Positions 1-64,000 of a stretch of DNA of 64,000 nt are shown here, one piece after another (positions within the stretch are counted from its first letter, which is position 1; each line of letters opens with the position of its first letter). Under the pieces are notes generated by a model. That model saw nothing but the letters and a program-made list of their open reading frames with translations. It was not told the DNA's origin and did not search any database. The translations under genes and the position numbers were made by a program. The stretch comes from Prorocentrum cordatum (lineage: Eukaryota > Sar > Dinophyceae > Prorocentrales > Prorocentraceae): NCBI GenBank assembly GCA_963575745.1, contig CAUYUJ010018295.1, positions 2,501 to 66,500 of the forward strand, given 5' to 3'.

Positions 1-3000
1 ACAGATCCGGTGGATCCCTAGCATTCCCTAAGGATTCCCAAGGATCTGAGCCAGAGCTCATTTCCTACGGATTCCCAAGGATTTGAGCCAGATCCAAGGT
101 TCTGAGTCAGATCCTGAGCATTTCCTAAGGACACCCAGGGATCTGAGCCAGATCCAGGGATCTGAGCCAGATCCTTAGCATTTCCTATGGATTCCCACGG
201 ATCTGAGCCAGACCCAAAGTATTCCCTAGGGTTGGCTAGGGATCTGGGCCAGATCCCTAGCATTCCCTAGGGTTTGCTAGGGATCTGAGCCAGATCCCCA
301 GCATTCCCTAGGGTTTGCTATGGATCTGAGCCAGATCCTTCGCATTTCCGATGGATTCCCAGGGATCTGAGCCATGTCCCTAGCATCCCCCAGGGTTTGC
401 CAAGGATCTGAGCCAGATCCTTAGCATTCCCTAGGGATTCCCATGGATCTGAACCAGATCTCTTGCATTCCCTAGGGGTTCCCGAGGATCTGAGCCAGAT
501 CCCCAGCATTCCCTGTGGATTCTCAAATGATCTGAGCCAGATCCCTAGCATTCCCTAAGGATTCCAAATGATCTAAGCCAGATCCCTAGCATTCCGTCGG
601 GATTCCCAAGGATCTGAGCCAGAGCCCATTTCCTACGGATCCCCAGGGATTTGAACCAGATCCAGGGATCTGAGCCAGATCCTGAGCATTTCCTAAGGAC
701 ACCCAAGGATCTGAGACGATCCAAGGATCTGAGCCAGATCCTTAGCATCGCCTAAGGATTCCCAGGGATCTGAGCCAGATCCAAAGATCTGAGCCAGATC
801 CTTAGCATTCCCTAGGGTTTGCTAGGGATCTGAGCCAGATCCCCAGCATGCCCTAGGGTTTGCTAAGGATCTGAGCCAGATCCCAAGCATTCCCTAGGGT
901 TTGCTATGGATCTGAGCCAGATCCCCAGCATTCCCTGGGGTCTGCTAGGGATCTGAGCCAGATCCCCCGCATGCCCTAGGGTTTGCTAGGGATCTGAGCC
1001 AGATCCCCAGCATGCCCCCAGCATGCCCTAGAATTTGCTGGGGATCTGAGCCAGATCCCCAGCACGCCCTAGGGTTTGCTAGGGATTTGAGCCAGATCCC
1101 CCGCATTCCCTGGTGTTTGCTACGGATCTGAGCCAGATCCCCAGCATGCCCTAGGGTTTGCTAGGGATCTGAGCCAGATCCTTAGCATTTCCTATGGATT
1201 CCCATGGATCTGAGCCAGATCCAGGGATCTGAGCCAGATCCCCAGCATTCCCTACATGCCCTAGGGTTTGCTAGGGATCTGAGCCAGATCCCCAGCATGC
1301 CTAAGGGTTTGCTAGGGATCTGAGCCAGATCCCCAGCATTCCCTAGGGTTTGCTAAGGATCTGAGCCAGATCCCAAGCATGCCTTCGGGTTTGCTAGGGA
1401 TTTGAGCCAGATCACCAGCATGCCCTTGGGTTTGCTAGGGATCTGAGCCAGATCCCCAGCATGCCCTAGGGTTTGCTAAGGATCTGAGCCAGATCCCCAG
1501 CATGCCCTAGGGTTTGCTAGGGATCTGAGCCAGATTTCCAGCATGCCCTAGGGTTTGCCAAGGATCTGAGCCAGATCCCCAGCATTCCCTAGGGTTTACT
1601 AACTAAGGATCTGGGCCAGATCCCCAGCATTCCCTAGGGTTTGCTAAGGATCTGAGCCAGATCCCCAGCATTCCCTAGGGTTTGCTAAAGATCTGAGCCA
1701 GATCCAGGGATCTGGGCCAGATCCCTAGCATTCCCTAGGGTTTGCTAGGGGTCTGAGCCAGATCCCCAGCCTAGCCTAGGGTTTGCTAGGGATCTGAGCC
1801 AGATCCCAGCATTCCCTAGGGTTTGCTAGGGATTTGAGCCAGATCCATCGCATTCCCAAGGGTTTGCTAAGGATCTGAGCCGGATCCCTAGCATTCCCTA
1901 GGGTTTGCTAGGGATCTGAACCAGATCTCCAGCATCCCCTAGGGTTTGCTAGGGATCTGACCCAGATCCCCAGCATTCCCAGGGGTTTGCTAGGGATCTG
2001 AGCCAAATCCCCAGCATTCCTTAGGGTTTGCCAAGGATCTGAGCCAGAGCCTTAGCATTTCCTATGGATCCCCAGGGATCTGAGCCATATCCAAGGATCT
2101 GAGCCAGATCCCTAGCATTCCCTACATGCCTTAAGGTTTGCTAGGGATCTGAGCCAGATCCCCAGCATGCCCTAGGGTTTGCTAGGGATCTGAACCAGAT
2201 CCCCAGCATTCCCTAGGGTTTGCCATGGATCTGAGCCAGATCCCCAGCATGCCCTAGGGTTCGCTACGGATTTGAGCCAGATCCCCAACATGCCCTAGGG
2301 TTTGCCAGGGATCTGGGCCAGATCCCCAGCATTCCCTAGGGTTTGCTAAGGATCTGAGCCAGATCCCCGGCATTCCCTAGGGTTTGCTAGGGATCTGAGC
2401 CAGATCCACGGATCTGAGCCAGATCACCAGCATGCCCTAGGGTTTGCTAGGGATCTGAGCCAGATACCCAGCATTCCCTAAGGTTTGCCAGGGATCTGAA
2501 CCAGATCCCCAGCATTCCCTAGGGTTTGCTAGGGATCTGAGCCAGATCCCTAGCATTCCCTAGGGTTTGCTAGGGATCTGAGCCAGATCCCCAGCATTCC
2601 CTAGGGTTTGCTAGGGATCTGAGCCAAATCCCCAGCATTCCGTAAGGTTTGCTAGGGATCTGACACAGATCCCCAGCATTACCTAGGGTTTGCTAGGGAT
2701 TTGATCCAGATCCCCAGCATGCCCCCATCATCCCCTAGGGTTTGCTAGGGATCTGAGCCAGATCCCCAGCACGCCCTAGGGTTTGCTACGGATCTGAGCC
2801 AGATCCCAAGCATTCCGTAGGGTTTGCTAAGGATCTGAACCAGATCCCCAGCATTCACTAGGTTTTGCTAAGGATCTGAGCCAGATCCCGAGCATTCCCT
2901 ATGGATTCCCAGGGATCTGAGCTGGATCCAGGGATCTGAGCCAGATCCCTAGCACTCCCTACATGCCCTAGGGTTTGCTAGGGATTCGAGCCAGATCCCC

Positions 3001-6000
3001 AGCATGCCCTAGGGTTCGCTAGGGATCTGAGCCAGATCCCCGGCATTCCTTAGGGTTTGCTAGGGATCTAAGCCAGATCCCCAGCATGGCCTAGGGTTTG
3101 CTAGGGATCTGAGCCAGATGCCAAGCATGCCTCAGGGTTTGCCAGGGATCTGGGCCAGATCCCCAGCATTCCCTAGGCATTGCAAAGGATTTGAGCCAGA
3201 TCCCCAGCATTCCCTAGGGTTTGCTAGGGATCTGAGCCAGATCCCCAGCATTCCTTGGGGTTTGCTAGGGATCTGAGCCAGATCCCCAGCATTCCCTAGG
3301 GTTTGCTAGGGATTTGACCCAGATCCTTAGCATTCCCGATGAATTCCGAATGATCTGAGCCAGATCCAGTGATCTGAGCCAGATCCTTAGCATTCCCTAG
3401 GGATTCCCAAGGATCTGAGCCAGATCCTTAGCATTCCCTAGGGATTCCCATGGATCTGAACCAGATCTCTTGCATTCCCTAGGGATTCCAAAGGATCTGA
3501 GCCAGATCCCTAGCATTCCCTGGGGATTCCCAGTGATCTGAGCCAGATCCCTAGCACCCCCTAAGGATTCCAAAGGATCTGAGCCAGATCCCTAGCATTC
3601 CCTGGGGATTCCCAAGGATCTGAGCCAGAGCTCATTTCCTAGGGATTCCCAAGAATTTGAGCCAGATCCAAGGATTTGAACCAGATCCTTAGCATTTCCT
3701 AAGGATCCCCAAGGATCTGAGCCAGATCGAGGGATCTGAGCCAGATCCTTAGCATTTCCTAAGGATTCCCACGGATCTGAACCAGATCCAAGGATCTGAG
3801 CCAGATCCCTAGCATTCTTTAGGGTTTGCTAGGGATCTGAGCCAGATCCCCAGCATGCCTTACGGTTTTCTATGGATCTGAACCAGATCCCCAGCATTCC
3901 CTAGGGTTTGCTAGGGATCTGAGCCAGATCCCCAGCATTCCGTTGGGTTTGCTAGGGATCTGAGCCAGATCCCAAGCATTCCCTAGGGTTTGCCAGTGAT
4001 CTGAGCCAGATCCTTAGCATTTCCAATGGATTCCCATGGATCTGAAAGAGATCCAGGGATCTGAGCCAGATCCCTAGCATTCCCTAGGGATTCCCAGGGA
4101 TCTGAGCCGGATCCCTAGCATTCCCTAGAGATTCCCAAGGATCTGAGCCAGATCCCTAGCATTCCCTAGGGATTCCCATGGATCTGAACCAGATCCTTAG
4201 CAGTCCCTACGGATTCCCAAGGATCTGAGCCAGATCCCTCGCATTCCCTGTGGATTCCCAGTGATCTGAGCCAGATCCTAAACATGCCCTAGGGATTCCA
4301 AAGGATCTGAGCCAGATCCATAGCATTCCCTAAATATTCTCAAGGATCTGAGCCAGAGCCCATTTCCTACGAATTCGTATGAATTTCAACCAGATCCAGG
4401 AATCTGAACCAGATCCTTAGCATTTCCTAAGGATCCCCAGGGATCTGAGCCAGATCCAGGGCTCTGAGCCAAATCCTTAGCATTTCCTAAGGATTCCCAT
4501 GGATCTGAGCCAGATCCCTAGCATTCCCTAGGGTTTGCTAAGGATTTGAGCCAGATCTCCAGCATGCCCTAGGGTTTGCTAAGGATCTGAGCCATATCCC
4601 CAGCATTCCCTAGGGTTTGCTAGGGATCTGAGCCAGATCCCTAGCATTCCCTGTGGTTTGCTAAGGATCTGATCCCATGCATGCCCCCAGCATGCCCTAG
4701 GGTTTGCTAAGGATCTGAGCCAGATCCCTAGCATTCCCTAGGGTTTGCCAGGGATCTGAGCCAGATCCCCAGCATTCCCTGGGGGTTGCTAGGGATCTGA
4801 GCCAGATCCCCAGCATTCCCTAGGGTTTGCTAGGGATCAGAGCCAGATCCTTAGCATTTCCAATGGATTCCCAAGGATCTGAGCCAGATCCAGGGATCTG
4901 AGCCAGATCCTTAACATTCCCTACATGCCCTAGGGTTTGCTAGGGATCTGAGCCAGATCTCCAGCATGCCCTAGGGTTTGCCAGGGATCTGAGCCAGATC
5001 CCCAGCGTGCCCTAGGGTTTGCCAAGGATCTGAGCCAGATCCCCAGCATTCCCTCGGGTTTGCTACGGATCTGAGCCAGATCCCCAGCATTCCCTAGGGT
5101 TTGCTAGGGATCTGAGCCAGATCCCTAGCATTCCCTAGGGTTTGCTAGGGGTCTGAGCCATATCCAAGGATCTGAGCCAGCTCCATAGCATTCCCTAGGG
5201 TTTGCTAGGGATCTGAGCCAGATCCCCAGCATTCCCTAGGGTTTGCAAGGGATCTGAGCCAGATCCCCAGCATTCCTTAAGGTTTGCTAGGGATCTGAGC
5301 CAGATCCTTAGCATTCCCTAGCATTCCCTAGGGTTGGCTAGGGATCTGAGCAGATCCCTAGCATTCTCTAGGGTTTGCTAGATCCGCAGCATTCCCTAGG
5401 GTTTGCTAGGGATTTGAGCCAGATCCCAAGCAGTCCCCAGGGTTTGCTAAGGATCTGAGCCAGATACCCAGCATGCCCCCAGCATGCCCTAGGGTTTGCT
5501 AGGGATCTGGGCCAGATCTGGTTCAGATCATTCGGGATCCCTAGGGAATGCTAGGGATCTGGCTCAGATCATTGGGAATCCCAAGGGAATGCTAGGTATC
5601 TGGCTCAGATCCATGGGAATCCCTAGAGAATGCTAGGGATCTGGTTCAGATCCATGGGAATCCTTTGGGAATGCTAGGGATCTGGCTCAGATCCTTGGGA
5701 ATCCATAGGGAATGCTAAGGATCTGGTTCAGATCCATGGGAATCCTTAGGGAATGCTAAGGATCTGGCTCAGATCCCTGGATCTGGCTCAGATCCTTGGG
5801 AATCCATTGGAAATGCTAAGGATCTGGCTCAGATCCCTAGCAAACCCTAAGGAATGCTGGGGATCTGGCTCAGATCCTTAGCAAACCCGAGGGAATGTTG
5901 GGGATCTGGCTCAGATCCCTAGCAAACCCTGGGGTACGCTTGGGATCTGGCTCAGATCCATAGCAAACCCTAGGGCACGCTAGGTATCTGCTTCAGATCC

Positions 6001-9000
6001 CTAGCAAACCCGAGGGAATGCTAGGGATCTGGCTCAGATCCCTGGATCTGGCTCAGATCCCTGGGAATCCTTAGCAAATGCTACGGATCTGGCTCAGAAC
6101 CTTGGATCTGGCTCAGATCCCTGGGGATCCTTAGGAAATGCTAAGGATCTGGTTCAGATCCCTGGATCTGGCTCAAATCCTTTGGATTCCCTAGGAAATG
6201 TGCTCTGGCTCAGATCATTGGGAATCCTAAAGATCTGAGCCAGATCCCCAGCATTCCGTAGGGTTTGCTAGGGATCTGAGCCCTAGCATTCCCTGGGGTT
6301 TGCTAGGGATCTGAGCCAGATCCCGAGCATTCCCTAGGGTTTGCTAGGGATCTGAGCCAGATCCTTAGCATTTCCTATGGATTCCCAGGGATCTGAGCCA
6401 GATCCAGGGATCTGAGCCAGATCCCTAACATTCCCTAGGGTTTGCTAGGGATCTGAGCCAGATCCCCAGCATGCCCTAGGGTTTGCTAGGGATCTGAGCC
6501 AGATGCCCAGCATTCCCTGGGGTTTGCTAGGGATCTGAGCCAGATCCCCAGCATGCCCTAGGGTTCGCTAGGGATCTGAGCCAGATCCTTAGCATTTCCG
6601 ATGGATTCCCATTGGTCTGAGCCAGATCCAAGGATCTGAGCCAGATCCTCCGCATGCCCTATGGATTCCCAAGGATCTGAGCCGGATCCCTAGCATTCCC
6701 TAGGGATTCCCAAGGATCTGAACCAGATCCATAGCATTCCCTAGGGATTCCCATGGATCTGAGCCAGATCCCTAGCATTCCCTGTGGATTCTCAATGATC
6801 TGAGCCAGATCCCTAGCATTCCTTAAGGATCCCAAAGGTTCTAAGCCAGATCCCTAGCATTCCCTCGGGATTCCCAAGGATTTGAGCCAGAGCCCATTTC
6901 CTACAGATCCCCAGGGATTTGAACCAGATCCAGGGATCTGAGCCAGATCCTCAGCATTTCCTAAGGATCCCCAAGGATCTGAGCCATATCCATGGATCTG
7001 AGCCAGATCCTTAGCATTTCCTAACGATTCCCATGGATCTGAACCAGATCCAGGGATCTGAGCCGAATCCCTAGCATTCCGTAGGGTTTGCTAGGGATCT
7101 GAGCCAGATCCCCAGCATGCCCTAGGGCTTGCTAGGGATCTGAGCCAGATCCGCAGCATTCCCTAGGGTTTGCTAGGGATCTGAACCAGATCCCCAGCAT
7201 TCCCTGGGGTTTGCTAGGGATCTGAGCCAGATCCCCAGCATTCCCTAGGGTTTGCTAGGGATCTGAGCCAGATCCCCAGCATGCCCCCAGCATGCCCTAG
7301 GGTTTGCTGGGGATCTGAGCCAGACCCCAGCACGCTCTAGGGTTTGCTAGGGATCTGAGCCAGATCCCTAGCATTCCATTGTGTTTGCTAGGGATCTGAG
7401 CCAGATCCCCAGCATGCCCTAGGGTTTGCTAGGGATCTGAGCCAGATCCCTAGCATTTCCTATGGATTCCTCTGAGCCAGATCCAGGGATCTGAGCCAGA
7501 TCCCTAGCATTCCCTACATGCCCTAGGGTTTGCAAGGGATCTGAGCCAGATCCCCAGCATGCCCTAGGGTTTGCTACGGATCTGAACCAGATCCCCAGCA
7601 TGCCCTAGGGTTTGCTAAGGATCTGAGCCAGATCCCCAGCATGCCCTAGGGTTTGCCAAGGATCTGAGCCAGATCCCGAGCATTCCCTAGGGTTTGCTAG
7701 GGATCTGAGCCAGATCCCCAGCATTCCTTAGGGTTTGCTAGGGATCCGAGCCATATCCCCAGCATTCCCTAGGGTTTGCTAGGGATCTGAGCCAGATCCC
7801 TAGCTTTCCCTAGGGTTTGCTAGGGATTTGAACCAGATCCCCAACATTCCCTAGGGTTTGCTAGGGATCTGAGCCAGATCCCTAGCATTCCCGAGGGTTT
7901 GCTAGGGATCTGAGCCAGATCCCTAGCATTCCCTAGGGTTTGCTAGGGATCTGAACCAGATCTCCAGCACCCCGTAAGGTTTGCTAGGGATCTGACCCAG
8001 ATCCCCAGCATTCCCTCGGGTTTGCTAAGGATCTGAGCCAGATCCCCAGCATTCCCTAGGGTTTGCTAGGGATCTGAGCCAGATCCTTAGCATTTCCTGT
8101 GGATTCCCAGGGATCTGAGCCAGATCCAAGGATCTGAGACAGATCCCTAGCATTCCCTACATGCCTTAGGGTTTGCTAGGGATCTGAGCCAGATCCCCAG
8201 CATGCCCTAGGGTTTGCTAGGGATCTGAGCCAGATCCCCAGCATTCCCTAGGGTTTGCTATGGATCTGAGCCAGATCCCTAGCATGCCCTAGGGTTTGCT
8301 ACGGATTTGAGCCAGATCCCCAACATGCCCTAGGGTTTGCTAGGGATTTGAGCCAGATCCCCAGCATTCCACAGGGTTTGCTAGATATTTGAGCCAGATC
8401 CCCAGCATTCCCTAGGGTTTGCTAGGGATCTGAGCCAGATCCCCGGCATTCCCTAGGGTTTGCTAAGGATCTGAGCCAGATCCACGGATCTGAGCCATAT
8501 CACCAGCATGCCCTAGGGTTTGCTAGGGATCCGAGCCAGATCCCCAGCATTCCCTAAGGTTTGCCAGGGATCTGAGCCAGATCACCAGCATTCCCTAAGG
8601 TTTGCTAGGGATCTGAGCCAGATCCCTAGCATTCCCTAGGGTTTGCTACGGATCTGAGCCAAATCCCCAGCATGCCCTAGGGTTTGCTAGGGATCTGAGC
8701 CAGATCCCCAGCATGCCCTAGGGTTTCTAGGGTTTGCTAGGGATCTGAGCCAGATCCCCAGCATGCCCCAGGGTTTCCCAAGGATTTGAGCCAGATCCCC
8801 AGCATGCCCCCAGCTTGCCTTAAGGTTTGCCAGGGATCTAAGCCAGATCCCCAGCACGCCCTAGGGTTTGCTAGGGATCTGAGCCAGATCCCCAGCATTC
8901 CCTAGGGTTTGCTAGGGATCTGAGCCAGCATTCCCTAGGGTTTGCTAGGGATCTGAGCCAGATCCTTAGCATTTCCTATGGATTCCCAGGGATCTGAGCC

Positions 9001-9895
9001 AGATCCAGGGATCTGAGCCAGATCCCTAGCATTCCCTACATTCCCTAGCCAGATCCCTAGCATTCCCTCGGGATTCCCAAGGATTTGAGCCAGAGCCCAT
9101 TTCCTACAGATCCCCAGGGATTTGAACCAGATCCAGGGATCTGAGCCAGATCCTTAGCATTTCCTAAGGATCCCCAAGGATCTGAGCCATATCCAGGGAT
9201 CTGAGCCAGATCCTTAGCATTTCCTAACGATTCCCAGGGATCTGAACCAGATCCAGGGATCTGAGCCGAATCCCTAGCATTCCGTAGGGTTTGCTAGGGA
9301 TCTGAGCCAGATCCCCAGCATGCCCTAGGGCTTGCTAGGGATCTGAGCCAGATCCCCAGCATTCCTTAGGGTTTGCTAGGGATCTGAGCCAGATCCCCAG
9401 CATGCCCTAGGGTTTGCTAGGGATCTGAGCCAGATGCCAACATGCCCTACGGTTTGCCAGGGATGTGGTCCAGATCCCCAGCATTCCTTAGGGTTTGCTA
9501 GGGATCTGAGCCAGATCCCCGGCATTCCCTAGGTTTGCCATGGATTTGAGCCAGATCCCCAGCATTCCTTAGGGTTTGCTAAGGATCCGAGCCAGATCCA
9601 GGGATTTGAGCCGGTTCCCCAGCATTCCTGAAGGTTTGCTAGGGATCCGAGCCAGAACCGCAGTATTCCCGAGGGTTTGGTAAGGATCTGAGCCAGATCA
9701 CCAGCAAACCTTAGGGTTTGCTAAGGATCTGACCCAGATCCCCAGCATTCCCTTGGGTTTGCTAGGGATCTGAGCCAGATCCCCAGCATTCCCTAAGGTT
9801 TGCTACGGATCCGAACCAGATCCCCAGCATTCCCTAAGGTTTGCTAGGGATCCGAGCCAGATCCCCAGCAATTCCTTAGCAATTTCTTGTCGCCA
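1..9895. repeat. 40-bp palindromic satellite array
   Basis: Nearly 10 kb of diverged tandem copies of a unit of about 40 bp. One half is GGATCTGAGCCAGATCC, an inverted repeat of GGATCT and AGATCC around five bases. The other half is CCAGCATTCCCTAGGG followed by TTTGCTA, whose core CCCTAGGG is a perfect palindrome flanked by AGCA and TGCT. A minority variant carries TTAGCATTTCCTATGG and TTCCCA and sometimes omits the second half, giving 17-23 bp short units. The array starts before the window and decays gradually from about 9.5 kb. No supported gene lies inside; open frames here come from the repeat period. Confidence 0.95.
5522..6229 (-). repeat. Inverted block inside the 40-bp satellite
   Basis: Within this stretch the satellite reads as its reverse complement (GGATCTGGCTCAGATCC, then CCTAGGGAATGCTAGG or CTAGCAAACCCTAGGG). 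The left breakpoint is the perfect palindrome CCAGATCTGG at 5512-5521. The right side returns to forward units at 'CCTAAAGATCTGAGCC' near 6228. About 17 units are inverted. Confidence 0.9.
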
Positions 9896-9917
9896 GGGCT
9901 TCCAGGGGTGGAAGCCC
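9896..9917. repeat. Perfect hairpin at the satellite edge
   Basis: GGGCTTCCA (9896-9904), a GGGG loop and TGGAAGCCC (9909-9917) form a perfect 9-bp stem exactly where the 40-bp satellite stops. It is unlike the cassette hairpins further on. Confidence 0.75.
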
Positions 9918-10164
9918 ACATCTCTGATCTGGCCCGCTCCCATTTTTAGCCCCTGAACGTCAAGTTTCCCGATTTGGCCGGTTTCCCGATTTAGCACTTA
10001 AAAGACCGGTTTGCGGTCGGTTTCCCGTTCTGGCCGTTAGACGACCGGTTCCCCGTTTTGGCCGTTTATTCGAACCGACGGCCGTTTCGTGTCATCTTGA
10101 CACGTATCGACGGTTTTCTATACTTATCTCGAGATTTAGACATCTACAGAGCTGACACTGAACT
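9918..10164. other. Transition segment with short degenerate repeats
   Basis: No gene seen. The segment holds several degenerate copies of a TTTCCCGTTTTGGCCG-like motif separated by GACCGG-containing spacers (about 9969-10075). It then passes into sequence resembling the A-cassette monomer (TCATCTTGACACG, TACTTATCTCGAG, CTACAGAGCTGACAC). Confidence 0.6.
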
Positions 10165-10704
10165 CGTAGAGCTTCCCTTAGCAAGATGTTGCTGGAAGCT
10201 TAAGAGTAATACCTCGTAGAGCTCTTCGGCATCGATGAGCTATAGGAATTCTGGCGCGGGGTGGAGCTAGTTGGTCGACCCGGCCAGAAAGGACAAAGTG
10301 GTAACTTCCCTCGTAGAGCTCTTCGGCATCGATGAGCTAGAGGAATTCCGGCGCGGGGTGGAGCTAGTTGGCCCAGCCGGCCGAGACGGACAATGTGACA
10401 ACTTTTGGGTGGCTTTGCGAAAATTTCAAAGATATTTGACCATTTATTTTGAGAAAGCAGATTTTTGCGCGTCGCATTGGCATATAAACTCCTCTCTGAC
10501 AGCAGCTCAGCTCTCTCGTTGCATTTTTGTATGAGTTGACTTCCAGGAACTCCGCGAATATGAACATCGAAAAAATCGAATTTGAAGATTTTCGAAAAAT
10601 CTATTTTTTTCACTCTGCGTCGATTCTCTGCACTCTTACCAGTGAGAGGAGCTCTACGAGGTTCCCTGCGGTGACCAGGTTGACGGTTCACCGCCGGCGC
10701 CAGT
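10165..10704 (+). repeat. B cassette with A-head and duplicated B-head
   Basis: An A-type head (ACTCGTAGAGCTTCCC) is followed by two B heads (CCTCGTAGAGCTCTTCGG near 10211 and 10311), a B body, and a B tail with GAGCTCTACGAGG and the hairpin arms GCGGTGA and TCACCGC (10664-10704). The cassette ends in GCCAGT. Its first half is open in one frame and encodes VELFGIDELEEFRRGVEL, a peptide seen again in other B cassettes. I do not regard this as a proven gene. Confidence 0.75.
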
Positions 10705-10724
10705 TTGGGTGGTTTTGCGAATAT

Positions 10725-11897
10725 AACTTGTAGAGCTTCCCTTAGCAAGTTAGTGCTGGAAGCGTTAGAGTAATTCCGGCGCGCTTGAGAGATAGTTGGC
10801 AAGAGAAATCTCGACAGACCTTTTGCTGACTTTTGGTCGGTTGAAAATTTTGTTCTCGAAATTCTTGATTTCGTTAGAGCTCCAGTATTTTTTCCCGTGA
10901 TATTCGATCTGATTCCCGCTCGCCATCTCGATCTCAGCTCGATCGGGTACCTCTTACTGCCAAAAAGCGTCCAGGCGGGACCGGCCGTTTCGAGTGATCT
11001 TGATACGCGCTGTCAGTATCTTGGATTTAACTCGAGATAGAGGACAGCTACAGGGCTGGTAAGCACACCTCATCGATTCAGATTGATCAGGCGCGTTCGT
11101 CTGTTGCATCTAGAGGTTTGAAATCGGTTTTCTAGCCGAGCTCGGTCCGCAAACCTATTCGTATTATTCGAGTCATCTTGACAGGCGCTCTCGGTTTTCT
11201 GTACTTAACTCGAGCTATATGACAGCTGGAGAGCTGAAACTTACAGAAACCGATTCCGAGTCATCAGTCGCATTAATCTGTTGAATCCATAGCTCTGAAC
11301 TCGATCTGCTGCCCGCTCTAGAATCGCGAATATATTCGTATTGTTCTAGTTACCTTGAGAGGCGCTGTCGGTTTTATGTGCTTAACTCGGATTGTGGGGA
11401 GGCTACAGTGCTGGTAGTCACAGGAATCGATTTGGAGACATCAGGCTCGTCCGCCTGTCGAATCCAGAGCTCGGAACAATCTGCTGCCCAAAGTAGGTTC
11501 GCGAAACTATTTGTATTGTTCGAGTCATCCTGAGATGGGCTGGTAATCACAGGAATCGATTCGGAGACACCAGACGCGTCCGCCTGTCGCATTCAGAGGC
11601 CTGAACTTGGTCTGATACACGAGCTAGGTTTGCCAAACTATTCGTACTGTTCGAGTCATCTTCAAGGTTGCTGTCGATGTACGCACGTAACTCGGGCTGT
11701 AGGAGAGCTACAGAGCTCGTACAGAAGACAATCCAAGCATCGGGGGCGTTCGGCTGTTGCACGGAGAGGTCTGAAATCGCTTGGGCTGATCAATTACTCG
11801 TTCTCATCAATTTTTCTTTCGACATGATATGTTGTCAGGAAGCTCTACGAGTCCCCCGGTGGTAAGAAAGGTCGACGGTTCACCGCCGGCGCCCAGT
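10725..11897 (+). repeat. A cassette, copy 1
   Basis: Starts ACTTGTAGAGCTTCC (10726-10740; one mismatch to the usual terminal repeat) and ends GGAAGCTCTACGAGT (11838-11852) plus a hairpin and GCCCAGT. Between them lies a unique leader (GCAAGAGAAATCTCGACAG ... CAGCTCGATCGGGTACC) and about five monomers of 165-180 bp. Each monomer carries CAGCTACAGAGCTG, AGAGGTCTGAACTCGGTCTG, TATTCGTATTGTTCGAGTCA and CTTAACTCGGGCTGTAGG or close variants. Confidence 0.85.
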
Positions 11898-11914
11898 CTT
11901 TTGCGAATATTTCC

Positions 11915-12185
11915 CCGGGGGGCTCTCTGAGAGCTAGAGGGTTTTAGATTAGAAACCCGACTGTGGTGGTGCCCGCCAGCAGCCCATCTCCGCCGCTCCT
12001 CGACCCTCGCAGCGGCTCGCCGGTCGCGGCAGCAGGTTCGGGGGCGCTCTCCACGTGTGCCTGCGCGCGTGCAGGCACGCGTGGACACGTTCCTGGCGGC
12101 GCTTCAGGAGGGCTGCAGGGGAGTTCCCTAGAGCTCTCCAGGATAGATTTCCTCTCTCCGACGGTTTCTTTGCTCTTCGGGTTTT
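11915..12185 (+). repeat. GC-rich G module, copy 1
   Basis: A GC-rich block inserted between A cassettes. It begins near GAGAGCTAGAGGGTTTTAGA and carries TTAGAAACCCGACTGTGG. It contains the inverted arms GTGCCTGC and GCAGGCAC around GCGCGT near 12056-12077. Long open frames on both strands follow from the base composition and are not conserved between copies. Confidence 0.8.
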
Positions 12186-12497
12186 TCCCGGAGAGCTCGC
12201 TCAGAGCTAAAGGGTTTAAGATTAGAAGCCGGACGGTGGTGGTTCCTGCCAGGAGCTCCTCCCGGCGCTCCACGTTTCCCGCAGAAACCCCGGCGACCCG
12301 GCAACGTGTCCGGGAGAGCTTCCGGCAAGCTTCCGCGCGTGCCTGCATGCGTGCGGGCGCGCATGGAGGCGTTTCTGGCAGCGCTTCCGCAGCGCTCCAG
12401 GGGGAACCCCAAGACCCTCCAGCAAAGATTTCCCGTTCCCGAGATTCTCTTTGCTCTTCGGGTTGTTGACGCCGCCAAGTGGACGCTACCAAGTGAC
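12186..12497 (+). repeat. GC-rich G module, copy 2
   Basis: Second, tandem copy, recognised by AAAGGGTTTAAGATTAGAAG, CCGGACGGTGGTGG, the GCGTGCCTGCATGCGTGC stretch and the ending ACCAAGTGAC. That ending is shared with the third copy at 60.9-61.15 kb. Confidence 0.8.
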
Positions 12498-13699
12498 TCG
12501 TAGAGCTTTCCCAGCTCGAAACTTAAGATAATAACTCGCCCTTAGCTAGTTGCTGGAAGCTTAAGAGTAATTCCGGCACGCTGGAGAGCTAGTTGGCAAG
12601 GAAAATCTCGACAGACCTTTAGCTGACTTTTGGTCGATTCAAAATGATATTTTCGAAATTCTAAGATTCGTTTGAGCTCTAGTATGTTTCCGAGCATATT
12701 CGATTATTCCGGCTCGCCATCTTAATCTCAGCTCGATCGGGAATATTTCTGCAGAAACGTATCGCGGCGGAATCGGCTGTTTCGAGTCATCTTGATACGC
12801 TTTGTCGGTATTTTGTTTTTAACCTGAGCTGTAGGGCAGCTACAGAGCTCATCATCACAGCAATCGATTGCAAATCCTCAGGCGCGTTCGTCTGTTGCAT
12901 CTAGAGGTCTGAACTCGGTCTGCCGCCTGAGCTGGGTCCGCGAATATTCGTGTTGTTCGAGGCACTTTGAGAGATGCTGACAGTTTTCTGCTCCTAACTC
13001 GAGCTGTAGGGGGGCTAGAGGCTCGTTCCCACAGGGATCGATTCGAAGAGATCAGGCGCGTCCGCCTGCCGAATCCAGAGCGGAAATTGGTTTGCTGCCC
13101 GAGCTAGGTTCGTAAAACTATGCGTATTCGTCGAGTCGTCTTGAGAAGTGCCGTCCGTTTTCTGCAAGTAACTCGAGCTGTACCAGGGCTGCAGGGTTGG
13201 TAAGCACTGGGATCGATTCCGAGACATCAGTCGCGTCCATCTGTCGCATTCAGAGCCCTGCCCGAGCTAAGTTTGCGAAACTATTCGTATTGTTCTAGCC
13301 ATCTTTAGAGGTGCTGTCGATTTTCTGCACGTAACTCGGGCTGTGAAGGGGGCTGCATGCTGATAACCACAGGAATCGATCCAGAGAAACGTCCGTCTGT
13401 TGTATTCAGATGTCTGAACTCGGTCTGATACTCGAGCTAGATTCGCGAAACTATTTGTATTGTTCGAGTGATCTTCAGAGGTGCTGTCGTTTTTCGCACG
13501 TAACTCGGGCTGTATGGGAGCTACGGAGCTCGTGCGCAGAGAAAAGAATCCAGGAGCATGAGGGGCGTTTGGCTGTTGCATCGAGAGGTCTGAAATCGTT
13601 TAGGATGAAAACCTATTCGTTTTTGCAATTTTTCCGACATTATATATGCTGAGTCCCTCGGCGGTAACCAAGGTTCACGGTTTGCCGCCGGCGTCCAGT
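12498..13699 (+). repeat. A cassette, copy 2 (damaged right end)
   Basis: Begins ACTCGTAGAGCTTTCCC, has the A leader and several 165-180 bp monomers, and ends with a hairpin and GTCCAGT. The right terminal repeat is deleted: TATATGCT joins directly to GAGTCCCTCGGCGG, where other copies have CAGGAAGCTCTAC in between. Confidence 0.8.
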
Positions 13700-15042
13700 A
13701 CCTCGTAGAGCTCTATGAGCTAGAGGAATTCCGGCGCGGGCTGGAGCTACTAACTCGTAGAGCTTCCCTTAGCAAGCTATTGCTGGAAGCTTAAGAGTAA
13801 TTCCGGGGCGCTGGATGGGCTAGTTGGCAAGAAAAATCGCGACGTACCTTTTAACTCGTAGAGCTTCCCTTAGCTAGTTGCTGGAAGCTTAAGAGTAATT
13901 CCGGCGCGCTGAAGAGCTAGTTGGCAAGAAAAATCTCGACGGACTTTTTGCTGACTTTTGTCGGTTGAAAATTTTGTTCTCGAAATTCCAATATTCGTTT
14001 GAGCTCTAATATTTTTTCCGACCATATTCGATCTCATTCCCGCTCGCCATTTCAATCTCAGCTCGATCGGGTAAATATTTCTGCAAAAAAGCATCGCGGC
14101 GGGATCGGCTGTTTCGAGTCATCTTGAGACGCGTTGTCGGTATTTTGTACTTAACTCGAGCTGTAGGGCAGCTACAGAGCTCATTCTCACAGCAATCGAC
14201 TGCGAATCATCAGGCGCGTTCGTCTATCCTATCTAGAGGTCTGAACTCGGTCTGCTGCCCGAGCTAGGTCCGCGAATATTCGTGTTGTTCGAGTCATTTT
14301 GAGAGGTGCTGACAGTTTTCTGCTGCTAACTCGAGCTGTAGGGGGGCTACAGGGCTCGTTCTCACAGGAATGGACTCGGAGACATCAGGGGCGTCCGCCT
14401 GCCGAATCCAGAGCTCGGAAATCGGTTTGCTGCCTGAGCTAGGTTCGCAAAACTATTCGTATTCGTCGAGTCGTCTTGAGAAGTGCTGTCCGTTTTCTGC
14501 CATTAACTCGAGCTGTACGGGGGCTGCAGGGTTGGTCATCACTGGGATCGATTCCGAGACATCAGTCGCGTCCATCTGTCGCATTCAGAGCCCTGAACTC
14601 GGCCTGCTGCCCGAGCTAGGTTCGCGAAACTATTCGTAGTGTTCGCATCTTCAAAGGTGCTGTCGATTTTCTGCACGTAACTCGGGCTGTAAGGGGGCTG
14701 CAGGCTGGATATCACAGGAATCGATCCAGAGACATCAGGCGCGTCCGCCTGTTGCATTCAGATGTCTGAACTCGGTCTGATACTCGAGCTAGATTCGCGA
14801 AACTATTTGTATTGTTCGAGTGATCTTGAGAGGTGCTGTCGATTTTCGCACGTAACTCGGGCTGTAGGAGAGCTACGGAGCTCGTGCGCAGAGAAGAGGA
14901 TCCAGAAGCATGAGGGGCGTTTGGCTATTGCATCGAGAGGTCTGAAATCGTTTAGGATGAAAAACTATTCGTTCTCTGCAATTTTTTCCGACATTATATA
15001 TGATCAGGAAGCTCTACGAGTCCCCCGGCGGTAACCAAGGTT
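13700..15042 (+). repeat. Higher-order repeat alpha, copy 1 (B-head + two A-heads + A cassette)
   Basis: A shortened B head (CCTCGTAGAGCTCTATGAGC), two successive A heads (near 13755 and 13854), then an A cassette ending GGAAGCTCTACGAGT and the left hairpin arm CCGGCGGTAA (15026-15034), where LINE-A begins. The order and most of the sequence repeat at 20890-22273, so LINE-A lies at the junction of two tandem higher-order units. Confidence 0.85.
15033..15042 (+). repeat. LINE-A left target-site duplication
   Basis: AACCAAGGTT occurs here and again at 20880-20889, directly after the A-rich tail. This is a 10-bp direct repeat bracketing LINE-A, lying in the loop of the A-cassette hairpin. Confidence 0.7.
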
Positions 15043-15068
15043 TAGGAGTCCCCCGGCGGTAAGAAAGG

Positions 15069-16625
15069 TTGAGGAAGCGGAGTTTACCTCCCGCTCTCCC
15101 TCGGCCTTGGCCCGTCGGGGGGCTCACTCGAGCTGCATCGTGCAGTCAGGCAGCCTGCCCCTGGCCCGCCGCGCGGGGGCGCGTGGCGATCGGGCCACTT
15201 CGTCGACTTCGGCGAGTCCGAGGTAAGCAGGCCGCCTGCATTTGTTTGTATTTGTTTGTGTGCATTGTTGCGGCATTTTGCCGCGTCGAGCTGGACGGGA
15301 CGAGCCAGAGTCAATCGATCGATTTGGACCGCTGGGGAGCCAACTTCGGACATTGGGAGTGGGAGTATCTTGCCAGACAGGTTGGTAGAGCTCGACACGA
15401 CGATAAGGATTCTCTAGTCGACATACCATCTGGGCCACCTGATCTCTCTCCCACTTTACCTCACCATCCTGTTGCCCCATATAACTTTCATCAGTTGAGT
15501 GCACATCTCAAACGTACTCGAGAAGATCGATCGTTCTGTGCGAAGTGGAATATCCCTTGTAATATCTCAGACGGCAAGATGGCTGCCTCATCAGCTGCTG
15601 CGGTCCCCGAGGTTTTCGCCATGGACGCCACTGATATGCCCGTTCCAGGAGCCAAGGAGGAGGAGGTCCCAGAGGGAAAACGTGTCAAAATTCAGACGGT
15701 TGAAGGCCTCGAGGAGGCCATGACAAAGGGGATGGACAAGATCACGACGCTTGTTGCATCTCTGGGAGGTAAGATGACGGAGGGCTTCCAATCAACACAT
15801 CGAAGCATCACGGATCTCGGCACCCAGCTCAATGCTCGTGTTGATTCGGTGGAGAAAAATGTACAGCAGGCGATGACGGACATAGATGCTATTACTAAGA
15901 AGGTTGAGGATCAGAGGCTCCAGATAATCCAGCTCCAGCAGGCTCCTGCAGGTGGGGCCCCCAGAGCAGGCACCTCTACGACAGCGTCCTCGGCGGAAAC
16001 TCGGCAGTCAGTGCAGAATTTCACCCCATCGTTCGTCGAGCTCAAGGGATGGGTGACGGACTGGAGGGATGCAGAGAAGCGTCAGGAGGAGATGTTATCA
16101 CAGCAGGCGTTGAATTCACTGCTGAATGAGGTCCTGGCTGGAGAATGGTTCAGTGGTGTGAAGGAGTTTCTGGACCTGAACCAATCCAAGAGGTTCAACA
16201 CAGGTAGAGAGGCATGGGGGTATTCGCGTGCTCGGCTCTATTTCCAGAATGGGGTTACCAGTGACCAGCTGTGGGATCTCCGTCGTCGACTCGTTGCCGC
16301 GATCGCCGACAACAAACTCCAGCACGCCCCCAGGGCCCTCAAGGTCCACATCGAGGCCCCCCCCTGGAAGAAGCCCCATCTGGATGCCGCTGGGATCTTT
16401 CAGGCCAAGTTCAAGAGTTTCAAGAAGCATCATTCGAATCTCAGGGCTGAGACGGGACCACCGATTACGTTCATGTGGGGCTCCAGTGACCACTTACCAC
16501 CTCCAGGGAAGATTGTGGCCAAGTTCTCTCTGCAGAATGGCTGGGAGATTACTCGTGCAATGAATCAGCTTGAGCCAGGGATCAACATTGATGAGTTGCG
16601 AGCGAGGATTTCCAGTACGAACTAG
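15069..16625 (+). CDS. LINE-A ORF1 protein (coiled coil + conserved C-terminal domain)
   Basis: Putative nucleic-acid-binding first protein of the LINE. The frame is open from 15069, but the first ATG is at 15579 (MAASSAAAVPE), so the true start is uncertain. A basic KRTRED motif just upstream of that ATG is matched in the other copies. Then come an acidic/basic linker, a predicted coiled coil (roughly residues 210-300, heptad-like, rich in Lys/Gln/Ile) and a conserved C-terminal region. The latter has FVELKGWVTDW (near 320), an aromatic/basic strand REAWGYSRARLYF and the signature APPWKKPHLDAAG. LINE-B, C and D share GWVTxW-like and APWK motifs. I see no CCHC zinc knuckle. It ends in TAG, in frame with ORF2. 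The family assignment rests on position and conservation, not a named domain. Confidence 0.8.
   Translation: MRKRSLPPALPRPWPVGGLTRAASCSQAACPWPAARGRVAIGPLRRLRRVRGKQAACICLYLFVCIVAAFCRVELDGTSQSQSIDLDRWGANFGHWEWEYLARQVGRARHDDKDSLVDIPSGPPDLSPTLPHHPVAPYNFHQLSAHLKRTREDRSFCAKWNIPCNISDGKMAASSAAAVPEVFAMDATDMPVPGAKEEEVPEGKRVKIQTVEGLEEAMTKGMDKITTLVASLGGKMTEGFQSTHRSITDLGTQLNARVDSVEKNVQQAMTDIDAITKKVEDQRLQIIQLQQAPAGGAPRAGTSTTASSAETRQSVQNFTPSFVELKGWVTDWRDAEKRQEEMLSQQALNSLLNEVLAGEWFSGVKEFLDLNQSKRFNTGREAWGYSRARLYFQNGVTSDQLWDLRRRLVAAIADNKLQHAPRALKVHIEAPPWKKPHLDAAGIFQAKFKSFKKHHSNLRAETGPPITFMWGSSDHLPPPGKIVAKFSLQNGWEITRAMNQLEPGINIDELRARISSTN
16623..16625 (+). other. Stop codon separating in-frame ORF1 and ORF2 (LINE-A)
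   Basis: TAG followed by AGGTGC. The same frame continues without ATG into IASWNVRRAG, the endonuclease N-terminus. LINE-B, C and D have the same arrangement with TGA. Confidence 0.8.
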
Positions 16626-17211
16626 AGGTGCCACGACACCATTGCGTCATGGAATGTGCGTCGGGCAGGTGCAGAGAACGGCCATGACATAATTAATTCA
16701 CTACGTCGTTTAGATGTGGGACTCGCGGGGTTGTGCGAGTGTCAGTTCCTTTCAGTTCGTGATCTCAGCATGCGAGGTTACACAATTTTTCGGAGTACTT
16801 GTCGGAAGGCTGCGGTGATTAGGTCTAAGTCTTGGAGAGACTCGCTCAGAGCCACATATCGTGGCAAAGGTTTTTGTCATTTGTAGTTATTCTAGTGTTA
16901 CGGTTATTGTTGCATATATGCCACATGAGAGTATCAATGCCCTTACGGAAGAACAGTGTGAGCATGATGTGTATGAGCAGATATTGTTTGATATAGCCCA
17001 AGTGCTTCGCACGCATAGGTCTAAGTTCCCGAAGCAGCCGCAGGACCTGGTCTTCTTGACAGATGCTAACGTCGAACTCGAGCCAGATTCGGAGGTCAAC
17101 GGCTTTAGAGTTACTGGATCAGGGCTTTGGAGGCGTCTGGGATTGCTGGGGAGTCTACGGAGATTGATACTGGGATGGAGGAGGGAGCGGATGACGGCAA
17201 CCCGTATATGA
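16626..17211 (+). pseudogene. LINE-A ORF2 5' part: endonuclease N-terminal half, frameshifted
   Basis: AP-endonuclease-like (exonuclease-endonuclease-phosphatase) domain that would nick target DNA. The frame directly after the ORF1 stop gives IASWNVRR (metal-site Asn) and LCECQ (catalytic Glu), ending at 16886. A shift near 16870 leads into a second frame with VIVAYMPHES (Tyr motif) and LTDANVEL (Asp-x-Asn) up to 17211. A second shift near 17125 joins the long frame that starts at 17127. The pieces are colinear with the intact LINE-B endonuclease. Confidence 0.8.
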
Positions 17212-20200
17212 CTCAAACAAAACGTGGTGCACGCAAAGCCAGACCTCATAGGCTTGTCTCGGGCTTCGAAATTCGACGGGCGTCTAGGCTGCAATCGATG
17301 AGGAGGGCCCTACTGGACTTCTGCGGGCTCTGGGGCATCAGGATGGAGAACACATTCGGGCAGAGGAGGGTTACTTTCAAATCAGGTACGGGGGTGGAGA
17401 AGGTGCTCGACTATGTTGGTGTCAGCCGTCGTTTACACAGGCAGGAGCTCACCGTTGGCTGGATGCTGCCTTCGGAAGTCGGCCACGCCTGGACGGAGCA
17501 CCCTTGCAGCAGATACGAGCGTGCGCTGTCTGACCACGCCTGCATAGTTGTTCGCTTGTCTTGTGCACCGTCTGCGAAGAGACGGACCCAGCCTGCTCGA
17601 AAATTCATCCACTTGCAACCGGTGTCACAGCTGGAGTTTGCGAAGAACATGGACGATCGGGGCAGTCGTTACCGTGCTCTGTGCCAGGAAAATGCTGACC
17701 CAGAGGATCGACAGGAGATGTTGGATACGCTGGGACCTGACCTCATAAAGGCCGCCGAGGAGACCCCCCAGAAAGATATCAATCCCAGGAATAATGTGCC
17801 AAAGAAATCCGAGATCCACTGGGCCGCCCAGGTAAGTAAACGTGAAGCTCTTCGTCGGGGGGATAGAGAGGAGGCTAAACGGTGCTCAAAGATTGTGAGG
17901 AGAGAAAGAAGGAGGCTTGAGGCAAGGGTACAGAGGTGGAGGACGGAAATGAACACGAGGAGGAGGAGGAGGGCCAAGACGGAGACGTTGATCCTTGCCA
18001 ACGGGATGGAGTCTCAGAACCGCGAGGAGTGGGGGGACGAGATATTGGGGCACATGAAGTCTAAGGTGGAGGACCCCGAGGCCAGAGAGGTGACCCTGCG
18101 TGAGCTTCAGTCGCTGCGTGGTCTATGTTCGGGAAGCGGATCCTCAGAGGTGTTCTCGATGTCGCTCCTGCTGCGGGCGAGGGCGAAGCTGTCCACGGGA
18201 AAGGCCCCAGGTCCCGACAACGTGACTGTCACGATGTTGAAACAGCTCTCGTGGGCATCTGTGCGACGTGTTCTGGTGAGCTTCCAAGGTGTGTATTCCA
18301 GAAGGTTATGTTGTCCCGACAGTTGGCGTCAACTAGCTGCCACACTCATGCCAAAAGAAATGGACATACAACATTTGACAGATACACGTATGCTATGTCT
18401 ACAGTCGTGTCTTATGAAATGGTACATGACATGTATTGTGATGTTGATTGAGAAGAGGATTGAGGAGCACCGACACTATGTATGCCTGTACGGATTCAGA
18501 TCGGGACGTAAAACATCGGAAATCACCAGCGTTGCCAAGAGGCTCAGCCAGCACTCCGCTGTCTGGGGCAAAGGAGACAGTTTGTGGCTTGCCAATCTTG
18601 ATATCTTACAAGCTTTCGATAATGTTACTCCGTGCCTCGCCATGCGCTGTCTTCGTGCTCTTGACATACCTGCTGATCTCATTGTGGCGTTGATTGAACC
18701 CATGATGGATAATCAGTGCGTGGCCAGCTTCGAGGGCATCGAGGCATCGTCAGCGGTCTATTGGGACAAATCTATTCGAACGGGAGGAGTAGAGGGACCA
18801 ATGATTTTTCTGGCAGTTTCTATCGTACTCTGGAGAGATGTTATCGACAGATGGAGGCAAGAAACGCAGTACGGCATCACATTGGAAAATGATGAGCGCA
18901 TGTTCAATGGTGAGCGTATGACCCACAGTTTCTGGGCAGATAATCTTTTGTTGTATGCGAAGACCCGCACTGACCTTGAGTTGATGGTGCGTGACATGAG
19001 TATCCCCCTGATGAATGCAGGAATGACCTGGAAGCCGAAATCTTTGATGTATATTTACTTTGGTGCGCCGCCTGGCATCCCGCCGTCCCCTGAGCAGGAT
19101 ATCCGTGTGCTGGTGCCGCCTAGTGACGCCGCTCTTGGGATCCGAGAAGTGGTCCTACCGCGTGTTCAAGCGTTTGAGATCCTGGGAGCCACTCTGGAGG
19201 AGACCTGGAAGGACCACTCGGACTCAGAGGCCATGCTCCAGAAAGCCCAGAGGATGTTCTTTGGGGAAATCGCGTATTACCGCTGTTCTGGGATTGACTT
19301 GGCTGAAAGATTTACTCGCTATCAAGCTAAAGTGATTGCTGCATTATTATTCAACTGTGAGGGCAGAACGCCCGACTATTCTACCATTGCTGCTGTTCAC
19401 TATTTTGAAGGCAGATGTCTAGCTATAATGTCAGGTATACGCAAGCGGAGAACTGAAGGCTGGTCTGAGTTTCAACGTAGGCGATACAAAGCGGGACGAC
19501 AGAGTTTTGCTGGACTTGGATTCCGAAGTGCGGTGCAGATATGGATATTTCGTTGTTGGGATTGGGCTAAGGATGTCTCAGTTGCTGCAAGTATTCGTAT
19601 GAGGAGATACACAACACACACAGAGGAGGAGGAGGGAGAGACGGTACCAAATCGGCGTCAGAGGAAAACTCGGGCGATGGCGGCGGCGGCGACTTCTCAA
19701 ACATATCATGTATCTCAGATATCCCAGATGTCGAGTGGCTGTCGCCGGCGTACACCAGATGATCAGCCTGCCATACCTGAGGAGTCGGACATGTCACGTG
19801 AATGGATGATATCTAGGCTGGCCATGTTACATGGAAGGGGGAAGTGGACGGAACATCGTGACACATGTATTCTAGCAATGCCTGTAAAAGATAGGAAGCA
19901 GCTGACACGCATGAACATAGGCGGCCGCCCCCGTGGACATACTGCGTGGGACTGGTGCTTGTGCGATCTCTTTGGTTGTGAGTGGTACCTCTCATTCGAC
20001 AGTTCCGCTGGGTCCCGTGAGAAATACTGCAAGCATTTGCTGACTGTGATTGGTATGCAACACTTGTTCGACTTGTTTGTTCTACCCAGGCCGCCTGGTG
20101 TGAGACATGTGAAGGCAGAGGAGGAGGAGGAGAGTGAGATGAATGAGAGGATGAGCAAACGTATTGCCGCTAATTTTGAGAATGAAACGGAGTGGAGGTG

Positions 20201-20714
20201 TGAGAATATTGAGCGTCTTGGGATGGAGATCTTGGGAGATAGTAAGACTGTTGTAAACTGGATGTGTGGTGAGTGGCAGATTCGCAACAAGCAGTATGTA
20301 CGACTGGTGGGAACACTACAAAATACGGTATCGATGCTGTCTGGATGGGGACTGACCTCACCTGCATCGGGACAGAATCTGTATAAGCATTTCTTTCGTG
20401 AGGGTAATGAGCGTGCGGATAAATTGTCGTGGGAGGCCAGAGGTGGCCAAACTATTACTCGCTGGTTTGCATATGATAAGTTCCTCAGTACTCGTAAGAC
20501 TGCTCTCCGTGGTGCATTCGATGGGGGTGTCAGTAATGAAGGATGTGGAGGTGGGTGGTGGCTTCAGATTGGCGTTGTAGGTAGGGGTTCCAGCGTGCAG
20601 GTTGATTTTCCCATCTCCTCCTCCTCCTCCTCCTCCTCCTCCCTCCTGCACCAGCTCGCACAGCTTCCATTGGCACGATGTGGCCGAGGAGGCGATGAGC
20701 TTGCCTCCTGGTAG
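17127..20714 (+). CDS. LINE-A ORF2: endonuclease C-terminus, reverse transcriptase, permuted RNase H
   Basis: Main open frame of ORF2 (1195 codons; no ATG start is implied, because a frameshift joins it to the upstream endonuclease). In order: end of the AP endonuclease with VLDYVGVS (Asp95) and SDH (136-137); a charged linker; RT from about 355 with GKAPGPDNVT, YGFRSGRKTSE, motif A LDILQAFDN (Asp492), motif B TGGVEGP (Glu556) and motif C FWADN (Asp605, Asn606); a connector; then RNase H-like GDS (Asp1038), REGNERAD (Asp1098) and FDGGVSNEGCGGG (Asp1132). Canonical RNase H has the FDGG-type motif first, so the order is permuted. The frame ends early because of a shift in a (TCC)n run at 20611-20640; the last RNase H motif continues in another frame. 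Confidence 0.88.
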   Translation: MEASGIAGESTEIDTGMEEGADDGNPYMTQTKRGARKARPHRLVSGFEIRRASRLQSMRRALLDFCGLWGIRMENTFGQRRVTFKSGTGVEKVLDYVGVSRRLHRQELTVGWMLPSEVGHAWTEHPCSRYERALSDHACIVVRLSCAPSAKRRTQPARKFIHLQPVSQLEFAKNMDDRGSRYRALCQENADPEDRQEMLDTLGPDLIKAAEETPQKDINPRNNVPKKSEIHWAAQVSKREALRRGDREEAKRCSKIVRRERRRLEARVQRWRTEMNTRRRRRAKTETLILANGMESQNREEWGDEILGHMKSKVEDPEAREVTLRELQSLRGLCSGSGSSEVFSMSLLLRARAKLSTGKAPGPDNVTVTMLKQLSWASVRRVLVSFQGVYSRRLCCPDSWRQLAATLMPKEMDIQHLTDTRMLCLQSCLMKWYMTCIVMLIEKRIEEHRHYVCLYGFRSGRKTSEITSVAKRLSQHSAVWGKGDSLWLANLDILQAFDNVTPCLAMRCLRALDIPADLIVALIEPMMDNQCVASFEGIEASSAVYWDKSIRTGGVEGPMIFLAVSIVLWRDVIDRWRQETQYGITLENDERMFNGERMTHSFWADNLLLYAKTRTDLELMVRDMSIPLMNAGMTWKPKSLMYIYFGAPPGIPPSPEQDIRVLVPPSDAALGIREVVLPRVQAFEILGATLEETWKDHSDSEAMLQKAQRMFFGEIAYYRCSGIDLAERFTRYQAKVIAALLFNCEGRTPDYSTIAAVHYFEGRCLAIMSGIRKRRTEGWSEFQRRRYKAGRQSFAGLGFRSAVQIWIFRCWDWAKDVSVAASIRMRRYTTHTEEEEGETVPNRRQRKTRAMAAAATSQTYHVSQISQMSSGCRRRTPDDQPAIPEESDMSREWMISRLAMLHGRGKWTEHRDTCILAMPVKDRKQLTRMNIGGRPRGHTAWDWCLCDLFGCEWYLSFDSSAGSREKYCKHLLTVIGMQHLFDLFVLPRPPGVRHVKAEEEEESEMNERMSKRIAANFENETEWRCENIERLGMEILGDSKTVVNWMCGEWQIRNKQYVRLVGTLQNTVSMLSGWGLTSPASGQNLYKHFFREGNERADKLSWEARGGQTITRWFAYDKFLSTRKTALRGAFDGGVSNEGCGGGWWLQIGVVGRGSSVQVDFPISSSSSSSSSLLHQLAQLPLARCGRGGDELASW

Positions 20715-20802
20715 CACGGTAACCTGCTGTGAACTAGCTGCCTGCGCTGCCCTGACGAGAGCTGCTGCTAAGGTGGCGTGCGCTCTGCTACGACCTACCT
20801 AA
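20602..20802 (+). pseudogene. LINE-A ORF2 3' end, frameshifted RNase H tail
   Basis: After the (TCC)n slippage site this frame gives HWHDVAEEAMSLPPGSTVT then CCELAACAAL. These align with WRDVAEAALLLPRDSTVT and DAELTALERL at the C-terminus of LINE-D. It carries the Glu of the AEL-type RNase H motif (as ELAAC). The Asp before it is replaced by Cys. It is part of ORF2, displaced by a frameshift. Confidence 0.7.
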
Positions 20803-20879
20803 GATGGTGGGGGCTCAGTTGCACTGCTCCGCCGATTCGGATTCGGATTCTAGTGGCGGACCGCAAACCGCAAAAAAAA

Positions 20880-20889
20880 AACCAAGGTT
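20880..20889 (+). repeat. LINE-A right target-site duplication
   Basis: AACCAAGGTT directly follows the A-rich tail and matches 15033-15042. The hairpin right arm (GACGGTTTACTGCCGG) continues from here. Confidence 0.7.
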
Positions 20890-22273
20890 GACGGTTTACT
20901 GCCGGCGTCCAGTACCTCGTAGAGCTCTTCGGCATGGATGAGCTAGAGGAATTCCGGCGCGGGGTGGAGCTACTAACTCGTAGAGCTTCCCTTAGCAAGC
21001 TATTGCTGGAAGCTTAAGAGTAATTCCGGGGCGCTGGAGGGCTAGTTGGCAAGAAAAATCGCGACGGACCTTTTAACTCGTAGAGCTTCCCTTAGCTAGT
21101 TGCTGGAAGCTTAAGAGTAATTCCGGCGCGCTGAAGAGCTAGTTGGCAAGAAAAATCTCGACGGACCTTTTGCTGACTTTTGGTCGGTTGAAAATTTTGT
21201 TCTCGAAATTCCAACATTCGTTTGACCATATTCGATCTTATTTCCGCTCGCCATCTTAATCTCAGCTCGTTCGGATAAATATTTCTGCAAAGAAGCATCG
21301 CGGCGGGATCGGCTGTTTCGAGTCATCTTGATACGCGTTGTCGGTATTTTGTACTTAACTCGAGCTGTAGGGCAGCTACAGAGCTCATTCTCACAGCAAT
21401 CGATTGCGAATCATCAGGCGCGTTCGTCCTTCCTATCTAGAGGTCTGAAGTCGGTCTGCTGCCCGAGCTAGGTCCGCGAATATTCGTGTTGTTCGAGTCA
21501 TTTCGAGAGGTGCTGACAGTTTTCTGCTGCTAACTCGAGCTGTAGGGGGGCTACAGGGCTCGTTCTCACAGGAATGGATTCGGAGACATCAGGCGCGTCC
21601 GCCTGCCGAACCCAGAGCTCGGAAATCGGTTTGCTGCCTGAGCTAGGTTCGCAAAACTATTCGTATTCGTCGAGTCGTCTTGAGAAGTGCTGTCCGTTTT
21701 CTGCCATTAACTCGAGCTGTACGGGGGCTGCAGGGTTGGTAATCACTGGGATCGATTCCGAGACATCAGTCGCGTCCATCTGTCGCATTCAAAGCCCTGA
21801 ACTCGGCCTGCTGCCCGAGCTAGGTTCGCGAAACTATTCGTATTGTTCGAGTCATCTTCAGAGGTGCTGTCGATTTTCTGCACGTAACTCGGGCTGGAAG
21901 GGGGCTGCAGGCTGGTAATCACAGGAATCGATCCAGAGACATCAGGCGCGTCCGCCTGTTGCATTCAGATGTCTGAACTCGGTCTCATACTCGAGCTAGA
22001 TTCGCGAAACTATTTGTATTGTTCGAGTGATCTTGAGAGGTGCTGTCGATTTTCGCACGTAACTCGGGCTGTAGGAGAGCTACGGAGCTCGTGCGCAGAG
22101 AAAAGGATCCAGAAGCATGAGGGGCGTTTGGCTGTTGCATCGAGAGGTCTGAAATCGTTTAGGATGAAAAACTATTCGTTCTCTGCAATTTTTTTCGACA
22201 TTCTATATGCTCAGGAAGCTCTACGAGTCCCCCGGCGGTAACCAAGGTTGACGGTTTACCGCCGGCGTCCAGT
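20890..22273 (+). repeat. Higher-order repeat alpha, copy 2
   Basis: Right arm of the interrupted hairpin, then B head, two A heads and an A cassette, colinear with and very similar to 13680-15042. The match includes the AATCGCGACGGACC variant and the GTCCAGT ending, in place of the usual GCCCAGT. It ends with an intact hairpin (CCGGCGGTAA ... TTACCGCCGG, about 22232-22265). Confidence 0.85.
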
Positions 22274-23361
22274 GGTGACTTTTGATCAGTTGAAAATTTT
22301 GTTCTCGAAATTCAACCATTCGTTAGAGCTCTAGTATTTTTTTCGTGATATTCGATCTTATTCCCGCTCGCCGTCTTGATCTCAGCTCGATCGGGTACCT
22401 TTTTACTGCCAAAAAGCACACGGGCGGGATCGGCCGTTTCGAGTCATCTTGTCACGCGCTGTCGGTTTTCTCAAGATAACTCGAGCTGTGAAGCACAGCT
22501 AATCGATTCAGAATGATCAGGCGCGTTCGCCTGTTGAGTCCAGAGGTCTGAACTCGGTCTGCTAGCCGAGCTAGGTCTGCAAACCTATTCGTATTATTCG
22601 AGTCATCTCGACAGACGCTCTCGGTTTTCTGCACTTAACTCGAGCTATAGGACAGCTACAGAGCTGATACACAGAATGTGATTCAGAATCATCAGTGGCC
22701 GTTGTCTGTGGAATCCAGAGCTCTGAACGGTCTGCTGCCCGATCTAGAATCCCGAAACTATTCGTATTGTTCGAGTCATCTTGAGAGATGCTGTCGGTTC
22801 TCTGCACTTAACTCGGGCTGTAGGGGGGCTGCATGGCTGGTAATTACTGGAATCGATTCGGAGACATCAGGCGCGTCCGTCTGTCGAATCCAGAGCTCCG
22901 AACTCTGTCTGCTGCACGAACTAGGTCCGCGAAACTATTCGTATGATTCGAGTCATCCTGAGAGGTGCTGTGGGTTTCCTGCACTTAGCTCGGGCTGTAG
23001 GGGGGGCTGCAGGGCTGGTAATCACAGGAATCGATTCAGAGACATCAGACGCGTATGCAGAGGTCTGAACTCGGTCTGAGACTCGAGCTAGGTTTGCCAA
23101 ACTATTCGTATTGTTCGAGTAATCTTGAGAGGTGCTGTCGATTTACGCACATAACTCGAGCTGTAGGAGAGCTACAGAGCTCGTACAGAAGACAATCTAG
23201 AAGCATCGGGGGCGTTCGGCTGTTGCATCCGAGAGGTCCGAAATTGCTTGGGTTGAAAAACTTTTTATCGGTGTAATTTTTTTCGACAGCACATGTTCTC
23301 AGGAAGCTCTACGAGTCCCCCGGCGGTAACAAAGGTTGACGGTTTACCGCCGGCGCCCAGT
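22274..23361 (+). repeat. A cassette, 5'-truncated
   Basis: Lacks the A head and starts inside the leader (GGTGACTTTTGATCAG). It has about five monomers: successive TTAACTCGAGC or equivalent marks at 22635, 22808, 22985 and 23151 give spacings of 173, 177 and 166 bp. It ends GGAAGCTCTACGAGTCCCCC, hairpin, GCCCAGT. Confidence 0.85.
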
Positions 23362-23813
23362 TGGTCGACCCGACTAGAAAGGACAATGTGACAACTTTTG
23401 GGTGATTTTGCGAGTATTTGAAAGATATTTGGCCATTTATTTTGAGCAGATTTTTCGCACCTGTAGACATTTTTGAGGGCCTCTGCGTCTGAATATGAGC
23501 TCTCTACATGCCATTTTACTATCAAAACACTTGGCGAAACCAACTTGATGTCGACATGCAAAAATCATGTTCTCTTTTTCGAGAAATGCTTCGAGAAGTC
23601 CTGTCTTTTGATGCTGAGCACTCTTACGCGTGCTAGGAGCTCTACGAGGTTCCCGGCAGTGACCAGGTTGACGGTTCACCGCCAGCGCCAGTACCTCGTA
23701 GAGCTCTTCGGCATCGATGAGCTAGGGGAAGTCCGGCGCGGGGTGGAGCTATGCCTCGTAGAGCTCTTCGGCATCGATGAGCTGGAGGATTTCCAGCGCG
23801 GGGTGGAGCTAGT
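23362..23813 (+). repeat. B body followed by two B heads
   Basis: Starts at the internal B sequence TTGGTCGACCCGACTAG and ends with the B hairpin (left arm mutated to GGCAGTGA) and GCCAGT at 23692. Two tandem B heads follow (CCTCGTAGAGCTCTTCGGC near 23695 and 23755), each ending GGGTGGAGCTA. Confidence 0.8.
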
Positions 23814-25031
23814 AACTCGTAGACCTTCCCTTAGCAAGTTATTGCTGGAAGCTTAAGAGTAATTCCGGGGCGCTGGAGAGCTAGTTGGCAAGAAAAAATC
23901 TCGACGGACCTTTTGGTGACTTTTGGTCGGTTGAACATTTGGTTCTCGAAATTCCTCAATTCGTTTGCGCTCTAGTATTTTTTCCCGTGATATTCGATCT
24001 TATTCCCGCTCCAGCTCGATCGGGTACCTCTTACTGCCAAAAAGCGTTCGGCGGGATCGGCCGTTTCGAGTCATCTTGATACGCGGTGACGGTTTTTTAG
24101 TCATTTTGACAGACGCTCTCGTTTTTCTGTACTTAACTCGAGCTACAGGACATCTACAGAGCTGATACGTACAGAATCTGATTCAGAATCATCAGTCGCA
24201 TTTGTCTATTGAATCCAGAGCTGGTCTGCTGCCCGATCTAGAATCGCGAAACTATTCGTATTGTTGGAGTCAGCTTGAGAGGTGCTCACAGTTTTCTGCT
24301 CTTAACTCGGGCTGTAGGGCGGCTACAGGGCTCGTACTCAGAGGAATCGATTCGGAGACATCAGGCGCGTCCGTCTGTTGAGTCCAGAGCTCCGAACTCT
24401 GTCTGCTGCCCGAACTGCCCCCGAAACTATTCGTATTGTTCGAGTCATCCTGAGAGGTGCTGTCGGTTTCCTGCACTTAACTCGGGCTGTAGGGGGGGCA
24501 TGGCTGGTAATCACTGGAATCGATTCGCAGACATCAGGCGCGTCCGCCTGTCGAATCGAGAGCTCCGAACTCTGTCTGCTGCCCGAACTAGGTCCGAAAC
24601 TATTCGTAATGTTCGAGTCATCTTGAGAGGTGCTGTGGGTTTCCTGCACTTAGCTCGGGCTGTAGGGGGGGGGGGGGCGGCAGGGCTGGTAATCACAGGA
24701 ATCGATTCAGAGACATCAGACGCGAATGCAGAGGTCTGAACTCGGTGATACTCGAGCTAGGTTTGCCAAACTATTCGTATTGTTTGAGTCATCTTGAGAG
24801 GTGCTGTCGATTTACGCACGAAGCTCGGGCTGTAGGAGAGCTACAGAGCTTGTAGAGAAGACAATCCAGAAGCATCGGGGGCGTTTGGCTGTTGCATCCG
24901 AGAGGTCTGAAATTGCTTGGGCTGAAAAACCGTTTTTTCTCTGTAATTTTTTTCGACATTATATGTTGTCAGGAAGCTCTACGATTCCCCCGGCGGTAAC
25001 AAAGGTTGACGGTTTACCGCCGGCGCCCAGT
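23814..25031 (+). repeat. A cassette
   Basis: ACTCGTAGACCTTCCC head, A leader, several monomers, then GGAAGCTCTACGATTCCCCC, hairpin and GCCCAGT. A G run (GGGGGGGGGGGGCGG near 24666) interrupts one monomer. Confidence 0.82.
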
Positions 25032-26357
25032 TGGTCGACCCGGCCAGAAAGGACAAAGTGGTAACTTTTCGGTGGTTTTGCGAAAAATACCTCGTAGAGC
25101 TCTTCGTTCTCGATGAGCTAGAGGAATTCCGGCGGGGTGGAGCTAGTAACTCGTAGAGCTTCCCTTAGCAAGTTATTGCTGGAAGCTTAAGAGTAATTCC
25201 GGGGCGCTGGAGAGCTAGTTGGCAAGAAAAATCTCGACGGACCTTTTGGTGACTTTTGGTCGGTTGAAAATTTGGTTCTCGAAATTCCTCAATTCGTTTG
25301 CGCTCTAGTATTTTTTCCGTGATATTCGATCTTATTCCCGCTCGCCATCTTGATCTCAGCTCGATCGGGTACCTATTACTGCCCAAAAGCGTCCAGGCGG
25401 GATCAGCCATTTCGAGTCATCTTATCACGCGGTGACGGTTTTCTCAAGATAACTCGAGCTTTAGACAGCTACAGAGCTGGTAAGCACAGCTAATCGATTC
25501 AGAATGATCAGGCGCGTTCGTCTGTTGAATTCAGAGGTCTGAACTCGGTCTGCTAGCCGAGCTAGGTCCGTAAACGTATTCGTATTATTCGAGTCATCTT
25601 GACAGACGCCCTCGGTTTTCTGCACTTCACTCGAGCTACAGGACAGCTACAGAGCTGATACACAGAATGTGATTCATAATCATCAGTGGCCGTTGTCTGT
25701 TGAATCCAGAGCTCCGCACTCGGTCTGCTGCCCGATCTAGAATCGCGAACCTATTCGTATTGTTCGAGTGAGCTTAAGAGATGCTGTCGGTTCTCTGCAA
25801 TGAACTCGGGCAGTAGCGGGGCTGCAGCGCTGGTAATCACTGGAATCGACTCGGAGACATCAGGCGCGTCTGCCTTTCGAATCCAGAGCTCCGAACTCTG
25901 TCTGCTGCCCGAACTAGGTCCGCGAAACTATTCGTATTGTTTGAGTCATCCTGAGAGATGCTGTCGGTTTCCTGCACTTAACTCGGGCTGTAGGGTGGGC
26001 TGCAGGACTGGTAATTACAGGAATCGATTCATAGACATCAGACGCGTCCGCCTGTCGCATGCAGAGGTCTGAACTCGGTCTGATACTCGAGCTAGGTTTG
26101 CCAAACTATTCGTATTGTTCGAGTCATCTTGAGAGGTGGTGTCGATTTACGCACGTAACTCGGGCTGAAGGAGAGCTACAGAGCTCGTACAGAAGACAAT
26201 CCAGAAGCATCGGGGGCCTTCGGCTGTTGCATCCGAGAGGTCTGAAATTGCTTGGGCCGAAATTTTTTCTGTGTAAATCTTTTCGACATTATTGTCAGGA
26301 AGCTCTACGAGTCCCCCGGCGGTAAGAAAGGTTGATGGTTTACCGCCGGCGCCCAGT
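25032..26357 (+). repeat. B remnant plus A cassette
   Basis: A short B body and B head (25090-25146) joined at GAGCTAGT to an A head (ACTCGTAGAGCTTCCC near 25149). Then an A leader, monomers, GGAAGCTCTACGAGT (26298-26312), hairpin and GCCCAGT. Confidence 0.82.
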
Positions 26358-27012
26358 TGGCCGACCCGGCCAAAAAGGACAAAGGGTAACTGTCGGGTGG
26401 TTTTAGAAAACATTGAAGGATATTTGTCAATTCATTTTGAGAAAGCAGATTGTTCGCACCTTTAGTGGGTTATGGCGCGTCCGCCAGTAAAATTATCAGG
26501 CCCATAGGTGCATCATTACTATTGAAACACTTGGAGGAACCGCGTTGAATAAAATCAGAAAAACGTGATTTTTCGAGTTTCTCAGGTCTTACTCTAGACG
26601 CTTTCTTCATGCTTCCCGAGGAGCGCCGTGTGAGAAAAGAGCTCTAGGGGGCCCGGCCGTAACCTGGTTGATGGTTTACCGCCGGTTCCCAGTACCTCGT
26701 AGAGCTCTTCGATCGATGAGCTAGAGGAATTCCGGCGCGGGGTGGAGCTAGGTGGCCGACCCGGCCAGAAAGGACAATGTGGTAACTTTTGGGTGGTTTT
26801 GCAAATATTTGAAAGATATTTGACAATTCATTTTGAGAAACCAGATTTTCTGCACCTGTAAACGACTGTGAGGGCCTCTGCGTCTTAATATGAGCTCTGT
26901 AGGCGCAAATTTACTATCGAAACACCTCCTTCGACTCTGAGCACTCCGCGTGGAAGGAGCTCTACAAGGTTCCCGGCAGTGACCAGGTTGACGGTTCACC
27001 GCCGGTGCCAGT
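26358..27012 (+). repeat. C cassette plus B cassette
   Basis: The C body differs from B in its middle (TGGGTTATGGCGCGTCCG, CAGGCCCATAGGTGC, ATCGTGATTTTTCGAG-like segment). It ends with the third hairpin variant (CGGCCGTAA ... TTTACCGCCGG) and CCCAGT. A complete B cassette follows (CCTCGTAGAGCTCTTCGATC near 26695), ending in a B hairpin and GCCAGT. Confidence 0.78.
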
Positions 27013-27973
27013 TCGGACGCACTGGCGGGCTAGTTGGCTCGAAAAATCTCGACGGAACTTTTGATGACTTTTGCTCAGTTGAAAATTATGTTCTCAAAAT
27101 GTGAGCATTCGTTAGAGCTCTAGTTTTTTTTTCCCGTGATATTCGATCTTATTCCCGCTCGCCATCTTGATCTCAGCTCGATCGGGTGAATATTAGTATC
27201 GAAAAGCACTGTGGCGGGATCGGCCGTTTTGAGTCATCTTGATACGCGCTGACGGTTTTCTGAACATAACTCGAGCTTTAGGACAGCTACAGAGCTGGTA
27301 AGCACAGCTAATCGATGTAGAATGATTAGGCGCGTTCGCCTGTTGAATCCAGAGGTCTGAACCGGTCTGTTAGCCGAGCTAGGTCCGCAAACCTATTCGT
27401 ATTATTCGAGTCATCTTGACAGGAACTCTCGGTTTTCTGTACTTAACTCGAGCTGTAGGACAGCTACAGAGATATTTACAGAAACCGATTCAGAATCATC
27501 AGTTGCGTTTGTCTGTCGAATCCCGAGCTCTGAACTCGGTCTGCTGCCCGATCTAGAATCGCGAAACTATTCGTATTGGTCGAGTCATCTTGAGAAGTGC
27601 TCTCGGTTTTCTTCATTCAACTCGCGCTGAGGGGGGCTACAGTGCTGGTGGTCACAGGAATCGATTTGAAGACATCAGGCGCGTCCGCCTGTCGAATCCA
27701 GAGCTCGGAACTCGGTGTGCTGCCCGAATTAGGTCTGCGAAACTATTGTATTGTTCGAGTCATCCTGAGAGGTGCTGTCGGTTTTCTGCACTTAACTCGG
27801 GCTGTAGGGGAGCTGCAGGGCTGGTAATGACAGGAGTCGATTCGAAGACATCAGACGCGTCCGCCTGTCGCATTCAGAGGTCAAAAAATATTCACTATGA
27901 GTCGGAATGTTGGTAGGTGCTGTCGGTTTTCTCAACTTAAGTCGAGCTAGGAAGCTCTACGAGCTCTACGAGT
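27013..27973 (+). repeat. A cassette interrupted by LINE-B
   Basis: 5'-truncated A leader and monomers. The right end is GGAAGCTCTACGAGCTCTACGAGTCC, with CTCTACGAG duplicated. The hairpin left arm is missing and the sequence passes straight into the spliced-leader motif of LINE-B. Confidence 0.8.
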
Positions 27974-27974
27974 C

Positions 27975-27995
27975 CCGTAGCCATTTTGGCTCAAG
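27975..27995 (+). promoter_or_regulatory. Dinoflagellate spliced-leader sequence at the LINE-B 5' end
   Basis: CCGTAGCCATTTTGGCTC followed by AAG matches bases 2-22 of the dinoflagellate spliced leader exactly. The base before is C, where the leader has A, G or T. The next bases are CTGC rather than the GT of an SL RNA gene's donor site, so this is a reverse-transcribed, trans-spliced mRNA end and not an SL RNA gene. Confidence 0.9.
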
Positions 27996-28182
27996 CTGCA
28001 TCGTGCAGTCAGGGATTTCGGTTTCGCTTCTCCATACCCAAACTGTACACCACACATCCCAATGTTGTCTCTCGCTTGTGTTGTTCTCGAACATTATTGT
28101 GGATTAGTCTTCAGTATTCGTCACGGCGGAGACCGAGAGGAAGAGGCATCTGGAAGGCAGCTCTTTTCAGACAGCTCGTGAG
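27996..28182 (+). other. LINE-B 5' leader
   Basis: Starts CTGCATCGTGCAGTCAGG, which LINE-A shares; CTGCA-TCG-TGCAG forms a small hairpin. A stop at 28105-28107 sets the upstream limit of the ORF1 frame. No ATG is found in the ORF1 frame before 28387. Confidence 0.6.
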
Positions 28183-29640
28183 GTGTACGATTTCAGGGCT
28201 CTGGACAGAGCGTGCAAGAAGAGAAAAACGGCACAGGCTCAGGAGGGCCCCATTGACGGTGACGATTTCTCAGATTTGGGAGCAGAAGAAGGTAATTCTT
28301 TGGATCTTGATCAGATTGATAATTTCATTCAGACACTTAATCGTCCAGGAACCAGATACGTCGGAAATCACCTTGCCATTCCAGAAATGACGTCAGAGGA
28401 GCAGCAGGCAGCACTTCTACGACAGCAGCAGCAGGCAGCAGGGGAAGCAGGAGAACTTGCGGCAGCAGCAGTTGCGGTATCTGGACAGCAGAATATGGGT
28501 GATGGTGATGCTGATATGTTTCTTCCTGGAAAGCGTGATGGTGAGACTGGAGAGGATGAGCGGACAAAACGTGCTCGTGCGCCAGCGTCTCCCATGGCTG
28601 CAAAAGGTCTTGGAAGAGGCCCAGCAGTTGGGATGGAGCAAGTCGTGACGATTTCAATTCTCAGAGGTGAATTTTCTTCGATGAAGGATGAGTTGAAGGC
28701 GACTTTCACAGATATTAAAAATGAGATGGTCAAGGATGTGAATCGTGAACTGGAACCGCTGCGCAAAGATATCTCAGATCTTCAGAAGGGCCAAGAAGAT
28801 CAGAAGAAAATAAATGCACAACTTTTCGCAGCCATCCAAGGAAACCCCCCTCATAATCTTGGTGTTGGAACGGGAGCGCCACCGTCGGAGGCAGGATCAA
28901 CGGGATCGACGAGATTCACAGCCTCACGCGTTGAGTGGAACAAAACCAGGGCCGATTTTAAACCAGGATGGATCAGTTTGCAAGGCTGGACTTCAGGAGA
29001 TCCGAGGGACCTGACGGCGAGGACAAACAACATCATGTCGGAGGAAAGGTGTGCTAGGATTGTCACGTGGATGGTGGAGAATATCTTTTGTAAATTTGAA
29101 GATCGTTCGAAGCAGGTGCCAGTAAAAGTTCTTGATGATATAGCGACTCAGAGAGAGAATACACGTAAACCATACGGCTTGTTCAGGATCAAGTTCATTC
29201 TTGAGACCAGCATTACGTGGGATCAGATTTGGGATTTGCAACGTGCTATTCATGAAGCAGTTACGTCCAAGACTGGAGAGCTTTGGGCTGATGATAAGTT
29301 TGGTCCAGCTTTTCAGAATTACATCAGTGTGAAGGTGGAGACGGCCCCATGGAAAGTTCAACAAATACAAGCGGGATCGAAGCTCATTGCCACGTACCAC
29401 AAGCGCAAGGGCAGTACTCCTCAAGAGCAAAATGCTACTGTGCGTGTGGAATACGGGCCACCCAGTATTTCCTGGGCTTGGGGCTTCCCCAACAAGAATG
29501 ACATGAGCAACAAGGTATGCTTGGGCACGTGGTCACCTGAGGAGGGGTGGAAATTGAAGACCTCCGAGGTTGAGAAGATCAGCGCGTCGATCCACGTTGC
29601 GAACTGGCAGACTTTACTCAACCAGCAGAACCGATTTTGA
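28183..29640 (+). CDS. LINE-B ORF1 protein
   Basis: Probable RNA-binding, particle-forming protein of the LINE. The frame is open from 28108; the listed start is a GTG, and the first in-frame ATG is 28387 (MTSEEQQ). Conserved N-terminal YDFRALDRACKKRK precedes that ATG. Then come a Gln/Ala-rich stretch (about residues 70-105), a KRDGE/KRAR basic patch (possible nuclear signal), a coiled coil (about 165-215) and the conserved C-terminal domain. That domain has WISLQGWTS, KPYGLFRIKF, TWDQIWDLQRA and ETAPWKVQQIQAG, aligning with LINE-A, C and D. No zinc knuckle is visible. It ends in TGA followed directly by the ORF2 frame. No disabling mutation is seen. Confidence 0.85.
   Translation: MYDFRALDRACKKRKTAQAQEGPIDGDDFSDLGAEEGNSLDLDQIDNFIQTLNRPGTRYVGNHLAIPEMTSEEQQAALLRQQQQAAGEAGELAAAAVAVSGQQNMGDGDADMFLPGKRDGETGEDERTKRARAPASPMAAKGLGRGPAVGMEQVVTISILRGEFSSMKDELKATFTDIKNEMVKDVNRELEPLRKDISDLQKGQEDQKKINAQLFAAIQGNPPHNLGVGTGAPPSEAGSTGSTRFTASRVEWNKTRADFKPGWISLQGWTSGDPRDLTARTNNIMSEERCARIVTWMVENIFCKFEDRSKQVPVKVLDDIATQRENTRKPYGLFRIKFILETSITWDQIWDLQRAIHEAVTSKTGELWADDKFGPAFQNYISVKVETAPWKVQQIQAGSKLIATYHKRKGSTPQEQNATVRVEYGPPSISWAWGFPNKNDMSNKVCLGTWSPEEGWKLKTSEVEKISASIHVANWQTLLNQQNRF
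29638..29640 (+). other. ORF1/ORF2 in-frame stop (LINE-B)
   Basis: TGA followed by CGACGG. The same frame runs on for ten codons to TASWNIK. The first ATG (29683) lies after the active-site WN, so ORF2 needs the codons before it. Confidence 0.85.
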
Positions 29641-31605
29641 CGACGGCCACAGCGGATTCGGACCGCATCGTGGAATATCAAAATGAAGGGTGATGGGGTT
29701 GAAACATCGCACGCTTTGGATTTCCTGAAACATGAGGGGATGGAACTTATCGACCTCCAGGAGTGCCAGAATGTACTGTCGTACCTCGTGCACGAATTAG
29801 GGTATGAAGCTAAGTGGCCCACACAACATGTTCTTGGGGATGATGCTCGCGATCGCAGATGCATTGAGGGGAATGCAGGGATTTTGATTGCAAACGGGTT
29901 GCAGGACAGCATTCTTGAGACTAGAGAGCGGAGAAGATTCGTTGTTGTTGCCTTACGGGGTCCCAGAATCGGTGCTCTAATAGTTGCCTCATTGTATCTA
30001 CCTCATGTAGAGTTCTATGGGCGTTCGGCTGCTCAAATGGATCGTATGTTTACTTTCTACCAGGCCATCTTGCTAGAGCTTGTTGAGACGATCATCGAGC
30101 TTAGGAAAAAGTTCGGGATAAAGGAGGTTGTTGTCATGATGGATGCGAATGTTGAGGTCCACCAGGATGTCATCATTGATAGGGTGCAGGTCACGGGGAA
30201 AGGTGTGCAGGCCTCCACAGGTAAGAGTAGCCATGGAGGGTTTGAGAAAATGCGCGAGAAGTACAGAGACTACATGAGTAGGAGCTTGTGCATGGCCATG
30301 GCACGTCTGCAGTTGACCCTGATAAACACTCACGGTGAGAGATGTACGACGTTCCGAAGTAGCATGAACACATATAAGGTTTTGGACTACATAGCTGTAC
30401 CTAAAGATTGGTGTCACGCAGGTCTAGACCCTAGATGCGATTTTATCAAGCCGCTTGGAGATAAGAGAGTGGACCGTTGGAGTGATCATAAGATGGTTAG
30501 TTGTTTCCTTCCTGGACCCCCAGCTCGTGTTGGTAAAGGGCCGCGTGTCCTTGGCAGCCTGGCGAGATGGAGACCAATTCCAGGGAAAGATGTTGAAGTG
30601 CGTCGTGTTATTGCTGAGCGTGTCTTGGGAGTTTCGAACGGGGAGTGGGATAGGAGAAGAGCGACGAAAAGGAGGAGGGACAAGGGCGAGGAGAAGGTTG
30701 AGGACCCGGAGGGGTTGATGGAGCAGCAGGTGTGCAGGACTAGGTGGAGAACGATCTCTTTAGATATCTTCGAGGAGCGTTTGAAGGCTGGCGCGGTCGA
30801 GGACAAAAAGCTCTTCGAGCTGAAGACCTCGATTGGCAACGATCTGAAACTCACGGAGGAGGAGAAGGAGGTTCGGGACTACCACTATGGGGTGCACAAG
30901 AGGTGGAAGAAGGGAGAGGTGGATGAGAAGGAGTTTAAAGATTCTCGGCGTAGGTGGAATCGCGTCCGACGTGAACTTCGGAGGCGTATCTTGGAACATA
31001 AGTATCGGGATGAGGGTAAACCACACACAGTCGTCACACACATGAAAAGTGACGGTACCCTGACTGAGAATCGAGAGTCTTGGAAAGCTGAAATCGCCAA
31101 AATCGCCCGGGTGAAATATTCCAGCCAAACACTTCATCAACAAACTGTAGAATGCTTGGCTCGACTTAAGCAGCGAGCGATCCAGCACACTCGACTCAAT
31201 GCAGATTCTTCTCCCATCACGATGGGTATTCTACATAAAGCGAGAGCTCGCCTCAAGGTGGGCAAGGCAGTTGGCTATGACGGTATATCAGCAGCTCTTT
31301 TACGCAGCCTCTCATGGGAGGCCCTCAGAGTGGTCTTGGACGGTTTCCAGCAGCTGTATGCTAGACGTTTGCAGTCACCACCTTCTTGGAGAAAATTACT
31401 AGCTACACTCATCTTGAAGGACACGAAGAAGCCAGAGTTCACCAGTACGCGTACTTTGGCTCTCAATAGCGTGCTTTCGAAATGGTATACGGCGTGCTTG
31501 TGTATCTTACTCAATCTACATGTTGAACAAAACACACCTCGGACTGGAATCAATTTGCATGGTTCTCATGAGGGACGAAAATGCAGCGAAATAGCAGCAG
31601 GATGA
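29641..31605 (+). CDS. LINE-B ORF2 part 1: AP endonuclease and RT fingers
   Basis: Counted from 29641. The endonuclease is complete: SWN (Asn12), LQE (Glu41), SLYLP (Tyr), MDAN (Asp168, Asn170), LDYI (Asp249) and SDH (282-283). This is the residue set used by APE-type LINE endonucleases to nick target DNA. A basic linker (about 300-480) leads to the start of the RT, with GKAVGYDGIS and HEGRKCSEI. The frame stops at TGA (31603-31605) and continues in the same frame from 31606, so parts 1 and 2 are one gene broken by a single codon. At that position LINE-A has Ala and LINE-D Leu. The first ATG is at 29683, after SWN. Confidence 0.88.
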   Translation, partial: RRPQRIRTASWNIKMKGDGVETSHALDFLKHEGMELIDLQECQNVLSYLVHELGYEAKWPTQHVLGDDARDRRCIEGNAGILIANGLQDSILETRERRRFVVVALRGPRIGALIVASLYLPHVEFYGRSAAQMDRMFTFYQAILLELVETIIELRKKFGIKEVVVMMDANVEVHQDVIIDRVQVTGKGVQASTGKSSHGGFEKMREKYRDYMSRSLCMAMARLQLTLINTHGERCTTFRSSMNTYKVLDYIAVPKDWCHAGLDPRCDFIKPLGDKRVDRWSDHKMVSCFLPGPPARVGKGPRVLGSLARWRPIPGKDVEVRRVIAERVLGVSNGEWDRRRATKRRRDKGEEKVEDPEGLMEQQVCRTRWRTISLDIFEERLKAGAVEDKKLFELKTSIGNDLKLTEEEKEVRDYHYGVHKRWKKGEVDEKEFKDSRRRWNRVRRELRRRILEHKYRDEGKPHTVVTHMKSDGTLTENRESWKAEIAKIARVKYSSQTLHQQTVECLARLKQRAIQHTRLNADSSPITMGILHKARARLKVGKAVGYDGISAALLRSLSWEALRVVLDGFQQLYARRLQSPPSWRKLLATLILKDTKKPEFTSTRTLALNSVLSKWYTACLCILLNLHVEQNTPRTGINLHGSHEGRKCSEIAAG

Positions 31606-34041
31606 AAGAGCTTGATTAGACACGCCAGGCTCTGGGGTAAGCACGAGAACGCATGTTTGGGAGTTCTAGATGTTGAATGCGCCTTTGACAACATCACGAT
31701 ACCGATGGCAGATAGAGCGATGTATGATATTAATGTTGATCCAGAGCTAGCGTATGCGATCTTGGAGCAGAATGCAGATGTAACGGCGACTTTTCGATTT
31801 GGCCCAGTGGAATCAGAAAGCCTACCGTGGAGCTCATGCATCAAAACGGGGTCCCTTGAAGGCCCTGATATTTGGAACATTGTCACGATTGCGTGCTTGG
31901 GCGGTGTGCTCTCGGACTGGGAGCAGAAAGGTATAGGCCTGAAGCTTTCACTTGAGGCTGCTTCTATCACGATCTCGCACTTCATTTGGGCGGATAATTT
32001 TGTTTTACTTGCTGATTCTAGACCGGCACTGAGGGAGATGATCTGGCAGCTCACTGTACCACTACATGCATGGGGACTCAGATGGATGCCTACCTCGCTC
32101 GAGTACATGGACATTGGCGCGCTGAAGAATGTCTTTGACCCGCTCACGGTTATTATGACACCACCAGGTCTGGAGAGATTGGGAAGTTCCGGCTCAGGTG
32201 TTAGAAACCATATGTGTGGAAGTTCAAGCTCGGGTGTTAGAAACCATATGTGTGGAAGTTCAAGTTCAAATGAGGGTATGGGAATTCCCTGTGTTGAACC
32301 AGACGTGGCTCAAGCCAATGGGGCTCAGGGTTTGTCTCCATCGGAAGTTGTCAACCAGACCACTGTGGAACTTAAGCAGGTCGACGAGATCATCCTTTTG
32401 GGCGCGAAGTTGAACAGAACACTTGAGGACTATCACGATATCCGACACAGACTGCAAAAAGGATTTTCAGCTTTTTGGCGAGATCGACGATATTATCAGA
32501 GTATGGTCATTCCTTGGCGACGAAAGTTCAAAATATCTGATGCGAGAGTGAGGGTGCAGATTCTTTATGGAGTTGAGGGTTCATCTTCAGATATTGGTGT
32601 TTTGAGACTTCTACACAAGGAGGAGGGCAAGATGCTCTCTCGCATGTGCTGGCGTCAGAAGCGCAACGGAGAGGAGTTCGCGACCTTCATCACACGTATG
32701 TTTCGTCGTGGGCGCTCGATGTTATTCAAGGAAGGGAAACCGTCCTTAGTCCAGCTGTATCTGCACAAGCAGTTCTTGTGGGCCAAGGATATTGCCACGG
32801 AGTGCTTTGAAAATATGCCAGACTCGCTGCAGGACTTGAGCATCTCTGCAACGGGAGGGTCTCAGTTGATTGGGAAGAACGTGGGGGAGGATATGATGGA
32901 GGTGGAGGTGGAGGAGCCGAACAGGAGGAAGAGGAAGAGCGCTCTCATCAGGGAGGCGAAACGTGCTTGTGAAGGTTTGTCTCAGAACACGTCCAGGATG
33001 CAGACCAGGGCCCAGGAGAAGCAGGTTCGATTTCCAGGAAGAAAGCTTCGTTTTCGAGATGGGGAACATGTTGACCGAGGTGCTCAGAGTAGGCTTCTTA
33101 TGTTGCATGCAGGCTTCGCATGGACTGCTAGACGGGATGACTTTATTGCGACTCTTGACACACAGAGTCCACGTGAGGTGACGAGAGCTAGGGGACAGTC
33201 AACTAAGCTTCTGGGTATGTGTCCGTGGGCCAGGGTGTTCGAGGAGGTGGCGGGGAAGTTCTGGATTGACGGTATTGCTTGGGATGAGGCTAGCTGGATA
33301 TCCTTTGTGAGGACTGTCTTGGAGGACGCTCCTGAGATGCTGAACCTTTGTGTGTTGAAAGACCCTATGCCCTGGAAGGGGTCGGAGGAGGAGGAGACGA
33401 TTAAGAAGCAGGAGGACCCAGATAAGTTGGCCAAACGTATCATTGCTGTATTCCTGGATCATACTGAATTTGAGTTTGTGCCAGGGAAAATTTCTGTGGA
33501 ACTGATGGGGGATTCACAATGTGTGATCAGGTGGTTGGAAGGTTTGAGCAGTATCTCTAATAGAAAGTATGCCAGTCGTGTGATGTGGGCGCAGGACACT
33601 ACAAACTATCTAGCTGACAGATGTGGACCACGGGCAGCCAATTTAGGACGGAACGTGTGGAAGTGGGTTTATAGGGAGGGCAATACTCGTGCTGATGAAT
33701 TAACGTGGACCGCGCGGAGAGGTGAATGTTACGAACACTATGACACTTGTTTTCTTCAGGATGTGAAAGATTGTAAAGTTATGATCTCGGGGATCAAAGG
33801 AGGCTTTGATGGTGGGAGATCGATTCTTGGTGTAGGCTGTGGCTGGTATCTGGATTGCTATGTGTGTAGTGCTCTTCCCTCTTCCTCTTACTATAATCAG
33901 ACTGGCTGGCGCCAGAATGTAGGTTTCAAAAGCTTCCTTCTCCCAGCGCAATGCACAATCACAGAGGCTGAGTTAGAGGCTGCCCGAGAGCTCCTTTTAG
34001 GAGTGGTGCAATTCCTGAGTTTGTCAGGTTTTCCCCTGTAG
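31606..34041 (+). CDS. LINE-B ORF2 part 2: RT palm and permuted RNase H
   Basis: Same frame as part 1 after the premature TGA; first ATG-like start at 31612. RT motif A VLDVECAFDN (Asp677 of the full frame), motif B KTGSLEGPDIWN (Glu740) and motif C WADN (Asp785, Asn786). A 12-residue tandem repeat (GVRNHMCGSSSS-like, 32196-32268) sits after the palm. A long connector follows, then an RNase H-like region: ELMGDSQCVIRW (Asp1291), YREGNTRADELT (Asp1352), GGFDGGRSILGVGCGW (Asp1390) and TEAELEAARELL (Glu1444). Distances are 61, 38 and 54 residues. It would degrade the RNA strand during cDNA synthesis. The order D70-like, D134-like, D10-like, E48-like is a circular permutation of the standard RNase H fold. 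Confidence 0.88.
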   Translation, partial: KSLIRHARLWGKHENACLGVLDVECAFDNITIPMADRAMYDINVDPELAYAILEQNADVTATFRFGPVESESLPWSSCIKTGSLEGPDIWNIVTIACLGGVLSDWEQKGIGLKLSLEAASITISHFIWADNFVLLADSRPALREMIWQLTVPLHAWGLRWMPTSLEYMDIGALKNVFDPLTVIMTPPGLERLGSSGSGVRNHMCGSSSSGVRNHMCGSSSSNEGMGIPCVEPDVAQANGAQGLSPSEVVNQTTVELKQVDEIILLGAKLNRTLEDYHDIRHRLQKGFSAFWRDRRYYQSMVIPWRRKFKISDARVRVQILYGVEGSSSDIGVLRLLHKEEGKMLSRMCWRQKRNGEEFATFITRMFRRGRSMLFKEGKPSLVQLYLHKQFLWAKDIATECFENMPDSLQDLSISATGGSQLIGKNVGEDMMEVEVEEPNRRKRKSALIREAKRACEGLSQNTSRMQTRAQEKQVRFPGRKLRFRDGEHVDRGAQSRLLMLHAGFAWTARRDDFIATLDTQSPREVTRARGQSTKLLGMCPWARVFEEVAGKFWIDGIAWDEASWISFVRTVLEDAPEMLNLCVLKDPMPWKGSEEEETIKKQEDPDKLAKRIIAVFLDHTEFEFVPGKISVELMGDSQCVIRWLEGLSSISNRKYASRVMWAQDTTNYLADRCGPRAANLGRNVWKWVYREGNTRADELTWTARRGECYEHYDTCFLQDVKDCKVMISGIKGGFDGGRSILGVGCGWYLDCYVCSALPSSSYYNQTGWRQNVGFKSFLLPAQCTITEAELEAARELLLGVVQFLSLSGFPL
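32196..32268 (+). repeat. 36-bp in-frame tandem duplication in LINE-B ORF2
   Basis: Two copies of a 36-bp unit containing GGTGTTAGAAACCATATG and TGTGGAAGTTCAAG. This adds 12 residues without breaking the frame. It is a recent slippage product between the RT and the connector. Confidence 0.8.
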
Positions 34042-34104
34042 GACTGGGTCTGGGGCTCCTAAGGAGCTTAACCCTGCCAGGACCCGCCTAGAACGCCTAG
34101 AACC

Positions 34105-34524
34105 AAGGTTGACGGTTTACCGCCGGCGCCCAGTAATTCGTAGAGCTTCCCTTAGCAAGTACCTCGTAGAGCTCTTCGACATCGATGAGCTAGAGGAATT
34201 CTGGCGCGGGGTGGAGCTAGTTGGCCGACCCGACCGGAGAGGACAAAGTGGTGACTTTGGGTCGGTTTTGCGCAGATTTGAAAGATATTAGACCATTCAT
34301 TTTGAGAAAGCAGATTTTCACGCCGAGCATTGGCATATGAACTCCTCTCTGACAGCAGTTCAGCTCCGATGTATTGTCTTCAGAGTTGACTTCCCGGAAC
34401 TAAGCGAATACGAACATGGAAAAAATCGAAAATCCAGATTTTCGAAAAATCTCTATTTCATGCCTCTACTTTGGTTCTCAGCACTCTTATCAGTGTACGG
34501 AGCTCTACGAGGTTCCCGGCGGTG
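34105..34524 (+). repeat. Hairpin right arm and B cassette
   Basis: GACGGTTTACCGCCGG and GCCCAGT (to 34134) complete the hairpin broken by LINE-B. Then a shortened A head, a B head (CCTCGTAGAGCTCTTCGAC, 34161), a B body and the B tail GGAGCTCTACGAGGTTCCCG, with left hairpin arm CCGGCGGTGA ending where LINE-E begins. Confidence 0.8.
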
Positions 34525-34532
34525 ACTAGGTT
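34525..34532 (+). repeat. LINE-E left target-site duplication
   Basis: ACTAGGTT, repeated at 35008-35015 directly after the A-rich tail. Confidence 0.75.
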
Positions 34533-35007
34533 CTGATTGGGGAAAGACTTATATAGGCATGAATTCAGGGAAGATAACACACGGGCTGATGAACTTACAC
34601 ATTTGGCCCGCGAGGGCCACTGCTTCTACAACCAATATGAGTACAAGTTTAGCTTTGAGGACTTTCTACAACCTATCGCCTGTCGTGGTGGATACGATGG
34701 GGGAGTTTGCAGCAAAGGAACGGGGTGCGGCTTTTGACTTCAAGTGGGTTTCATCAATCACAGATATGATTGTAATAAGTGTATCTCGTGTTCTCCTCTC
34801 CCCTCCTCCTCCCCCTATTCCGTGTCCTCTAATATGCCTCTCGTTTGGAGGGATGTGTGCGAAGCCGCGTGGTGCCTGGAGGGTGCTACGATAACCGACG
34901 CCGAACTTAGTGCTGCTGAGGCGCTTACTATCGCTGTTGTGCATTTGGCGCAACAGATTCTGGCCGCCAGTTGACCCAGCTGGAGCATCGGTCCGAAAAC
35001 CCAAAAA
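34533..35007 (+). mobile_element. LINE-E, 475-bp 5'-truncated 3' fragment
   Basis: Only the end of ORF2 (second half of the RNase H-like region), a short 3' UTR and the tail GGTCCGAAAACCCAAAAA. It is flanked by an 8-bp duplication (ACTAGGTT) and sits in the loop of a B-type hairpin. This is the typical outcome of incomplete target-primed reverse transcription. Confidence 0.88.
34537..34974 (+). pseudogene. LINE-E ORF2 remnant (RNase H motifs)
   Basis: One frame reads GKDLYRHEFREDNTRADEL (Asp codon 34588), RGGYDGGVCSKGTGCGF (Asp 34696), a TGA at 34735-34737, then VWRDVCEAAWCLEGATIT and DAELSAAEAL (Glu 34903). It keeps the permuted order RAD, DGG, AEL seen in the larger copies. The TGA falls where LINE-A and C have Trp (GCGGGWW, GCGCGCW), a one-step TGG to TGA change. 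Confidence 0.82.
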
Positions 35008-35015
35008 ACTAGGTT
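35008..35015 (+). repeat. LINE-E right target-site duplication
   Basis: ACTAGGTT, matching 34525-34532. GACGGTTCACCGCCGG continues as the right arm of the B hairpin. Confidence 0.75.
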
Positions 35016-36018
35016 GACGGTTCACCGCCGGCGCCAGTTATTGCTGGAAGCTTAAGAGTAATTCCGGGGCGCTGGAGAGCTAGTACCTCGTAGAGCTCTT
35101 CGGCATCGATCAGCTAGAGGAATTCCGGCGCGGGGTGGAGCTAGTTGGTCGACCCGGCCAGAAAGGACAAAGTGATAACTTTTGGGTGGTTTTGCAATGC
35201 TTTGAAAGACATTTGACAAGTCATTTTAAGAAAGCAGAATTTTCGCACCTGTAAACGATTATGAGGGCCTCTGCGTCTTAATATGAGCTATGTAGACGCA
35301 CATTTACTATCGAAACACTTGGCGGAACCAACTTCATCTCGACATGAAAAAACATCAATTTTGCTCTTTCCGCGCACTGCTTCCAGAAGCTCTCTCTTTC
35401 GACTCTGAGCACTCTTGCGCGTGAAAGGAGCTCTACGAGGTTTCCGGCGGTGGCCAGGTTCACGGTTCACCGCCGGCGCCAGTAACTCGTAGAGCTTCCC
35501 TTAGCTCGTTGCAGGAAGCTTAAGAGTAGTTTACCTCGTAGAGCTCTTGGGCATCGATGAGCTGGAGGAATTCCGGGGCGGGGTGGAGTTAGTAACTCGT
35601 AGAGCTTCCCTTTGCAAGTGATACCTCGTAGAGCTCTTCGGCATCGATGAGCTTGAGGAATTCCGGCGCGGAGTGGAGCTAGTTGGCCGACCCGACCAAA
35701 AGAGACAGTGTGACAACTTTCGGTTGGTTTTCCTAAGATTTGAAAGATATTTGGCAATTCAGTTTGAGAAAGCAGATTTTTCGCACCTGTAAACGACTAT
35801 GAGGGCTTCTGCGTCTTAGTATGAGCTCTGTAGGCGCACATTTACTATAAAAACACTTGGCGGAACCAACTCCATCTCGATATGGAAAAAACAATGTTCA
35901 ACTTTTCTTGACATGCCTCCAGAAGCTCTCTCTTCCGACTCTGAGCACTCTCACGCGTGGAAGGAGCTCTACGAGGTTCCCGGCGGTGACCAGGTTGACG
36001 GTTCACGCCGGTGCCAGT
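35016..36018 (+). repeat. Two B cassettes with extra A and B heads
   Basis: Joined units: part of an A head, a B cassette (35085-35483), short A heads and B heads (35484-35680) and a second B body ending in GAGCTCTACGAGGTTCCCGG, hairpin and GCCAGT. Every internal join reads AGT followed by ACCTCG, AACTCG or TTGG. Confidence 0.78.
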
Positions 36019-37061
36019 TGCTGGAAGCTTAAGAGTAATTCCGGGGCGCTGGAGAGCTAGTTGGCAAGGAAAATCTCGACGGACCTTTTGGTGACTTTTG
36101 GTCGGTTGAAAATTTTGTTCTCGAGATTCAACAATGCGTTTGAGCTCTAGTATTTTTTCCCATGATATTCGATCGTATTCCCGCTCGCCATCTTGATCTC
36201 AGCTCGATCGGGTACCTTTTACTGCCAAAAAGCAGGCAGGCGGGATCGGCCGTTTCAAGTCATCTTGACACGCAATGACTGTTTTCTGAAGATAACTCGA
36301 GCTCCAGGACAGCTACAGAGCTGGTAAGCACAGCTAATCGATTCAGAATGATCAGGCGCGTTCGCCTGTTCAATCCAGAGGTCTGAACTCAGTCTGCTAG
36401 CCGAGCTAGATCCGTAAACCTATTCGTATTATTCCGGTCATCTTGACAGACGCTCTCGGTTTTCTGTACTTAACTCGAGCTTTAGGACAGCTGCAGGGAT
36501 GATACCTACAGAAACCGATTAAGAATGATCAGTGGCATGTCACATGAATCGATTTGAGACATCATGAGCGTCTGCCTGTCGAATCCAGAGCTCAGAACTC
36601 GGTCGGCTGGCCGAACTAGTCCGCGAAACCAGTGTATTTTTTCGAGTCATCATGAGAAGTGCTGTCGATTTACGCACGTAGTTCGGGCTGTAGGGGGGCT
36701 GCAGGGCTAGTAATCACAGGAGTTGTTTCGCAAACATCAGACGCGTCCGCCTGTCGCATTCAGAGGTCTGAACTCGGTTTGATACTCGAGCTGGGTTGCC
36801 AAACTATTCGTTTCGTTAGAGTCATCTTGAGAGGTGCTCTCGATTAGCGCACGTAACTCGGGCTGTAGCAGAGCTACAGAGCTCGTAAAGAAGAGAATCC
36901 AGAAGAATCCGGGGCGTTCGGCTGTTGCATCCAGAGGTCTGAAATCGCTTGGGCTGAAAACTATTCGTTTTCTGCTTTTTTTCCCGCAGTACATATTGTC
37001 AGGAAGCTCTACGAGTCCCCCGGCGGTAAGAAAGGTTGACGGTTTACCGCCGGCGCCCAGT
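36019..37061 (+). repeat. A cassette
   Basis: Partial A head (TGCTGGAAGCTTAAGAG), leader, monomers, GGAAGCTCTACGAGTCCCCC, intact hairpin (CCGGCGGTAA ... TTACCGCCGG) and GCCCAGT. Confidence 0.82.
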
Positions 37062-39798
37062 TGGCCGACCCGGCCCCGACGGACAATGTGGCAACTTTTG
37101 GGTGGTTTTGCAAATATTTGAAAGATATTTGACCATTTACTTTGAGAAAGCAGATTTTTCGCACCTGTAGACCACTATGAGGGCCTCTGCGTTTTAATAT
37201 GAGCTCTCTACATGCACTTTTACTATCGAAACACTTGGCGAAACCAGGTTTATGTCGACATGAAAAGAATCATGTTTCTCGTTTTCGAGAAATGCTTCCA
37301 GAAGCCTTTTCTTTTGATGCTGAGCACTCTTACGCGTGCTAGGAGCTCTACGAGGTTCCCGGCGGTGACCAGGTTGACGGTTCACCGCCGGCGCCATCGA
37401 GGCGCTGGAGAGCTAGTAACTCGTAGAGCTTCCCTTAGCAAGTTATTGCTGGAAGCTTAAGAGTAATTCCGGGGCGCTGCAGAGCTAGTTGGCAAGAAAA
37501 ATCTCGATTGACCTTTTGGTGACTTTTGGTCGGTTGAAAATACCTCGTAGAGCTCTTCGGCATCGATGAGCTAGAGGAATCCCGGCGCGGGCTGGAGCTA
37601 GTTGGTCGACCCGGCCTTAAGAGACAAAGTGGTGACTTTGGGTCGGTTTTGCGAAGATTTGAAAGATATTTGGCAATTCAGTTTGAGAAACCAGATTTTT
37701 CGCACCTGCAATGGGTTATGAGGCGTGCGCTTGTGAAATTCCCAGGCCCGTAGGTACAGTATTACTACCAAAACATTTGGAGCAACCGACGTTAGATAAA
37801 CATCGAAACACGTATTTTTTAAAGTTTTTCGGGCCTCGCCCCAGAAGCTTCCTTCATGTGTTTCGAGGAGCGCGGTGTCAGAAAAGAGCTCTACGAGGGC
37901 CCCGGCGGTAACCTGGTTGACGATTTACCGCCGGTTTCCATTTTGGTTTTCAAAATTCCTCAATTCGTTTGAGCTCTAGTATATTTATCCGTGATATTCG
38001 ATCTCATTCCCGCTCGCCGTCCTGATCTCAGCTCGATCGGGTACCTTCCACTGCCAAAAAGCGTCCAGGCGGGATCGCCCGTTTCGGGTCATCTTGTCAC
38101 GCGGTGACGGTTTTCTCAAGATAACTCGAGCTTTAGGACAGCTACACAGCTGGTAAGCACAGCTAATCGATTCAGAATGATTAGGCGGGTTTTCCTGTTG
38201 AGCCCAGAGGTCTGAACTCGGTCTGCTAGCCGAGCTAGGTCCGCAAACCTATTCGTATTATTCGAGTCATCTTGACAGACGCTCTCGGTTTTCTGTACTT
38301 AACTCGAGCTACAGGACAGCTACAGAGCTGATACGTACAGAATCTGATTTAGAATGATCAGTGGCCGTTGTCTGTTGAATCCAGAGCTCTGAACTCGGTC
38401 TGCTGCCCGATCTAGAATCGTGAAACTTGTCACTTAACTTGGGCTGTAGGGGGGCTGTATGGCTGGTAATCACTGGAATCGATTCGGAGACATCAGGCGG
38501 GTCCGCCTTTCGAATCCAGAGCTCCGAACTGTGTCTGCTGCCTGCAGGGCTGGTAATCACAGCGATTCTGACGCATGCAGAGGTCTGAACTCGGTCTGAT
38601 ACTCGAGCTAGGTTTGCCAAACTATTCGTATTGTTCGAGTCATCTTGACAGGTGCTGTCGATTTACGCACGTAACTCGGGCTGTAGGAGAGCTACAGAGC
38701 TCGTGCAGAAGACAATCCAGAACCATCCATCCGAGAGGTCTGAAATTGCTTGGGCTGGTGAGAGGTCTGAGAAGAAAGACTTTACCGTTGGCAAGAAAAA
38801 TTGACTTTACTGACGAGACCTTTTTGCTGACTTAAGACTTAGTTGGTCTGGCTTTTGAAAAATTTTGTTCTCGAAATTTCAATTCGTTTGAGCTCTAGTA
38901 TTTTTTCCCGTGATATTCGATCTTATTCCCGCTCGCCATCTTGATCTCAGCTCGATCGGGTACCTTTCACTGCCAAAAAGCGTCCAGGCGGGATCGGCCG
39001 TTTCGAGTCATCTTGATACGCGGTGACGGTTTTCTCAAGACAGTTCGAGCTTCAGGACAGCTACAGAGCTGGTAAGCACAACTAATCGATTCAGAATGAT
39101 CAGGCGCGTTCGCCTGTTGAACCCAGAGGTCTGAACTCGGTCTGCTAGCCGAGCTAGGTCCGCAAACCTATTCGTATTATTCGAGTCATCTTGACAGACG
39201 CTCTCGGTTTTCTGTACTTAACTCGAGCTACAGGACAGCTACAGAGCTGATACGTACAGAATCTGATTTAGAATGATCAGTGGCCGTTGTCTGTTGAATC
39301 CAGAGCTCTGAACTCGGTCTGCTGCCCGATCTAGAATCGCGAAACTATTCGTATTGTTCGAGTCATCTTGAGAGATGCTGTCGGTTCTCTGCACTTAACT
39401 CGGTGTAGGGGGGCTGCATGGCTAGTCATCATGAGAAGTGCTGTCGATTTACGCACGTAATTCGGGCTGTAGGGGGGCTGCAGGGCTAGTAATCACAGGA
39501 GTCGTTTCGCAAACATCAGACGCGTCCGCCTGTCGCATTCAGAGGTCTGAACTCGGTTTGATACTCGAGCTGGGTTGCCAAACTATTCGTTTCGTTAGAG
39601 TCATCTTGAGAGGTACTCTCGATTAACGCACGTAGCTCGGGCTGTAGCAGAGCTACAGAGCTCGTAAAGAAGAGAATTCAGAAGCATCGGGGGCGTTCGA
39701 CTGTTGCATCCAGAGGTCTGAAATCGCTTGGGCTGAAAACTATTCGTTCTCTGCTTTTTTCCACATTACATATTGTCAGGAAGCTCTACGAGTCCCCC
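37062..39798 (+). repeat. Higher-order repeat beta, copy 1
   Basis: Order: B body, B hairpin ending GCGCCAT, A head, B head, C cassette (CAATGGGTTATGAGGCGTGC), shortened A cassette with a scar near 38755-38860, second A cassette ending CATATTGTCAGGAAGC and GAGTCCCCCGG, where LINE-C starts. The same order, with very similar sequence, recurs in copies 2 and 3. Confidence 0.85.
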
Positions 39799-39823
39799 GG
39801 CTCAAGAAACGTGTCGGCTCAAG
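39799..39823 (+). promoter_or_regulatory. Two spliced-leader relics in tandem
   Basis: GGCTCAAG at 39799-39806 and again at 39816-39823 matches the last eight bases of the dinoflagellate spliced leader. Tandem truncated leaders are the expected trace of repeated rounds of trans-splicing and reintegration. The first copy overlaps the GGC of the target hairpin arm. Confidence 0.65.
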
Positions 39824-39917
39824 GTCGCGTACCCGCTGGTTTTGTCCTGCCTGGGCTACCTCCGCCAAGGCCAGCGGTAGTGATCAGCAGAGCCTGAAGA
39901 GCATATCGTAATTCCTC

Positions 39918-41321
39918 GTGCAAGTATTTGGGACCACGTCGTACGACACACCCGAGTCGAGACAAGCTTTGTTGGAAGCAATTGGATTGGGGCGTTGGAA
40001 CGAAACAGTTGCTCAGTGGCATCAGAATACAAGTCAAGATCTTGACTGCCCATTTACACCCCGAGAGGATCGTGTGGATCATTTCGACTACTTGGATCAA
40101 TTTGAACCTTGGGACGCTGCTGATTTAAGATCTTTGGAGCGTGCATCAGGGAAACGACAGCGTGAGGACGACAAAGCACTTCTGAACAAGTGGGGAGTTC
40201 CATCACAGATATCAGAAGCAATAATGTTGGGTGCATCCTCTTCGGTTGAGGCAAATATGAACGCTGCTGTGGACACAAATAAAGAGAACAAGAGACCGAG
40301 GAATGGAGGTGATATTCAAAAACAACGGGAGGAGATGATGAAAACTGCCACCACTGGGTTTGAGCGTTTCGTGATGGATCATTTCTTCAAAGCAGAGGAT
40401 AGTAAGGAGGAGATTTTACAGACCATTCAGAACACGAATAATCACATCAAATCTGTGGAGATTACACTGCAGAAGCACGATGACAGAGCTAACAAGATGG
40501 AGGAAAGGATGAACAAGTTCGAAGAGGCCCTGCGTCAAGTACATAACGGAAGTGGTGCTGGATCAGATGTTTCTCGTACTACGGCTGGTGGAGGTATTGT
40601 TGGCGGTGGGCCGCCTGGCTTATCTCCCAGTTCGCGTTTCCAGGATTTCAGACCGACATACATTGAGTTGAAAGGTTGGGTGACGAATTGGTCAGATCAT
40701 GGCACGCGGGCAGAGCAACTCCTAACGTGGAGTGATTGCCAAAAACTTATCGACAATTGTTTGGAGCGATGCAATCAACTCGAGAAAGATGCAGTTGATC
40801 GTGAGACAACTGAGCGTATCAATTCGGGCAGGTATATGTTTGGCAGTGTCAAGATCAGTTTCAAACCCAATACGAGTAGAGACCTGCTTTGGACGATTAA
40901 AAAGAAGTGGGATGCAATCATTAAGAATACGGTCGACGGGCACAATGGTTTGCCTTTACCCGCAGTCTTGGTTGAGGGCCTTGCGATTCAGTTTCCAGGA
41001 TCAAATTTACGTGTTCAAATCGAGTGCGCACCTTGGAAAAGGGATCACGTTAAAGCTGTGGCGAGGTTTTGCGGAGCTTTCAGGACGATGACGCAACAGC
41101 ACGCTCAGATCGAAGTGAGAGGAGAAATTGGACCACCGCGATCGTTGATATGGACCGTCGCCAAGGGTGCTACGCGTCCTATCAATATTGCAACATTCAC
41201 TTCAGCTCGCAATACTTGGGAGGTGCACGAGCCGCAGTGGCAGCAGGTTGTCAGCGCATTTCCTGCGGTGGCGGCTGTCACTAAGCAGATGCTAGAGAGT
41301 GAGGTCAACAGACGCCAATGA
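39918..41321 (+). CDS. LINE-C ORF1 protein
   Basis: Open from 39918 (GTG); the first in-frame ATG is near residue 103 (MLGASSS), at the same conserved place as in LINE-A and B. N-terminal DLRSLERASGKRQRE is matched upstream of the ATG in those copies. A Lys/Arg-rich stretch (NKENKRPRN) may be a nuclear signal. A coiled coil spans about residues 155-215. The C-terminal domain has YIELKGWVTNWSD, GRYMFGSVKISF, LLWTIKKKWDAI and ECAPWKRDHVKA. Intact, ending at TGA (41319-41321) in frame with ORF2. By family it should bind LINE RNA. No named domain can be assigned by eye. Confidence 0.83.
   Translation: MQVFGTTSYDTPESRQALLEAIGLGRWNETVAQWHQNTSQDLDCPFTPREDRVDHFDYLDQFEPWDAADLRSLERASGKRQREDDKALLNKWGVPSQISEAIMLGASSSVEANMNAAVDTNKENKRPRNGGDIQKQREEMMKTATTGFERFVMDHFFKAEDSKEEILQTIQNTNNHIKSVEITLQKHDDRANKMEERMNKFEEALRQVHNGSGAGSDVSRTTAGGGIVGGGPPGLSPSSRFQDFRPTYIELKGWVTNWSDHGTRAEQLLTWSDCQKLIDNCLERCNQLEKDAVDRETTERINSGRYMFGSVKISFKPNTSRDLLWTIKKKWDAIIKNTVDGHNGLPLPAVLVEGLAIQFPGSNLRVQIECAPWKRDHVKAVARFCGAFRTMTQQHAQIEVRGEIGPPRSLIWTVAKGATRPINIATFTSARNTWEVHEPQWQQVVSAFPAVAAVTKQMLESEVNRRQ
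41319..41321 (+). other. ORF1/ORF2 in-frame stop (LINE-C)
   Basis: TGA followed by CAAAAA. The frame continues QKRYWSKGLRIGTWNVGNSG with no ATG anywhere before the next stop. Confidence 0.85.
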
Positions 41322-41627
41322 CAAAAACGATATTGGAGTAAGGGACTTCGTATCGGAACATGGAATGTAGGTAATTCGGGTGTTTCCAACTCGCGTGGGA
41401 CCGAGGTTCTAACATCTCTGAGGAAGATAGGAGCCTCTTCAATTTTCGGTTTGCAAGAGTGTGAGTTCTTTGACTCAGCTGAATTAGATAGACTCGGTTG
41501 GCATTTTAAACTTTCCAGAGATAGACGTGCAGGCTTGTTGTATGCCCATGGGTGGGCCCAACTCCTGCGCGAGTGCGTTACAGACTGCGATAGATTTGTC
41601 TTGGGTGTGTTTGGAACGGAGGCGTGA
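41322..41627 (+). pseudogene. LINE-C ORF2 5' remnant: endonuclease N-terminus
   Basis: In frame with ORF1 past its TGA: GTWNVGNSG (Asn motif), GLQECEFFDS (Glu motif) and a RAGLLYAHG strand, ending at TGA 41625-41627. The Tyr, Asp-x-Asn and SDH motifs and the RT fingers are gone. Confidence 0.82.
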
Positions 41628-41699
41628 GGAATCATTTTATCATTTTATCTGGGCGGTGGTGAATCATTTTATCCGGTGGTGAATCATTTTATCTGGGCA
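41628..41699 (+). repeat. Deletion scar with triplicated GAATCATTTTATC
   Basis: GAATCATTTTATC occurs three times (about 41629, 41661, 41681), with ATTTTATCTGGGC and GGTGGT fragments between. The last copy runs into the RT motif C codons (HFIWADN). Endonuclease and RT sequence present in LINE-B (about 1.7-1.9 kb) is missing here. Template switching or slippage at this short word is the likely cause. Confidence 0.8.
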
Positions 41700-43427
41700 G
41701 ATAACGTGTACCTCGTCAGTCGTAGCCGTGAGGAGCTTACTCGTATGGTAAGAGACTTTACACTTCCACTTTACAACTTCTCGATGCGATGGAAACCCAC
41801 ATCGCTGAAGTACATGGTGTGCGGAGCTCCTGCTGTCTTGGATGAGGACGGGAATATTCCGCGTTCGATGGACCTGAGAATACCGATCTTCTCAGATGCA
41901 TGTGGTGGGAGGAATGCAGTTCAGCAGATTGATGAGTTATGTTGCCGTCGAGTCGTTTCTATGGACGTACTGGGCACGCAGCTGCATAGTGAATATAACT
42001 GTTCTGTACATCGTGATGTTTCTTTTCGCCTTGACTGTGCTCGTCGTGCATTTTACTCCCAGGCAGGATATTTCAGATCACATTGTATTCCTCTCAAGGA
42101 TAAGCTGCGGAGATACCAGGATAGAGTCCAGAGCCTGGCTCTGTGCGGTATGGAGACCACCACTGCAGATTCTTATACTCTTTCGTTTCTCCATTCTTTC
42201 GAAGGGAAGTGCCTGAAGATGATGATCTCGTCTCGGAAAGGGCCGACGGAAACGGAGCAAGCTTATCAGCAGAGGAGATATCATGTTGCACGAGAACGTT
42301 TCTTGAAGGCTGGGTACTCCTCTCTCGTACAGCGTTATCTGATATTGCACTGGAATTTCGCAAAAGATATTGCAAGTTTCGCAAATGGCATGATTGTTGA
42401 GAAAGTGATTGACTTGAAGGCGGCGGAGAGGACATGGCGCGATTCCCGTATGGCGTGTTTATGTTTTGGACCGTACACTGACCGCACTCGTACACTTATG
42501 AGCGAGACGATGAGACACTTTGGCAACTGGTCGGAGGCTTCTTCTTACAAACGTCGCTGTCGAGGTACGGAGAGTATTGGACAGAGATCATGGCAATATA
42601 CATTAGCTGAGTTTTTCGGAGATGATTGGTGGATTCATTTCGCAGGTTCCCAGCTTGGATTTATGCAATACGTCACGCACCTTTGTACTCAGAGCATGCT
42701 TCAATGTTTCCAGGAGGTGTCGACGTGCGGACCTGTGAGTTCCCCCGCATATTTGGCGCCCTCCGAGCATGGTGAGATTCAGGTGAGCACGGATGATAGT
42801 CCGATGGCTGCCGAGAAACTTGCAAAGCGTATCGCCCTTCATAATATGAAAGCAACTCGTTGGAACCTGGAGGCCCCTGGAATCCCTCTGGAGGTGGTGG
42901 GTGACTCGCTCCTCGTGGTTAGCTGGGCTACGGGACGGTGGCGTGCAGATAATAGATCATATGCTGATAGAATATCAAAAATAATCAATACGCTTGATGG
43001 GCTTTGTAGCAGCTATAATATACGACCTCCAGCGCCGGGTATGGATCTTATTCGTCATGATTTTCGGGAGTGGAATACTCGTGCCGACGTTCTTACACAC
43101 CAGGCCCGTGAGGGCCAGATATTTAGTTCAGAATGTAGTCCGTATACACATGATTATGAGACAGAATTTTACGTTGCTGCTGCTATTCGGGCTGGCTTCG
43201 ATGGCGGCGTGTCGTCTGAGGGATGTGGGTGCGGTTGCTGGATTGACATAGGCCTCAAACCTCGGTATTGGGATCGACGGGACCCCGCTCAGCTGATATG
43301 GAAGTCAGTTTTTGAGAGGGCTTGGCTTATTTCTCCGACCACAACTGTTACTGATACAGAACTCAGTGCTTTGGAGTGCATCGTGACTGCGCTCCCACAG
43401 GCAGTTCTATGGTTATCGCAGACTTGA
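41676..43427 (+). CDS. LINE-C ORF2 3' part: RT motif C onward and permuted RNase H
   Basis: 583 codons, same frame as the upstream remnant. Starts at VNHFIWADN (motif C, Asp9, Asn10), so the polymerase lacks motifs A and B and cannot work. RT thumb-like and connector regions follow (HSFEGKCLKMM, WHL/NFAKDIA). The RNase H-like motifs are complete: VVGDSLLVVSW (Asp410), HDFREWNTRADVLTHQA (Asp471), GFDGGVSSEGCGCG (Asp509), TDTELSALECI (Glu562). Spacing 61, 38, 53. The protein ends about 20 residues later, as expected if the last helix is the domain's C-terminus. No frame damage in this part. Confidence 0.85.
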   Translation: MVNHFIWADNVYLVSRSREELTRMVRDFTLPLYNFSMRWKPTSLKYMVCGAPAVLDEDGNIPRSMDLRIPIFSDACGGRNAVQQIDELCCRRVVSMDVLGTQLHSEYNCSVHRDVSFRLDCARRAFYSQAGYFRSHCIPLKDKLRRYQDRVQSLALCGMETTTADSYTLSFLHSFEGKCLKMMISSRKGPTETEQAYQQRRYHVARERFLKAGYSSLVQRYLILHWNFAKDIASFANGMIVEKVIDLKAAERTWRDSRMACLCFGPYTDRTRTLMSETMRHFGNWSEASSYKRRCRGTESIGQRSWQYTLAEFFGDDWWIHFAGSQLGFMQYVTHLCTQSMLQCFQEVSTCGPVSSPAYLAPSEHGEIQVSTDDSPMAAEKLAKRIALHNMKATRWNLEAPGIPLEVVGDSLLVVSWATGRWRADNRSYADRISKIINTLDGLCSSYNIRPPAPGMDLIRHDFREWNTRADVLTHQAREGQIFSSECSPYTHDYETEFYVAAAIRAGFDGGVSSEGCGCGCWIDIGLKPRYWDRRDPAQLIWKSVFERAWLISPTTTVTDTELSALECIVTALPQAVLWLSQT

Positions 43428-43713
43428 TAGTTGCAGTTCTTCTTAATTCATTATTTCTTTCTCTTACTATGATATACTCAGCTTCGCTGGGACTTTTCCT
43501 TTCTCTTGCATGTTTAGTTGACTGCATGTTGATTCATTTCTGTGTGCGTTTGCTCGTTCGCTCATATTTGTGATTGATGATTCATCGCAGCTTCGCTGCT
43601 CTGGGTTGTCTTGACTTTAGGTTCGAATAAGAGCTTTCGCTTCCTGATGACACCTGACCTCGTGCTTGCTCGTGGCCCTAGGGCCAGTAGGAGCCTCGCA
43701 AAGCCGCAAAAAG
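43428..43713 (+). other. LINE-C 3' untranslated region and tail
   Basis: AT-richer than the ORFs, with CAGCTTCGCTG twice (about 43469 and 43590) and the 12-bp palindrome GGCCCTAGGGCC. The end GGAGCCTCGCAAAGCCGCAAAAAG resembles LINE-D (GGAGCCTTCGCTGCCCGC then AAAACC) and LINE-E (GGAGCATCGGTCCG then AAAACC). It is a candidate RT recognition end. Confidence 0.65.
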
Positions 43714-44493
43714 AAAGGTTGACGGTTTACCGCCGGCGCCCAGTTGGCCGACCCGGCCCCGACGGACAATGTGGCCGTTTTTGGGTGGTTTTGCGAATAT
43801 TGGAAAGATATTTGACCATTTATTTTGAGAAAGCAGATTTTTCGCACCTGTAGACCACTATGAGGGCCTCTGCGTCTTAATATGAGCTCTCTACATGCAC
43901 TTTTACTATCAAAACACTTGGCGAAACCAGGTTTATGTCGACATGAAAAAAATCATGTTTCTCGTTTTGAGAAATGCTTCCAGAAGCCCTTTCTTTTGAT
44001 GCTGAGCACTCTTACGCGTGCTAGGAGCTCTACGAGGTTCCCGGCGGTGACCAGGTTGACGGTTCACCGCCGGCGCCATCGAGGCGCTGGAGAGCTAGTA
44101 ACTCGCAGAGCTTCCCTTAGCAAGTTATTGCTGGAAGCTTAAGAGTAATTCCGGGGCGCTGCAGAGCTAGTTGGCAAGAAAAATCTCGACTGACCTTTTG
44201 GTGACTTTTGGTCGGTTGAAAATACCTCGTAGAGCTCTTCGGCATCGATGAGCTAGAGGAATCCCGGCGCGGGCTGGAGCTAGTTGGTCGACCCGGCCTT
44301 AAGAGACAAAGTGGTGACTTTGGGTCGGTTTTGCGAAGATTTGAAAGATATTTGACAATTCATTTTGAGAAACCAGATTTTTCGCACCTGCAATGGGTTA
44401 TGAGGCGTGCGCTTGTGAAATTCCCAGGCCCGTAGGTACAGTATTACTACCAAAACACTTGGAGCAACCGACGTTAGATAAACATCGAAACAC

Positions 44494-44586
<93 letters not shown>

Positions 44587-46735
44587 TATTTTTTTTTTTT
44601 TAAAAAAAAAATATAAAAAAAAGAGTTTTTCTGGCCTCGCCCCAGAAGCTTCCTTCATGTGTTTCGAGGAGCGCGGTGTCAGAAAAGAGCTCTACGAGGG
44701 CCCCGGCGGTAACCTGGTTGACGATTTACCGCCGTCCAGGCGGGATCGCCCGTTTCGGGTCATCTTGTCACGCGGTGGCGGTTTTCTCAAGATAACTCGG
44801 GCTTTAGGACAGCTACACAGCTGGTAAGCACAGCCAATCGATTCAGAATGATTAGGCGGGCTCGCCTGTTGAACCCACAGGTCTGAACTCGGTCTGCTAG
44901 CCGAGCTAGGTCCGCAAACCTATTCGTATTATTCGAGTCATCTTGACAGACGCTCTCGGTTTTCTGTACTTAACTCGAGCTACAGGACAGCTACAGAGCT
45001 GATACGTACAGAATCTGATTTAGAATGATCAGTGGCCGTTGTCTGTTGAATCCAGAGCTCTGAACTCGGTCTGCTGCCCGATCTAGAATCGTGAAACTTG
45101 TTGGTTCTCTGCACTTAAACTTGGGCTGTAGGGGGGCTGTATGGCTGGTAATCACTGGAATCGATTCGGAGACATCAGGCGGGTCCGCCTTTCGAATCCA
45201 GAGCTCCGAACTGTGTCTGCTGCCGGGGGCTGCAGGGCTGGTAATCACAGGAATCGATTCAGAGACATCAGACGCGTCCGCCTGTCGCATGCAGAGGTCT
45301 GAACTCGGTCTGATACTCGAGCTAGGTTTGCCAAACTATTCGTATTGTTCGAGTCATCTTGAGAGGTGCTGTCGATTTACGCACGTAACTCGGGCTGTAG
45401 GAGAGCTACAGAGCTCGTACAGAAGACAATCCAGAAGCATCGGGGGCGTTCGGCTGTTGCATCCGAGAGGTCTGAAATTGCTTGGGCTGAAAAAATATTT
45501 TTTATGTGTATTTTTTTTCGACATTATACGTTGTCAGGAAGCTCTACGAGTCCCCCGGCGGTAAGAAAGGTTGACGGTTTACCGCCGGCGCCCAGTTGGC
45601 AAGAGAAATCTCGATGGACCTTTTGCTGACTTAACTCGTAGAGCTTCCCTTAGCAAGTTATTGCTGGAAGCTTAAGAGTAATTCCGGGGCGCTGGAGAGC
45701 TAGTTGGCAAGAAAAATCTCGACGGACCTTTTGGTGACCTTTGGTCGGTTAAAAATTTTGTTCTCGAAATTCCTCAATTCGTTTGGGCTCTAGTATTTTT
45801 TCCCGTGATATTCGATCTTATTCCCGCTCGCCATCTTGATCTCAGCTCGATCGGGTACCTTTCACTGCCAAAAAGCGTCCAGGCGGGATCGGCCGTTTCG
45901 AGTCATCTTGATACGCGGTGACGGTTTTCTCAAGATAGTTCGAGCTTCAGGACAGCTACAGAGCTGGTAAGCACAACTAATCGATTCAGAATGATCAGGC
46001 GCGTTCGCTTGTTGAACCCAGAGGTCTGAACTCGGTCTGCTAGCCGAGCTAGGTCCGCAAACCTATTCGTATTCTTCGAGTCATCTTGACAAACGCTCTC
46101 GGTTTTCTGTACTTAACTCGAGCTACAGGACAGCTACAGAGCTGATGCGTACAGAATCTGATTTAGAATGATCAGTGGCCGTTGTCTGTTGAATCCAGAG
46201 CTCTGAACTCGGTCTGCTGCCCGATCTAGAACCGCGAAACTATTCGTATTGTTCGAGTCATCTTGAGAGATGCTGTCGGTTCTCTGCACTTAACTCGGTG
46301 TAGGGGGGCTGCATGGCTAGTCATCATGAGAAGTGCTGTCGATTTACGCACGTAATTCGGGCTGTAGGGGGGCTGCAGGGCTAGTAATCACAGGAGTCGT
46401 TTCGCAAACATCAGATGCGTCCGCCTGTCGCATTCAGAGGTCTGAACTCGGTTTGATACTCGAGCTGGGTTGCCAAACTATTCGTTTCGTTAGAGTCATC
46501 TTGAGAGGTACTCTCGATTAACGCACGTAGCTCGGGCTGTAGCAGAGCTACAGAGCTCGTAAAGAAGAGAATCCAGCAGCATCGGGGGCGTTCGACTGTT
46601 GCATCCAGAGGTCTGAAATCGCTTGGGCTGAAAACTATTCGTTCTCTGTTTTTTTTTCCACATTACATATTGTCAGGAAGCTCTACGAGTCCCCCGGCGG
46701 TAAGAAAGGTTGGCGGTTTACCGCCGGCGCCCAGT
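43714..46735 (+). repeat. Higher-order repeat beta, copy 2
   Basis: Hairpin right arm (43714-43744), then from 43745 the same order as copy 1: B body, B hairpin ending GCGCCAT, A head, B head, C cassette (with a large T tract), A cassette, A cassette. It ends with hairpin 46694-46727 and CCAGT. Copies 2 and 3 are extremely similar over long runs, including the GGCCGTTTTTGGGTGG variant. Confidence 0.88.
44495..44635. repeat. Homopolymer tract: 90 T, then T/A-rich
   Basis: T at 44495-44584, then ATTAT, more T, about ten A, TATA and eight A. The equivalent place in copy 3 (about 47489) has only seven or eight T. The predicted all-Phe and all-Lys open frames here are artefacts. A true expansion or an assembly/polishing error are both possible. 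Confidence 0.9.
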
Positions 46736-49700
46736 TGGCCGACCCGGCCCCGACGGACAATGTGGCCGTTTTTGGGTGGTTTTGCGAATATTGGAAAGAT
46801 ATTTGACCAATTATTTTGAGAAAGCAGATTTTTCGCACCTGTAGACCACTATGAGGGCCTCTGCGTCTTAATATGAGCTCTCTACATGCACTTTTACTAT
46901 CAAAACACTTGGCGAAACCAGGTTTATGTCGACATGAAAAAAATCATGTTTCTCGTTTCGAGAAATGCTTCCAGAAGCCCTTTCTTTTGATGCTGAGCAC
47001 TCTTACGCGTGCTAGGAGCTCTACGAGGTTCCCGGCGGTGACCAGGTTGACGGTTCACCGCCGGCGCCATCGAGGCGCTGGAGAGCTAGTAACTCGCAGA
47101 GCTTCCCTTAGCAAGTTATTGCTGGAAGCTTAAGAGTAATTCCGGGGCGCTGCAGAGCTAGTTGGCAAGAAAAATCTCGACTGACCTTTTGGTGACTTTT
47201 GGTCGGTTGAAAATACCTCGTAGAGCTCTTCGGCATCGATGAGCTAGAGGAATCCCGGCGCGGGCTGGAGCTAGTTGGTCGACCCGGCCTTAAGAGACAA
47301 AGTGGTGACTTTGGGTCGGTTTTGCGAAGATTTGAAAGATATTTGACAATTCATTTTGAGAAACCAGATTTTTCGCACCTGCAATGGGTTATGAGGCGTG
47401 CGCTTGTGAAATTCCCAGGCCCGTAGGTACAGTATTACTACCAAAACACTTGGAGCAACCGACGTTAGATAAAAATCGAAACATGTATTTTTTTGAGTTT
47501 TTCTGGCCTCGCCCCAGAAGCTTCCTTCATGTGTTTCGAGGAGCGCGGTGTCAGAAAAGAGCTCTACGAGGGCCCCGGCGGTAACCTGGTTGACGATTTA
47601 CCGCCGGTTTCCATTTTGGTTCTCAAAATTCCTCAATTCGTTTGAGCTCTAGTATTTTTTCCGTGATATTCGATCTTATTCCCGCTCGCCGTCCTGATCT
47701 CAGCTCGATCGGGTACCTTCCACTGCCAAAAAGCGTCCAGGCGGGATCGCCCGTTTCGGGTCATCTTGTCACGCGGTGACGGTTTTCTCAAGATAACTCG
47801 AGCTTTAGGACAGCTACAGAACTGGTAAGCACAGCCAATCGATTCAGAATGATTAGGTTGGTTCGCCTGTTGAGCCCACAGGTCTGAACTCGGTCTGCTA
47901 GCCGAGCTAGGTCCGCAAACCTATTCGTATTATTCGAGTCATCTTGACAGACGCTCTCGGTTTTCTGTACTTAACTCGAGCTACAGGACAGCTACAGAGC
48001 TGATACGTACAGAATCTGATTTAGATGATCAGTGGCCGTTGTCTGTTGAATCCAGTGCTCTGAACTCGGTCTGCTGCCCGATCTAGAATCGTGAAACTTG
48101 TTGGTTCTCTGCACTTAACTTGGGCTGTAGGGGGCTGTATGGCTGGTAATAATTGGAATCGATTCGGAGACATCAGGCGCGTCCGCCTTTCGAATCCAGA
48201 GCTCCGAACTGTGTCTGCTGCCGGGGGCTGCAGGGCTGGTAATCGCAGGAATCGATTCAGAGACATCAGACGCGTCCGCCTGTCGCATGCAGAGGTGTGA
48301 ACTCGGTCTGATACTCGAGCTAGGTTTGCCAAACTATTCGTATTGTTCGAGTCATCTTGACAGGTGCTGTCGATTTACGCACGTAACTCGGGCTGTAGAA
48401 GAGCTACAGAGCTCGTACAGAAGACAATCCAGAAGCATCGGGGGCGTTCGGCTGTTGCATCCGAGAGGTCTGAAATTGCTTGGGCTGAAAAGCTATTCTT
48501 TCTGTGTAATTTTTTTCGACATTATATGTTGTCAGGAAGCTCTACGAGTCCCCCGGCGGTAAGAGAGGTTGACGGTTTACCGCCGGCGCCCAGTTGGCAA
48601 GAAAAATCTCGATGCACCTTTTGCTGACTTAACTCGTAGAGCTTCCCTTAGCAAGTTATTGCTGGAAGCTTGAGAGTAATTCCGGGGCGCTGGAGAGCTA
48701 GTTGGCAAGAAAAATCTCGACGGACCTTTTGGTGACTTTTGGTCGGTTAAAAATTTTGTTCTCGAAATTCCTCAATTCGTTTGAGCTCTAGTATTTTTTC
48801 CCGTGATATTCGATCTTATTCCCGCTCGCCATCGTGATCTCAGCTCGATCGGGTACCTTTTACTGCCAAAAAGCGTCCAGGCGGGATCGGCCGTTTCGAG
48901 TCATATTGATACGCGGTGACGGTTTTCTCAAGATAACTCGAGCTTCAGGACAGCTACAGAGCTGGTAAGCACAACTAATCGATTCAGAATGATCAGGCGC
49001 GTTCGCCTGTTGAACCCAGAGGTCTGAACTCGGTCTGCTAGCCGAGCTAGGTCCGCAAACCTATTCGTATTATTCGAGTCATCTTGACAGACGCTCTCGG
49101 TTTTCTGTACTTAACTCGAGCTACAGGACAGCTGCAGAGCTGATGCGTACAGAATCTGAATTAGAATGATCAGTGGCCGTTGTCTGTTGAATCCAGAGCT
49201 CTGAACTCGGTCTGCTGCCCGATCTAGAATCGTGAAACTTGTTGGTTCTCTGCACTTAACTTGGGCTGTAGGGGGGCTGTATGGCTGGTAATAATTGGAA
49301 TCGATTCGGAGACATCAGGCGCGTCCGCCTTTCGAATCCAGAGCTCCGAACTCTGTCTGCTGCCCGAACTAGGTCCGTGAAACTATTCGTATTGTTCGAG
49401 TCATCCTGAGAGGTGCTGTCCGTTTCCTGCACTTAACTCGGGCTGTAGGGGGGGCTGCAGGGCTGGTATTCACAGGAATCGATTCAGAGACATCAGACGC
49501 GTCCGCCTGTCGCATGCAGAGGTCTGAACTCGGTCTGATACTCGTGCTAGGTTTGCCAAACTATTCGTATTGTTCGAGTCATCTTGAGAGGTGCTGTCGA
49601 TTTTCGCACGTAACTCGGGCTGTAGGAGAGCTACAGAGCTCGTACAGAAGACAATCCAGAAGCATCGGGGGCGTTCGGCTGTTGCATCCGAGAGGTCTGA

Positions 49701-49836
49701 AATTGCTTGGGCTGATCATTTTTGTTTTCTACAAAAAAAACTACTTTTTTTTTATTTTTTACATTATATGTTGTCAGGAAGCTCTACGGGTCCCCCGGCG
49801 GTAACAAAGGTTGACGGTTTACCGCCGGCGCCCAGT
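46736..49836 (+). repeat. Higher-order repeat beta, copy 3
   Basis: B body, B hairpin, A head, B head, C cassette (CAATGGGTTATGAGGCGTGC near 47382), two A cassettes. It ends at GCCCAGT. Directly abuts copy 2 at CCAGT|TGGCC, showing the native junction that LINE-C interrupts between copies 1 and 2. Confidence 0.88.
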
Positions 49837-51115
49837 TTGGTCGTTTAAAAATAGTCGTCTCGAAATTCAACCATTCGTTAGAGCTCTAGTAACTCGCAGA
49901 GCTTCCCCTAGCAAGTGATTGCTGGAAGCTTGAGAGTAATTCCGGGGCGCTGGAGAGCTAGTTGGCAAGAAAAATCTCGACGGACCTTTTGGTGACTTTT
50001 GGTCGGTTGAAAATTTTGTTCTCGAAATTCCTCAATTCGTTTGAGCTCTAGTATTTTTTTCCCGTGATATTCGATCATATTCCCGCTCGCCATCTTGATC
50101 TCAGCTCGATCGGGTACCTTTTACTGCCAAAAAGCGTCCCGGCGGGATCAGCCGTTTCGAGTCATCTTGATACGCGCTGTCGGTATATTGGACTTAACTC
50201 GAGATACAGGACAGATACAGAGCTGGTAAGCACAGCTAATCGATTCAGAATGATCAGGCGCGTTCGTCTGTTGCATCCAGAGGTCTGAAATCGGTCTGCT
50301 AGCCGAGCTAGGTCCGCAAACCTATTCGTATTATTCGAGTCATCTTGACAGGCGCTCTCGGTTGTCTGTACTTAACTCGAGCTATATGACAGCTACAGAG
50401 CTGATGCTTACAGAAACATATTCAGAATCATCAGGCGCGTTTGTCTTTCGAATCCAGAGCTCAGAACTCGGTCTGCTGCCTGCTCTAGAATCGCGAAACT
50501 ATTCGTATTGTTCGAATCATCTTGAGAGGTGCTGTCAGTTTTCTGTACTCAACTCGGGTTGTGGCGTGGCTACAGTGCTGGTAGTCACAGGAATCGATTT
50601 GGAGACATCAGGCGCGTCCGCCTGTCGAATGGAGAGCTCGGAACTCGGTCTGCTGCCCGAACTAGGTCCGCGAAGCTATTCGTATTGTTCGAGTCATCCT
50701 GAGATGCTGTTGGTTTTCTGCACTCGACTCGGGCTGTAGTGGGGCTGCAGGGCTGGTAATCACAGGAATCGATTCAGAGACATCAGGCGCGTCCGCCTGT
50801 CGCATTCAGAGGTCTGAACTCGGTCTGATACTCGAGCTATATTCGGGAAACTATTTTGTATTGTTCGAGTGATCTTGAGAGGTGCTATCGCTTTTCGCAC
50901 GTAACTCGGGCTGTAGGAGAGCTACGGAGCTCGTGCGCACAGAAAACGATCCAGAAGCATGAGGGGCGTTCGGCTGTTGCATCGAGAGGTCTGAAATCGC
51001 TCAGGCTGAAAAAATTATTTGTTCTCTGCATTTTTTTCGACATTATATATGGTCAGGAAGCTCTACGAGTCCCCCGGCGGTAACAAAGGTTGACGGTTTA
51101 CCGCCGGCGCCCAGT
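49837..51115 (+). repeat. A cassette
   Basis: A short leader piece, an A head (ACTCGCAGAGCTTCCCC), A leader and about five monomers, GGAAGCTCTACGAGT (51056-51070), hairpin and CCAGT. Confidence 0.83.
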
Positions 51116-52217
51116 TGGCAAGAGAAATCTCGACGGACCTTTTGGTGACTTTTGGTCGGTTGAAAATTTTGTTTTCAAAATTTGAACATTCGTTAGAGCT
51201 CTAGTATTTTTTTCCCATGATATTCGATCTTATTCCCGCTCGCCATCTTGATCTCAGCTCGATCGGGTACCTTTTACTGCCAAAAAGCAGGCAGGCGGGA
51301 TCGGCCGTTTCGGGTCATCTTGACACGCGATGACGGTTTTCTGAACATAACTCGAGCTTTAGGACAACTACAGAGCTGGTAAGCACAGCTAATCGATTCA
51401 GAATGATCAGGCGCGTTCGCCTGTTGAATCTAGAGGTCTGAACTCGGTCTGCTAGCCGAGCTAGGTCCGCAAACCTATTCGTATATTCGAGTCATCTTGA
51501 CAGACGCTCTCGGTTTTCTGTACTTAACTCGAGCTATAGGACAGCTACAGAGCTGATACTTACAGAAACCGATTCATAATCATCAGTCGCATTCGTCTGT
51601 TGAATCCAGCGCTCTGAACTCGGTCTGCTGCCCGATCTAGAATCGCGAAACTATTCGTATTGTTCGAGTCATCTTGAAAGTGCTCTCGATTTTCTGCACT
51701 CAACTCGGGCTGGGGGGGGCTACAGTGCTGGTGGTCACAGAAATCGATTTGAAGACATCAGGCGCGTCCGCCTGTCGAATCGAGAGCTCGGAACTCGGTC
51801 TGCTGCCCGAACTAGGTCCGCAAAACTATTGTATTGTTCGAGTCATCCTGAGAGGTGCTGTCGGTTTTCTGCACTTAACTCGGGCTGCAGGGGGGTTGCA
51901 GGGCTGGTAATCACAGGAGTCGATTCGCAGGCATCAGACGCGTCCGCCTGTCGCATTCAGAGGTCTGAACTCGGTTTGATACTCGAGCTGCGTTGCCAAA
52001 GTATTCGTTTTGTTAGAGTTATCTTGAGATGTGCTATCGATTTACGCACGTAGCTCGGGCTGTAGGAGAGCTACAGAGCTCGCAAAGAAGACAATCCAGA
52101 AGCATCGGGGGCGTTCGGCTGTTGCATCGAGAGGTCTGAAAACATTATATATTGTCAGGAAGCTCTACGAGTCCCCCGGCGGTAAGGAAGGTTGACGGTT
52201 TACCGCCGGCGCCCAGT
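51116..52217 (+). repeat. A cassette lacking its head
   Basis: Starts at TTGGCAAGAGAAATCTCG, the internal A sequence that normally follows GAGCTAG. The AGTTGG join suggests recombination at that short word. Ends GGAAGCTCTACGAGT, hairpin, GCCCAGT. Confidence 0.82.
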
Positions 52218-52574
52218 TTGACCGTCTATTTTGAGAAAGCAGATTTTTCGCACCTGTAGAAGGTTATCAGAGCCTCTGCGTCTTAATATGAGCTCTCTAG
52301 GCGCACTTTTACTACCAAAACACTTGGAGCAACCAACTTTATTTCGACATGAAAAAAATCAAGGTTCAATTTTTCGAGAAATGCCTCCAGAAGCTCTCTC
52401 TTTCGACTCTGAGCTCTGTCACGTGTGAGCGGAGCTCTACGAGGTTCCCGGCGGTGACCAGGTTGACGGTTCACCGCCGGCGCCAGTACCTCGTAGAGCT
52501 CTTTGGTATCGATGAGCTAGAGGAATTCCGGCGCGGGGTGGAGCTAGTTGGCCCACCCGGCCGGTGCGGACAGA
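52218..52574 (+). repeat. B cassette tail plus B head with complete nested palindrome
   Basis: 5'-truncated B body, B hairpin, then a B head (52489 on) that ends in CGGTGCGGACAG where the next A head begins. Contains the best example of the nested palindrome. Confidence 0.8.
52432..52501. repeat. Nested palindrome at a B/B cassette junction (LINE target structure)
   Basis: Outer arms GAGCTCTACGAGG (52432-52444) and CCTCGTAGAGCTC (52489-52501) are perfectly complementary over 13 bp. Inner arms CCGGCGGTGA (52448-52457) and TCACCGCCGG (52471-52480) over 10 bp. The loop CCAGGTTGACGGT is where LINE copies enter elsewhere. In A cassettes both arm pairs change together (GGAAGCTCTACGAGT/ACTCGTAGAGCTTCC and CCGGCGGTAA/TTACCGCCGG). 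Confidence 0.85.
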
Positions 52575-53791
52575 TAACTCGTAGAGCTTCCCTTAGCAAG
52601 TTATTGCTGGAAGTTTAAGAGTAATTCCGGGGCGCTGGAGAGCTAGTTGGCAAGAAAAATCTCGACGGACCTTTTGCTGACCTTTGGTCGGTTGAAAATT
52701 TCCTTCTCGAAATTGAGCCATTCGTTAGAGCTCTAGTATTTTTTCCCGTGATATTCGATCTTATTCCTGCTGCCATATTGATCTCAGCTCGATCGGATAC
52801 CTTTTACTGCCAAAAAGAACTGCGGCGGGATCGGCCGTTTCGAGTCATCTTGATACGCGCTGTCGGTACATTAGACTTAACTCGAGATAGAGGACATCTA
52901 GAGAGCTGATAAGCACGCCTTATCGATTCAGAATGATCAGGCGCGCTCGTCTGTTGCATCCACAGGTCAGAACTCGGTCTGCTAGCCGAGCTAGGTCCGC
53001 AAACCTATTCGTATTATTGAAGTCATCTTGCCAGGCGCTCTTGGTTTTCTGTACTTAACTCGAGATATATAACAGCTACAGAGCTGACACTTACAGACAC
53101 CGATCCAGAGTTATCAGTCGCGTTTGTCTGTTGAATCCAGAACTCTGAACTCGGTCTGCTGCCCGCTCTAGAATCGCGGAACTATTCGTATTGTTCGAGT
53201 CATCTGGAGAGGTGCTGTCGGTTTTCTGTACTTACCTCGGGTTGTGGGGGGGGGCTGCAGTGCTGGTAGTCACAGGAATCGACTCGGAGAGATCAGGCGC
53301 GTCCGCCTGTCAAATCCAGAGCTCGGAACTCGGTCTGCTTCTCGAACTAGGTCCGCAAAACTATTCATATTGTTCGAGTGATCCTGAGATGCTGTCGGTT
53401 TTCTGCACTTAACTCGGGCTGTACGGGGGTTACAGGGCTGGTAATCACAGGAATCGATTCGGAGAGATTCGACGCGTCCGCCTGTCGCATTCAGAGGCCT
53501 GAACTTGGTCTGACACTCGAGCTAGGTTTTCCAAACTACTCGTATTGTTCGAGTCATCTGAGGGTTGCTGTCGATTTACGCACGTAACTCTGGCTGTAGG
53601 AGAGCTACAGAGCTCGTACAGAAGACAATCCAGAAGCATCGGGGGCGTTCGGCTGTTGCATCGAGAGGTCTGAAATCGCTTGGGCTGGAAAACTATTCGT
53701 TCTCTGCAATTTTTTCGGCATGATATATTATCAGGAAGGTCTACGAGTCCCCCGGCGGTAAGAAAGGTTGACGGTTTACCGCCGGCGCCCA
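52575..53791 (+). repeat. A cassette
   Basis: ACTCGTAGAGCTTCCCTTAG head, leader, about five monomers, GGAAGGTCTACGAGT (one mismatch), hairpin, then GCGCCCAT where most copies have GCGCCCAGT. Confidence 0.83.
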
Positions 53792-53929
53792 TTTGGTGAA
53801 TTTTGAGAGCAGATTTTTGCGCGTCGCAGTGGCATATAAACTCCTCTCTGACAGCAGCTCAGCGCTCCCGATGTATTTTCTTATGAGTTGACTTCCGGGA
53901 ACTGAGCCAATGTGAACATCGACAAAAAT

Positions 53930-54003
<74 letters not shown>

Positions 54004-54119
54004 CTTTTGTGTGTGTGTGTTTTTTCTTTATATATATATAATATTTTTCGTTTCTTATATATATATATCACTACTTCGATTCTCAGCATTCTTATCAGTG
54101 GGAGGAGCTCTACGAGTTT
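53792..54119 (+). repeat. B cassette tail with 70-T tract, interrupted by LINE-D
   Basis: B body with CATATAAACTCCTCTCTGAC. 70 T at 53934-54003, then CTTTTGTGTGTGTGTG and TA-rich runs. The normal B version here is a short TTTCGAAAAATCTATTTT. It ends GGAGCTCTACGAGTTTCCCC, at the LINE-D 5' join. Confidence 0.82.
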
Positions 54120-54120
54120 C

Positions 54121-54646
54121 CCCCATGGTCTCATGTCGTCTGCAGGGAAATCGTGCTTCATACGCGAGTGTTCGGATCAAATTCAATGCGGGCACTGAAA
54201 ACGATGACCTTTGGAGCGCCAAGAAGATTTGGGAAAATGCTTGGAACGATGCTGCTCAGAAAAATCTGCTGCTGGATCAGATGGCGGGATACAGTGCCAA
54301 TTTCCCCTCACGAGTAAAGTTCAGGGTTGAGAGCGCACCGTGGAAGACACCACACCTGCAGGCCATCGGTCGGTTTCACGGCATCTGGGCCAGAGACTCG
54401 TGCCTTCGCAACATCAAACTCAAAGGAACGGCTGGCAGCGGGGCTACACTTTCTGAGATGTGGACCGACCCAGTGGAAGACGGAAATCGAAAGCAGTTGG
54501 GTGAATTCGCCGCCGGTGGCCAGTACGGTGGTTCGGGCCAGTGGCGTATCATCAAAGAGAACTGGGATGCCTTTGCGTTGTTGCACCGTTTGGCCATCAC
54601 GTCAGAGACGATGGAGCAGAGGCTTGCTACCGTCAGCCGTCGTTGA
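54121..54646 (+). pseudogene. LINE-D ORF1, 5'-truncated
   Basis: Only the C-terminal domain survives: ASYASVRIKFNAGT, DLWSAKKIWENAW and VESAPWKTPHLQAIGRFHG, aligning with the ends of LINE-A, B and C ORF1. The open frame extends upstream through the 70-T tract as a Phe run, which is not coding. Ends at TGA 54644-54646, in frame with ORF2. Confidence 0.82.
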
Positions 54647-54827
54647 CAAACGTCGCGGGGCTCGGGTGCTTTCTCCGTCACCTGCGCCTCGCAGAACATC
54701 CAGAAGGCGGGTAAGGCCGCCAATTATCAGTATAACGTTCTGTGTCTTCTATCTCACGATGTCCATTGGGATCTGCTGGGCTTGCAGGAATGTGAGAATG
54801 TCGACTTTAAATTCAGACTGGTTTGCT
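54647..54827 (+). pseudogene. LINE-D ORF2 5' end: endonuclease N-terminus
   Basis: Reads on in the ORF1 frame after TGA CAAACG: CASQNIQKAG (the WN position has decayed to QN) and LLGLQECENVDFKF (Glu motif). A shift near 54.8 kb passes into the long frame that ends at 57296. Confidence 0.75.
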
Positions 54828-57296
54828 AAGTTGGGGGTTAGTGCACAGCTATCTTCCTGTCGCAAGGCAGGCATATTGTACCGTGGGGGAACGGCAATAC
54901 GTGAGCAGTCTAGTGGTGACAGATGGGTGGCTGTCCTTTTCAATCGGGTTATCTTCGTCTCACTCTACCTTCTCGACAGCTCTGTGGGGGAGGCTCTCAA
55001 CATCACGGATGTGTGTCTTCGTTCTATTTCTCTTCTCAGGCGGTACTGGGAAGGTTTGCATGGTTCTCTCAAGTTGGTTGTTGCTGCAGATGCGAATGTG
55101 GAAGTCAGACCACATCTCACGGACATCGAAGGCACCGCCTTGACGGGCCCAGGTCTGCTAGGCGCTGATGTTTGTCTTGGGGATGGTGGGATGGAGAGGA
55201 ACAGGAGGAGGAGGTATTCGTTACTACGTATCAAGGTGGAGGACTGGATGATGGAGGAGAGCTTGATTGCCAGCAACACGTTCAGGGAGAGAGAGATCAC
55301 ATGGTACGGATATCGGACAGGGGCACGAGAGGCGGGGAAGTTCTTGGACTATGTGCTAGTATCTCGTGGTACCGTGTTTGCTTCCGCCTCGGTGTCCTGG
55401 CCTCGCGAGTTGGGCAGTACTCGCAGGTTTAGTGACCACGCGTTGGTGCAAACGGAGTTGCAGCTTGATAGACCAGTCGTCGCGCCCAGATACGTTGCAC
55501 GGGCTGTGCGGTGCCTATCCAGATGGATGCCGCTGACTTGGCACGACGGCTGCTCGTTTCAGACACGTCTCGACTCGTCAATCGACGAGAACCTCAGCCT
55601 CGGAGAGATTGAGAAACGTTGTCGTCGTGAGGCGTCTGCTACTTCGACTGCCCCCTGCTCGTCTATGCTCCCTCCCCGTCGGCACCCTGACCTTATTCGA
55701 TTGCAGGAGGAAGTGAAGAGGTGGGAGGGGGACAAGACGTCGGAGGAGTTCAAGAAGATCAGGAGGAGGAGAGACCAGGAGAAGAGGAAGTTCGACAGGA
55801 TATGGACGGCTTGGAGGTTCTCGGAAGGGCGGAGGAGGACACAGAAGCACACGATCGAGAGCGTCCACGGGTCCGTGGATCGGGTTGATTGGCACGCCTC
55901 CCTCTTGGATCACACGCAGAGCTACACATATGTGGACGAGCGCGAGCGCACCCATCTCTCTCTGGCCTCGCTGCGTGCACGCGTGGCTGCTGGATCCCAG
56001 GATGTTCCACGTCTGCCTGTCTCAGCGGTGTTTCGAGCTCGTTCTCGTCTTCATACGGCAAAGGCGTCAGGGCCAGATGGGATCTCCGCGGAGGTGCTCA
56101 AAGAACTCCCGTATCGGACCGTTCGTATTTTTGCTGATCGTTTTGATGAGGTATATCGTGGTCTTCGTGCCGTGCCTGGATCTTGGCGTCAGACCTTCAT
56201 TGCCCTGATGCCGAAAAAGTTGAAAGTGCTCACCCATCTCCCGGAGGCTACTAGGAGTATTGCCGTGGAGAGTGCTATCAAGAAGTGGTACTCGTCGTCG
56301 GTCCTTGTCGTCCTCGAGCCCTACTTGACCAAGGTGTTGCCCCATATCTCGCTCTTCGGGTTCGCGGCCGAGCGCTGCTGTGGGGAGATCTCGGGGGCCC
56401 TCAAATGTGCGGCCCAACACGCGGCAGTCTGGGGAAAGGATAGGTCTCTGCTGATCGCCAGTTTGGACGTTAAACAAGCTTTCCAGAATATGACGGCTCA
56501 GAAGATCACACTTGCGTTTGAAAGACTCGGTATTCCTCCGTATCTCCAGCTGGCTCTACTGGAACCCCTGGCGGACGAGGTCCCCACGGTGCTCGTCGAG
56601 GGTCTCGGGGTCCCTGAGGTCAAAGTAGGCAAGCACGTTAGGACGGGAGGTAACGAGAGCCCAGCATGTTGGAACGCTGTAGTGGCAGCCATGTGGGCTG
56701 ATATTGTTCAGGGCTGGGACAAGGGAGGCCTAGGCTACGAGTGTATCAACCCCAACCAGACAACTGAGACCGCCGTGGTAAACCATCTCATCTTTGCTGA
56801 CAATGTGTACATCATTGGCTCAGGCCTGAATCCCGAGGCTTTTCAACAACAGTTGAATGACTTTACTCTTGCCTTGCATCAATGGAAGTTTTATTGGAAG
56901 TTGGATAGCTTACAGTTTGCTGCTATCGGTTGCTCCCCTGGGAAATTCTTTACCAGTATCCATCGCTCTAATATGCCTGGGGATATCGGCCTCGATGGGG
57001 CCGATGAGTACGTCAGTGTCGAGCTGCAGCAGGTTTCCGTCCTCAACGTACTGGGGAATGACATCGCGGTTTCTTTTCGCGAGCCGCATGTTGATGTTGA
57101 CCGCCGTCTCAATGCTGCTCGCAAGGCATTCTTTGGGCATATCCAATACTTTCGATCCCGTGCAGTGCATTGGCATTTGAAGTTCAAACGTTATCAGTCC
57201 ATCGTGCAATCTACCCTGCTCTTCGGCTCGGAAGGTCTGACGTGGGAAAAGGACTCGATTCACAAAATTCACGTCTTTGAGGCACATGTTTGTTGA
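54800..57296 (+). CDS. LINE-D ORF2 middle: endonuclease and reverse transcriptase
   Basis: The frame is open from 54327, but its first ~158 codons overlap ORF1 and are out of frame, so real homology starts near 54800. Numbering from 54327: FVSLYLLDSS, ADANVEV (Asp255, Asn257), FLDYVLVS (Asp341) and SDHALV (370-371) complete the AP endonuclease. A basic linker follows. RT: AKASGPDGISAE, LFGFAAERCCGEI, motif A SLDVKQAFQN (Asp714), motif B RTGGNESPACWN (Glu777), motif C FADN (Asp825, Asn826). It stops in the connector (HVFEAHVC), where a one-base shift moves the reading into the next frame. GC-richer codons than LINE-C. RT and endonuclease look complete. Confidence 0.87.
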
Positions 57297-58600
57297 GGAT
57301 GTGTCATACATCGAAACCCGCCAGTGTATCCTGGGACATATGGCCCCCTGCTCGTTTGCATGTTGTTCGAAAGCTATTTCACGATCATGGGTTTCAGAGT
57401 TCGGTTCAACGTGTATTGCATCGTTCATGGTTGCTGGCAAAAGATGTTGCGGAGTATCATGCGACGAACTGGGATGCTGCTTATGCGAATCGGGAAGATT
57501 GCAAACGTCGTCGGCTGGCTCTCCCCATTGCTCCTCCCAATGGTGCCCGTGCCTGGAGGGACGCCAGAAGGATGCTGCTGTGTTCGTGTCCATCATGGGA
57601 GGGTGCTCGTTCAGACTTCAGTGAGGTCCTCAGACAGAGGGGATCGTGGAAGGAGGCTAGTGCTCTGAAACGTATTCGTGTCGGAGCTGGTGCATCAGGA
57701 GAAAGACCTTGGAGTTACATGGCATATATCCTATTTGGGGCCTCTTGGTGCAAGGACGGTGAGTTTTCCTGGAAAACGTTCCTCGACAAGATGCCTGATT
57801 ACCTGAAACACTGTGGCCATGAGAAAGCGTTTGAGTATTTCGTGTATTCTGGAAAGGGGACCGACTCCGTGGTGGAAAAGATGTCTTGGGATGAGTTGAT
57901 GTCTCAGGAGGTGTCTGGAGCGGGGGCGGAAAAGTTAGCAAAACGGTTAGCCATCCTAAATGAAAGGGCGACGGTCTGGGATGTTGTTTCGGATGGGCTC
58001 CCCGTGGAGCTCTGCGGAGATAGTCTTCTTATCATAAATTGGGTCCGTGGGAAGTGGAGGGTGGGAAATAACGTGTATCAAAAGAGAGTCGATAAGCTGG
58101 TGGATAAGATTGCGTGGCTGGAAAATCGATACCATCTCAGATCCAGTTTCCTTGGTCGTGACTTCCTCAAACATGGATTCAGAGAGAACAACCAGAGGGC
58201 GGATGCCCTCACACATTATGCGCGGGAAGGCCGCGAGTGTTGCACTATGAGGCCTGTTCCACCCGATCTTTTAGAGTATCATGAGCTTGTTGCCCTCCGC
58301 GGTCGTTTCGACGGCGGAGTGGATGCGTCTGGTTGTGGTATTGGTTTCTTTCTCGAGGCCGCCTTTCTCCCCCATCCTGAACATTGCTCCAAGCGCCTGC
58401 GGCATTCCGCTGCCCCCGACTCGCTTCAGCCTGCTGCCTCCTGTGACGGTCTCGTTTGGAGAGATGTTGCGGAGGCGGCCCTTCTCTTGCCTAGAGATAG
58501 TACAGTCACTGATGCCGAACTGACGGCGCTGGAGCGCCTCATTGGGGCGGCCGAGTGCGTGCTGAGAGCTCACAGAGAGCTCGAGGCGCCCTGCTGGGCG
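57290..58600 (+). CDS. LINE-D ORF2 3' part: connector and permuted RNase H
   Basis: Continues ORF2 after the shift near 57290. Connector motifs LLAKDVAEY and WSYMAYILFGASW match LINE-C. RNase H-like region, numbered from 57290: AKRLAILNERATVW, ELCGDSLLIINW (Asp244), HGFRENNQRADALTHYA (Asp305), GRFDGGVDASGCGIG (Asp341), WRDVAEAALLLP and TVTDAELTALERLIGA (Glu410). Spacing 61, 36 and 69. The open frame runs to 58720 into the satellite, because no stop is met at the element's end; homology ends near residue 430. The clearest copy of the four-motif set, including the Thr/Val-Thr-Asp-Ala-Glu-Leu helix that pairs with canonical Glu48. Confidence 0.85.
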
Positions 58601-58663
58601 TTTGGCTCGGGCTGGCTTCGACGGAGCCTTCGCTGCCCGCAAAACCGCAAAACCGCAAAAAAC
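58601..58663 (+). other. LINE-D 3' end and repeated CCGCAAAA tail
   Basis: GGCTTCGACGGAGCC hairpin-like segment, CTTCGCTGCCCG, then three CCGCAAAA-type units. The unit recurs in LINE-A (CCGCAAACCGCAAAA) and LINE-C (AGCCGCAAAAAG). Confidence 0.65.
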
Positions 58664-59090
58664 CAAGTTGACGGTTCACCGCCGGCGCCAGTACCTCGTA
58701 GAGCTCTTCGGCATCGATGAGCTAGAGGAATTCCGGCGCGGGGTGGAGCTAGTTGGCCGACCCGGCCCCGACGGACAAAGTGGTAACTTTTGGATGGTTT
58801 TGCGATTTTTTGAAAGATATTTGACCATTTATTTTGAGAAATCAGATTTTTCGCACCTGTAGACGACTATGAGGGCCTTCGCGTCTTACTATGAGCTCTC
58901 TAGATGCACTTTTACTATCAAAACACTTGGCGAAACCAACTTTATGTCGACATGAAAAAATCATGTTTTTTCTTTTTCGAGAAATGCTTCCAGAAGCCCT
59001 CTCTCTTGATGCTGAGCACTCTTACGCGTGTTAGAAGCTCTACGAGGTTCCCGGCGGTGACCAGTTTGACGGTTCACCGCCGGCGCCAGT
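58664..59090 (+). repeat. Hairpin right arm and complete B cassette
   Basis: After the LINE-D tail: GACGGTTCACCGCCGG, GCCAGT, then CCTCGTAGAGCTCTTCGGC to GCTCTACGAGGTTCCCGG, hairpin and GCCAGT. The head and early body are open and encode VELFGIDELEEFRRGVEL again. Confidence 0.82.
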
Positions 59091-60213
59091 TCCGGGGCGC
59101 TGGCGAGCTAGTTGGCAAGAAAAATCTCGACGGACCTTTTGCTGACTTTTGGTCGGTTGAAAATTTTGTTGATTCGTTGGAGCTCTAGTATTTTTTTCCC
59201 GTGATATTCGATTTCATTTCCGCACGCCATCTTGATCTCAGCTCGATCGGGTACCCTTTACTGCCAAAAAGCAGGCAGGCGGGATCGGCCGTTTCGAGTC
59301 ATCTTGATACGCGCTGTCAGTTTATTGGACTTAACTCGAGATACAGGACAGCTACACAGCTGGTAAGCACACCTTATCGATTCAGAATGATCAGGCGCGT
59401 CCGTCTGTTGCATCTAGAGGTCTGAACTCGGTCTGCTAGCCGAGCTAGGTCCGCAAACCTATTCGTATTATTCGAGTCATCTTGACAGGTGCTCTCGGTT
59501 TTATGTACTAAACTCGAGCTATAGGACAGCTACAGAGCTCATACTTACAGAAACCGATTCAGAATCATCAGTCGCGTTTGTCTGTTGAATGCAGAGCTCT
59601 GAACTCGGTCGGCTGCCCGATCTAGAGTGAGGTGCTGTCGGTTTTCTGCACTTAACTCGGGCTGTAGGGGGGCTACAGTGCAGCTAATCACAGAAATCGA
59701 TTTGAAGACATCAGGCGCGTCCGCCTATCGAATCGAGAGCTCGGAATTCGGTCTGCTGCCCGAACTAGGTCCGCGAAACTATTCGTATTGTTCGAGTCAT
59801 CCTGAGAGGTGCTCTCGGTTTTCTGCACTTAACTCGGGCTGCAGGGGGGCTGCAGGGTTGGTAATCACAGGAATCGACTCGGAGACATCGGACGCGTCCG
59901 CCTGTCGCATTCACAGGTCTGAACTCGGTCTGATACTCTAGCTGGGTTTGCCGAACTATTTGTTTTGTTCGAGTCATCTTGAGTTGCTATCGATTTGCGC
60001 ACGTAACTCGGGCTGCAGGAGAGCCACAGAGCTCGTACAGAAGACAATCCAGAAGCATCGGGGGCGTTCGGCTGTTGCATCGAGAGGTGTGAAATCGCTT
60101 GGGCTGAAAATCTATTTGTTCTCTGCAATTTTTTTCGACATTATATATTGTCAGGAAGCTCTACGAGTCCCCCGGCGGTAAGAAAGGTTGACGGTTTACC
60201 GCCGGCGCCCAGT
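59091..60213 (+). repeat. A cassette with partial head
   Basis: Starts TCCGGGGCGCTGG (A-head end), leader, about five monomers, GGAAGCTCTACGAGT, intact hairpin, GCCCAGT (ends 60213). Confidence 0.82.
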
Positions 60214-60883
60214 ACAGGAACCGATTGGAAATCATGAGGCGCGTTTGTCTGTCCATCTAGAGCTCTGAACTCGGTCTGGTGCTCGAGCTAGGTCCGGAAA
60301 CCTATTCGTATTCTTCGAGTGATTTTGACGAGTGCTGTCGGTTTTCTTTACTAAACACACGATTCAGAATTGCCACAGAGCTGGTGCGCACATGAAATGA
60401 TTGTTTTATTTGGCGCGTGCGTTTGTTGCATCGAGAGGTCTGAACTCGGTCTGCTACCCGAGCTAGGTCCGCAAAACTATTGGTATTCTTGAAGTTCTCT
60501 TTGCAGGCGCTGTTGGTCTTCTGTACTCAACTGAATCTCTTGAGTTGCAGAGCTGGTACGCACGGAAACTGATCCATAATCATCAGAGGCGTTCCGCTGA
60601 AGCATCCAGAGCTCTGAACACAGTCTGCTACCCAAGCTAGGTCTGCAAAACTATTTGTATGGGGCCGATTTTTTTGGAACTGATGGTGAATCTTTTCCAC
60701 TTAACTCGAGCTGCAGATGAGCTCGAGAGCTCTTTCGCACAGAAATCTTGAAGAAAGCCTTCAATGTGTGCCGGGCAGCCCCGCACGAGAAAAGAGCTCT
60801 ACGAGGCTCCCGGTGGTAACCTGGTTGACGGTTTATCGACGGCTCCCAGTGCAGAAAACGATTCAGAATCATCATGCGCGTTT
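60214..60883 (+). repeat. Diverged A monomers and a C-type tail
   Basis: Monomer marks (AGAGGTCTGAACTCGGTCTG, TATTCGTATTCTT) persist but diverge. A tail with GAGCTCTACGAGG and the hairpin CCGGTGGTAA ... TTTATCGACGG ends at about 60850. No gene seen. Confidence 0.7.
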
Positions 60884-61150
60884 TCTTTTCCCGGAGCACT
60901 CCCTGAGAGCTCAAGGGTTTTAGATTAGAAGCCGGACGGTGGTGGTGCCCGCCAGCAGCTCACCTCCGCCGCCCCGCGATCCTCGCAGCAACTCGCTGGT
61001 CCCGGCAGCGCGTCCGGGAGCAGCTTCACCACGCGTCCACGCGCGCCTGCACGCGTGCAGGCACGCGTGGAAGCGCGTCTGGCAGCGCGGGAGAAGCGTT
61101 TCAAAGGAGTACTCTTTCGCTTTCCGGGTTTTGGACGGTACCAAGTGACG
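60884..61150 (+). repeat. GC-rich G module, copy 3
   Basis: TTTTAGATTAGAAGCCGGAC and GGTGGTGGTGCCCGCCAGCA match the copies at 11.9-12.5 kb, almost 49 kb away. Contains the perfect 18-bp palindrome GCCTGCACGCGTGCAGGC. Ends ACCAAGTGAC, like copy 2. Confidence 0.82.
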
Positions 61151-61835
61151 CATTGAGAGGCCTGAAATCGGTCTGTCAATAGCGCCAGACCCACGAAACG
61201 AACATGTAAAATAACAAAAAAGTTTTTCTGAGCAAACCTCGTAGAGCTCTTCGTTATCGATGAGCTAAGAGGAATTCCGGCGCGGGGTAAAGCTAGTTGG
61301 TCGACTCTTCGAGTTATTTCAGACCTCTGGATGCAGCAGACGAACGCGTCTGATTATTATGCGTCGGTTTATCTCTGGAGCTCCCCTCGACTGGGATCCG
61401 GCGTACCGTCAACCAGGAAACTGCTGGGAGCCTCGTAGAGCTCTGTTCTTGCGGGCGCTGCTCGGAGCAGACAGAAAAAGCTTTCTCAAGTGTGAAGATA
61501 AACTGGCGCCGGCGGTAAACCGTCAACCTGGTCACCGCCGGGAACCTCGTAGAGCTCCTTGAAGGCGCGAAAGTGCTCAGAATCAAAGCAGACAGCTTCT
61601 CGCGGCCTATCTGGAAAACATCAACTTTCCATTTTTTGATGTCACTCCGATGTCGGTTCCCGCTCATTTTCGAACAGTATAACTCTCTTCAGAGAGCTGA
61701 GCTGCTTTGAGAATCAAGTTTAGATACAAATGCTACGCGTAAAAATGCTTTCTGAAAATGAATTATCGAATATCTTTCAATTGTTTGCAAAACCACCGAA
61801 AAGTTGTCACTTTGTCTCTTCTGGTCTTCTCTTGG
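61151..61835. repeat. Mixed-orientation cassette remnants
   Basis: A forward B head (61237) is followed by reverse-strand material: GAACCTCGTAGAGCTCC preceded by CCGGCGGTAAACCGTCAACC (about 61508-61560), the complement of a B/C tail and hairpin. A second, more diverged reverse tail lies near 61408-61442. B-body sequence in reverse continues to about 61835. This is the only clear inversion in the cassette region. Confidence 0.7.
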
Positions 61836-62699
61836 CTAGTTGCTGAAAGCTTGAGAGTAATTTCGCGGCGCAGAAGAGCTAGTTGGCAAGACAAATATCA
61901 ATTGACCTTTTGGTGACTTTTGGTGGGTTGAAAATTTCGTTTTCGAAATTTAATAATTCGTTTGAGATCTCGTATTTCTTCCCGTGATATTCGATCGAAT
62001 TCGCTCGCCTTCTTGATCTGAGCTCGATCGGGTACCTTTTACTGCCAAAAAGCACACAGGCGGGATTGGCTGTTGGAGTCATCTTGATACGCGTTGTCGG
62101 TATTTTGTACGAAACTCGAGCTGTAGGGAAGCCACAGAGACCGATTCAGAATGATCAGGCGCGTTCGCCTGTCGCATCCAGAGGTCTGAACTCGGTCTAC
62201 TGCTCGAGCTTGGTCCGCGAAACTATTCGTTTTCTTCGAGTCATCTAGAGAGATGCTCTCGGTTTTCTGCACTCTACTCGGTCTGTAGGGGGCTATAGGG
62301 CTGGCAATCAGAGAAACTGATTCGGAGAGATCAGGCGCGTCCGCCTGTCGCATGCAGAGGTCTGAACTCGGTCTGCTACGAGTTTTCTGAACTTAACTCG
62401 AGCTCTAGGGGAGCTACAGAGCTGAAACGAACAGAAACCGATGTAGAATAATGAGGCGCGCTCGTCTGTTGCATCCGGTCTGCTACTCGAGCTACGCGAA
62501 TCTATTCGTATTCTTCGAGTCATCTTGAGAGGTACTGTCGGACTGTAGGAGATCTACAGAGCTGATACGCACAGAAACTGATTGATGCGCGTTCGTCTGT
62601 TGCATCCAGATGTCTGAACTGTTTTCTTTACTGGCTTGGTCTGTAAACTATTCGTATTCTTCGAGTCACCTTGATAGATGTTGTTCCGTTCTGCATTGA
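61836..62699 (+). repeat. Diverged A cassette
   Basis: A-head remnant (GTTGCTGAAAGCTTGAGAG), leader and monomers with several deletions, interrupted at 62.7 kb by a purine-rich block. No gene seen. Confidence 0.72.
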
Positions 62700-62947
62700 A
62701 CTGGCAACAGCAGAAGAACAAGCGAAGGCCGACGGCCGGACCCAACAGCAGACAGGAGGGAGGAAGGGGAAAGAGGAAGGGAGAGAGGGGGGGCAGGGAG
62801 GGGGAGAGGAGGAGGGAGACAGAGGCGAGGAGGATCAGCCGCGCCAGTCGCGACACCCGCGAAGAGGATGGAAGGCGAGCGGGACGCGAGACGAAAACGT
62901 GGGCCTCCAGTCATCACAATGGCAGGCCCGCGCACGGAGGAGGCGCT
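62700..62947 (+). other. Purine-rich insert with G-run cluster
   Basis: Unlike its surroundings: a G/A-only tract at about 62749-62822 with GGGAGAGAGGGGGGG then CAGGGAGGGGGAGAGG (four or more G runs), followed by a GC-rich part. Open frames on both strands come from composition. Possible G-quadruplex or triplex former. Confidence 0.65.
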
Positions 62948-64000
62948 GAAGCCGCCCGAGCACAGAAACCGATCCAGAAGCATCAGGAGCGTTCGTCTGT
63001 TGCATCGAGAGGTCTGAACTTGGTCTGCTATTCGAGCTAGGTTCACAAAGTTATTCGTATTGGAACGATATTTTTTCCCAAATGGTGGTGATTTCTTCAT
63101 TGAACTCGAGCGGCCGAAAAATCAGAAGGAAATCATGAGGCGTGAAGCAAACGCCAAACACGGATTCGTACTCTGCTACTTTCTCCCTAATGGTATTCTC
63201 TACGCGCTGCAGGTGAGCTGCAGAACTGTTCAGCACAGCAATGGGATATCACTAGACGCCTGAGATCAATCTGCTATCAGCTCGGGCTGGAAAACTATTC
63301 GTTCTCTGGAAGCTCAACGAGTCTCCCGGCGGTAAGAAAGGTTGACGGTTTACCGCTGGCGCCCAGTTGGTTTGCTACTCGACCTAGGTCTGCAAAACTA
63401 TCCGTATCGTTCGAGTTATCTCGAGAGGTGCTGTCGGTTTTCGTACGTAGCTCGGGCTGTAGGAGAGCTACAGAGCTGATACGCACAGAATCTAATTGGA
63501 CTTCATCAAGCTGGTTCGTCTGTTGCATCCAGAGGTCTAAACTGGGTTTGCTACTGGGTCCGCGAAATTATTCGTATTATTCGAGTCATCTTGACAGGTG
63601 TTGCTTTTTCTTGAACTCGGGCTGTAGGACAGCTACAGAGCTGATGCGCACATAGAACGATCCATAAGCATCAGGTGCAGGTCTGAACTCGGTCTGCTGC
63701 CCGAGCTAGGTTCACACAATTATTCGTACTCGACCGATATTTTTTCAAAATGATGGTGATTTTCTTCACTGAACTCGAGCTGCAGAGCAGCTCGAGCGCT
63801 CTTGGGCCGAAAAGTTAAAAGGAAATTGAGGCGCGAAGCATCTAGACGCTTGGTTTGGTCTGTTGTGAGCGTAGACGCCAAACACGGATTCGTACTTTAC
63901 TACTTTCTCCCTAACGGTACTGTTCTTCTCGTGTTCTACACGCTGCAGAACTGAGAAACTATTCGTTCTCTGCTAATTCTCTGCACATTATATATGGTCA
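62948..64000 (+). repeat. Diverged A monomers with a duplicated ~200-bp segment
   Basis: A related segment occurs twice (about 63055-63245 and 63722-63960). Both carry CGATATTTTTTC, GGTGGTGAT or GATGGTGAT, CGCCAAACACGGATTCGTAC and TACTTTCTCCCTAA, and differ by insertions. Between them is an A-type tail with hairpin (CCGGCGGTAAG ... TTTACCGCTGG, about 63325-63365). No gene seen. Confidence 0.68.

Follow-up and report, generated by a model that had tools for sequence, protein, structure and literature searches.

Does ORF2 of the LINEs at this dinoflagellate locus end in an RNase H domain whose two halves have traded places? The window (the whole stretch of Prorocentrum cordatum DNA that was analysed, 64,000 nucleotides) contains, all on the plus strand, LINE-A to LINE-D, four copies whose frames are long, and LINE-E, a fifth that is truncated at its 5' end (Table 1). 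In these five divergent copies, two of which (A and E) are incomplete, the C-terminus of ORF2 carries the motifs GDS, RExNxRAD, [FY]DGG and TxxxEL one after the other; in canonical terms this order reads Asp70, Arg/His, Asp134, then Asp10 and Glu48. We give a probability of about 0.88 to the reading that the C-terminus is a circularly permuted RNase H domain of the archaeal type, the type being assigned because Arg replaces the His that precedes the last Asp.

The LINE copies, their motifs and their relatives

The aligned protein stretches of LINE-A to LINE-E are 23-42% identical in pairwise comparison; divergence of this size marks them as distinct lineages, not as a single element that was copied recently. 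The reverse transcriptase in ORF2 scores above the Pfam RVT_1 cut-off of 29.6 in A (45.9 bits) and below it in D (28.6 bits) and B (19 bits). An endonuclease signal appears in D only (Exo_endo_phos, 12.5 bits, E 0.13, under the cut-off of 24.5). When nine frames were scanned whole, the four window frames that bear the domain gave no Pfam RNase H match at E <= 1. LINE-B ORF2 also contains a repeated stretch, GSGVRNHMCGSSSSGVRNHMCGSS, at 32191-32277, downstream of the reverse transcriptase motifs.

Much of what the preliminary description had read from the motifs was recovered. The spacing between the aspartates of GDS and NxRAD, given there as 60, 61, 61 and 61 residues in A, B, C and D, was reproduced, and FDGG does follow this pair in all four copies. 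The last motif had been drawn too narrowly: T[DE]xEL describes B (TITEAEL), C (TVTDTEL), D (TVTDAEL) and E (TITDAEL) but does not hold literally for A (TVTCCEL), and the ending xAxExL, claimed for all, is exact in D and E and fails in A-C. LINE-E, as had been stated, retains the last three motifs in order; GDS is absent from it and a TGA lies inside. In LINE-A the last motif stands in another reading frame, past a TCC-type microsatellite (Ser run at 20616-20642) within which the frame shifts at about 20616-20646. The database protein P0003, identical to LINE-A over the first 196 of its 249 residues, stays in frame across the microsatellite and has the same motif order.

Using a profile of four window copies, we found 14 database relatives among 8000 scored candidates; eight are complete, and all eight have the swapped order. 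Together with B, C and D this makes 11 complete domains with the swapped order in 11 of 11, a count to be read with the fact that the regular expressions used select on the motifs themselves. The 11 domains form about seven groups with a between-group identity of 28-51%, and their open frames stop 21-47 residues past Glu48. In an alignment of 19 rows, the five columns equivalent to catalytic positions are invariant wherever they are covered (D70 15/15, R 17/17, D134 17/17, D10 17/17, E48 15/15); invariant columns overall number 27 of the 195 covered by at least 14 rows. The D-E-D-R-D set of archaeal-type catalytic residues is thus kept in the domain.

Some features of the alignment deserve mention in their own right. 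In the aligned lineages β4 is directly preceded by a helix that shares a conserved core, R[ILM] (often AKRxA), and several of them have an acidic low-complexity stretch ahead of this helix. P0014, which EukProt lists under the green alga Pyramimonas, agrees with LINE-A over its C-terminal part at 41 of 44 residues, through either contamination or transfer.

The ends of the elements offer observations of a different kind. LINE-E bears hallmarks of insertion (E being the copy checked): its 5' part is missing, and ACTAGGTT, read as a target-site duplication, flanks it at 34525 and 35008. At the 3' end of each of the five LINEs (20888, 34109, 35014, 43719 and 58668) the element directly adjoins a sequence like TTGACGGTTYACCGCCGGCGCC, with up to three mismatches. 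This sequence forms the right-hand arm of a hairpin repeat and occurs 30 times in the window, five times after a LINE and 25 times beside a left arm, as judged by eye; the open frame of LINE-D reaches its stop only inside such a flanking repeat. The position of the 3' ends at the right arm, together with ACTAGGTT at both ends of LINE-E, points to the hairpin loop as a specific target of insertion. Directly before the ORF1 frame of LINE-B, at 27975-27995, lies a perfect 21-base dinoflagellate splice leader, identified with a pattern that we assume to be that of the leader. Its presence there implies that LINE-B RNA was probably trans-spliced and then reverse transcribed to its very end. The last 15 bases of this leader agree with a relic leader quoted in a passage of PMC12014239. 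Upstream of the LINE-C ORF1 frame, at 39799-39823, GGCTCAAG occurs twice with starts 17 bases apart; these possible leader relics, which are 8-base matches only, look like traces of repeated cycles of trans-splicing and retroposition. Elsewhere in the window, two matches to the Rfam family SNORA76 (H/ACA type) lie on the minus strand at 846-964 and 7237-7366 (46.5 and 44.1 bits, above the gathering score).

Table 1. Coordinates of the LINE copies in the window and of the two halves of the candidate RNase H domain (boundaries of the halves in LINE-D are approximate)
Feature	Positions	Strand	Content
LINE-A	ORF1 frame from 15063; ORF2 17109-20714	+	
LINE-A ORF2 frame	17109-20714	+	reverse transcriptase, then candidate permuted RNase H as far as the frameshift
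LINE-A first half	20211-20456	+	Asp70-like 20238; Arg 20397; Asp134-like 20418
LINE-A second half	20493-20790	+	Asp10-like 20520; Glu48-like codon 20731 in other frame; in-frame relative P0003
LINE-B	28108-34041	+	
LINE-B ORF2	29641-34041	+	two stop-to-stop stretches
LINE-B first half	33484-33732	+	Asp70-like 33511; Arg 33673; Asp134-like 33694
LINE-B second half	33781-34029	+	Asp10-like 33808; Glu48-like 33970
LINE-C	39912-43427	+	
LINE-C ORF2, C-terminal part	41628-43427	+	
LINE-C first half	42876-43124	+	Asp70-like 42903; Arg 43065; Asp134-like 43086; from motifs and AlphaFold2 model
LINE-C second half	43173-43418	+	Asp10-like 43200; Glu48-like 43359; from motifs and AlphaFold2 models
LINE-D	about 53912-58720	+	
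LINE-D ORF2	54318-58720	+	two frames; final open stretch 58668-58720 inside flanking hairpin repeat
LINE-D first half (β4, αB, αD, β5, αE)	57992-58240	+	Asp70-like 58019-58021; Arg 58181-58183; Asp134-like 58202-58204
LINE-D second half (β1, β2, β3, αA)	58283-58576	+	Asp10-like 58310-58312; Glu48-like 58517-58519
LINE-E, 5'-truncated	about 34537-34971	+	keeps αE (NTRAD 34576), β1 (YDGG 34693) and αA (DAEL 34897); one internal TGA

Rotation to canonical order and the predicted fold

A profile search with the halves swapped back, proposed in the preliminary description, gave a better match both to RNase H profiles and to solved RNases H. Against solved structures, the best match of the rotated five-copy profile was 3u3g (28.2 bits, E 1.5e-5), compared with 17.6 bits and E 0.021 in the natural order; at E <= 10, RNases H made up seven of the eight matches after rotation, counting 3hst, which we take to be an RNase H, versus six of 12 in the natural order. 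A profile of nine sequences gave 25.0 bits (E 1.4e-4, RNases H seven of nine) when rotated and 18.6 bits (E 0.011, five of six) in the natural order; its rotated form is weaker than that of the five-copy profile. The Pfam RVT_3 score rose on rotation in three cases out of three (from 13.0 to 17.1, from none to 14.1 and from 11.7 to 17.4). With longer tails the RVT_3 difference was small (rotated, 4/5 matched, best E 0.017; natural, 3/5, 0.032).

Eight plasmid and phage RNases H also served to build a canonical HMM, against which the 11 domains were scored at all possible circular cuts. The best cuts place αA ahead of β4, and those within 0.5 bits of the best all fall between Asp134 and Glu48 in ten of the 11 domains; the exception, P0007, has a best score of just 3.9 bits, and its tied cuts extend nine residues beyond Glu48. 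The rotated form outscored the natural one by 2.6-7.3 bits in all eight domains tested (P0001, P0005 and P0007 were left out of the 11). Summed over the eight, the score was 119.3 in the natural order and 150.9 after rotation, while shuffling of the second half gave 128.5 (sd 2.2, maximum of 300 shuffles 137.4). The eight domains are mutually related, so that their sum does not amount to eight independent tests. For single sequences, between 1 and 26 of 300 shuffles attained the observed gain (15/300 for LINE-C, 26/300 for P0008). In profile-to-profile comparison, global hhalign of the rotated family reached 98.6% with a score of 79.7 and set the Asp10 and Glu48 columns on their canonical partners, versus a score of 65.2 in the natural order. 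The corresponding local scores were 78.2 and 70.3, a gain that comes mostly from αA adjoining β4 and not from β1-β3. Taken as a whole, the hhalign probabilities of 97-98% and the structure-database matches point to homology with archaeal-type RNase H1, the signal being weak for the β1-αA half alone. For β1-β3 the assignment owes more to the motifs and to strand prediction than to sequence score.

The AlphaFold2 model of LINE-C 42798-43424 (pLDDT 87.7, pTM 0.84) shows the element order β4-αB-αD-β5-αE-β1-β2-β3-αA, permuted as expected. Its catalytic-equivalent residues are positioned on their elements as in RNase H1, judged by the placement that we presume each of them to have there, and the four acids would putatively share a single active site. 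As read from the motifs (11/11) and from this model, the order β4-αE followed by β1-αA departs from the canonical β1-β2-β3-αA-β4-αB-αD-β5-αE. The predicted order agrees with the chain cut between helix A and strand 4 that had been claimed at the outset. The linker of about 35 residues claimed with it corresponds to a measured 34-39 residues, but this is the distance from Asp134 to Asp10, so that the free linker after αE must be shorter.

Fold searches gave a mixed picture. LC11-RNase H1 (3u3g/4h8k), which we take to be of the archaeal type, matches the first half of the model (residues 18-109) over 80 residues at 24% identity (3u3g) or 78 residues at 23% (4h8k), a match that covers chain residues 24-140 or 25-139 and is wider than β4-αE. 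The second-half model alone matches 4h8k over 65 residues (chain 3-69, 23% identity). In both lists of structure matches (best 50 of each) the highest identities are those of RNases H. VIA Z for cellular RNases H was 3.9-4.3, and unrelated folds scored no lower (best 5.0 and 6.3). Foldseek placed no RNase H among the best 50 of 706 matches to the whole model or the best 50 of 369 to the second-half model; among the matches listed for the whole model, E <= 0.001 was reached only by four PelC chains (best E 2.6e-4, probability 0.90-0.93), with TM 0.24-0.31 and rmsd over 12. That sequential searches do not place RNase H first is expected of a permutant, but it is no proof of one.

Competing explanations and a possible role

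The unequal strength of the two halves invites a different reading, in which only β4-αE is RNase H and the strand-strand-strand-helix behind it is an unrelated domain with DGG and EL by chance, the enzyme being dead or completed by another protein. The family profile of the first half (nine sequences) does match the canonical C half with an hhalign probability of 97.9 and is clearly homologous on its own, whereas for the second half alone, compared with the canonical N half, the probability is 2.7-5.4% and the score 16.2 (12.0 with the wrong half), and unrelated folds rank above RNase H in structure searches with it. We nevertheless regard this explanation as improbable. Against it stand the invariance of the Asp10-like and Glu48-like columns, the predicted elements of the segment (three strands, then a helix that has the Glu close to its start), the alignment of 4h8k residues 3-69 to this segment, and a second-half family profile whose score was reached by 2/200 and 1/200 column shuffles, the summed score of the rotated domains likewise exceeding the shuffled-half null.

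More improbable still is a canonical RNase H with diverged β1-β3 and αA upstream of GDS, the helix before β4 being αA and the C-terminal segment a second, partial copy. A conserved helix is indeed present ahead of β4, both in the alignment and in the model (residues 2-18). Yet DG[SGA] does not occur within the 250 residues before GDS in any of the four window copies A-D, and a normal Asp10/Glu48 pair upstream of GDS, which the preliminary description had named as a refuting finding, did not turn up in these copies or in 11 GDS-bearing relatives, several of them short upstream. Plain DG dipeptides, found in B, D and some relatives, are not family-wide: the one common to D, P0001, P0006 and P0007 lies about nine residues ahead of the GDS Asp, which is too close, and another, about 81 residues ahead, is common to B and P0002. 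The match to canonical RNase H stayed almost the same when the upstream helix was included (71.2 with 13 sequences, versus 70.3 natural with nine and 78.2 rotated), and the acidic low-complexity sequence ahead of the helix in several lineages also speaks against an upstream half. As for the possibility that the order is an artefact, produced by repeats that were rearranged or wrongly assembled, the window is rich in repeats and two copies, A and E, are not intact; however, the same order recurs in separate copies as divergent as these and in relatives from other sources, and the domains lie in open frames that end shortly past Glu48, which leaves this explanation scarcely credible. On balance the domain is very probably a genuine, naturally permuted RNase H, and probably an active one.

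In such a permuted domain the new chain ends would lie between αA and β4, the old ends (αE and β1) would be joined by a short linker, and the chain would most likely fold to an ordinary RNase H core. Circular permutants of E. coli RNase H have been engineered; these are laboratory-made, not natural, and would show that the fold tolerates permutation. Placed downstream of the reverse transcriptase, the domain would most likely act as other LINE RNases H do and clear the RNA strand of the RNA:cDNA hybrid in the course of target-primed reverse transcription, and this removal would allow the second DNA strand to be made. Retention of all five residues across about seven lineages favours the view that the permuted domain is in use, and we consider catalytic activity quite likely. 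The domain probably arose when an archaeal-type RNase H was duplicated in tandem and the outer half on either side was then lost; no intermediate of this route was found among the sequences compared.

We lean, with some reserve, towards a scenario in which the ancestor of a diverse clade of dinoflagellate LINEs acquired, as a fixed feature, an RNase H that was active and naturally permuted, probably through duplication and outer-half loss, and in which the RT-proximal end at β4 may alter placement of the domain on the hybrid leaving the reverse transcriptase. The same scenario holds that RNase H is under-annotated in protist LINEs, since ordinary profiles miss the permuted form; given the lack of Pfam RNase H matches in the whole frames, LINEs that seem free of RNase H may carry a permuted one. 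If real, the arrangement would mean that evolution can link the old ends of RNase H and still keep the active-site set, and it would offer about seven divergent lineages in which this joining can be studied.

Comparison with known systems

Archaeal-type RNases H, with their D-E-D-R-D pentad and the distinction between Arg and His, are treated in parts of PMC5348765 and PMC4640811; the former takes Sulfolobus tokodaii RNase HI (3aly/2ehg) as archaeal type. According to the same accounts, elements of plants and oomycetes have acquired such enzymes on several occasions, so that capture itself is not new. Like plant L1 and oomycete L1/Utopia, the LINEs described here are non-LTR elements with an archaeal-type RNase H that has D-E-D-R-D. 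Unlike the present LINEs, those elements are characterized, in the relevant portions of PMC5348765 and PMC4640811, by domain capture and by position relative to the reverse transcriptase, with no permuted order, and 'permut' has 0 occurrences in the main text of either paper. SymbioLINE of Symbiodinium (PMC5890265) resembles our elements in being a two-ORF dinoflagellate LINE; no RNase H is described for it among the places listed, 12 of 36.

The preliminary description knew of no LINE with a permuted RNase H, and this stands: no natural permutant was found in the literature searched, which had preprints and most subscription journals outside its scope and in its largest search comprised the best 20 of 1,432 papers. 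The main text of a paper on the RNase H-like superfamily (PMC3985635) has no word beginning 'permut' or 'circular', and no permuted RNase H is described in the portions considered of PMC2628886, PMC5408684, PMC3578095, PMC7824862, PMC3710099 and PMC10830420. As far as found in this partly covered literature, the permutation, unlike the capture, is new.

The LINE domain stands close to archaeal-type RNase H1. The two share D-E-D-R-D, the GDS and RExNxRAD motifs and the same predicted elements, and among solved proteins the best sequence matches of the LINE domain are archaeal-type RNases H1. They differ in that the LINE domain runs β4-αE first and β1-αA second, and in its long, variable β2-β3 loop.
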